Positions 1-64,000 of a stretch of DNA of 64,000 bases are shown here, in pieces; the stretch's first letter is position 1, and the number at the start of each line of letters is the position of its first letter. The position numbers were made by a program, and so were the translations under genes. The stretch comes from Brachycybe producta (lineage: Eukaryota > Arthropoda > Diplopoda > Playtdesmida > Andrognathidae). Under the pieces are notes generated by a model that searched no databases, had not been told where the DNA came from, and saw only the letters and a program-made list of their open reading frames with translations. The stretch is taken from positions 3,478,426-3,542,425 of the forward strand of contig JAUPFP010000015.1 of NCBI GenBank assembly GCA_036925085.1. Direction: 5' to 3'.

Positions 1-1520
1 TTTATGCGCTTAAAGCTTTCAAATCTTAGCAAAGTTTGAAGGATATATAAATCTACCTTCAGGGTTTCCTCTGTGGTCGTTATTTTGCAAATAAAATCAG
101 TCTACAAATTCGGTATGTTGCTTACACAACAAGTACTACCAAGTATAATTGTGATAAACTGAAATGCAACTATTTGGCAAGATTGAATAGTGAAATGTGC
201 GCCTACACATGTATATGGCCATAAACACACATCTTGCCTAAACATTTATCATTTCTGACAAATTGCCTAAAGTTTTGTTCAAAAACTGAACTGTTGATTG
301 AACTATAATACAGTATGTACCCTATAGGTGGCTGAAAATTGTACTTCTATACCAAAACGAAATTGTTACAAATGAAAACATTTGGAAGAATATAGCCACA
401 GTGAATAGAGTAATGAGTCCTGTGGCAATGTCAATTTGACTCTGAACAATTTTGCATACATTACTTTGAAGCAAGTCATTCAAAATGGAATGATTGCACA
501 ATAGAAGAAGCCACATGTATGGAGAGTTTAGGACTATTGTGGGGATTTGTGAAAATGCCAACAACACAAGTGAAAGCGAATTTGTATTTTAACAACTTTG
601 TGTTTAATGTAATAGAATTTCAGTGTGAGAGAGAGGGAGGGAGGGAGAGAAAATTTTAGTAGTAGAATCTCTTCCACACTTTTCTATTGTTGAGACTGCA
701 ATATGTCGAAACAAATTCGTTTTGAAGAAAAATAGTGAGCCAGAGGTGGAAATCCTTCAAATGGTCATATAATTCCTTTTAATGTCCAGTCTTCTATAGT
801 CCATTTCCGTTCTAATGTTTCTAGAGCTCATAATAATTCACTTTTATGGATCGTAGAATGTTTTTCGCCCATTCCATCTGTTTCTATGAGTGAGAGTGAG
901 TCCCTCTCTCACTCTTTCAACTACAGCTCCTTAAATAGTAGAACTAAATTTTTGGGCCATATATTTTCAGTAGATAAGCTGCATGTAAATAGAAAATTAT
1001 GGAGGAATACCTTTGAATACTTATACATTTTGTTTAAATACTTTTAGAAGATATTAGCTCCAAAAAGGTTGCCTGATTTATAACTTAAGTTTCAAACTAA
1101 AGAATTAAGTCTGGTGCTTTTGAGTAGGGTCTCAACAAAGAAAAATTCCTGCCCAAGAATAGGGCTTTTCTTTATTGTAATTCTATTTCTGAGAGGATTC
1201 AAGTTCAAGTGCTAAGTTTTTTTTTTCGTCCAAATGTTTGCTAAGCAGGGATAAAAATCACTGAAGAATCGATTCTTATGAATCCATTCTTATGAATCCA
1301 GTTGAATTGGATGATTAAATTTCGATTCCGATTAAAAATAAGAAGAAAAAAAATTACCCAATTCTATTTCTTAATTAAATCGTTTTTTTTTTAAATTAAA
1401 TCACTGTTTATTCTATTTTTGTGTTGATTTCTCTAGCTTAACAGATTACTGACATTTATAAAGTCATTCTGTAACTACGATTTTTTAAATCTCTTTAACG
1501 ATTGCGTTTCGTAAGAAATA
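1..1520. other. AT-rich stretch without a recognised gene
   Basis: No open segment here resembles a known protein and no convincing exon is visible. There is a short GA-rich tract near 627-651. Around 1250-1340 a segment rich in CGATTC/CGATTAAA words resembles, in inverted form, sequence near 2130-2185. The two could be the outer parts of an older element into which the 1521-1991 element inserted; I could not define its ends. Confidence 0.5.
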
Positions 1521-1991
1521 CAGAGTTGGGCAATAACTGTATTCAGGAATACACGAATATGTTATTCATTTGTTCACGAATGGAATGCCTATTTCATTCA
1601 TGCTTAACTTTTAATCGAATATTCAGTATTCATAACGAAATAATTCGTGAATACTGTACATTATTCATGAATAACCTATATTTATGAACACTACAAACGC
1701 AGCCGCGTTCTGCCCCACAATACTGCACTGAGAGAAGGGTGTGATTACAACGTTTACACCTCGTCGGTGCCTGGACAGTTTAGGACCTTATCTATCCTCA
1801 TCATTATTAACTGCTTTGTGTAGTTAGTTTACAGAGTGGTAGAAATTGTAGTTGAATACATGAATAACGAATGCGAATACTGTTCGTTCAAAGTATGTGT
1901 GAATAACGAATACAGTGTGTATTCGTTATTCACAGATAGTCTACTTTGAACGAACATTATTCGTATTTGCTATTATTATTGTCCAACTCTG
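1521..1991. mobile_element. hAT-like non-autonomous element with terminal inverted repeats
   Basis: The left end reads CAGAGTTGGGCAATAA and the right end is its near reverse complement (TTATTGTCCAACTCTG). The interior is full of paired ATTCGTGAATA-type words, so the whole segment can fold back. Ends beginning CAG are typical of hAT transposons. I could not see a matching 8-bp target duplication in the flanks, so the superfamily is an inference. There is no transposase coding. Confidence 0.6.
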
Positions 1992-2680
1992 GAAGTGAAT
2001 CAGGGAATGTTTTTTTTCACGCAACTTCAACTGTGCAATTTAGAAAGAAATACATTTTTGTTGGGCGGGGGGGGGGGGGGTCGAATGTAGGATCGTTTAG
2101 GTTTTTGAATTAGTCGTATAATTAATTTTAACTAAAAATCGATTTCCCCTTTAATCGAATCGGAATCGGGCAACTCTTATGGTTAGTTCTTGCATTTTTT
2201 TGAAAATTTCAGTGGCTTATTGTATGAAGTTTTATTGAAATTCAAAAAAACAGTTTGAAGATTCGTGATGGCCGAGCTTTGGGAATTTTCTATAGACTAA
2301 TGATCGTTTTGAGACCAAAATGCAAGCAAATGTACCCCTTTTTATATCTTTTTTTAAGGGGAACGTTTCTCAAAGGATCGATGATAAAATTAGGAATTGT
2401 TTTACTGTTGGCACAAAATTGCGATTTCTTTTGTCAGTTATTTTATAAATGCATCCCCAGGTGGCAGTATCATCGTACAATGGATTCTGCAGAAATAATG
2501 AAAAAAAAATGTTGGTATACACATAATATAATATACACGCTCGTATGTGGAAGAGAATCTAGCTATTTAAAGATCTCAGCTATCTGTCCTACTGCTAGTC
2601 TTCATGTACAGTGTACAGCCCTTTTGTCTTATTTGCTTGCTTTTGGTGCCTTGTGGTGAACCCACCTTCATTGCTCTGAA
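1992..2680. other. Gene-free stretch with a long G run
   Basis: A G-rich run (GGGCGGGG... about 2065-2081) is the main landmark. The open frame at 2255-2659 has no recognisable domain and biased, low-complexity residues, so I do not call it a gene. Segment 2130-2185 carries words matching 1250-1340 in inverted form. Confidence 0.5.
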
Positions 2681-2682
2681 GG

Positions 2683-3095
2683 TCAGACTGCATATTAGCG
2701 TTCTGCAGTTTTAAAGCTACTACTTGCTGCTGGATTTCTTTTGCAGCAAAGTTTAAAGTATCGAAGGTTATTACTGGATATTTGCGTCAAAGTCTAAATT
2801 CTAGCCTGCTCAGAAAAGTGACTCTATATAGTTGCTTTGTCATAATCAGCTGACCCTGCCTTTTCATTTTTCAATAGGATCTGATCGGTTAGTTGATATT
2901 TTAACGCTTTAGTGACCTGCTTGCTTGCTTTTTGAATGCTTTCATTTGAAAGCTTCAAAAAGCAAGCAAGCAGGCAGCAGTTTACTACTAAAAATGCGTT
3001 AAAACGCAAATATGCAGTAAGTTGAAAGCTACCAAAAAAAGCAATGCAAAGCTTAGCTTTAAAGTAGCAGAAAGCGAATATGCAGTTTAACGTTA
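2683..3095. repeat. Palindromic foldback element with a very stable central hairpin
   Basis: Outer arms near 2683-2740 (GCATATTAGCG, TTTTAAAGCTACT) and 3045-3090 (AGCTTTAAAGTAGC, GCGAATATGCAG) are inverted copies. The centre at 2916-2974 is a near-perfect hairpin: 2916-2936 pairs with 2954-2974 over 21 bases, then one bulged T, then 2938-2944 pairs with 2947-2953 across a two-base gap. This looks like a MITE or foldback transposon. No coding is expected. Confidence 0.65.
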
Positions 3096-6000
3096 AGAGA
3101 TATGGAGAGGCTAGCATGTAGTCAAATAGCTATAATAATGTCTCTAGGGTAGCTACTTTCTCTACGACATACAGGTATATATTATCCTTGCAAGTATTTG
3201 ACATCAGATACACCAATTGTGTACAACCATCTTTGGAATGATTGTAACCATTTGTAATAAGGTTAGGTTTATGTTTTATGTGTTGTTGTACGTCAGCCTG
3301 AAATTATTTTATTATTCATTAGACTTTTCTTCTTTTTGGTCCAAACATACTGTACATACATTTTGTATTTTTAGCACTGCTGTTTATATATTGCCTCTAT
3401 GCATGTTAATATTTCAAGTAAAGCTTGATTGAGTTTGTTCCATATTATGCATCAGGTTTCATGTTGTGAAGCTACTTTCTGCTCTTAGTATTATAAATGT
3501 ATATATATAGGTCTTATCATAAAAAGCTATTAGAGAAGAGAAAAAAGATGGACTAGTAGTAAAAGAGGTTTTATATGGGTTTTCTTCTATTCCACTATGG
3601 CAAATAAATTCTAATTATGATAGACTTTAATGTATCCTCAGGTTTTTGATGTATGTATAGAGGGAACACTGCTATAGGGCCTACTACAGTTGCTACCTTT
3701 CTCTTTCTCTCTCTCTCTCTCTCTCTTGTGTGTGTGTATGCGTCAGAAAGAGAGTGAGTTAGGTCACTAATTGAAGAGTGAAAGGTCGAAAAAGGGGGGG
3801 GGGGTTGTGTCTATTCAATCTATTGGGGCATTTTTTGGAAGGTTGATTTCAATGGGAAAAATGGGGGTTTGGTTGTCATGACTGATGGGTTTGACTTCTA
3901 GAATACGGTTTCGGTCATTGCTGTGCTTTTTAAAAAAAAAATAAAAGCTTTGAAGCTCTTCTTCTTTATTTATGCATCTAATGGTAATAATTAGAAATAT
4001 TCTTATTATATGCATTTTTAGTTTATAAATAATAGGCGGTTGGTTGTTGTCATGGAACTTGTCGTTTATGTAGAAGACGCATGCGCAACTTTTGATGTGG
4101 ATTTTAAATTTCTAGTGGTGAGGTTTTGACTTTCAATGCACATATCAGGTTCATTCATATGTTTGAATATGGAACGAATTATATTAATGTTTTCAGGGAT
4201 TGCATAGTGTAATTCTCATGTTGTTATAGTTTATTTGGCTTTTTAGGGGGTTGTTTTCTTCATATCTTTCTATTGTTTTTGGTTATTAATAAATACTCGA
4301 CTTCAACGAAAACTTTCGTGGCTGATGATTAAATGAAATGGACAGTTGATGTGTTGTACTGTTTAAAACTTTATTATTGATCCTCTAGTTTTATCCATAT
4401 ATTAGTGTTGTGAGTTGGAAATTTTTTTAATGGGAGTTTTTACAATGGAAGAAATTTATCCAAGTGTTATATTAATAGGCATAGGGAAATTTGAGTTGTG
4501 CCTATACAAAAACGAATTTCGACATAAGATCTGTACCAAATATATGGTTTCCAACTGATCTACCTGAAAACACTAGAGAAAAGCCCTGGAAGGTCTTATG
4601 TTGGTGAACCATTAATGTAAGGTTTCTAAACTCTGCATATTATAGTGTTATACCTATATTACCTAGTACACACACGTGATAATTTAATTGCATTTAAATA
4701 ATAAACGAATTCAATCGAATTCAATTTAATTCAGTTTAATAATCGGAAAATATTGAGTTAATACTTAAATATAATATATCTGAACTATTGACAAAATATT
4801 GATTTAGTATTTCAATTTTAAAATATTAATAATAAAGTCAACTTTTATTTGGTTTGTATGTCCTTAACTGGATTCGGTATAATTCACCTAAACACATTTA
4901 ATTTAAATTCATAGAAAGAAATATTAACCTTATATTTTCTATAGTACTGTAGTAGTCCGTGCTTTTATAGCCTCCGATACAACTCTGCTTCAGTTATAGT
5001 TCCTTTTCCTTTTGTGCAGGCTGCACGACGGGTTTACTAGTGTTACGAATATTCTTCAAAATAAATTTCTATCCAGTTTCTTTTTTTTGGGGGGGGGGGG
5101 GGGATTTGTAAAACTTTCTGAATCAGAACTTTATATTTCATGTGACGAATTTCATGTAACGATTCTAAAAAAATCATTATTACTTTTGATTAATTAAAGT
5201 ATTATCTGTTTTTAATTTTGCTTTTATTTGAAATTTCTTTTTGCAGATAGATAACGAAGGGGTTTTTTAATGAGTTTAGAATTCGCTTAGACTAAGCATT
5301 CGTTAAGATACAAATTCACGCAATGTAGATCTTTAGGCTTACAGTTTGGATGTAGCAAATGAAACCTGTTTATGTCCGTGGTTTACTTTTTGTTTTGAAT
5401 AAAGCAATTTTTGTTTCTCCACATTTTAAATGAGAAAGTACTTGTTTGCAATGTAAATGCAAGTGATGGTGGGCAATGTGGGCCACACATTTTCATGTTT
5501 CAAAACATGTTTCAATGACTTTCAAAAATAAAGATTTTCTAGAAAAAAATTTTAAAAAAAATATTGTCAGCTTTAAAGTTTAAGTCGGATCATTTTCATA
5601 CTTAACATAAAAAAGCTTATTTAAAAAAGATCAAACATGAAAAATACCATTGAAATGATTGAGCTACCCTTCTAGTTTGTAACACACTTTCACGTTTCTC
5701 TGCATTTTTCCTTCGTGGAACGTTTTCACTTTAAAACCACTTTAAAAGAAGAAACTTAATTCCTTCCAAATAAATTAATGTTGAAAAGTATGAAAGGGAA
5801 TTCTAATTAATCAATGAAATCTGCATATATAGTTGGCTAAATGTATGTCTATTGGGCTATTGGAAGAAAAAAAAACATTTAAGCTTTTGTGGATGCTTTT
5901 AAATTCCTGAGAAAGAAAGAAAGAGAGAAAAAAACTAGATCAACAAAATCTCAGTCTGCTTTTCAGTGATTTTTCAGACATTCTTTTCTTTTTTAAGAAG

Positions 6001-6410
6001 AAAAGTATTTGTTGTTGTTTTTTCTCTTCTCTTTTCTTACTGTTAATTAAGAATCGACTTAAATGTTAAGTGTCGTTGTGCGTGTGTGTGTTGATATAAT
6101 TTAAGTCACTTCAACAGAAAGAAAAAGGGAAAATGTTTAATTAAAACCTTTCTTTGTTCTAATGGATATCACTTGTATTATTTTCTGTTGGGGTGGTCTC
6201 TCCATCAATGTGTACAGATCACACTTGAGGTTTCTTTGCGTTCAATTTGTTTTTTTCCAAAAAAAAAAAAAATGGAGAAAAAAATTAAATTGATTTTGTT
6301 TGCAATATAACGGGCACTTAAGAGGATTTTTAAGTGGAAGCAGGCCTCGAACTCTGGTTATTCTGTCTTTCAAGAGCAAAATGAAACGAAATTTGAAAGT
6401 ATTATAAAAG
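3096..6410. other. T/G-biased gene-poor stretch
   Basis: Contents: a CT then GT microsatellite near 3703-3740, G runs near 3796-3805 and 5089-5102, and one half-copy of the CTAGAAGGG foldback family near 5480-5720 (right arm reads TGAGCTACCCTTCTAG at about 5660). Open frames here are short and low in complexity. I see no exon I could defend. Confidence 0.5.
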
Positions 6411-6590
6411 CTAGAAGGGTAGCTCAACCACTTAATGGCATTTTCATGCGGATATTTTTCAAAATAAACTTTTTACAGACAAAAATTAAAAAAAAAAAGT
6501 TGTGTCATGTTCCTGCTCACATAAAAAGTTTATTTTGATATAGATAACATGAAAATATCACTCAAGTAATTGAGCCATCATCCTTCTAGT
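6411..6590. repeat. CTAGAAGGG foldback family, copy 1
   Basis: The left arm CTAGAAGGGTAGCTCAA at 6411 is matched by an inverted right arm (TTGAGCC...CCTTCTAG) ending at 6590. The middle carries the family's paired AAAATAAACTTT / AAAGTTTATTTT words. This is a non-coding MITE; more than a dozen full or partial copies lie in the window. Confidence 0.75.
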
Positions 6591-6783
6591 TTCTAACACA
6601 CTTTGTAGTTTGTTTGTTTTTTTAAAAAAAATTGGTAATCAAACACAATAAATAACCAGAGTTCGAAAGTGTGCTGTTCACAAAGCATCTTAAGGTGGTT
6701 TTAAAATGTAAAAACGCCTCTCGAACTTTTGATTATATTATTGTTCAGGTGTAAAAAAAATGATGGGAAACTTGATAGCGTTT

Positions 6784-6970
6784 TAGAAATGAGAAGGTTA
6801 GCTCAATCACTTAAGGATATTTTTCAGATATCTTCAGTTTGAAAATGACCCAACTTTAAGCATTTGATATTTTTTTTTTATTAATTTTTGTTTATAAAAA
6901 GCTTATCTTAAAAGATAATATCAACACGAGAATTTCCATTAAGTGATTTGAGGTATCCTTCTAGTTTCTA
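6784..6970. repeat. CTAGAAGGG foldback family, copy 2
   Basis: The left arm GAGAAGGTTAGCTCAATC pairs with the right arm GTGATTTGAGGTATCCTTC, which ends in CTAGTTTCTAAAACAC. Same family and structure as the copy at 6411-6590, with more divergence between the arms. Confidence 0.7.
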
Positions 6971-7056
6971 AAACACTTTCTATAGGTTTCTCTTAATTTT
7001 TCGCGACTGTAATCCATTTAAAATAAATATAACTGGAATTATTAAAATTTTCTTAC

Positions 7057-7162
7057 CTAAATGAATCTGATCTGGATATGCTGTGGAACCAACAACGGTG
7101 ATTGTGATCCATACAATTACTAACACTTTGTTTTGCAAACTAACTGAAGTCGTCATCATCAT
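7057..7162 (-). CDS. Putative first coding exon with signal peptide, possibly of an ionotropic glutamate receptor
   Basis: On the minus strand three successive ATG codons start at 7162. They open a 35-codon segment with a short polar start, a hydrophobic core (VLVIVWITITVV), a small-residue cleavage-like region (GSTA) and then YPDQIHLG. It ends exactly at a consensus splice donor, G|GTAAGA, at 7057/7056. A signal peptide followed by an 'I-x-(I/L)-G' segment and a phase-1 donor matches my memory of the first coding exon of AMPA/kainate-type glutamate receptors, where the next exon begins with GLF or GIF. I found no second exon to the left in the window, so it would have to lie beyond position 1. 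Against it: the T/G bias of the plus strand here suggests plus-strand transcription. It could also be another secreted protein, or chance. Confidence 0.3.
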
Positions 7163-8486
7163 CCTTAAAAGTTCCAACAACAAAAAAAAGGAAATTTTCT
7201 CTTATAGTTAGGATTCCAAAGTGTTTCTTTTCCTTTACGTGTAATTTCCACACTGTGATTTATTTCTGATTTTAAAATTTGCAAGACAATTAGTTTGTAC
7301 CTTGTGGAACTGTTATATCGTCACCATATTCGATCAACAAATCTTAAAAAGTTCTTCCAAATTTATTTATATTCATTTCGATCTAAATTTATAATTTTTT
7401 TCTTTGAAATCATTTTATTTATTGTTTATTATACACGTTTTTTCTTACTGTTGACATTTTTTTTTGTTGAAAGAAAACACCAAAGCACAACTTTGATTAT
7501 TTCACAAGATTGAACGTGGATTTGTGTGTAAATCGTAAATGATCCAATGCCATATTTATGTTAATTGTATCTGAAACACGTGTTGATTGATGATTGATTA
7601 TGCTCAGTAATAATTACAGTAATTAACAACAGATTAATTATTGTCTTAAGTTAAGAAAAATGATTGGATATAATAAAGTTTCGACTTGATTGTGACACCA
7701 TTTAAAAAGTAGATAAAAATGGAAACGTTTGAGGACAATATTAATCAGAAGATATTAATTAATATTAACAAGTGATAATAATATTTATAAACTTACAAGA
7801 ACAACAACTAACAAATCCACATCAGAATAGAGAGAGAGAGAGAAAGAAATATCGATAAAGGTATCTTGTAATAATAAAAAAAATAGCCTCTATCTTTCTA
7901 CTTTCCTAAAAAAAAAATCGTTTTTGAGGTGTTTTTATGCCACCAATAACATTCACACACCTTACCAAAAAAAACACCACTGAATGATGCAGGATTCTCT
8001 ATTAACAAACGAATGGGACAATGGATCAATGTGCTTGTGTGTGTGTGTGTGTGAGCTTTTCACGTAAATTGCACTAGTAGCAGTAGGAGTAATAGTAGTA
8101 GTGGTAGTAGTAGTAAAAAAAAAACAGTCTTTCAAGACTTTTCCTGATTCCACATTATTTAGATCTCTTTTACTAGCACCAAATGTAGCCACCTCTAAAA
8201 CCAGCATCAACAATAGCAGCAGGAGCAGCAGCATCCGAAATCTTTCTTTCTTCTACTTGAATCGCTGGATGCAAGAACGGCAGCTGCAGCATCATCATCA
8301 TCATCATCATGATCATCATCATGAGCCGCAGCAACATCTTTGTCGTCCTCATGCAAGTGAAGCAACTGAAGAGAGAACGATTTTGGATGCTGTGTTTTTG
8401 TTTCTCAAAAATTCGTGCAAGAGAGAGTGAGTGAGTGAGAGAGAGAGAAAGAGATAGTTTATAATGTATATATAGAGGCATGTATA
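7163..8486. other. Low-complexity region upstream of the putative signal-peptide exon
   Basis: Contains GA tracts (about 7833-7850, 8418-8452), a GT tract near 8035-8053, AGT/AGC triplet tracts near 8090-8115 and 8215-8232, and a CAT triplet tract near 8291-8322. If the exon at 7057-7162 is real, this would be its 5' leader and promoter region. The overlapping open frames on both strands are translations of these simple repeats. Confidence 0.4.
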
Positions 8487-8629
8487 TATGTCACATGCAG
8501 TTGGCGTAATTGTCCATTACATGAAATGTATGTCCATTTGGCGTTTTGCATCAGATCAATTTATGTTCATTTCGCAAAATGGACATACATTTCATGTAAT
8601 GAACAATTACGCCAATTGGATGCGACATA
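8487..8629. repeat. Palindromic MITE, TATGTCGCAT family, copy 1
   Basis: The ends read TATGTCACAT and ATGCGACATA, and the inner arms (GGCGTAATTGT, ACATGAAATGTATGTCC) are inverted copies of each other, so the 143 bp fold into one hairpin. A related copy lies at 39574-39710. Confidence 0.75.
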
Positions 8630-9575
8630 CACAGTATATGTGGATTTATTTCAAGTAAGCCTATTGGCTGGTGAGGAGGATGCTGGATGGATGATGGTTT
8701 GGATCCGTTTTCATATATTGTTGAGCTTTGAAAAATATATATGTAGTTGAGCATTTTACACAGGTTTTTCAAAAGAGCGCTTGAAAAAGCAACAAAAAGG
8801 GGGCTACACAAAATGTACAAAACGTGTGTGTGCTAGAAAGATAGAAAATGGTGTAGGAACATAAACCGCAATGTACTTTTTTTCGGGTGATTTACTGTAT
8901 CATTAACAAATCAGGCAAAATTAATTAAAATTATTTAAGTTTTTTTTTATTGATATTTAGAAATTTATAGAAACCTTTGAGGTATATACAAAAAAGATGT
9001 TTTTTTGTGTGAAAAAAAAAAGCTATTTCTGAGGGTTTATCTAAAGGTGGCAAGTTTTTCTTCTTGAAGTTGAGATTAATTGTCTATGTTATGTGATACA
9101 GTTATTCTCACATTTTACACTTGGCAATTGCAGGAATTTCTTGCGAAGCTCGTCAAATGTGCAAGATTCAAGAAAAGATAAATAAATTATGAGAAATTAA
9201 TTGCCAAGTTCCCACGTTGTCAATTTTTTTGTTTCTGATTCGTTCTTTTATTTAATTTCACTCATTAAAAAATTGAGTGAAATTAAAAAAAAAACATAAA
9301 GAATGAATCCGAAGAAAAAAAAAAGATATTATGTTCTGTTTTTAAAAACCTTATTTTTATTTTTGAAAAATTAAAACTTTGAATTTTTAAAGTAGGGATT
9401 ATTAAAATTGATTTTTAGGATGTCGTGCTTCTTAAAGGTCTTAACTAATTTCATGTGAAGGCCGAAAGATTCTTCAACTTTGTAGTGGCCGTTATTGGGT
9501 ATATATATATTCAATGTCGAATGGTTTCATCTTAAACCACAAGGGTTGGAGGTGGAGGCTAGCGATGTTTCTAGA
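8630..9575. other. Gene-free AT-rich stretch
   Basis: Short inverted words occur around 9200-9300 (TTAATTTCACTC ... GAGTGAAATTAA), which form a hairpin. No exon or known repeat boundary is clear. Confidence 0.45.
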
Positions 9576-9734
9576 TAATAGGGTTAGAGGCGACTGAATA
9601 AGTGCCAAATTGAACAAACAGCAAACTGGATTAGCCGTCCAATTCATAGCTTTTATGTAGTTTAGTGTTTGTTCAGTGTGGCACTTATTCAGCTCGATGT
9701 TTGTTTCGTTTGGCGCTTATTCAACGTCACCTAT
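9576..9734. repeat. Palindromic MITE
   Basis: The left arm GAGGCGACTGAATAAGTGCC is an imperfect inverted match of the right arm GGCGCTTATTCAACGTCACC. GTTTGTTC-type words also pair inside. About 160 bp, non-coding. The target duplication is unclear. Confidence 0.6.
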
Positions 9735-10713
9735 GGTTAAAGTACGCTGCTATCGTTGGAGGATTTTCTTATTGTAATCTTGCAATAGCTATAGCTTCCA
9801 CTTCCAACCGTCATCGTCGTTAGATATGTTAGGTATAGCCTCATACTGACATTGTTTTTTTCCGCCTGATTTATGCAAAGATGTGCAATTTATATATGAT
9901 CATTGATCAATCAAAAAATAGGAATTTTAACCTTTTCATCAGTACACAATAAAAGATGTTAAACTGAATAGAAGTTGGGTTTCTTTCAACTTTGAGGAGT
10001 TTTTTTTTTCGAAGATTTGTGACGTTGGGGTTTTTTTTTTAGTGGTTCGTCTTTTTATTTATTATCCCCCATACATCCTTGGGATTTGAATTTCATTTCT
10101 TTCTTGCACTTTTATATTTGATTAGCATCTTAGAAAAAAGTGGCTTTCGTGGTCATCTAGATGGACTGGCATGGATTGTGTGTTTTTGAGTCCTTATCCA
10201 ATTTCCAATCGGTTTCAGTTATCCTAAAAGCTCAACGAAGTGAATGTTGAGGTATCGTTTTTTCTTCTTCATTGAGTGTGAACGGATCTCAAGAAGGGCT
10301 GTTTAGTTTTCTTACATTTACATGGTACATTGTGGTAAATACTGCAAGGTTAAGCTTGGCAGGTCATATTCAATACAATTTTAGATTAGATTTTACTTTA
10401 TATAGACAAAGGCAATGTTGGTCAATTTTATCTTGTTCAAAGTTCTTAAGTTTACTCGATACAATTCAATTAAACACATCTAACTTGAATACAATTAGCT
10501 GATTTGTAGACAAGGTATACATTTATTTTGTTATTTAAAGTTGTAGTTAAGGTAATTGTTTAAGTAGAATTTAAAGAAGTTTCTCTGGACAAAATGAGCT
10601 ACAATTTCGAAATTGACAAAAGACATCTTGTAGTATTGTAACTCATGTACTGTATGTAGACATGTAGAACGCAAACTACAGTCAGTCAGTTCTTTTATGA
10701 TTTTGTACGGTTT

Positions 10714-10781
<68 letters not shown>

Positions 10782-11356
10782 CATGTATATATTCTTTGAT
10801 TCGTCTAAAAAAAAAAGAACTGCTAGTCTATATATATGTATTATTATAGCTGTTTCATACTATATATATATATAAAGGGGGGTAAGGGAAGATATGTTCT
10901 GCAATGGCCGAAATTCCAAGCGTAAAACAATTGGTGTTCGGAAAAGAAGAAGAAAAAAAAAGGATAATGTCTTTTTTTTTTCGTTCAAAATCAAATGTTT
11001 TTGGTGTGTAATTTTCTTCTTTTTCACACCATGTCTTATTTTTTATGTATATATATATATATATATGGCTGGTTTGGTTGGTTTTCATATAAAACTACAG
11101 TATAGTAGTGTTTTGAGGGATGGGCTGGATGAGCTTTATATATCTATCTATCTATTTGTAGACTGAGAATGTGACTTATTGTGTGGCTTGGTCCCGTCAA
11201 ATCGAGTTCAACATTTTTACGAACATCATTTTTATGAGTCTATCTTATATTATACCACAATTTTATATTTGATATAGGCTACTACTGTGTGTATAGGCAT
11301 TTACAGAAGGCATTCTACAGTAGTATATAGAGGGTGTGCTCATAGTTAGATCTGAT
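9735..11356. other. Gene-free stretch with microsatellites
   Basis: Contains the (GT)30 microsatellite listed separately, T runs near 9998 and 10030, and short TA tracts at about 10860-10874 and 11047-11065. The open frame at 10272-10502 has no recognisable domain. I see no exon with convincing coding character. Confidence 0.45.
10719..10778. repeat. (GT)30 microsatellite
   Basis: Sixty bases of uninterrupted GT on the plus strand, followed by a short TATACATGTATAT tract. Confidence 0.97.
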
Positions 11357-12212
11357 TAGGGTTTGCAAAAATCTACAAGATTTTCAATCCGTGGATTCGG
11401 GATTGGTAATCCGAATCCCGGGAAATCCCGAGATTGAAATTTGTCTAAAAGAGATGTTGACGACGGCAAAGTATAATCCATCTGTTTGTATTTTTTTTTA
11501 TATATATAGTAATACAAACTGAAAATAATAGGTACTTAAGTGTATTTATTTAGCTAAGATTAACAACTCTTTTCAAAAGTTAAAATGCAAATTCAAGATG
11601 AAAACTTTTCACTTGGAACCTCTAAACAGGGTTACAACAGCAAAATGCCTCAAAAACACTGATTACGTGCAATACTAGTGTCTTTCAGGTGCAAAATGAA
11701 GAGGAACTTGAATGTGTTTTAGAGACTAGAAGGGTAGCTCAATCACTTAAAAACATATTTTCAAGGTGATATTGTTCAAAATCAGCTTTTTTGTGAGTTT
11801 GATAATAACTGAACTTTAAATAGATTATTATATTTGTTAAATTTTTGACTATAAAATGTTTTAATTTTAAAAGAAATCAGGATGAAAATATCTTACCCTA
11901 CCCTTCTAGTTTCTAAAACACTTTCTAGGTTCCTGAAAAACAGAATATTCAAGAGTTCGAAAATCAGCTGTTTAAAAACAGCAAAGTTAAAAACAGAAGC
12001 CAAATAGTAGTTTGAAAAAATAAGTTTAAAAAGGTAATTAATTAGAAATTGCAAAGTTTTAAGAAGTAATGTGGTGAATTTCTAAATACTCCAAATAAAT
12101 CGTTTTTTCCAATCCCGAAATTTCGGGATTTATCGCATGTGATCCCAGGATTGTGAGATCATAACATAGTATGGAATTCTGGGATTTCGGGATACCGGGA
12201 TTGCAAACCCTA
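11357..12212. mobile_element. Non-autonomous DNA transposon with TAGGGTTTGCAA ends
   Basis: The left end TAGGGTTTGCAA and right end TTGCAAACCCTA are exact inverted copies. Just inside each end are repeated 'AATCCCG' and 'CGGGATT' words. The flanking 8-mers agree only partly, so hAT membership is tentative. A copy of the CTAGAAGGG foldback family is nested in it at 11725-11915. No transposase is visible. Confidence 0.6.
11725..11915. repeat. CTAGAAGGG foldback family, copy 3 (nested)
   Basis: ACTAGAAGGGTAGCTCAATC on the left pairs with CCTACCCTTCTAGTTTCT on the right. It sits inside the TAGGGTTTGCAA element, so it inserted after that element arrived. Confidence 0.75.
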
Positions 12213-12323
12213 TACCCGATAGGCCAGTGACTCCCAATCGCGGAACTTCACCCATGGCTTACACAGGTCAGGTGTACCATGTGATTTCCTTGGTGTGCCA
12301 TGACATTTTGTACCTGATATTAA

Positions 12324-12849
12324 TGTGACACGCCACGTTCTGGGTGTCTGGCTTATCAGGGGTTGTTCACAAACGTGCTGCATAATCTCTATGAAGAGAT
12401 CGATACTCGTATCGATCTCCCTTCTTTCCTCTCTTTCTCTTCAAATTGTTAGCCGCTCTCACGAGGTCGGATCGATGACGTCTGAACTGTCACAGCTGAT
12501 GGGTGAATTGACCAATCAGGCGATCGCTACGTCACAAAAGGGGCGTAGACGATCGCCATCGAATTGAGAGGCAAATTCAAATATCAGCTGTTCTTTCTCA
12601 GCTGATCATCAATCTGGACGCATCATCATTTTGGTGTTCCGGGAAAGGAACAGTCTAAGCCTTTTGAGGTTCTTTTTTATAAAGTGTCTTCGTAATTTGT
12701 TATGTCTTGTAAATATTTTATTAAAAGTTCGTTTCTACATTCTCTCCGGCTCCGTCTAAACTTTATTTAGGGACATAAAATCGAGTGAGCGTAGGTTCAG
12801 GTTCCCCACGAAGTAGGACCGCCCGGAAACAGAATCTCGGCGTGTTACA
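12324..12849 (+). mobile_element. Solo LTR of an LTR retrotransposon
   Basis: The 526-bp segment starts TGTGACACGCC and ends GGCGTGTTACA, short inverted ends of the TG...CA type that differ at one base. It is flanked on both sides by TTAA (12320-12323 and 12850-12853), a 4-bp target duplication as seen in many Ty3/gypsy elements. Its GC content is higher than its surroundings. A TATA-like TTTTTTATAAAG near 12670 and an ATTAAA near 12721 fit the promoter and polyadenylation signals of an LTR. There is no internal region, so it probably arose by recombination between the two LTRs. Because TTAA is short and palindromic, the duplication alone is weak; the ends are the stronger evidence. The open frame inside it (12325-12567) is not a gene. 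Confidence 0.75.
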
Positions 12850-13009
12850 TTAATATAATGTAAAAATTTTCGATTAAATTTTAACTTTTGTTTATTTAGC
12901 TTTTTTCTAAAAAAAAAAAATAAGTTTAATGTTACAGTTTTGTCAGGTGTTCCGTGATGCAGTGAGCAAAATGAAAAGTTTTGGAACAACAGAATACAAC
13001 AAAAGATAC

Positions 13010-13120
13010 AGATGATTAGCGATCACCCAAACCAATGCGATAGTGGGAATGTCGCGGGAAGGGACCTTCCTATTACCGCTCCGGCTCCCATGTCCTGCAT
13101 TGGTTTGGGTAACTAATCAT
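13010..13120. repeat. Short element with inverted ends
   Basis: ATGATTAG...ACCCAAACCAATGC on the left is inverted on the right as GCATTGGTTTGGGT...CTAATCAT. The loop of about 55 bases is GC-rich and imperfectly self-complementary. Confidence 0.6.
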
Positions 13121-16100
13121 AGCAGTTGCTAAGAAAGATATGAGAATTTTTAACGTTAAATTGAATGAGTTTAGAACAAGCTTAAAATAAGGATTTTATT
13201 AAGAATGGTGACTCCAAGTCTGAAGTCTATTTCTTATTAGCTTTAGTAGCTGGCTTCACTTAGGAAATAACATAATTTTTGAATACACACAATTTGGTGA
13301 AACAATTTTATCAAAATTGTACGTCACTCTTGTGTGTGTGGCTTCAAGTTTGGATATAATTCGTTATAGTGGAACGCGTTAATATAGTGGATTTTTGAGG
13401 ATTTGAATAGTGATATGCTCATAACTCGTGAAGGGAACGATACAACAGCTTGAAATAAGTTGCGTTAATCTAGAAATCGGCCATTGAATGTTCAGTGAAA
13501 ATGTCCATTTCCTTTGCGAGTTATAGCGTCTTCAGACATATATATACAAACTTTGAGAAATATAGTATATATAATAAGAATCCCAGTGAAAAATAAAAAT
13601 GAGTAATATTTTGAGGGAATATTCTCCAAAAATAAATTGCCGAAAATCTTAAAACACTATATAAAATGGGTATGTTATATTGATTCACCATTACAATTTT
13701 CTTATTTCAAACTATGGTTAGCTTTATCAAGAGATGAATTTATTATTTTGGCAAATTTATGACTGCATCATAATATAGCTGTGTAGAATTTAAATGGCGT
13801 TTAATCGAAGTTGAATGTTTTCTAAATGAGAGAGATGAGGTTTTTTGTTTGTTGACTTACTGTATGTCCGAATAAATTAGGAAAGAGATTTTGTTTACAT
13901 TGGAAACTGTTTTATAGTTGGGAGTCTTTTTTTTTTCAGTTATTGATTTTTTTTTTTTAATTCTTTTTGTAAACTCTGAAACGTAATTTTAAACTATTTT
14001 TGTGAGGTTTGTTGATGTATTTTACCAAGAAGCCTTTTAAATTTAAAACGGATAACGTTGTTTATTCTTGAGATGTTTTATGAAAATTTGATTTTGAAAT
14101 TTGAAAGTGCATTACAAACTAGAACGGTAGCTGCATCGTGTGATAGTATTTTTGTATTATATTTATTTGAAAGTAAACGTTTTTTTATATACAAAAAAAT
14201 GTTCTTTGGTTAAAATTGGGTCATTTAAGGCGGGTTTAAATCGTAAACATATCTGAAACCGATTATTCTGTTTTTCAGGTGTAAATTGAAGAGAAATTTG
14301 AATGAGTTTTAGAAACTAGAAGCTTAGCTCAATTACTTAAAGTAGAACTGGACTGGTCTGGACTATCGGGCATTGTCTCTGTTTGCTGCTTAGTTTAAGA
14401 GCATGTTTTTCCATTAGAGGGTCGATTTTATGTAATGTAGAATCGATTCTATCAAATTTTGACGGATCCTTGCATGAGCTGTCCAGAATCCGTTATAAGA
14501 GGGTAGATTAAATAACGTACTTTTCAAATACAAAATGCAGGGTTATGTAACTGTGGTAGAATGAGGGATGGATATTATATATTATGGGCAGTTCGTCGTT
14601 CACCATAATTCAAGAAGAATCCTTGAATGACCTGTCCAGGATCCGTTATGGAAGGGTACGTGAATAATGGTCATTTGAAATTGAAAATGTAGGGTTAGGC
14701 AGCCATGTGGGGATAATTACAGGCATGACGATGCAAACAAGTTGCCAAAGAATGTGTGTGCAACATAGCCGTGGACAGAAGTATAGATTTGGGGAAAACA
14801 GGTGGAAGAGGGTCTAGGGGTATGGCCGGACATGAGGGGCTGACAGGGCTCTAGCCTGGGAGCCGGGTATTGGGGGCCCAGTGTGGTTAATCGGCCAGCA
14901 AAGTGAGTTGAAGAGAAGACAAAAAGCAACTTTATGAAGTATTGACTTTTGTTTTGTCCATCTAACATTAATTATTTTATTAGGCCCATTACATTATCCT
15001 CTCATCATACCGACTTTTTGTTTCATCTTTGTGACTTATCGCCATTCATACTGTAACACCCAGTGAATCATGATCTCTCCGGAATGCTAGCCTGGGTGGT
15101 GCATGACTCATCTCTGTCTCTCTATATTTAGATTTTATCTGCAGAATTATACCTTTTGGACCATTGTCACTTGGACCTGGTTACACCTTGTAGGTGTACA
15201 CAGGTCCAAGCGTATAAAACAAGGATGTTTCGCTTTGCTCAGCTTGTACTACGTTGATCTTTATCCTCATCACAATATGGGCACGGGGACGCACCTTTGA
15301 TTTTAATGTTCATTCTTGTGTGTCTTAATGTTTCTGTACAAGAATGAATAGTGTTTACAATAAGAAACTGCATTGTCTTTATGTCTGGAAACTAACCCTT
15401 CTCTGAACAGGCTAGAGACACCATAGGGCAAGAAGACATACCTATGGAGCAAGTCTTGAAGCAAAACGATCAGAAATGGATGGTCGCCATCCTTCTGAGA
15501 AATTTCACCCCTACTCAAGAGGAGGACGTCTACAATCCATCACCATCTGTGTATTCAGGTACCTCCAATCTTCCTCATGTGGCTACCACACAATTGAGGG
15601 AAGAAACGAGCTACCAAAATAGAAGTGAAATCGTCAGCATGCTCACAATACTCTTATTTTGATACATTTAAAAAAATCGATCATTTTTTTTTTACTTAAA
15701 CTTATTTTATCCGAAATCCTGTAGAGCATCACGCTGCCCTTAACCTTAAGAGTCGGTATGGGGCTCGCCAAAAATCCTGGCCTGCGGCCCCGCTTTGTTT
15801 TGCTAGGGGTTGCTACCTAGGGGTGGTCAAATGGTAAATCTTCCACTAACAAATGCACTTTAGCATATGTTCATATTACGTCAATTAAAGTTAATTATAC
15901 ACAAGCTACATGTAGAAATGTGACTGTTGTGTTTCCATTTTTAAGACATTCTTATCTGTGGTTAGACTAAATGATTTTGTGTCCTCATGGAGTCAAAAAT
16001 GGAGTACTCTCACTATCCGCCATTCAATGATGCAGTTAACCACACTGTGTCAATGCAGTTAGTTAGTTATTGTTAAGACGGTTGCTGTTTGTAAATCACG

Positions 16101-16372
16101 AAGGTGCCTATCCGACTTACTATTAAATAACCCACATGTAGCACACTACTTGCAACGATTTATCATTGCCGCTCTACACTTATATTTTCTTGTTGCAAAC
16201 ATTATTGCGTCCATATGTTGCCCAATAGACGCATGTCCACACCATATTTATGCCCTTTCTCATTTCTCTTTAATTTTTTTGTTTTTCAAGTGCAGAATGT
16301 AATCAGAATTCGAAAACGGGTGTTTCGTGAACCATCTATACAGGATATGGGTATTGTATTGTTACGTGTTAA
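13121..16372. other. Gene-poor stretch with repeat debris
   Basis: Contents: partial copies of the CTAGAAGGG family near 14110-14340; a duplicated segment with the words GTCCAG...ATCCGTTAT at about 14465-14515 and 14621-14665; GC-rich islands at 14740-14930 and 15740-15830 that look like transposon fragments; and small hairpins at 15170-15215 and 15308-15350. A segment at 15411-15558 with good splice-like borders is discussed in the findings but is not called as a gene. Confidence 0.4.
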
Positions 16373-16682
16373 CAGGGGCATAGCTTGGGGCCCGCAAACC
16401 ATGCAACTGCAGGTGGTACAGGAGGGTTTGGGCACAATGTTGAGAGAGTTTTAATTAGTAAGGCAACCAGAAAAAATTCACTTTTATTAAAAGAAAACTT
16501 TGTTAGTTTTTGTAACGCTATACTAGAGGCTGGTTTCACCTTTCAATTATAACCTCTAACCTGGTTCTGTAACTGAAAAATGCAAATTTTTTGTTTAGTT
16601 CAGAATTTTTTTTAATAAATTTGGGGGGCGCGCGCACTGAAGACTTTTGCACCTCGGTGCCGAAATCCTATCTATTCCACTG
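16373..16682. mobile_element. Possible hAT-like fragment
   Basis: The left end CAGGGGCATAGC and the right end, read inverted as CAGTGGAATAGA, share a CAGNGG(C/A)ATAG pattern. The flanks share TGTTAA immediately outside each end (6 of 8 bases). The ends differ too much for certainty. No coding is seen. Confidence 0.4.
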
Positions 16683-17664
16683 ATTGTTAATATGGTATAT
16701 ATGTAGTCGTACATATTATATCCATATTTAAGAATGAAATATGAATTTTTTTTAACTGTTTGACATTTCTATTTTAAAAGGAAAGTGGACCGACATTATT
16801 CTTTTTTGTTTACAAGAGGCGAAGAAAATCATAACAATTGTAACTCTGGTTGTATTTTTCAACGAAATATTACTACGCTATAGATGGTGATGTATTCTCA
16901 TGAAATGTTTTTTTTTTTAAAAGTTGACGAGTAAAAAATATCAGAAAAAGGGCCATTGATTAGGGTTGGTGCTTGAAGAAAAAATCCCCTGAAATGTGAC
17001 CATCTGCAACTGGAAACTATATGTTTAAGACAATATCCTGGTTTAAAGTCTGTTTCAGACCGGACGATTAAATTGCTGGACACATGTATTGAGGGACTTA
17101 ACATCTTTGTCGGACATGGCGACTTGTATCAGGAAACTTATGGCCAGTGACGTTTGTGTCGAAATGACAGTATCCATTTTTTAGTTTTGCAATGAGTTTG
17201 CCGACAGGTGGTGATACGTATTTACGAATCCATTTGTATTTGCTTCTAGGTGCAGACTGAGGGATGTTTTCTTTTTGAAATGGGCAACACTCGTTGATGT
17301 CTAGCTGCCAGTACCACATTGAGTTTGTAAATATGGTAATTTGTCAAGAATTATCTCTTTTGTTACTTCGATTCCTAACATAGTTACGTTGCTTATTGTG
17401 ACGAGGCTGGCCCTTTAGCACCACCATTTTGTGATGGTGCTGGCTCTGAACCAGCCCCTGGTTTAACTGTGCGCAACATTCCAATAGTCCAGGTGACTTA
17501 CACCAAAAAGACCTTTCTGTTTTAGCTGGGGCTGAATGTGGCCCTCCTCACTCCTCGAGTAGGTACACAGTATCGACTCGGGAATCTTTGGTATAGATGC
17601 ATAACAGGCTTGACGATCCTAGTCCTGTTTAGCCTGGGTCTGAAGGTGCCAATCAGAGGGACTT
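16683..17664. other. Gene-free stretch
   Basis: AT-rich with moderate-complexity segments around 17100-17330 and 17400-17560. The open frames on the minus strand at 16898-17104 and 17098-17319 show no recognisable motif. Confidence 0.4.
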
Positions 17665-18799
17665 AAGCCTAGTATACACCGGGATTCTTTGTTGCGATAC
17701 ATTGTTGCGGGGCTGAATCTCGTCTGTTGCGATTCTGTCCCGCAACAATGTTGAAATGTTTCGGGGTTGAATCGTGTCAACTCAGATTCATGTTTTTTGA
17801 GTCCCATCGAAATGGGAAACATTTCAACATTGTTGCGGGACACAGAGCCGGCGCTACCGAGAGTGCAACTTGTGCATTTGCACAGGGCGGCAAATTTATA
17901 GGGCAGCAGGTTGTTAGATTTTTTTTTGCAAACAAATTTTTTTAATTGAGTAAAAGATTAGGTTTAACAGCAAACAATGTGAAATATTCAAAAGGTAATG
18001 CAAGGGTGTGAAACTACGTACTTTTGTCTTTATTTTTCAAAAAATCACGAAAATTGGGGCGTGTAATTTGCGAGAAAATGGCAAAAAAAACTTACCCGTG
18101 CAGCGATTTTTCCATAGAGTTCTATGTTAAGGTTTCGTCTGCTAACTTCTTAGGGGCCGTCTTTTAGCCTACTGCCACTAGAGGCGCTTATTGGACATAT
18201 GGCTCATTGTAATGAAATGTTTTATGGGGTGGCATTATAACAATTTGCACAGGGCGGCAAAATGGCTTGCACCGGCCCTGGTGGGACATTTCATGGTGTG
18301 AACGTCTTTTGAAACATGAACAAAGACTCAAAGGGCTCAGTTTGCTTTTAATTATAAAAGACGTCGTTAATAATTAAAAGCTATTGAGCCCTTTGAGTCT
18401 TTTTCAGTGGTCCACGTCGTTTTTTAAGTCTATAGAACTAGACTTAAAAAAATATGTGCACCATTGAAAATATTCTTAAACTAATTGAAAACCTTCTGTA
18501 TGAATTGTGTTTTAGGGAGTTATGGTCTTCTGACTACAAAGGAAAATAAAAGAAATGAAATTTAGAAATTCTGCCCCATCTTTCAATTTCAGGGTGTAGG
18601 CCCCGTGTAGGCCCATATTGCAAGGGCCACTTCCGCTGGTAATATTTACATGCTGAAAGCAAGAAAGAGGAAAAAACACTGAGTGTAGGTGTAGACATTG
18701 AACAATGTTGCGGGTCTGAATCGCGTCAGTTGCGAACATTGAATCGGAGCAGTCCCGCAACAATGTATCGCAACAAAGCATCCGGTGTATACTAGGCTT
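17665..18799. mobile_element. Non-autonomous DNA transposon with AAGCCTAG ends, itself interrupted
   Basis: The left end AAGCCTAGTATACACCGG is found inverted at the right end (CCGGTGTATACTAGGCTT). Inside each end lie matching TTGTTGCGATACATTGTTGC-type words, so the inverted arms extend for tens of bases. A separate hAT-type element (17843-18280) is inserted within it. The target duplication is not clear. No transposase coding is visible, so it depended on an element elsewhere. Confidence 0.7.
17843..18280. mobile_element. Nested hAT element with 8-bp target duplication
   Basis: Ends are CAGAGCCGGCGC (left) and GCACCGGCCCTG (right), inverted copies with two differences. The flanking 8-mers are GCGGGACA (17835-17842) and GTGGGACA (18281-18288), matching at seven of eight bases. 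CAG-starting ends and an 8-bp duplication are the hallmark of hAT transposons. The interior words GCACAGGGCGGCAAA recur inverted near both ends. 438 bp, no coding. Confidence 0.8.
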
Positions 18800-18923
18800 T
18801 AGAAGGTTTCTGAGGGCCTCTGTTGGTGCTGAAGTCGTACGCTAGTCTTTTTCTTGGTTATTTTCACTGTTGGAAAATTAACTCGCACAACAATCTATGA
18901 GGTATAAAAGTTCTCTTTTTATA

Positions 18924-19478
18924 TAACGCACCCCAAAAATGGGTTATATCTCGAGTTAAATTTGATGGATTCGCCTGAAATTTTCACCATAAACAGATCA
19001 TCTTTTATTACAAACTGTCTGTTAAACAAAATTTTTTTCTTAAAAAGGTAAAAATTAAAAAAATTAAAAACTGAAAAATGGCCGTTTCATAATTATAGAC
19101 GCACTAATGAACTTTTCACTTTAATTAATTATTGTGACAAAATAACATTTGGAACACAACAGTAACATTAAAATTTATGACTGTCCTGATGTTTTAGAAC
19201 TTAAAACATTGTTTTCGAACTTAAAACATTGTTTTCTACATATTGTAAACTACATTTATAAACATATATACAGAAATTCTGTCCAGAAGCAGCTAAAATG
19301 GAACTTTTCAGCTTTGATATTGCAGTATAATCATGGCAATCTGCTTAATAATCACGTAGGATGATGTCCCAAACGTTTTCTACAAGATTTAAGTCTGGGG
19401 ACACGCCGGCCATTTGAGAGTGGTGATATTTTGGTTCCGTAACCATTCCTTCATTAGGTTATTGGAGGAAACTGTGTT
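18924..19478 (-). mobile_element. Tc1/mariner-type transposon fragment
   Basis: The sequence matches the terminal part of the Tc1-like element at 40877-42994 (words CTCGAGTT, TTCTTAAAAAGGTAAAAATT, GACGCACTAATGAACTTTTC). On the minus strand, near 19370-19470, a broken reading frame contains KEWLRNQNITTL, then a tryptophan and proline-rich stretch. This resembles the region before the last acidic residue of Tc1-type DD34E/D transposases. Stops interrupt the frame, so it is a dead fragment. Confidence 0.7.
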
Positions 19479-21339
19479 TTCAAATTCCAATGTGATTTTT
19501 TAAAAATATTTTGAATCGGTAACTAACTTCTATTCAGACTCATTTTAGTTTAACATTATGACTTCAGACTAATTTTTGTTTTTTTGTAATTTTGTAAGAT
19601 TTTCTGGAATTAGTTGTAAATGTAATGTATTTGAAACCAGGGAAACTTGGGTTTCGATCAACTTTTAGTGGAATTGTCTGTTAATCAGAGTTTTGAGGTG
19701 CTGTTTTCATTTTGCAATTAGATTGAATAATTTTTGAAAACCCTATTTTCCAAAGTTTCTTTTTAGTAAGAATTTGATAGTTTCTACATATGATGTTGGT
19801 GACGTTCTCTTTTGAGTGGTAACATTATTTCTTGGTTTGTATGTATGTTGAGTGATGTCATAGTATGTTTTTTCCCCAACAACTGTATCATAATAAATAG
19901 TGCATATGATTGTACAAGAGCTGGAAATCGTACTGTTTGACATTAATATTTTTGCGTTTTCTTTTTTATTTTTAAGTTTTCAATAGCTGTTAAGCCCGAG
20001 ATGGAAATATTGGTTGTGTGCGTGTGTTGTGCTGGTTTGATTCATCTTACGTTGTAACCACATCTTATTTGGTTTGTATTATGAAATAACTCGAAAAGTA
20101 TGTTAAGAGGAAGTTGAAATTGTTGAACCTTTGTCGTTTTTATTTTCTAGTTTGGTGTTGGCTGAAGAAAAAAGCCGAAAATAATGTTGAGATGGCCATT
20201 TTGTTTTTCGTGAATGATTGATTGTCATGGATTGGGAGTGTTGGCGGTTTTGTTAGTTGGATGATCGTGGCTTGCTCTATTTCCTCAGCTTCAAGAGTAT
20301 GGAGAAGTTTTAACTTGATGTTTGATGACTATTTGTAGGTTTTGTTTTTGAAGTTGTTAGCTGTAATGGTTTTTTTGTTAAATCATTTGTTTCATTTTTA
20401 ATTTTACTGGCAATAATTTAATATTTAAATCAAATAATTTTAACTTGATTGATTAATGCAGTTAGTGTGGGAGTATTTATCCTTTTCCTATGTCTGCTTT
20501 ATTTTAATTAGGGTAAGTGTAGGGGGTTATGTTTGGGAATGATTGTGTTGTCATTTGTGATTGCTTTGTCGTACTCGTAAGTTGCATTGTGCCAAGGTGG
20601 TTTGAGGGTGTTGTTGCTTGGATGGTTGTGGTTACTTTTAGGGCATTAATTTTTGGGATATAGCTAGTATGTTTCTTGGATATTGCTGGGATAGTGTTTT
20701 GGGTAGGCCTACTGGCCTTACTTAGGTGATTTATTTTTGAAGTTATTGCTTGGAGAGTATTGTTTTTGAGTGGAAATTACTTGTAATGTATTGGGTTTAC
20801 TTGGATGGTTTGACTTTTTGGATGTTGCTGGAATGGGTTTACTGGTGTTTGTCTGCAACATTACTAACAAGACAAACAGATTTGTGAAGTTTTTGTTAAG
20901 GGCATTTGGGCATGTGGTGAGTGAGGAGAAACACTGCTTTACTTATATTTAACTTATTCACTCATGTGAATTAGTTTAAAATTAAATTGTGGAGAGATGT
21001 TTAGAATGTACACATTAAGCATGATTACTTTATGAATCCTAAAAATGGGTTTTGATTTGCTGAATGTTAAGTTACGAACAATGCTCAAATGGCATCTAAA
21101 GATACAGCCTTTGTGGTTCTTAAACTATATACTGGTGTGTATATATTAGGTACCAAAAATGGAAGTGGTATTCTTGTAAAATTTATAGAAATACACATTG
21201 TAAAATGTGATGGATGCAGGTATTTTGGTGAACTGTTTTTGCTGATTGTGATAATATAAATGGTATAATATAAATGGTAAATAAGCATGAAGGTTATTTG
21301 TGAACAGTTAATGGTTTTAAACTATATTGGTATATGCTG
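19479..21339. other. Strongly T/G-biased gene-free stretch
   Basis: The plus strand is very poor in C: 20341-20400 has T 36, A 11, G 10 and C 3. Open frames here are artefacts of that bias. No exon or bounded repeat was recognised. Confidence 0.5.
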
Positions 21340-21655
21340 AAATATGATTGTTATGCATTACTCTGAATTTTAGCTGTGATCCCATTATTTCACTGAGTTG
21401 TTGTTTGCTCATTGGGATAATTGTGGATTATTTAGATCAGGTAGGGTATGATTTGTGATGCATAATTTTGAATTTTAGCAGTGATCCTATTATTTCACTG
21501 AGTTGTTGTTTGCTCATTGGGATAATTCTGGATTACTTAGATCAGGTAGGGTATGATTGTGCTGCATTACTTTCAATTTTAGCTGTGATCTCATTATTTC
21601 ACTGAGTTGTTGTTTGCTCATTGGGATAATTCAAGATTACTTAGATCAGGTAGGA
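21340..21655. repeat. Three tandem copies of a repeat of about 105 bp
   Basis: The marker TTAGC(T/A)GTGATC occurs at about 21370, 21475 and 21579, each followed by TTATTTCACTGAGTTGTTG, a GCTCATTGGGATAATT word and TTAGATCAGGTAGG. The spacing is 104-105 bases with a few differences per copy. Non-coding. Confidence 0.9.
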
Positions 21656-22899
21656 AGAATTTACAGTTATTAAATATAAAAATTATACTTTGATAATGAA
21701 TTGAAGGTGGTCTGATGTAATTACTCAAATGGGTAAAAGTATAGCTAAAGTCAATTTTTACATGAATCTTACGATTGTCTAGGTTTAGCACCAGTTTTGG
21801 ATTTGATTCTTTAAGATCATGAACTGAAGGGATTAGCTTAAATTGACATGTTTATGTGAAATATGCCTTTTCTTGTACTTGATTAATACATTAACTGAAT
21901 TTCATTTTAAAAGAAATTTGTGATATTGGGTGAGCTTTTTAGTTTGGTGGTCTTTCTCAGATGTTTCTTTGATTGGAGAGATGTGTAATTTTTTATTGGG
22001 TGATCATTTTGGTGGGTTTATTGGAAGGGTGGTTCATTTTGGTGGTTTTCATTTGATGGTATAATTTTGTTTTTTTTATTTGATTGGGTTCTTTATTTTA
22101 ATTGTTGTGGTTATATTTTTTGTGTTTATATGCTGTATGTTTGTATATGCTGCAAAATTAGAATCATTTACAAGTGTTGTTTGTTAATGTGCTTTTGTTT
22201 GTTAATGTGCTTTTGTTTATGTGCTTTTGTTTGTTATTGTACTTCCTACTTAGTATTTGTAAAATAATCATGAACACCACATCATTTACATATACATGTG
22301 AATTAATTGATTTCAGAAAGATTACTTGTGGAAGTGGTTAGTTAATTTACTTTTCTTACAACATTTCTTACTTTGCTGTTAATTGATTGGGTTTTGAATG
22401 TTTTGTCACTTGCATGATTTAAAATATAAATTAATGCCAGTTTAATGAGAAATTGTTGCAAATGATTTAAAATGTTGTAAATGATTTAAATTGGTGTCAA
22501 TTGAATTTAAATTTGTCTGAACTAATGTAATAAGAATAAATTGCCTGATAATTTGTCATTTAAAGTGACTTGTAATTGATCTTATTGTAATTTATTACAT
22601 GCTTTGTTATATTTAAAGTTATTACTGAATATGCCTGTTTGATTGTTTTTTACTATTCACTATTTGTTTTTCAAAAAGTTGATATTTTTTGTATTGATTT
22701 TTTCCATGCATGTAATTACCAATTTTAGTAGTTATGTTTTCATTTTGTTAAAAATGTTTAATAAGATATACAGCATCATGGTGGTGGTGGCGGTATTTGT
22801 TGCAATAATATGGCAACATTGTATACCGTGCTGTGTTTAAGGTTCTCTAGAAATTTTAGGCCTAGCCTTCATATAAGGAGGCTTTTTTTCTATTATGAT
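21656..22899. other. T-rich gene-free stretch
   Basis: Contains a short tandem tract near 22180-22250 built on TGTGCTTTTGTTTGTTAA. Open frames are long strings of Phe, Val, Leu and Cys caused by T/G richness. I see no gene. Confidence 0.5.
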
Positions 22900-23071
22900 T
22901 ATTAGTCTTTTTCATTGTTTTATTATTGTTAGTCTTTTATTGTTTTATTATTGTTAGTTTTTTTAATGTTTTATTATTTAGTGTTTTTTATTGTTTTATT
23001 ATTGTGATGCCATATTTTATCAATTGCAGATACTTATGATGTGTAAATTTGTTATTTGGTTTGCAAACAAA

Positions 23072-23104
<33 letters not shown>
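23072..23104. repeat. (AGT)n microsatellite
   Basis: About eleven uninterrupted AGT triplets on the plus strand. Confidence 0.95.
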
Positions 23105-23599
23105 GGCAAAAGATTCTAGGTATTTGACCTGGACAGAAATTTAAGGGCCAAAGGAGGACATATCCAGGGGGGAGGGGGGAAGACAGAAGATGTATGGTAA
23201 TGCTATGTTTGTGTTAATTTTAGTTATGTTTTTATTAGTATTGTTAGCCTTTTTATTGTTAATCTTGTTTTTATTTTTATTGTTAGCATCTTTTTATTAT
23301 TGTCACTTTTGTGTGTTATTGTTAGTGTTTATTTATTGATAGTCTTTTGATTATTGTTAGTGTTTTTATTGTTAGTCTTTCTTTTTCTTGTTAATCTTTG
23401 TTATTGTTAGTCTTTTTCTTTTTATCTTTTTTGGATTGTTAGTCTTTTTATTCTTGTTAGTGTTGCTTTTTATTGTTAGTCTGTGTTATTGTTGGTGTTT
23501 TTACTACTTAGTCTTTATTATTGTTAGTGTTTAGGTTTTTATTAGTCTTTATTATTGTTAGTCTTCTTTGTATTATTGTTTGTCTTATTTATTTTATTA

Positions 23600-23751
23600 C
23601 TAGTGGGGTAACCTGTCATAAATGATGTGGGTAACTCGTCATACATGGCAGGACATTCTAGTTTGGCAAATGGTTTTAAGGCAAATGTGTGGGCTTACAT
23701 GTTTTGTCCTTGTTTGTACAGCATTATAGACAGACAGACTTAGGGTTAGTA

Positions 23752-23824
<73 letters not shown>
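23600..23824 (+). mobile_element. Interspersed element ending in a TA tract, copy 1
   Basis: It starts CTAGTGGGGTAACCTGTCAT, contains TTGTCCTTGTTTGTACAGC and CAGACAGACAGAC, then runs into a GT tract and a TA tract of about 50 bases. A second copy lies at 46968-47306 in the same orientation. A fixed 3' sequence followed by a variable simple-repeat tail suggests a retroposon (SINE or 3' end of a LINE), but I cannot name the family. Confidence 0.65.
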
Positions 23825-23828
<4 letters not shown>

Positions 23829-24020
23829 ATTGTTAGTCTTGTTCTTTGTATTAGTCGCCTTCATATTATCGGTAGTTATTTTATTACTGTTAGTCTATGT
23901 CAGTCTTCTTATTAATGTTAGTTGTTTATTACTATTAGACTTCATCTTAATGTTAGTCTATATTATTATTGTCTTCTTGTTAGTCTTTATGTTGCTGTTA
24001 GTCTTGTTAGTCAAATTGTG

Positions 24021-24733
24021 AAAAGGAAAAATTCAAAACTTGAGGGTTTGAGTGGAACACATGTTGTCTATGTTTCACAATAGATGGTGTGTTGCATTTC
24101 TGTTCTGAATATGTGTGCGTCACATGCAAATGGAAAAAGAAATCAGAATTTCTTTTGTAGCAGTGGTTTTCTTGTGTTTTTTGTTGTATGTTTGTGTGTG
24201 TGCGTGCATGACTTTAGGCTAGGCACCTATTGAGATGCATGTGAGGCGACAGCACCGCACGCACTTTTGGTGCATAAATTGGTAACAATGACGACACAGC
24301 ACAGCATGCTTTTGTAACGAACGAAAATTAATAGGACAGCACAGCATGCTCTTTTGTAATCAACGGAAATTAGTAGGATGGCACGAATTGGTAACACGAT
24401 GCTATGCAATGCTGCTTGCATCTGTTTACAGACACTTGGCACTGGTTGATGCAGTTTCTCGTGCCCCACATGTGACGTGTTTTATTCTACAGGTAATTTT
24501 AGGTGATTTCCACAAAAATGAGGTAACTGAGGTAATGCAAATCACGCTATGTGTGGGGCATGTTTGTGTTATGGCACTTGTCAGGTTGTTTTGCATGCAT
24601 CATACACATCCGAATATGCACCTAGTCTTATTGTCTTGGTATAATCATTGTTAGGGGGTCATAATACCATGCTGCTTGTATAAAGTTATACTTAAGTGTT
24701 GTACATGTAAATTATTTGATGGTGAGTCGAACA
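24021..24733. other. Stretch upstream of the tRNA-like array
   Basis: Two imperfect direct repeats of roughly 50 bases (word CAGCACAGCATGC, then TTTTGTAA) occur at about 24296-24380. The open frames over this region on both strands have no recognisable domain. Confidence 0.4.
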
Positions 24734-26380
24734 TGTGCCTTGGTGGTCTAGTGGTTAAAGCCACAGGTGGTGGCCACCACAGGGTCTGGGTTCATATCCT
24801 GGTGGTGGTGGCATACAAGAAAATGAAGTATTATAAATGAATTGTGAATAAGCTTTTGTATGTTACAAAAACAATAAATAAAGCTAAGTTATTTATTGTA
24901 TATAAAGTTGCATGTATTTGTTGTACATATAGGAGTTTCGAACATATTAAAAATGTGTGCCTAGGTGGCCCATTGGTTAAAGCTATGAGTGGTGAGAAAG
25001 CCCACAGGTGGTGGTGGTGGCACCCAAAGGGTCTGGGTTCAAATCCCGGTAGGTGCATGCAAGAAAATAAAAATGAAATGTGATGATGCTTTTGTACGTT
25101 ACAAAGATGAATCAAAGAAACAAATCAAACATTAATTCTTGTATATAAAATTACATGTAAGTCTTGTACAAATAGAAGTTTCAAACACTTTACAGATGTG
25201 TGTGCCTCACTGGCACAGTGGTTAAAGCCATGTGTGGTGCAAAAGCCCACCGGTGGTGACACCCAAAGGGTCTGGGTTCAAGTCCCGGTAGGTGCATGCA
25301 AGAAAATAAAAATGAAATGTGAAGAAGCTTTTGTACGTTACAAAGACGAATCAAAGAAACAAATCAAAGATTAATTATTGTATATAAAATTACATGTAAG
25401 TCTTGTACAAATAGAAGTTTCAAACACTTTACAGATGTGTGTGCCTCACTGGCACAGTGGTTAAAGCCATGTGTGGTGCAAAAGCCCACCGGTGGTGACA
25501 CCCAAAGGGTCTGGGTTCAAGTCCCGGTAGGTGCATGCAAGAAATTAAAAATGAAATGTGAAGAAGCTTTTGTACGTTACAAAGACGAATCAAAGAAAAA
25601 GTCAAAGACTAGCTATTATTGTATATAAAATTACGTGCAAGTCTTGTACAAATAGAAGTTTCAAACACTTTGCAGATGTGTGTGCCTCACTGGTGCAGTG
25701 GTTAAAGCCATGTGTGGTGAGTTACCCCACAGGTGGTGGTGGTGGCACCCAAAGGGTCTGGGTTCAAATCCCAGTAGGTGCATGCAAGAAAATGAAATGT
25801 GAAGAAGCTTTTGTACGTATCAAAGACTAGTTGTTATTGTATATAAAATTACGTGTAAGTTTGTACAAATAGAAGTTTCGATCACATTACAGATGTGTGC
25901 CTGACTGGCACAGTGGTTAAAGCCATGTGTGGTGAGTAAGCCCACAGGTGGTGGTGGTGGCACCCAAAGGGTCTGGGTTCAAATCCCAGTAGGTGCATGC
26001 AAGAAAATAAAAATGAAATGTGAAGAAGCTTTTGTACGTATCAAAGACTAGTTATTGTATATAAAATTACGTGTAAGTTTGTACAAATAGAAGTTTCGAT
26101 CCCATTACAGATGTGTGCCTCACTGGCACAGTGGTTAAAGCCATGTGTGGTGTGAAAGCCCACCGGTGGTGGCATCCAAAGGGTCTGGGATCAAATCCCA
26201 TGTGATGAAGCTTTTGTACATTATCAAAGATTAACTTATTGTATATAAAATAACGTGTAAGTCTTGTACAAATAGAAGTTTCAAACACAGTAATAATGTA
26301 ACCGCCTCGGTGGTCTAGTGGTTATGCTACCTGAAAAGTAACCACACAGTACTGGGTTCAAGCCCAGGTACAAGACAAGA
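24734..26380 (+). repeat. Array of eight tRNA-like (tRNA-derived SINE-like) units
   Basis: Eight units begin near 24734, 24956, 25201, 25440, 25681, 25896, 26114 and 26298 (spacing 184-245). Each has a polymerase III A-box-like TGGCACAGTGGTTAAAGC and a B-box GGTTCAAATCC, placed in a T-arm-like stem CTGGG/CCCAG. In the unit at 24956 a 7-bp acceptor-like pairing (GTGCCTA with TAGGTGC) is possible. Between units lies a conserved spacer with GAAGCTTTTGTACGTTAC, GTATATAAAATTAC and CTTGTACAAATAGAAG. The anticodon-like loops lack the universal T33 and the region before the T arm is long, so these are unlikely to be working tRNAs. The last unit (26298-26433) is more divergent and ends in a long A run like a SINE tail. 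Confidence 0.8.
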
Positions 26381-26404
26381 GCGCGAAATGAAATGAAATA
26401 AAAG

Positions 26405-26438
<34 letters not shown>

Positions 26439-26449
26439 ATAAGAGATGA

Positions 26450-26519
26450 GGGGGGGGATGGGCACCTGGGGGGCGGCGGTGGGTGGGTGGGAGGGGGCCG
26501 CCGCCTGCGGCGGCGGCCC
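26450..26519. other. G-rich block with G-quadruplex potential and an 11-bp hairpin
   Basis: Five or more runs of three or more G (26450-26457, GGGGGG near 26468-26473, GGGTGGGTGGGAGGGGG at 26481-26497) satisfy the usual quadruplex pattern on the plus strand. It is followed by a perfect 11-bp stem with a three-base loop at 26495-26519 (GCCGCCGCC / GGCGGCGGC core). The block sits directly after the A run that ends the tRNA-like array. Confidence 0.85.
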
Positions 26520-26539
26520 GTCCCTTAACTACATCACAT

Positions 26540-28760
26540 TTTCATTTTGCACCACAAAAACAAAATACCACAAATAAAAACATAAAAACAAACACACTAA
26601 AAAAAAACATCCACCACCTACAACAAAACAAAAGAAACATACCACAACCAAAAAAAACAACACCAAACACACAAACATAAAAAAAAAAATTAACACAAAA
26701 AAAAATTAACACCACACAAAAAAATAAAAACCACCTACAACGAACCACCATAATAAACAACAATAAAATAATAACCACCGCCTACAGCACCACCCCAATA
26801 AAATAAAAAAAAAATCAAACAATTAACACCACCAACGACGGCGCCCCAATACACCAAAAACAATCAAACATTTAGCGCCACCAACGGCAGCGCCCCAATA
26901 CACCAAAAACAATCAACCATTTAGCGCCGCCTACGGCGGCGCCCCACTACAACAAAAAACAATCAAACACTTAGCGCCGCCTACGGCGGCGCCCCAATAT
27001 AACAAAAAACAATCAAACACTTAGCGCCGCCTACGGCGGCGCCCCAATATAACAAAAAACAATAAAACAAATAGCGCCGCCTACGGCGGCACCCCAATAC
27101 ACCAAAAACAATCAAACAATTAGCGCCGCCTACGACGGCACCCCACTACAACAAAAAACAATCAAACAGTTAGCGCCGCCTACGGCGGCGCCCCAATACA
27201 TCAAAAAACAATCAAACAATTAGCGCCGCCTACGGCGGCGCCCCAATCCAACAAAAAACAATCAAACAATTAGCGCCGCCTACAGCAGCCCCCCAACACA
27301 ACAAAAAACAATCAAACAGTTAAAATAATCCGACAATATCCTAAAAAAAATCACACAATCACCACAAACAAAACACCACCTGCAACAGCGCCAAAAAATA
27401 CTACAACAAACTAACAACAAAATAAGCGCCGCCTACAGCAGCGCCTAAAAATAATCAAAAACAATCACCACAAACGCCGCCTACACCAGCGCCCAAAAAC
27501 ACAACAAACGTACCGCCACCTACAACAGCACCCAATAATACGACACAATAATAACAAACCTAACTACACCTACAATCCCGCCCAAAAACAATACAAGACA
27601 ACACACTTCACCAACACCAATTACTAAAAGACATTATATTTCTAAAAACAAATACAAATAAAAATTCAAAAAAAAAATATAAAAATAAATTCAAAAATTT
27701 AAACAAAAAAATAAAAAATAAATTAAAAAAAAAAATAACAAAACATTAATTAAAAAAAAATAAAAAAAAATTTAAAAAAAAATTACAAAATTCAAATAAA
27801 AAAAAACAAAAAAAAATCTAAAAAAAAAAAATTTAAAAAATTCAAATAAAAAAAAAATAAAAAAATAAACATAAAAAAAATAAATAAAAAAACAAACAAA
27901 ATAAATTTAAAAAAAAATTTAAAAAAAAAATAAAAACAAAAAATTAAAAAAAAAAAAATAAATTTAAAAAAAAAATTAAAAAAAAAAATAAAAAAATAAA
28001 TTTAAAAAAAATAAATTAAAAAAAACAAATAAAAAAAAAACAAATTTAAAAAAAATAAAAAATACATTTAAAAAAAAAATTACAAAAAAAAAATTCAAAA
28101 AAAAAATTACAAAAAAAATGAAAAAAAAATACATCAAAATAAATTTAAAAAAAAAAATAAAAAAAAAATTAAAAAAATAAAATAAAATAAATTAAAAAAT
28201 CACAACAATAAACATAAACAAACAAACAAACCTTTCTATAATCAAACACAAGACACAAAAAAATCTGTATATATACACACAAACATTTCCATATTTACAC
28301 AAACAAACAAAGCTTCCCATGTTTACACAACATTACACACAAACAAACCTTTCTCTATACACACAGCACTACACACAAACAAAGCTTTCTATATATACAA
28401 AATGTTACACACAGACAGACAAACAAAACTTTCTCTACCCACACACCAAAACACACAGACACACACACATACCTCACTAAACAAAGCTTTGTTTCTACAA
28501 GAAACAAGGAGAAAACTAAGAACAAACAATAACAAACAAAGAAACAAACAAATAAAAACAAACAAACAAATAAAAACAAACAAACAAACAAAAACAAAAA
28601 AAAAGAAACAACAAAATAAACAAAGACAGGAACAAACAAAAAAAAACCAAAGAAACAAAGAAAAAACAGACACAAAGAAACACAAGAAACAAACAAACAA
28701 GAAAAACACCAGAAACAAAAGAAAAAAACACAAACAAAGAAACAAACAAATATAACTTTT
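26540..28760. other. Block made almost only of A and C on the plus strand
   Basis: Outside the hairpin minisatellite, G and T are nearly absent; 28561-28620, for example, has A 48, C 9, T 2 and G 1. The first part is rich in ACCACAAAA words, 27660-28200 is A runs broken by TTTAAA, and 28200-28750 is built on CAAA. The long open frames across it, which read as Phe/Leu/Cys/Val strings on the minus strand and Lys/Asn/Gln/Thr on the plus strand, are composition artefacts. Confidence 0.85.
26821..27310. repeat. Minisatellite of ten 50-bp units, each with a GC hairpin
   Basis: The core GCGCCGCCTACGGCGGCGC (8-bp perfect stem, TAC loop) recurs at about 26823, 26873, 26923, 26973, 27023, 27073, 27122, 27172, 27222 and 27272. 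Between cores lies a G-free linker of the form CCCAATA, ACAAAAAACAATCAAACA and ATTA. Degenerate cores (GCCGCCTACAGCAGC and similar) continue to about 27560. The hairpin has the same design as the one at 26495-26519. Confidence 0.95.
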
Positions 28761-31430
28761 ATCTCTTTGTTCCATGGCTGGACCTGTGCCAGCCAGTCAA
28801 GTTACAATTGTATACCACTCCACACCTCCCAAACTCATGCTCCTTGACCTGCCAGATCAACTTGATAGCCTCAATCCACAGCCCTACATCATACCTCCAC
28901 TTCATGTTGAAGAAAGACTCCCTCACATCTCAATCCTGTTTGATTAATTATTTCCATATATGCCAACAAAAAGAAAACCCTTTTCATATTTCAGACACTT
29001 GTCTTTATCAGCCACCTTTCCACCCAAAGAAAACAAGTAATAAAACTTCAGAAGACCAACTGGCAACATCCCCCACACATGTGCAAGACGTGTCACACAA
29101 AGCAAGAAACAAACAAAAGACAGAAAGAACAAACAAAGAAACAAAAAAAAAAACAAGAGAAACAAACAAACATCATCTCCCTCACCAATACACTGATGTG
29201 CAACCCTCTCAATAACATCATGAAACATAAAGCCCAGCAGTGATCCTGACTCATTTATTGTCCTTTTCCAATGACACACAACTTTAGCATACCTCTGTAC
29301 TATCATACAGGGGTTTAACCTACTTTGGCATACCTCATGTTACCAATATCGTTGTTTGTGTGACACCTCACCAGGCCTGGGCCCTTTCCCCCAGTCCCAC
29401 CCCTTAACATAAACACAACATCCTCATAACAGAACATCCTGATAAGCACCAACACCAAGTCTATGCAGTTCCATTTCTCTATTATATTTTATTTTAATTA
29501 GGGATAAATCATCTTTAATATGTTTCAGTGACCACTGGTCAATCATTACAATTAGTCACTTTTGAATTTACTTTTATCCAACTTATACTTATAACCAACT
29601 ACCAGATTCTGACAAAATCCTCCCAAAATCCTCTTCTTGCATATATATAAGTCCATATTTTTCGTTATAATCTAAGTACAATCAAGACACCAAATTTATA
29701 ATTCAGTTTGTTCAAGAAACGCTTATGTAAAATAAACTATTATTATGGGCAAAAAGTTACTGAAATCTCATTTTTATATTCATTAAATCAAACAAACAAC
29801 TTTAAAATATTCTCATCTAGAACCAGCAATCCAGGTACAAAACACCAACACTAAATGAAGCCAAAGAGAACAACACAATCTACCAGCTTTCAACCAGGTC
29901 CAACCCTGAGGAGTAGCACACCAAAAAAATACTTGAAACTATAAAATTCATAAAAGAGAAACATGTGACAAAACTAAAGAGATTAATTTATTCCCTTCCT
30001 CCTGAACCAGAAAACAAGTCACCTAGCCAACCACTCTTGGGCAAAATCTATTTCCTCTAAAGCTCATTTGTTACAAGTAAATATTAAATTATTAATAATC
30101 AAAAACCATGTGGCACTCACAGTCCACACAAGATGGTCCACATACCACCAAAATTACAACAATCCTTTTTTTTAATACTGAACACTCCTATTCGACATCA
30201 ATAAACTTAAAACCAATTTTACCAACACTTGTTTTTAACACTTTTTTAAGTTTTCAAAAGCCAAAAACATTCAACTTTTCAAATCTCTAATATATTTCAA
30301 GATTGAACAATTCAAATATCCAATCACTAATTTTTATAATAAATCGAAGTTAACTCAGGAAATAATCAGCCAATCTTAACATTTAAATAATAGAAATGTT
30401 CACAATGAATGTGTCTTGAATTTACATGTAATGTTAAAACCACACATCTCTACTCCTTAAGATAATATAAAGCAAATTAAACATTTTTTTACCAAATTTC
30501 TCCAAAAACGTCATAATATCTAAAAATGTGGACGTTCTATGTTAATTATGTATGACATCAAATATGTACAGTGTACTATCATACATATTTAGAGACAATC
30601 TACACATTAATTGGACCTGTGGTTCCGAAGATATTAAGAAACAACAAAAGTCAGCCATTTTCCAAAACAGCATCATATCTTAAATCAAGTCTTTTACATA
30701 GTTCTTTATATCTGCCAAGTTTGGTACTTTTATCACAAATTGAGCAATCAACTCACCAAGCTACTGAACTAATCTATTCAGACACCTTTATACTAAAATG
30801 CATGTACTGCAAATACAAAAGATATTACACCATATATTATAATGTGGCAATTGCATTACCTTTTTATATAAACCTCCCTCCCCTCTCTCTCTCTTAAAAG
30901 ATGACAAATTAGATAAATGTGCCATAACCTCAATTTTTGTTCATAGCTAAAAATATCAAAAGATTTCTATACTTTTTGTCAAAATCACTCTTTCAATTTC
31001 AAACATACAAATTAGCATACACATTTTAACATGATAAAATACGTAAAATACGCAAATATATCTTATAATCGATATTGCTTAGCTTTCTAATAAATCCTTT
31101 TTTTTTCCGTCTTCTTCACCTTTTTTTCCTTGACAACTTATGTGACTTCTTCGAATCTGGTCAAAGTCAATTAACGGTTTGACCAATTACAGTCACGTTT
31201 GTTATCACGAGAATTGGTTAAATGCCACACCAACCCACCGCACACATTGACAGACACTCTACTTGAAATGTACTAAAGTGTGACTTGCTAATTTTAAGGC
31301 TAGTTTCTTGGAACCCGTCAATTTCAATTCACATTCTCAAAGTTGAAAATTTAATTACAGTAAATCAAGAACATGAAATGTGCATTTGCCACTGAAATTT
31401 ACTTTTTTTTCTTCTATACAATAGAACGAC

Positions 31431-31461
<31 letters not shown>

Positions 31462-31601
31462 CATGCTTTTTAATCTTGAGTTAGCTTTTATTCCTTTTCA
31501 AAGGAACCAACATCAACCAAAGTGTATGAAAAAAGGTAACATAAGTTGAGAAAGTTCATTCTCCTCAATTACTGATGCTCTTTGAGTCTTTTCTATAATA
31601 A
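28761..31601. other. A/C-biased stretch with two unexplained open segments
   Basis: No gene is firm. Two minus-strand open segments, about 28790-28928 and 29170-29306, have balanced residue use unlike their low-complexity surroundings and are described in the findings. An AG microsatellite lies at about 31439-31461. The bias is clear: 29821-29880 has A 31, C 17, G 7 and T 5. Confidence 0.4.
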
Positions 31602-31913
31602 TTAGGATTCGCATTTTTATGGAATATTAAAAGCAAATTTTCTCAAATTGTCGCCCAAGAGAAAATTTTGAAGTAAACATCACCATAATTAAAGCAACTA
31701 CAATAATACTTATTAATGAAAAAGCATGCTTACATGCTAGAGATCTACTTACTATCACTGGTCAACTACAGCTCCGGCTTCTAACCAAGTGATTTTCATT
31801 CACAAAACCATAATCGTTGGTTCATCTAAATAGGATTGTTATTTCACAATTGGTCCTTGAGCCACACGTTGAGAAATATTACTATAATATTGCATAAAAA
31901 TCCGAGCCCTAAT
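31602..31913. repeat. Foldback element, TTAGGGCTCGGATTTTTAT family, copy 1
   Basis: The left arm TTAGGATTCGCATTTTTAT and right arm ATAAAAATCCGAGCCCTAA are inverted copies. A second pair of inner words (GCCCAAGAG / CTTGAGCC) extends the arms to about 60-70 bases. The same family occurs at 53538-53838. Confidence 0.75.
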
Positions 31914-31996
31914 AAATATAACAAAAATAACAGATCATTATTTAAACTCTAACAATTCTATGTCTCAGAAACAACATTAAGGAGAAATTGAAAGTG

Positions 31997-32160
31997 TTAG
32001 ACACTAGAACCGTTTCTCAATTACATAATATGTTCTTTACACGTTGATATTTGACAAAATGAACTTATTGCAGACAAAATAGCCATAAATTATTTAATTT
32101 AAGAGAGATCGTCGTCAAACTGTTTTTCAATTTTTCTCGTAAAACAGACAATACCTTAAC
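31997..32160. repeat. Partial copy of the CTAGAAGGG foldback family
   Basis: GTTAGACACTAGAACCGTTTC followed by TCAATTAC and a GTTGATATTTGACAAAAT segment matches the left half of the family. The right arm is missing; the RTE-like retrotransposon's 3' end lies just beyond. Confidence 0.5.
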
Positions 32161-32237
32161 TTGGTGAACCATTTATATTTTAAAATAAACCAATATCTAT
32201 TTGCATTTCCAGTGATTATGCCAAAAAAATGTCATGA

Positions 32238-33818
32238 TCATTTCCTGTACCTTATCCCGCGAGCAGCAGGGTCGGCCTTGCTGGTTCTAACTCTCCACTC
32301 GTTCCGATTTTGCACCAAGCCCCCAGTGACCCCACATGCCACCATATCCCGTTTTACTACCACATCCCAGGTTTGCTTGGGTCTTCCTCTACCCCGTTTT
32401 ATTCCCAGGTCTAAGTTCATTGCCTGTCTCAGCAGCCCATCTTCTCCACTCCTGAGGACATGCCCAAACCACCGCAGCCTATTTTCCTGCATCTTTTCTA
32501 CTATATTTGTTACCCCTACACTACCCCTAATAAAATCATTTCTAATCCTATCCCTTCTGGTCACCCCACTCATAAACCTTAGCATTCTCATCTCAGCTAC
32601 CTGCATTCTATCCTCATGCACCTTCTTGATTGCCCAACATTCTGACCCATACAACATAGCTGGTCTGACTACTGTTCTATAAAACTTTCCCTTCAATTTT
32701 ATAGGTAACTTCCTGTCACATAAAACCCCACTAGCCTCCCTCCACCTATACCAACCTGCTTTTATCCGGTTTGTGATGTCTAAGTCTAAGCTCCCATCAT
32801 CTTGCAGCACAGATCCTAAATATTTGAAGTCATGCACCTGCTGCATTAAACTGTCCCCAAGTCTAATCCCCTCATTCAACTGTTCTTTCCCATCCCACTG
32901 AAATTTCATGTACTCCGTTTTTGCCCTACTTATTTTCAACCCCTTTGATTCCAAGGCATTCCTAGTCTCCTCTAACCTTATCTCGAGTTCCAATTTGGAT
33001 TCCCCAACTAAGACTATGTCATCTGCAAACAGCATACACCAGGGGACCTCCTGCCTCACCCCTGCCAGTAACTCATCCAGGACCAAAATAAATAGATATG
33101 GACTAAGTGCTGAGCCCTGGTGCACACCAATCCTAACACGAAAACTGTCAGAGAACCCCCAGGCAGTCTTAACGCTTGTCCGTGCATCCCTATACATGTC
33201 CCTCACCATATCTATATAACTCTCACCCACCCCCTTCTTCTGTAAGACCTCCCACAATAACGTCCGTGGTACTCTGTCATAGGCTTTCTCTAGATCTATA
33301 AATACCATGTGTAACTCTTTCTTGGCAGCCCGAAACTTCTCAATAACTTGCCTTAAGGCAAAAATAGGGTGCATTGTGGATTTTCCTGGCATAAACCCAA
33401 ACTGACTTCCCCCAATTGCAGTTTTACCCCAAAGTCGAGTTTCAATTACTCTCTCCCAAAGCTTCATCGTATGACTCATCAATTTAATACCTCTATAGTT
33501 CCCACATTCCTGAACATCACCCTTCCCTTTGAAAATAGGCACTAACCAGCTGTCCCGCCATGCACCTGGCATTCTATCCCCCATAGCCAATCTATTGAAT
33601 AACTTTGTGAGCCAGGAAATAGCAACATTCCCCAAGACCTTCCACACCTCTACTGGTATCCCATCTGGCCCTAAAGCCTTCCCTAGCTTCATTTTTCGCA
33701 ATGCCTGAACAATTTCCTCAGCCCTAACCTGCTCCAATTCTTCTCTATGATTATTTCTTCCAGTGAAAGGCTCCTGCTCTACCCCCTCATTCATAAGCTT
33801 ACTAAAATATTCCCCCAC
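32238..33818 (-). CDS. RTE-type polyprotein, reverse transcriptase part
   Basis: This frame encodes the reverse transcriptase that copies the element's RNA into the nicked target. Motifs appear in order: LGKALGPDGIP, LVPIFKGKGD, NYRGIKLMSHTMKL, QFGFMPGKST, FIDLEKAYDRVPR, GVHQGSALSPYLF and the catalytic FADD (MLFADDIVLVGES), so the active-site aspartates are intact. The C-terminal third has the usual KFYRTVVRPAMLYG, EMRMLRFMSGVTRRDR and RRGRPKQTW segments. The listed start at 33818 is only where this frame opens; the true protein starts upstream at 35248 and reaches this frame through the frameshift. The stop is at 32238. The large plus-strand frames opposite (33747-34607 and others) are shadows. 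Confidence 0.9.
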   Translation of the reverse strand: MGEYFSKLMNEGVEQEPFTGRNNHREELEQVRAEEIVQALRKMKLGKALGPDGIPVEVWKVLGNVAISWLTKLFNRLAMGDRMPGAWRDSWLVPIFKGKGDVQECGNYRGIKLMSHTMKLWERVIETRLWGKTAIGGSQFGFMPGKSTMHPIFALRQVIEKFRAAKKELHMVFIDLEKAYDRVPRTLLWEVLQKKGVGESYIDMVRDMYRDARTSVKTAWGFSDSFRVRIGVHQGSALSPYLFILVLDELLAGVRQEVPWCMLFADDIVLVGESKLELEIRLEETRNALESKGLKISRAKTEYMKFQWDGKEQLNEGIRLGDSLMQQVHDFKYLGSVLQDDGSLDLDITNRIKAGWYRWREASGVLCDRKLPIKLKGKFYRTVVRPAMLYGSECWAIKKVHEDRMQVAEMRMLRFMSGVTRRDRIRNDFIRGSVGVTNIVEKMQENRLRWFGHVLRSGEDGLLRQAMNLDLGIKRGRGRPKQTWDVVVKRDMVACGVTGGLVQNRNEWRVRTSKADPAARGIRYRK

Positions 33819-35248
33819 CAGTTCCGTACTGGCTCCCTACCCCACAATACTTTGCCCCCATTATCCTTAACACTCACCACCTTTTCAATATCTCTGCCTT
33901 TATTCTCCCGAGCCCTAGCTATTCTATATACTGCCATTTCTCCTGCTCTGGTACCTAACTTGGCATACATGTCCGCATATTTCTTATGCTTTGCTAAGGC
34001 TACCTGCTGTTTGGCCTCTATCTTGGCACGCTTGTATTCTATCTGGGCCTCCCTGCTTCCATCGTGCCACCAAGTCTTGAAAGCATCTTTCTTCCTTTTA
34101 ACTGCCCTCTGTACCTCCTCATCCCACCACCAAGTTTCTCTGTCTAATCGAGACCCCCCTACTCGTACTGTCCCTAGTACCTCGTTTCCACAATCACGGA
34201 TCTGTTGTGCTACCCTTGTCCACAGCTCTCCTGCAGTGCCATCTAAATCCCATGCTATCTTACCTGCCATTTTCTTAAACTCTTCCGCCTTGTCTGGTAA
34301 TGCCCACCACCTAATTGCTGTCTCTCCTCTATGTCTGACCACCTGTTTTGCCCCCCTAAGTTTTAGGTCTAACACTACTAGCCTATGTTGTCCCGCTAAG
34401 TTTTCACTCGGTATCACTTTACAATCCTTGCACTCGTTTCTATCCTCACTCCGAATCATGAAGAGATCAATCTGGGATTCTCCTGCCCTGCTCTTAAAAG
34501 TAATCAAATGTTCCTCTCTCTTCTGGAATAGTGTGTTTGCTAAAATTAACTTATGTGCCACTCCTGCCTCCAGGATACTCTCCCCTGCTTTATTTCGCTC
34601 TCCATAGCCCCACCCACCATGTACCTCTTCATACCCTTCCCTACCTCTACCTACATGTCCGTTAAAGTCCCCACCAATTATGACCCGTTCCTTCCTACTC
34701 AGGCCCAACATTAGGTCATCAAACTGTTCCCAGAATGCTAGCTTCCTGGCTGTATCTAATCCAACCTGGAGGCCATATGCACTAACTACATTTATAACAA
34801 TGCCACCCCAAACTACCTTTACTACTAACAGCCTACTATTTATCTGCCTAACCTCAACCACACTATGTCTGAGTTCCTGATCTAGGACAATTCCTACTAC
34901 ATTTCTACCCTCCTCACTACTTGCATAATTTAATTTATACCCATCCCCAATGTCCCTGGATTTATCCCCTTTCCATCTTGTCTCCTGCAGACATGCAACA
35001 TTTACCCTCCTAGCCTTTGGAACACTAGATAACTCCCTAGTCTTCCCTGTCAAACTCCCTATATTCCAGGTGCCAAACCTAAGTTTAGTACCTCCACTTC
35101 TACCACTACTTCCAAGACCTCCTTGTTGTTGATGCTGGACTCGCTTCTTTAGCCCCACCCATCCACTGTGGGGTAGCCCTTGCCAATTTGTCACAGCCAC
35201 CGGGCATTGCAGCTGCGCATCGCTTATGGCGGGGGACGCCCTAGCCAT
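33791..35248 (-). CDS. RTE-type polyprotein, N-terminal part with endonuclease domain
   Basis: The 485-codon frame carries an APE-like endonuclease that nicks target DNA to prime reverse transcription. It starts near residue 60 with GTWNIGSLTGKT, then LQETRW, SAYGLQVG, GGDFNGHVG and AGQHRLVVLDL, in the order seen in active endonucleases of this class. After the endonuclease comes a lysine- and arginine-rich linker (about residues 380-450). The frame then leaves its natural course at a run of five C (plus strand 33812-33816) and stops 13 codons after the switch begins. The frame entered by the other reading continues straight into the reverse transcriptase frame, so both frames were one protein. 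The first ATG at 35248 is the best start I can see; the first 60 residues have no known motif. Confidence 0.85.
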   Translation of the reverse strand: MARASPAISDAQLQCPVAVTNWQGLPHSGWVGLKKRVQHQQQGGLGSSGRSGGTKLRFGTWNIGSLTGKTRELSSVPKARRVNVACLQETRWKGDKSRDIGDGYKLNYASSEEGRNVVGIVLDQELRHSVVEVRQINSRLLVVKVVWGGIVINVVSAYGLQVGLDTARKLAFWEQFDDLMLGLSRKERVIIGGDFNGHVGRGREGYEEVHGGWGYGERNKAGESILEAGVAHKLILANTLFQKREEHLITFKSRAGESQIDLFMIRSEDRNECKDCKVIPSENLAGQHRLVVLDLKLRGAKQVVRHRGETAIRWWALPDKAEEFKKMAGKIAWDLDGTAGELWTRVAQQIRDCGNEVLGTVRVGGSRLDRETWWWDEEVQRAVKRKKDAFKTWWHDGSREAQIEYKRAKIEAKQQVALAKHKKYADMYAKLGTRAGEMAVYRIARARENKGRDIEKVVSVKDNGGKVLWGREPVRNWWGNILVSL

Positions 35249-35465
35249 ATTCGGAAAACTATTTCAAACCAACATCATATGTTTTGGCAAATCTTTACAA
35301 CCGGCTGCCAACCTGACGTCGACCCTCCACTTTTGCACCCGGGCTGGGGGGGACCGGCAATGGCGTGGTTTGGTTTTAGTCTCCCCTGAGTATTTTATGC
35401 CCTCAGTACCCTCCATATCTGCCATATCTCCCCTATCCGCCACCTGGGGAGGCAACCGATAGGGG

Positions 35466-37845
35466 ACCAACTACAATTTACTTCACAATTTACTTAACCC
35501 CTTAAACGAGGCAATCACTGACAGCACAACTGCCTAAAATGACGCAATCACTGATAACAAAATTGTATCAACGTGAGCGGGGAAAAAACGCCACAAAATG
35601 CAAATAGATATTATTTTATTTAAATATTAATTTAATTCATTTAAATTCTAAATACATATACTTTGGAAATCAATGGCCACAAAATAACGTCATTTTAAAT
35701 TGCATAAAATTTAAAAAGTCTTGTATATTCTCTCTTTCCAGGTTGGTTTAACTTAAATTGAAACAGGAAAAAAACAATATTATGTCCACATAATATAGTT
35801 TAATAACCGAGGAGACAAATGAAAGTTCATATTCATTATACTTTTTTCTTACTTATTACTAAGTTATTAGACACTGAAAGTCAATAGGAAAAAAAAAACT
35901 CAGTCCCATTTCTTGAAATTCCAACATTTCAAAAAACTAATTTTGCAAGAGAAAGAGAAAAAAGTAAAATAGTCGTTTCTTTTCTCAAAATTTCATTAAC
36001 TACCTTTTTTTTAAACAAAAACCCAAATACGTACAGGAATGGTTTCATTAAAAAAAAATTCAATATCTCATAGAATAAGAAATTACAAAAAAAAGAGAAT
36101 TCGCATCTTTTTTGACCAGTAATTTAGTGTAATACTAAACATACTTCACGAAATATATAATCCAGGTCATATGATATGTATTCTATTCTTCTCATGTACA
36201 TATCAAATGAACTCAGATTAATTATTATGCAATTCAAAAGACAGTTAAAAGTCGGTTAGTAATTCGAACGCTTAAGGTTGCTCAATTCATATGTATTTTA
36301 TTCTTTACCTCCCGGACGGCGCCACTACAGTTGCTTATGCTACGCTCCATAGACGATTTCATAAATTTGAACGCAAAAACGTAAAGTGAACCATTTTTTA
36401 GAAACAACATTACAAAAAAAAAAAAATTCAAATTATTTTCAAAACTAGAATAGCAAAAAAGTATGCTAACGTTTTTTCATCACAATATCTTAACATTTCA
36501 TTAAAAAAAATATTTTCAACTTTTGCAAACTATTATAAAAAATTACAATCTCATCATAAATAAAACTTACCATCATCACCAACTATTCTAGTTTCTAAAA
36601 CAGTTTGATTTTTATTTTCCATAATGTTTCTCCTCAAAAACCTTTACTTGAAAAATACACATTTCCTCAAAACCATGGGGTTCGAAGAAATTAATACTAT
36701 TTTTTTTTTATGCCAAAAATCTAACGAAAATAATTATTGTTTCCTTAAAACTACATCATTTTCAAACTCGCATAAAAATACTTTGCAAACGAGCCTATGT
36801 TTAAGTTAAACTATATTTTTTAATTTTTTTAATCACGCATCACCTTTAATCACGCACTCACTGACGACAGACGCATTTTTTTTTACATTTTTTCAAAGTT
36901 TTTAAAACTATATTTTTTTTATCAATTAAACACAATTAGAAGTTAAATAAAAAAAGTTCGTGACGAAACTACTTCTTTTCTACATTTACATTTTTTCATT
37001 TACAAACACGTTAAGATTCCAAAGAATTTTTTTGCACTTTATACATAAATGATGACTGTGCGCACGCCTATTGTATTTTCTTGTACATCTCCTTAATAAT
37101 TTGTTATCTTCAATAGACCTAATTCCACGGTTTTCATATACATATATAAATTTCTCTCAAATTATGCCACAATTTTGTATTTTCTTACGTATACACATTT
37201 ATGAATATATTCAGATCAATTTAAATGTGGATTCGCTGTTTGCAGATGAATGATTTATGACTTCTTAAAGCTGTGGGGATTTTTTTTTATTTGCAATTTG
37301 TTCGGGCGTAGTCCAAAACTTACTAAATTCCTCAGTGTATTTGTAATTTTCAAATGAACGTCACAATTTGCAATTACTTAAGCAAAAAGAATATATAGAC
37401 ATACTTAACTTAATTCCCCTGTACAGTATATGTAAAAGTGTAGAGCCCTTGTTATGTGATTCACGCCTAAACTCTCTTCGTTCCGGAAGGCTCCTTAGAT
37501 ACATTACAACAGAGAATTATACACATTGCATTTTGCTTAGCCACCACACCACTGACGTCAGTTAAACCATGTTTCCGTAAATCACTGAAAAGACCACAAG
37601 GAATTTGAGACACAAGCTTTCATACCTTCCATCTGAGCACACCTGTGAGGTGTACCCACGCCCAAGAGACCATCCATGGCCTCAATGACTATACATCTGC
37701 CAAGTCACGGAACGAACCCATGATGTCAATTTAGCCTTTACGTCCCCCTCGACCTAAAGAAACCGGCGAAAATGGAAGAACTTCGAACATGGGTCCCCAA
37801 GCCTTCGAATTTCACAAAGGTGTAGAATACAGGGTGTCACATATA
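35466..37845. other. AT-rich gene-poor stretch
   Basis: Contains a partial, diverged foldback copy at about 36300-36680 (word CCTCCCGGACGGCGCCACT, then CTAGAAT... and ACTATTCTAGTTTCTAAAAC). Related sequence recurs near 38690-38880 and 49810-50180. A GC-richer segment at 37440-37830 has no recognisable gene; it includes one TGACGTCA palindrome at 37553-37560. Confidence 0.45.
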
Positions 37846-38603
37846 CAGTGTTCGTCAACACTAAGCACCCCCCTTTGTAAAATATAATGCATCCACAGAT
37901 ACGAGCGTATTTACAGGAAAACAAGTTCGAAAAATGTGTTCCATAGTTTTTCTTATTCAACTATATCTCCATTATATAAAAAAAACATATCAATAACATT
38001 TCAGTCTTGTGATAAATAAAAATTAACACAAAAAATGTCAGTATGCCAAAACTAAAGCCCCCTTTACGACTTTTCCGACGCCTTCCTCCAGAACGCCCTA
38101 TACAGACATGACCCGTCACCTCATACTTTTTAGTTACTCCTCATATAATTGATCGATTAATGCAATATTTGTTACTGGTTCAGTGTCTAGATGCACCATT
38201 TTTCCAATCACGTATAATTTTATATTTAATTGGACGACTGTTATGTGTTTTTTGCCATTCTTAGTCTCGTAACCATTTCTTAACACAAAAAACATACGCA
38301 CACTCTTCGTTATGTCATGATTCATGAATTTAGCACATTAGCTCCAGTAATGATGAAATGTTAAGGACACTCATTAAAATACTATAATTAACTTAAAGGG
38401 GGCTTTAGTTTTGTCCAGGCAACTTTCGAGGATACCAACGTTTATTCATCACAAGACTGAAATGTTATTTATGTTTTTTTTTATAATAGAGATATACTTG
38501 AATAATAAAAACTATGGACTAAACTTTTACAACTTGTTTTTCTGTAAATATCAGTGGATGCATCATACGTTACAAAGGGGTGCTTTACTTTTGACCAACA
38601 TTG
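37846..38603. mobile_element. Tc1/mariner-like foldback element with long inverted arms
   Basis: The left end CAGTGTTCGTCAA and right end TTGACCAACATTG are inverted near-copies. The arms run inward for about 210 bases with matching words (AAGCACCCC...TTTGTAA / TTACAAAGGGGTGCTT; AAACTAAAGCCCCCTTTA / AAAGGGGGCTTTAGTTTT). The left end is preceded by TA as in Tc1/mariner insertions; the right flank no longer shows it. No transposase coding remains. Confidence 0.65.
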
Positions 38604-39573
38604 CTTTTTTCTAAAAAAAAAAACTTAAAACCTTTATAACTTGTATGTATAGTAAAGCCGCTTTATAAATACTCATTTTGCTTTTCCTCCCTTCATAGTG
38701 GCTAATGCTATGCTCCAATACACGTTTTTTTGAAAATTTACACAAAAAAACGCCAAGCAAACTTTTTTTTTATAAAAAAAAACATGAAAAAATTCAAAGT
38801 CTTTTCAAAACTAGAATCGTAACAGAATGTTAAAAACTTATTGATGACAACATCACGTGACGAGCGAACATAGCTGCTTTACGTAACCTCTATAAAGTGA
38901 ACCATAGTTCACACCACTTCAAACCTCGTTCAAACCAGTATCAATACTCTTGACACTAGATCCACAAAACAGTGCACGCATCTCTCATATAGAATACTCT
39001 AGGGGAGACGCATGCACAGCTGTTTCAAAAGCATTTTTTACATCATTTTAAACATGTTAAAATTAAACTACATTTAAACCTTGATAAAGACAATCAAAAA
39101 TTTTGTTAAATTTCATTTGTTATAATGTAAAAATGAAATTATTTTCTTTCTTTTATACTGTATTTCTGTTTCAGCAAAGCGAGAGAGAGAGAAAGACAGA
39201 GCGGGCGCTGCAAACTCTGGTTGCTGTGTCATCTTCCAGTCTAATGAGTAAAGGTTCCCGAGATTAGCATAAACTACCTTATTCAATGTGGTTGTTCGAC
39301 ACGCACAAATTACCCCCTGACTACATACGAAATATTGTGAATGAAGCTATTCTTCTCCTCATTATATAGGCAGATCACGAACTTGTTAGTTATATAGCTT
39401 TCATAAGCCGTACTGTATTGTGATGTTAGGTTTTGCTGAGCCATAGGCAAAATAACAAAGCAATTCCTTTACACCCATAGATCTTTTCAAAATACAAACT
39501 TGTGTGATTGGTAGGTTACATGTGTATTATTGGTATATATTTCTTCGTTTTTTTTTTCTTTTCTACATGCCAT
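38604..39573. other. Gene-free stretch
   Basis: Holds a partial foldback copy at 38690-38880 and a GA-rich tract near 39180-39205. Nothing else is recognised. Confidence 0.45.
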
Positions 39574-39710
39574 GTGTATGTGTCGCATCCATTACACGAA
39601 ATGCATGTCCATTTTGCGAAATGAACATAAATTGCCCTTATGCAAAACGCGAAATAGACATACATTTCGTGTAATACACAATTATACGAAATAGATGCGA
39701 CATATACACG
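39574..39710. repeat. Palindromic MITE, TATGTCGCAT family, copy 2
   Basis: GTGTATGTGTCGCATC on the left is inverted on the right as GATGCGACATATACAC, with inner arms ATTACACGAAATGCATGTCC and the inverse. It is related to 8487-8629 and so is dispersed across the strand-bias switch. Confidence 0.75.
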
Positions 39711-40876
39711 CCTTTCATGACGATGAAAGTTTATGAAGTTTTTTTTTTCCTAAAACGCCTAACTTACACACTTTATATATGGCACGGTATAACAAACTGC
39801 ATTTCACTTGTTCGTTAGCTTCTGGCTCATTTTCATTGCTTTCAAGTGCGCATATTATCTACAGCGTAAAGAACCTCAAATTTCATTTCTGGTTCTGCCA
39901 TTATCATGCCTGCTATCAAGAGAACCTGTATTTCTATTTGTGTGTTTGGACAAAGATGATGAAAATTTGCGAATGCTTTATGAATAAATGAACGATGGTA
40001 GAAGTTAAGGAAAAGAGAGAGAGGGAAGAAAGAGAAGCCCTCTTGGGAAACGTATCCTGAAAGGGAAATTTTTCTACACCTCATTTCTATGCTATGTGAG
40101 AGTTCTGTCCATACCCAATATACAGACGTGTGTTTCTTGTATGTGTTACAAAGGAAGTGCATTGCAATTTCACTTATAAAAACTTTGTTTGTCAGTTGTT
40201 TAGATCTATTGTACACGATGTTGAGAAAATTCAAAGAAGTGGTACAGATCAGAGCTTCAAATCCATATTATCGTTGCAGCTTACTTCATACTTACAAAAA
40301 AAAAGCTGCAAAGCTGTTCTTATGCAGCGCAGAAAATAACACCATTTTGAATTTTCGCCGTTTTCAAAAACTGTCATCAAAATTCTTTAAAGATGTCATC
40401 ATGAAATAACTTTTAGCATTATCCCCAGGCCATTTTAGTTTCTAAAACACTTTGAATTTTTTTCCGTAATGTTTCTCCTGAAAAACGTTTCCTTCAAAAA
40501 TATAATTTTTCTCAAAACCATGGGTAAAGAGAACAGACTTCCTATAAAACATAACAGCCACTGCAGAGGCACCATTTAAAAGGATAAAAACAAAATAAAT
40601 ATTTATAAAGCAACCAAGACTTATAATCGTTTTACTGCTGCAACCCACGTGAACCCAAAGAAGCCCAAGTAAAGTATAAACTTTAAAACTAATTTGTAGC
40701 ATCATTAAAATTCGTTTATTAAAAACACTTGAAATAGCCTTTTTTTTTAGCAAGTGGCATTAAACTAGATTGGCACACATCATTAAATTTGAATAATGTC
40801 ACAATACTTATATTATATATAAAGATAAATGTGTAGAAAAGTGATTTAGTGTTCAATATATAATTAAACTTATATA
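39711..40876. other. Gene-free stretch
   Basis: Contains a fragment of the CTAGAAGGG/CCGGACGG family at about 40390-40520. The open frames 39842-40234 (minus) and 40089-40409 (plus) overlap in opposite directions and lack recognisable motifs. Confidence 0.4.
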
Positions 40877-42994
40877 CAGTGCGTTTCACATATCTATAGA
40901 CGCAACCCACAAATTCGTTATAACTCGAGTTACAAACTTGATGGATTCTCCTTAAATTATCAACATAAAAGAGACCATCTTATATTATAAACTTTCGGAT
41001 AGGCAGACATTTTTTTTCTTAAAAAGGTAAAAATTAAAAAAATTAAGAACTGGAAAATTACCGTTTCATGATTATAGACACACTAATGAACTTTTCACTT
41101 TTACTAATTGTTGTGACAAAATAACATGCTGAACACAATAGTAACATCAAAATTAATAAAGTACACAACTATCCTAATGTTTATTAACTTAAAACATTCT
41201 TTTCTACATACTTTAAACAACGTTTATTATCAAATTTACAGAAATTCTACCCCGAAGCAGCTAAAATGGCACTTTTCAGCTCTGCTAAGGTATTTTAATC
41301 ATGCCAATCTGACTATTCAACATGCACGATGATGTCCCAAAAGGATTTAAGTCCGGGGGACACGCCAGCTATACGAGAGTGGTAGTATTTTGGTTTCGTA
41401 ACCATTCCTTCATTATGTTATTGGAGCGAACTAGTGCATTTTCTTGCTCGAATACTAAGCTAATGAAATGAAAACGATGTTTTATGGCAGTATATACCAT
41501 AGTAACATTGTCTGATAATCAATGATATTTGTTTTGATTGACATAAAGACTAAGCTACACACTATAAAAACTAACGCGCTCGTTCCAAAGAGGCTCATCC
41601 AAAGTTAGGCTCACCAACTGCAGGAATTTCTTTACAAAAATATCCTTATAAATCCTTCCAATATGAAGAAAAGAATAAAACCATCAAGATTCAATGTGTT
41701 TAGTGCCTTTCGAATGAATAGCTTTGCCTTCATTTCAATAAAAAATAATCTTTATTATCAGACGACGTTATGAGAGTATTTACTCACCTACCAAAGTCGA
41801 TTCCCTACTGTTAGCTTAGTATTCGAGCAAGATAATGCACCAGTTCGCTCCAGCAATCTAATGAATAAATAGCTTTGAAACGAAAATATCACCACTCTCG
41901 AATGGCCCGTGTGTCCCCCAGACTTAAATCCTGCAGACAACTTTCGAAACATTATCATACGTGATAATTAAGCATATTGCCATGATTATACTACAATAGC
42001 AGAGCTGAAAAATACCATTTTAGCTGGTTCAGGGCAGAATTTCTGTAAATTTGCTTCTAAATATAATTTAAAGTATGTAGAAAAAAATATTTTAACTTAT
42101 AAAACATCACAACAGTAGTGTACCTTATTAATTTTAATCTTACTATTGTGTTCAGCACATTATTTTGCCATTATAATAGATAAAAATGAAAAGTTCATTA
42201 GTGCATCTATAATTATGAAACAGTCATTTTCCAGTTTTTAATTTTTTTAATTTTCAACCTTTTTAGGAAAAAAAATTCTGCTTGGCAGAAACTTTATAAT
42301 ATAAGATACTCTCTTTATGTTGAACATTTCAAAAGAATCCAGCACGTTTAACTCGAGTTATAACCAGGGATGGATACGTATAATACGTCACGTATAAAAC
42401 TGTTATTTTTTTATTTTGAAAAATTACAACAAAATAAAAGGGGCTGAAATGAAAAATCAAATATTTTAAAATGTACATGTAACTATTATTTGAAATATTT
42501 ATGCACATTAATGCTCATCAGAATGTTCTTTATCTTACACTTAAAGAAGTGACAAATATAAACATGTTTTTTTTTATTTCTCTGGAAACAGTCTATTACT
42601 TATTGTAGAAAGAACATAAGACCAGTTCGAAATCAAAACAAAGTTGATACAATGAATGAGTAGGCCTACTAAGCAGTCCACCATAGCTTGTAGATGCTAG
42701 ACTCCTTAGTACTTTTTCTGCCGGCTCACTCATTATATCAACTTTGTTTTCATTTAACTTGAATCAAGTTAAATGAAAACAAAAGTTGATTGGGATGAGT
42801 GGGGTTTAATATTTTTATAGACATTAAATTTGTGACTCTATACTAGTTTTTGTCTTTTGTACATTTTAGGCTGCTTTTATACCGTTTTATTAAGTATTAT
42901 ACGTCAACGTATAAAACATTAGTTTTGTCACATTTACCCATCCCTGGTTATAACCAATTTCTGTGTTGCGTCTATATATATATGAAACGCACCG
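40877..42994. mobile_element. Head-to-head Tc1-like foldback element, interrupted by a hAT element
   Basis: The ends CAGTGCGTTTCA (left) and, inverted, CGGTGCGTTTCA (right) are both flanked by TA, the Tc1/mariner target site. The left arm (to about 41460) holds the end of a broken Tc1 transposase frame on the minus strand (MKEWLRNQN, then PPDLNP). The right arm, from about 41815, holds a matching piece on the plus strand. Without the 590 bp of inserted hAT element and target duplication, the element is about 1.5 kb with arms near 580 bp. It may be a foldback derivative or a fusion of two copies. All frames carry stops. Confidence 0.75.
42365..42946. mobile_element. Nested hAT element with perfect 8-bp target duplication
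   Basis: Ends CAGGGATGG and CCATCCCTG are perfect inverted copies. Both sides carry GTTATAAC (42357-42364 and 42947-42954), a perfect 8-bp duplication, although the 8-mer is itself palindromic. TATACGTCACGTATAAAAC-type words recur near both ends. 582 bp with no transposase, so non-autonomous. Removing it and one GTTATAAC rejoins the Tc1-like arm, which proves the order of insertion. Confidence 0.88.
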
Positions 42995-44114
42995 TATATA
43001 CATACATGTATATAAAAGAGTACTTTAAAATAAACTTTGTGCTTATTCCATCCTAACTCAAACAATCAAATTGCTAAAAAGATCTCACATTTTCTTCAAA
43101 AAAGTTAGCTAGAATAGTTCACATACATACTGTATAGAAAATAAGCCATAGTCTTTTTTTTTTTTTTGCAAATTACACACTAAATTTGGTCATTAAAAGC
43201 GTAATACTTTTATGAGAAATTGTCTTGAAACTACAAAAAATAGTACATTCATCTTTTAAAAGATGAATGTAACTATTACAGAGAAAAATCATTTTTTATA
43301 AAGTTTCAACATTTTAGTAGCACACAACATCCCTCTCTTGCATGAAGCCCGGTCCACATGCAAAGCTTTGTCGCCAGTGGAAAGCGCAGCATGCTACCCA
43401 TTTTATAAGTGATTTTACCCAGAAAACTACTAAACTTGTATGGGCCAAATCTTCCAATTTCACCGTTCGATTCGCAAAGCAAAAATTATGACTCGTTTTA
43501 TTCTCAAACGTTCCCCCTTAGGACAGCAACAAAATTCAAAACTATAGTTGAGTTCACATGGAATCCCTCTTTTATCACAAGTAAACATGTAAATTAGATT
43601 CTTAAACGTGTATATAGCATAACAAACATTATTGGATCAAAAAACAACGAATGAGCTCGACAAAGTACGAAAACGATTGCCAATAATACTGCAAAAAGCT
43701 GAGCAACAACAACAACAACAACAAAAAAAAAACCCTAGTTAAACTTAGAAAATGTTTCGATTAAAAAACAGCAACGCCAAAAGCATTAGTTTATAAAGCG
43801 ATCAACGCTCAAATATAAACTTAAACAATTAATCTCATTAAATCCTTTTCCTCTCACATTTTTGTAAAAGAGAAGGGGAAAAAAAACCTTGTAAACAAAT
43901 TGAAAAACTACAAAATATCATGAAATAAATTAATAAAATGCGTTTTACAGACCAAATCCAATAGTAGAATTATGAAAAATTCGTTTCAAAATTACAGCTT
44001 TCTATTGAGAAAAAAAAAATTAATAGCTGCCCAAATAAAATAAAATAATTATAAAAGTATTTAAATATACAAGATTCTGAGTTTTCAATCTTCTTCCGAA
44101 ATTGAGATCGAGTG
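42995..44114. other. Region downstream of the copine gene
   Basis: AT-rich, with no recognisable gene. A short hairpin (CATTCATCTTTTAAAAGATGAATG) lies near 43247-43270. The 3' untranslated region of the copine gene should be here; I did not find a clear minus-strand AATAAA close to the stop. Confidence 0.4.
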
Positions 44115-60890
<16,776 letters not shown>

Positions 60891-63247
60891 CTTTCACTTT
60901 TTATATTTTCACGCACCTCCTCTTATTTATAAACATAATAAAAGCAACAACGAGAATTGTACAATCGGTTTTTATTGTTATATTTTATCGCGAAATTTAT
61001 AAATTTCTCCCCTCTTCAACGGTCTAATAGCGTGATATATGCTAATAAAAATCTAAAATTGTGGCAAAAACGGCATGAGAAAAAGCGCTCCGTCGCCTCG
61101 AAAATTTGGCTCCTTCCCAACTTCTCCGTCGATTTGCCCATTTTAGATCGATCTTATATAATATCGATAAATATCCACATCCTAGCGATCTTTCAACTGA
61201 GGACCCTAGAATAGATGCCAAAAGGTGTAAGTGACATTTTTATAAAAATAGAAAGTGATTTTGTGAATCTAATGATAAATAATGTCGTAGACAAGAAAAA
61301 TAAACGAAAAAGATGCTTTATTGGCGTCAAAACGTGGAACTAAAACAATGACATCTACAAAGATCTCTTATTTTTAAACAACTATCTTAGATATAAACTA
61401 CATTGTGTTACTTATACCCCTTGGCTTCTAGAGTCTTCAGTCGATACCCTCCCCCCATCATGTGTCCACTATAAACTCGGCGTGTTAACCAACAGCTGGA
61501 TATACACACAATTCACCTGGGTTGTCCGTCCTTCGGGTTTCTTTTGAAGCTTTACTACAACTCTTTTTACCCAATTACTTATTTTCTCATCATTGCTAAG
61601 CATTGATTTGAATAAATGTGTATAATATTATGTTACCCCTCTCAGGATGGACAAGCCAGAATCGATCATGTCTTTGGTATTCCAACTACTACCATATATA
61701 CAAAGGATTTTGTGCGAAAATAAACTTGTATTGTGGAGATAATTGTAACGTACAATATATTACTAACGATACTTACGAGACTTTTTAGGCCTTGGGGGTG
61801 TCACAAGATGGCTTGACTGGTGTCGAAGCCGGGTTCCCATGTCGTTTGGCGGCGGGAAGAAGCAGCAATCTACCTGTATCCCTACTGAAACATAGGGGAC
61901 CGGTCCAAACTGCCCCAGGGTTTCGGTGCGGCACGACCCAAAAACACAAACCTCCAAGTGCTGACTCAGCTGGCCAGGCCAATGAGCACGCAATGGGCAT
62001 ACAATCTCCTCTCTCTCTCCTTCCAAACAGAAATTTCTTATATCTAGAATTTGTAAGAAAAGGAAGTTTTTAAAAAATAATTTCACTTACTGGGTTAGCA
62101 TAATTTCAAGAGACTTGCATGTTCCAAAACTACACAAAGATCCTGTATTACAAAATCCCACTGAAATTCCATGTAAAGCATCCCACCTTTTTTCTATCAG
62201 ATAAAATGACAATTGTAGTGTTTTGATCCTCCTCAATGACGTCACAAGCCTAAAGTTCTAGTGAGGCGACTGTAACTGCAGCTATTTTCTGTCCAATGTA
62301 CTCCTATGCCTCTATGAAATAATCCCACGCGTATCACTTTAGCACAAATGCGAAAACGCTAAGGACCAAACCGGATCCACAATTAATTATCAGAAATATT
62401 TTACTAATGAGGTTCAAAATAACTACATTTTACCTACGCCATGCAAGAAACCTTTAAAAAATAAAACATTAATTATGGGAAAACTGTATGTGAATTTTAT
62501 TTGTGCGCACATTTTTTTTTTTTGAAAGACACAAACCACGTGATATCGATATGTATTAAAGAGACTTCGACGCATAAATTAACAACAACAACATTGCATA
62601 TAAAAGGCGCTGGCAATTACAATACAAGACGAATGACCGTCATTCAGCAAGGGTGGCCAACACCTGATACACACGCCGATTTCATATTATGACTTGATCA
62701 ACCTTCTGGCACAGACACACATCACGGTCGATTTTAGTGTCAACCTTTAACACGCGTGCCAACACTTTACGCCTCTTAATGGGCCTATGCTTCTGCCATC
62801 GATTTCTATTGCTCAATAATATGCTATGCACATTTTTAGTCGAATTCGACAATGACTTTTACATAATTATGCTTTATATATTAAAGTAGCAGCAACAATG
62901 AATGCAACAAATTGGACCAATAAAAAATAACCAACAAAATAAATATAACCATATACAAAAAAACTTATAAAAACAAATCGGTAAATAAATAAAATTACCG
63001 ATTTTCTCAAATTCATGAATAAAAAAAAACAATTTGCGAAAAGCACAGTGTAATAAATTGATTCAACGGTGCTAAACGAAGGCCTTTTTATGAAAAAGTT
63101 TTTTTTTGAGTCGGTTCGAAAACCAAAAAAGCCGTAGAAGAACCACTTTTTTTTTAGAAAAAAAAAAGCTTTTTGACTGAGAACACACACTTTGATAAAC
63201 AAAAAGTAATCCTTTTGAAGATTACGAGTGATAGATACGTATCTGAT
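60891..63247. other. Region between the FGD and copine genes, holding the copine promoter
   Basis: Both genes read leftward, so this 2.4 kb contains the FGD 3' untranslated region and the copine promoter and leader. The segment 61763-62086 is GC-richer and open on both strands but has no recognised motif. One perfect TGACGTCA lies at 62237-62244; others lie in copine intron 1 at 57690-57697, 59226-59233 and 60110-60117. I saw no clear TATA box or polyadenylation signal that I could assign. Confidence 0.45.
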
Positions 63248-64000
63248 CTAAGGAGACGAGATTTCTGCTCTCGAAGCTTTTTCCAGAACCTCCATCCATC
63301 TTTTCAGCTCGGATTCACCCGGAGCTTGAAAAAAATATGTCTTCTTCTTATGAAACAGTTTAAAGACGTGATCTCGATCGAGCCCGTTGCTTCGTTCTCC
63401 GAGAGCCACTTGAAAGCCTGGAACGGGAGTCGAGGTCATCGCCCTCACGTCCTACAATTCAAGAAATGAACAATAAAAAATGAAAATTCGACAAAATCAG
63501 CTGCCCTCGTAAATAATTAGAAAAAAGAAAGAACCTCTTTTGATGCGAACGAATACAGCACAAAATCGTCTTTGAGAACGAACCATCGCGAAGTCCACGT
63601 CTTCCCTCTCGTCTTTAGATACAAATGTCCGTTCTGAACACAAACGTCCAACGCTCTCACTTCAAGAATTCCCCTCCTCAACATCGAAGTTCCCATTGGC
63701 GGCAGACTCGGAGATGTTGGACTGTGCAAAGCATTCCCATTCAGCTGCGAGCCGACATCCATAGAGTCCGATGATCCGTTGCTACTAGCGAACGAATTAA
63801 CGCTACAAGTGGAAGAAGACGACGTGAGGACGTCGTGACAAAATGTACAGACGTGATGAGGACGGTTTCTATCGTATTTCAGTGGAACTTTCTGCCCGTT
63901 ACATTTTGCACAAACAACCTAACGGAAGAGTAAGAACAAGACACGTTGAACAAAAGAATTCCTTTTCTAAATATCAGGCCGGAGACTGACACTTCCGCAA
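63248..64000 (-). CDS. FGD: FGD-family Rho guanine-nucleotide exchange factor, C-terminal exons (partial)
   Basis: FGD proteins activate Cdc42 through a RhoGEF domain and use PH and FYVE domains to find membranes. Only the end is in the window: exons 63991-64000 (cut by the edge), 63535-63918 and 63248-63451, with in-phase GT-AG introns. The visible FYVE part reads CGS|VVCAKC...VPLKYDRNRPHHVCTFC, giving five of the zinc-binding cysteines; the split between CGS and VVC is inferred from the donor AGT|GTCAGT. A serine-rich linker of about 60 residues follows, then RRGILEV and a second PH domain (GHLYLKTRGKTWTSRWFVLKDDF, SKEDVRAM, GFQV, HVFKLFHKKKTYFFQA, ELKRWMEVLEKAS) and the stop at 63248. The PH sequence reminds me most of FGD5/FGD6. 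The upstream DH and first PH domains must lie beyond 64000. Confidence 0.9.

What the first reader, a model, noticed from the sequence alone, without database searches (positions are those of the whole stretch)
19479..32000. Strand composition flips near 26.4 kb
The plus strand is T>A and G>C to the left and A>T and C>G to the right. Counts by eye: 20341-20400 has T36 A11 G10 C3; 23401-23460 has T40 A7 G8 C5; 28561-28620 has A48 C9 T2 G1; 29821-29880 has A31 C17 G7 T5. Milder bias of the same sign seems to continue to both ends: long G runs lie only at 2065, 3796, 5089 and 26450, and long C runs only at 58321 and 59101. In animals, transcribed non-template strands and leading replication strands tend to gain G and T, so this pattern suggests convergent transcription or fork convergence here. 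The right half does carry minus-strand genes; no plus-strand gene is known on the left.
Basis: partly seen in the sequence, partly recalled or inferred. Interest (0 to 1): 0.8.

Follow-up and report, generated by a model that had tools for sequence, protein, structure and literature searches.

The report
Possible fixed replication meeting point
In this unnamed animal genome the two DNA strands swap their base bias abruptly at one spot, for hundreds of kilobases either way and whatever direction the known genes run, which suggests a place where DNA copying machines reproducibly meet or stall.

Summary
The flip is real. GC skew peaks at window base 26,497. In 264 kb of continuous sequence, GC skew is positive in 31 of 31 4-kb bins to the left and negative in 33 of 35 to the right; spaced samples keep the AT sign to -427 and +284 kb. 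It survives masking of tandem and dispersed repeats. Known gene direction does not set it: a glutamate-receptor gene in the left arm and copine and PH/RhoGEF genes in the right arm are all minus strand, yet skews are opposite. Copies of the same repeats diverged according to arm and orientation, so the bias is mutational and acquired in place. Within ~10 kb it becomes extreme: in a palindromic array right of the flip, G>A outnumbers C>T 47 to 1. The flip lies in a compact element (plus-strand tRNA-like array, poly-A, G-quadruplex-capable tract, GC palindromes) found at one other place, on C29. Best reading: germline forks converge here, perhaps at a polar barrier with local single-stranded DNA or breakage. 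The sign is opposite to that of known origins. Breakage with resection and convergent noncoding transcription are not excluded. No replication, RNA or genome-wide skew data were available.

The parts
1..19475 (+). Left arm inside the window: G>C and T>A on the plus strand; the domain continues at least 100 kb further left
19476..24740 (+). Left hyper-skewed T/G-rich block (GC skew 0.24-0.47 per kb from 20 kb on); low copy, starts at the end of a high-copy inverted-repeat element at 19,475
   Evidence: 1-kb skews; in the listed matches the high-copy family covers query 1-475 only; the rest of 19,000-21,340 matches only C15 and C29; C29 copy 96% identical to 21.7 kb, then 91% and 85% in pieces to 23.7 kb
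24744..26372 (+). Tandem array of tRNA-like units (about 215-240 bp) with Pol III-type A- and B-box motifs, all on the plus strand
   Evidence: TRF rows 24835-26200; the 7 A/B-box pairs (5 distinct B boxes) found in 264 kb, both strands, all lie here, against a mean of 0.1 in 20 shuffles; box consensus recalled. ARAGORN finds no tRNA; Rfam tRNA only 18.5 bits, under the 29-bit cut-off
26286..26404 (+). Last tRNA-like unit and the start of its A-rich tail: 119 bases identical between C15 and C29, while the adjoining array is about 81-86% and the block at 19-21.7 kb 96% alike; its 23-base core has exact matches at only these two places in 295 Mb
26396..26433 (+). Poly-A tract
26450..26497 (+). 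G tract with G-quadruplex motifs on the plus strand, present also on C29; the GC-skew flip is at its end
26495..26519 (.). GC palindrome (GGGCCGCCGCC TGC GGCGGCGGCCC)
   Evidence: read directly; 17-base core found exactly only at C15 and C29
26755..27540 (.). About 50-bp tandem array with a GC-rich palindrome in each unit; G to A decay on the plus strand, almost no C to T
27644..28218 (+). A-rich low-complexity tract, shared with C29 up to about 28,190
28253..31000 (-). Right hyper-skewed A/C-rich block; no match to the fetched C29 stretch beyond about 28.2 kb
   Evidence: (top 60 rows)
32238..35263 (-). LINE (endonuclease and reverse transcriptase) on the minus strand; inflates the right-side skew at 32-35 kb
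44118..45089 (-). Two successive copine exons, minus strand (profile 150-180 at 44,949-45,089, then 174-217 at 44,118-44,426)
   Evidence: E 0.0058 and 1.6e-7; PDB search of the second gave nothing at 0.001
63251..63918 (-). Two successive PH-domain exons (second begins the C-terminal PH), with a FYVE match below its cut-off; part of a PH/RhoGEF gene, FGD-like by reading
   Evidence: PH E 1.2e-6 and 0.0038; FYVE E 0.022; RhoGEF E 0.0019 in the right-minus set
36000..64000 (-). Right arm: C>G and A>T on the plus strand; the domain continues at least 100 kb further right

Best explanation
The flip marks a place where germline replication forks reproducibly converge: a fixed terminus, perhaps imposed by a barrier. 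Left of it the plus strand is mostly copied by rightward forks, right of it by leftward forks, so opposite strands serve as lagging-strand template, and over evolution each became richer in T and G. The compact element at 24.7-27.5 kb is the likely barrier. Its plus-strand Pol III-like units and plus-strand G-quadruplex tract both face a leftward fork coming from the right, so a one-way block would suffice to make forks meet here. Prolonged stalling, with single-stranded DNA or occasional breakage and 5'-3' resection, would explain the much stronger C>T-type bias in the last ~10 kb on each side. Shown: the skew domain, its independence from the direction of the genes found, its acquisition after repeat insertion, the extreme G>A decay in the array, and the anatomy and two-copy status of the element. 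Inferred: that replication is the cause, that forks converge rather than diverge, and that the element is the barrier.
For: One main sign change in 264 kb, and AT skew of constant sign in all 5 spaced left samples (-177 to -427 kb) and the first 3 of 5 right samples (+184 to +284 kb). Opposite skews in two arms whose identified genes share one strand. Repeat copies of one family differ by T/G on the predicted strand outside the core (z 3.9; pairs at least 80% alike z 2.6, p 0.005; left arm alone z 2.9; right arm alone z 3.1). In the palindromic array G>A 47 against C>T 1 over C15 and C29, and 15 against 0 using only units with 3 mismatches or fewer. All 7 A/B-box pairs in 264 kb, and a G-quadruplex tract, sit at the flip on the plus strand. 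On C29 the cumulative GC skew of the shared element also peaks at the palindrome boundary (local maximum 14,942). Fork-polarity skew is described for human N-domains (PMC3320577, passages), and abrupt skew inversions are a standard mark of origins and termini in bacteria (PMC4729899, passages). tRNA genes, Pol III elements and G-quadruplexes are described as fork impediments; budding-yeast tRNA genes arrest forks that run against transcription (PMC5368702, passages).
Against: No fork-direction or timing data. Leading-strand polarity was not calibrated in this organism. The C29 copy, the natural test of whether the element alone imposes polarity, is unclear: beyond the shared part a purine-rich tract has G>C (0.60 and 0.55 per kb), so the overall GC maximum of the 30 kb lies at 22,648, not at the element, and the unshared flanks, 6 kb a side, are weak (L GC +0.032, AT -0.059; R GC -0.021, AT +0.060; predicted GC sign in 3 of 5 and 4 of 5 samples, AT in 4 of 5 and 4 of 5). 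Several far samples on C15 deviate (L032 GC -0.011; L040 GC +0.205, AT -0.040; L041 GC +0.046). AT skew is nil in right-near unique sequence. In the tRNA-like array A>G exceeds T>C, but C>T is hardly above G>A per site (9/35 against 12/53). The same review says fission-yeast tRNA genes can be non-polar barriers and that G-quadruplexes may form mainly on the lagging strand (PMC5368702, passages), which weakens the one-way argument. The core asymmetry seems too strong for ordinary leading/lagging bias, so a second process is assumed. How common such flips are in this genome is unknown.
Confidence: 0.48

Rival explanations
1. Recurrent germline double-strand break site. Ends at ~26.5 kb are resected 5' to 3', leaving the plus strand single-stranded on the left and the minus strand on the right; cytosines (and adenines) there deaminate. 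This would be the main cause of the core bias, with a weaker replication background.
For: Geometry: in yeast, break-centred single-switch clusters have mutated C on the left and mutated G on the right of the top strand, with resection of dozens of kb (PMC6786661, passages). The strong skew is confined to roughly 10 kb a side. Palindrome array, G tract and poly-A are break-prone kinds of sequence (recalled). The right-hand arrays differ strongly between C15 and C29, while the block at 19-21.7 kb is 96% alike. G>C 13 against C>G 2 as well as G>A in the array.
Against: Does not explain skew of constant sign over 100-300 kb. The left side has an abrupt step near the 19,475 repeat boundary. The left array does not show a clear C>T excess. 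No break data.
Confidence: 0.22
2. Convergent noncoding transcription. A long plus-strand RNA on the left and a minus-strand RNA on the right run into the tRNA-like array; their non-template strands are exposed in R-loops and gain T and G.
For: Sign fits. No RNA data to exclude it. A T/G-rich block followed by tRNA-like units faintly recalls MALAT1/mascRNA (Rfam mascRNA 26.4 bits, below the 42.5 cut-off).
Against: The left arm holds a minus-strand GluR gene whose intron has the opposite-sign skew to minus-strand genes on the right. No plus-strand Pfam match better than E 0.006 among 46 of 55 candidate plus-strand ORFs of the left arm, LTR elements left out. It would need noncoding transcripts of 100-300 kb on both sides.
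Confidence: 0.17
3. A strong fixed replication origin in a lineage whose leading strand gains C and A, so that the skew sign is reversed.
For: Strongest skew next to the flip and decay outward; G-quadruplex and poly-A resemble features reported for animal origins (recalled).
Against: Known origin jumps go the other way: negative to positive GC skew at Candida albicans centromere-origins (PMC2924309, passages) and upward jumps in human (PMC4729899, PMC3320577, passages).
Confidence: 0.08
4. Historical scar: two subtelomeric ends, each T/G-rich towards its end, were fused head to head, or the contig is misjoined here.
For: Sign fits two chromosome ends facing each other; the C29 copy lies within ~90 kb of a contig end; subtelomeres often share duplicated blocks (recalled).
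Against: No telomere-like array at the flip in the TRF list. The same junction is assembled on C29 up to 28.19 kb. The bias is also seen in repeat copies at least 80% alike and in both arrays.
Confidence: 0.05

Closest known systems
Human skew N-domains / replication fork polarity gradients
   Same: Megabase-scale strand skew that follows average fork direction and is superimposed on genes
   Different: Human sharp jumps are upward, at origins, with linear decline and dispersed termination between (PMC3320577, PMC4729899, passages); here the sharp jump is downward
Candida albicans centromere-origins with inverted GC skew
   Same: One locus where GC and AT skew both invert
   Different: There negative to positive across an origin, in a yeast (PMC2924309, passages); here positive to negative over hundreds of kb in an animal; no centromere evidence was sought or found
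Programmed fork barriers and termini (rDNA RFB, fission yeast RTS1, bacterial Ter)
   Same: Would act as a polar block that fixes where forks meet
   Different: No binding protein known; the element here is tRNA-like units, G tract and palindromes; no fork data
Strand-coordinated single-switch mutation clusters at resected breaks
   Same: C-type changes on the left and G-type changes on the right of one point
   Different: Those are single mutational events in one cell; here an evolutionary accumulation plus a domain hundreds of kb wide, and the left-hand C>T half is not clear in the tRNA-like array

Membership tests
Fixed replication terminus / fork barrier | Skew sign changes from leading-like to lagging-like at one point | tested here: met
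   assumes the usual leading-strand polarity
Fixed replication terminus / fork barrier | Independent of gene orientation | tested here: met
   Minus-strand genes in both arms, opposite skews; limited to the three genes found
Fixed replication terminus / fork barrier | Forks measured to converge or pause there | not testable with these tools
   No OK-seq, 2D gel or timing data
Fixed replication terminus / fork barrier | A second copy of the element imposes the same polarity on other DNA | tested here: inconclusive
   C29 flank samples have the predicted mean signs but are weak, 6 kb a side, and a G>C purine tract lies directly right of the shared part
Replication origin (upward skew jump) | GC skew goes from negative to positive along the plus strand | tested here: not met
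   Positive to negative
Transcription-associated skew of convergent genes | Plus-strand genes left and minus-strand genes right | tested here: not met
   The left-arm gene identified is minus strand; noncoding RNA untested
tRNA genes | Scores as tRNA | tested here: not met
   ARAGORN none; Rfam 18.5 against 29 bits; only A/B-box motifs are present
Break-and-resection mutation cluster | C changes on the left and G changes on the right of one point | tested here: inconclusive
   Right: G>A 47 against C>T 1. Left array: C>T 9/35 against G>A 12/53 sites, A>G 18/78 against T>C 4/58
Chromosome-end fusion | Telomere repeats at the junction | tested here: not met
   No such array in the TRF list; (TTAGGG)4 has no match genome-wide, true telomere motif unknown

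The most novel reading that the evidence does not exclude
An animal chromosome carries a sequence-encoded, polar fork barrier (tRNA-like Pol III array, G-quadruplex and GC palindromes) that acts as a Ter-like fixed terminus in the germline. It organises strand bias over ~0.7 Mb, exposes single-stranded DNA within ~10 kb so strongly that cytosine decay becomes almost one-stranded, and has been copied to a second place.
Probability: 0.27. Interest if true: 0.85.

Novelty: new variant of a known kind. Interest (0 to 1): 0.58.

Why it matters
Replication termination in human cells is described as dispersed between origins (PMC4729899, passages), and the sharp skew jumps described there are upward. 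A sharp downward jump with a candidate barrier would give a defined place to test whether animals have programmed termini, and how stalled forks or breaks shape mutation. None of the searches run here (titles, abstract starts and a few passages seen) listed such a site in an animal chromosome, but these were narrow keyword searches of open-access papers and most hits were seen only as listings.

Tried and rejected
Simple repeats as the sole cause: rejected for GC skew, which remains after TRF masking and in unique sequence. LINE composition: explains only 32-35 kb. Convergent coding genes: rejected for the genes found. Canonical tRNAs and curated RNA families at their cut-offs: none in the window or in the ten flanking and C29 loci scanned (ARAGORN was run on the window only). 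A telomere-fusion scar: no support. LINE homologues to name the organism: uninformative, relatives in a catfish and in plants. Long G runs as a genome-wide polarity marker: unusable, since only the first places are listed and long runs are counted many times.

Caveats on my own tests. In the repeat-pair test, low-identity pairs could partly reflect local composition; the class at least 80% alike is the safer one (154 pairs, 104 loci), and in pairs at least 75% alike the T/A component is near zero (+9). Array units are not independent events; the distinct contig-position changes are G>A 13 against C>T 1. For Pfam I gave 46 of 55 left-plus, 47 of 48 left-minus, 74 of 76 right-minus and 53 of 58 right-plus candidate ORFs (lists; alignments); dropped were ORFs in the tandem arrays, the G tract and the start of the right core. 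ORFs inside the two LTR elements and the LINE were left out beforehand. Exons under 40 residues would be missed. Other left-minus matches were weak (two members to EGF_FBN_1st, best E 0.00058, a low-complexity repeat under its cut-off). GluR exon 1 has only weak PDB support (best E 0.013; all 8 hits are glutamate receptors) and none at 0.001; exon 2 and the channel exons on the same strand are strong. That these exons form one gene is inferred.

Full report
Observation. Cumulative GC skew turns at 26,497 and cumulative T-A at 24,809, raw and with tandem repeats masked; the stretch between is the tRNA-like array. The window is bases 3,478,426-3,542,425 of contig C15 (4.8 Mb) in a 295-Mb genome of 442 contigs. 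I fetched 100 kb on each side. GC skew is positive in 31 of 31 4-kb bins up to 24,000 and negative in 33 of 35 beyond. AT skew is negative in 25 of 31 left bins, the exceptions in or next to two LTR elements, and positive in 32 of 35 right bins. Spaced 3-kb samples keep the AT sign at -177, -227, -277, -327 and -427 kb (all negative) and at +184, +234 and +284 kb (all positive). GC skew is positive in 4 of the 5 left samples (about zero at -177 kb) and negative in those 3 right ones. At +334 kb both skews reverse, and at +434 kb they are mixed. So the domain is of the order of 0.7 Mb, with a possible upward jump near +0.3 Mb. Block permutations never reach the observed single change point for GC (0 of 5000), with or without the core.

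Not the direction of the genes found. Right arm: two successive copine exons and two successive PH exons are on the minus strand, in the order expected of minus-strand genes, with RhoGEF (E 0.0019) and a sub-threshold FYVE match in the same set. No right-plus match was better than E 0.028 among 53 of 58 ORFs. Left arm: an amino-terminal glutamate-receptor exon at L009:2818-3120 on the minus strand (Pfam ANF_receptor E 1.3e-11; PDB glutamate receptor 2, E 3.3e-11). A preceding exon lies at L016:6436-6723 on the minus strand (weak, glutamate receptor 4, E 0.013). Three ion-channel matches lie on the minus strand at C15:3,307,857-3,313,453. If these are one gene, it is about 147 kb long and inside the left arm. 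No plus-strand match better than E 0.006 was found there among 46 of 55 candidate ORFs. In unique sequence, GluR intron 1 has GC skew +0.083 +/- 0.013 and the copine-to-RhoGEF stretch -0.101 +/- 0.018. Same transcribed strand, opposite skew: the sign follows position, not these genes.

Mutational and acquired in place. Copies of one repeat family within the 264 kb were compared after scoring, from arm and orientation, which strand should gain T and G. Copies on the predicted strand carry T where partners carry C, G where they carry A, G for C, and T for A: 2524 net differences outside the core, z 3.9 against random labels, 0 of 2000. The result holds in the left arm alone (z 2.9), the right arm alone (z 3.1), across arms (z 3.1), and in pairs at least 80% alike (z 2.6, p 0.005). 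In the palindromic array right of the flip, whose unit has 8 G and 9 C, 31 units on C15 and C29 show G>A 47, C>T 1, G>C 13, C>G 2. With only units of at most 3 mismatches it is G>A 15, C>T 0. On the left, the tRNA-like array shows A>G 18 over 78 A sites against T>C 4 over 58, but C>T 9 over 35 against G>A 12 over 53: only partly as predicted.

Anatomy at the flip. From left to right: a T/G-rich block from 19,476; tRNA-like units, all plus strand; a last unit whose 119 bases are identical on C29; poly-A; a G tract with G-quadruplex motifs; a GC palindrome; about 50-bp palindrome units; an A-rich tract; an A/C-rich block. In 264 kb every A/B-box pair found (7, with 5 distinct B boxes) is in this array, against 0.1 expected. 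They are not canonical tRNAs. The palindrome core and the tRNA-like 23-mer have exact matches only here and at C29:3.175-3.176 Mb, reverse strand. The C29 copy matches 17.66-28.19 kb: 96% identity at 18.9-21.7 kb, 91% to 22.9 kb, 85% to 23.7 kb and 81% over 24.6-28.2 kb, with about 4.5 kb extra near 23-24 kb. On C29 the GC skew of the shared part peaks at the same palindrome boundary, but a purine-rich, G>C tract follows directly to its right, so the 30-kb profile as a whole peaks elsewhere. The unshared flanks have the predicted mean signs but are weak.

Mechanism. Far component: a skew of about 0.08 for 100 kb or more each way, blind to the strand of the genes found, is best explained by average fork direction, as in human N-domains (PMC3320577, passages). 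With the usual leading-strand excess of G and T, forks converge at 26.5 kb. Origins show the reverse sign (PMC2924309, PMC4729899, passages). Near component: GC skews of 0.3-0.6 and nearly one-stranded cytosine decay suggest longer single-stranded exposure. Both the plus-strand Pol III-like units and the plus-strand G tract would meet a leftward fork head-on or on its leading template (geometry inferred). tRNA genes in budding yeast arrest forks moving against transcription, though fission-yeast ones can be non-polar, and G-quadruplexes can stall forks, perhaps mainly on the lagging strand (PMC5368702, passages). A polar block of leftward forks at 26.5 kb, awaiting a rightward fork, gives both components. 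Breakage and resection at the same site give the same strand geometry (PMC6786661, passages) and may be the immediate source of the core bias. The barrier function and the replication cause are inference.

Limits. If flips of this kind turn out to be common and to follow transcripts, the interest falls sharply.

Noticed in passing
L014-L015 and L018 (C15 left flank), window coordinates about -57,500 to -48,000 and -8,700 to -500: Two very similar LTR retroelement copies (by their open frames) with long open frames, both on the plus strand in the left arm.
   Followed up: partly
window 32238-35263: LINE reverse transcriptase whose listed relatives include a catfish and many plants (about 48-58% identity in the rows seen), a patchy distribution.
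   Followed up: partly
window 19000-19475: High-copy element with paired inverted arms about 466 bp long and about 470 bp apart at many places in the genome (foldback or MITE-like; label recalled).
   Followed up: partly
L030 about 830-3340 (C29): About 2.5 kb of degenerate GATA/GGATGA-like purine-rich sequence right of the duplicated element, poor in T on one strand; unlike the A/C-rich block at the same place on C15.
   Followed up: partly
whole genome: (TTAGGG)4 has no match in the 295-Mb assembly, while its backwards reading has 40 matches, overlaps counted; the telomere repeat of this animal is unclear.
   Followed up: no
L029 (C29:3161001-3168500): GC-rich (about 55%) LTR-element-like stretch with RNase H/reverse-transcriptase-like open frames beside the C29 copy (reading by eye).
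   Followed up: no
C15 3,789-3,842 kb: Both skews reverse between the samples at +284 and +334 kb from the flip, a candidate upward jump (origin) on the right.
   Followed up: no
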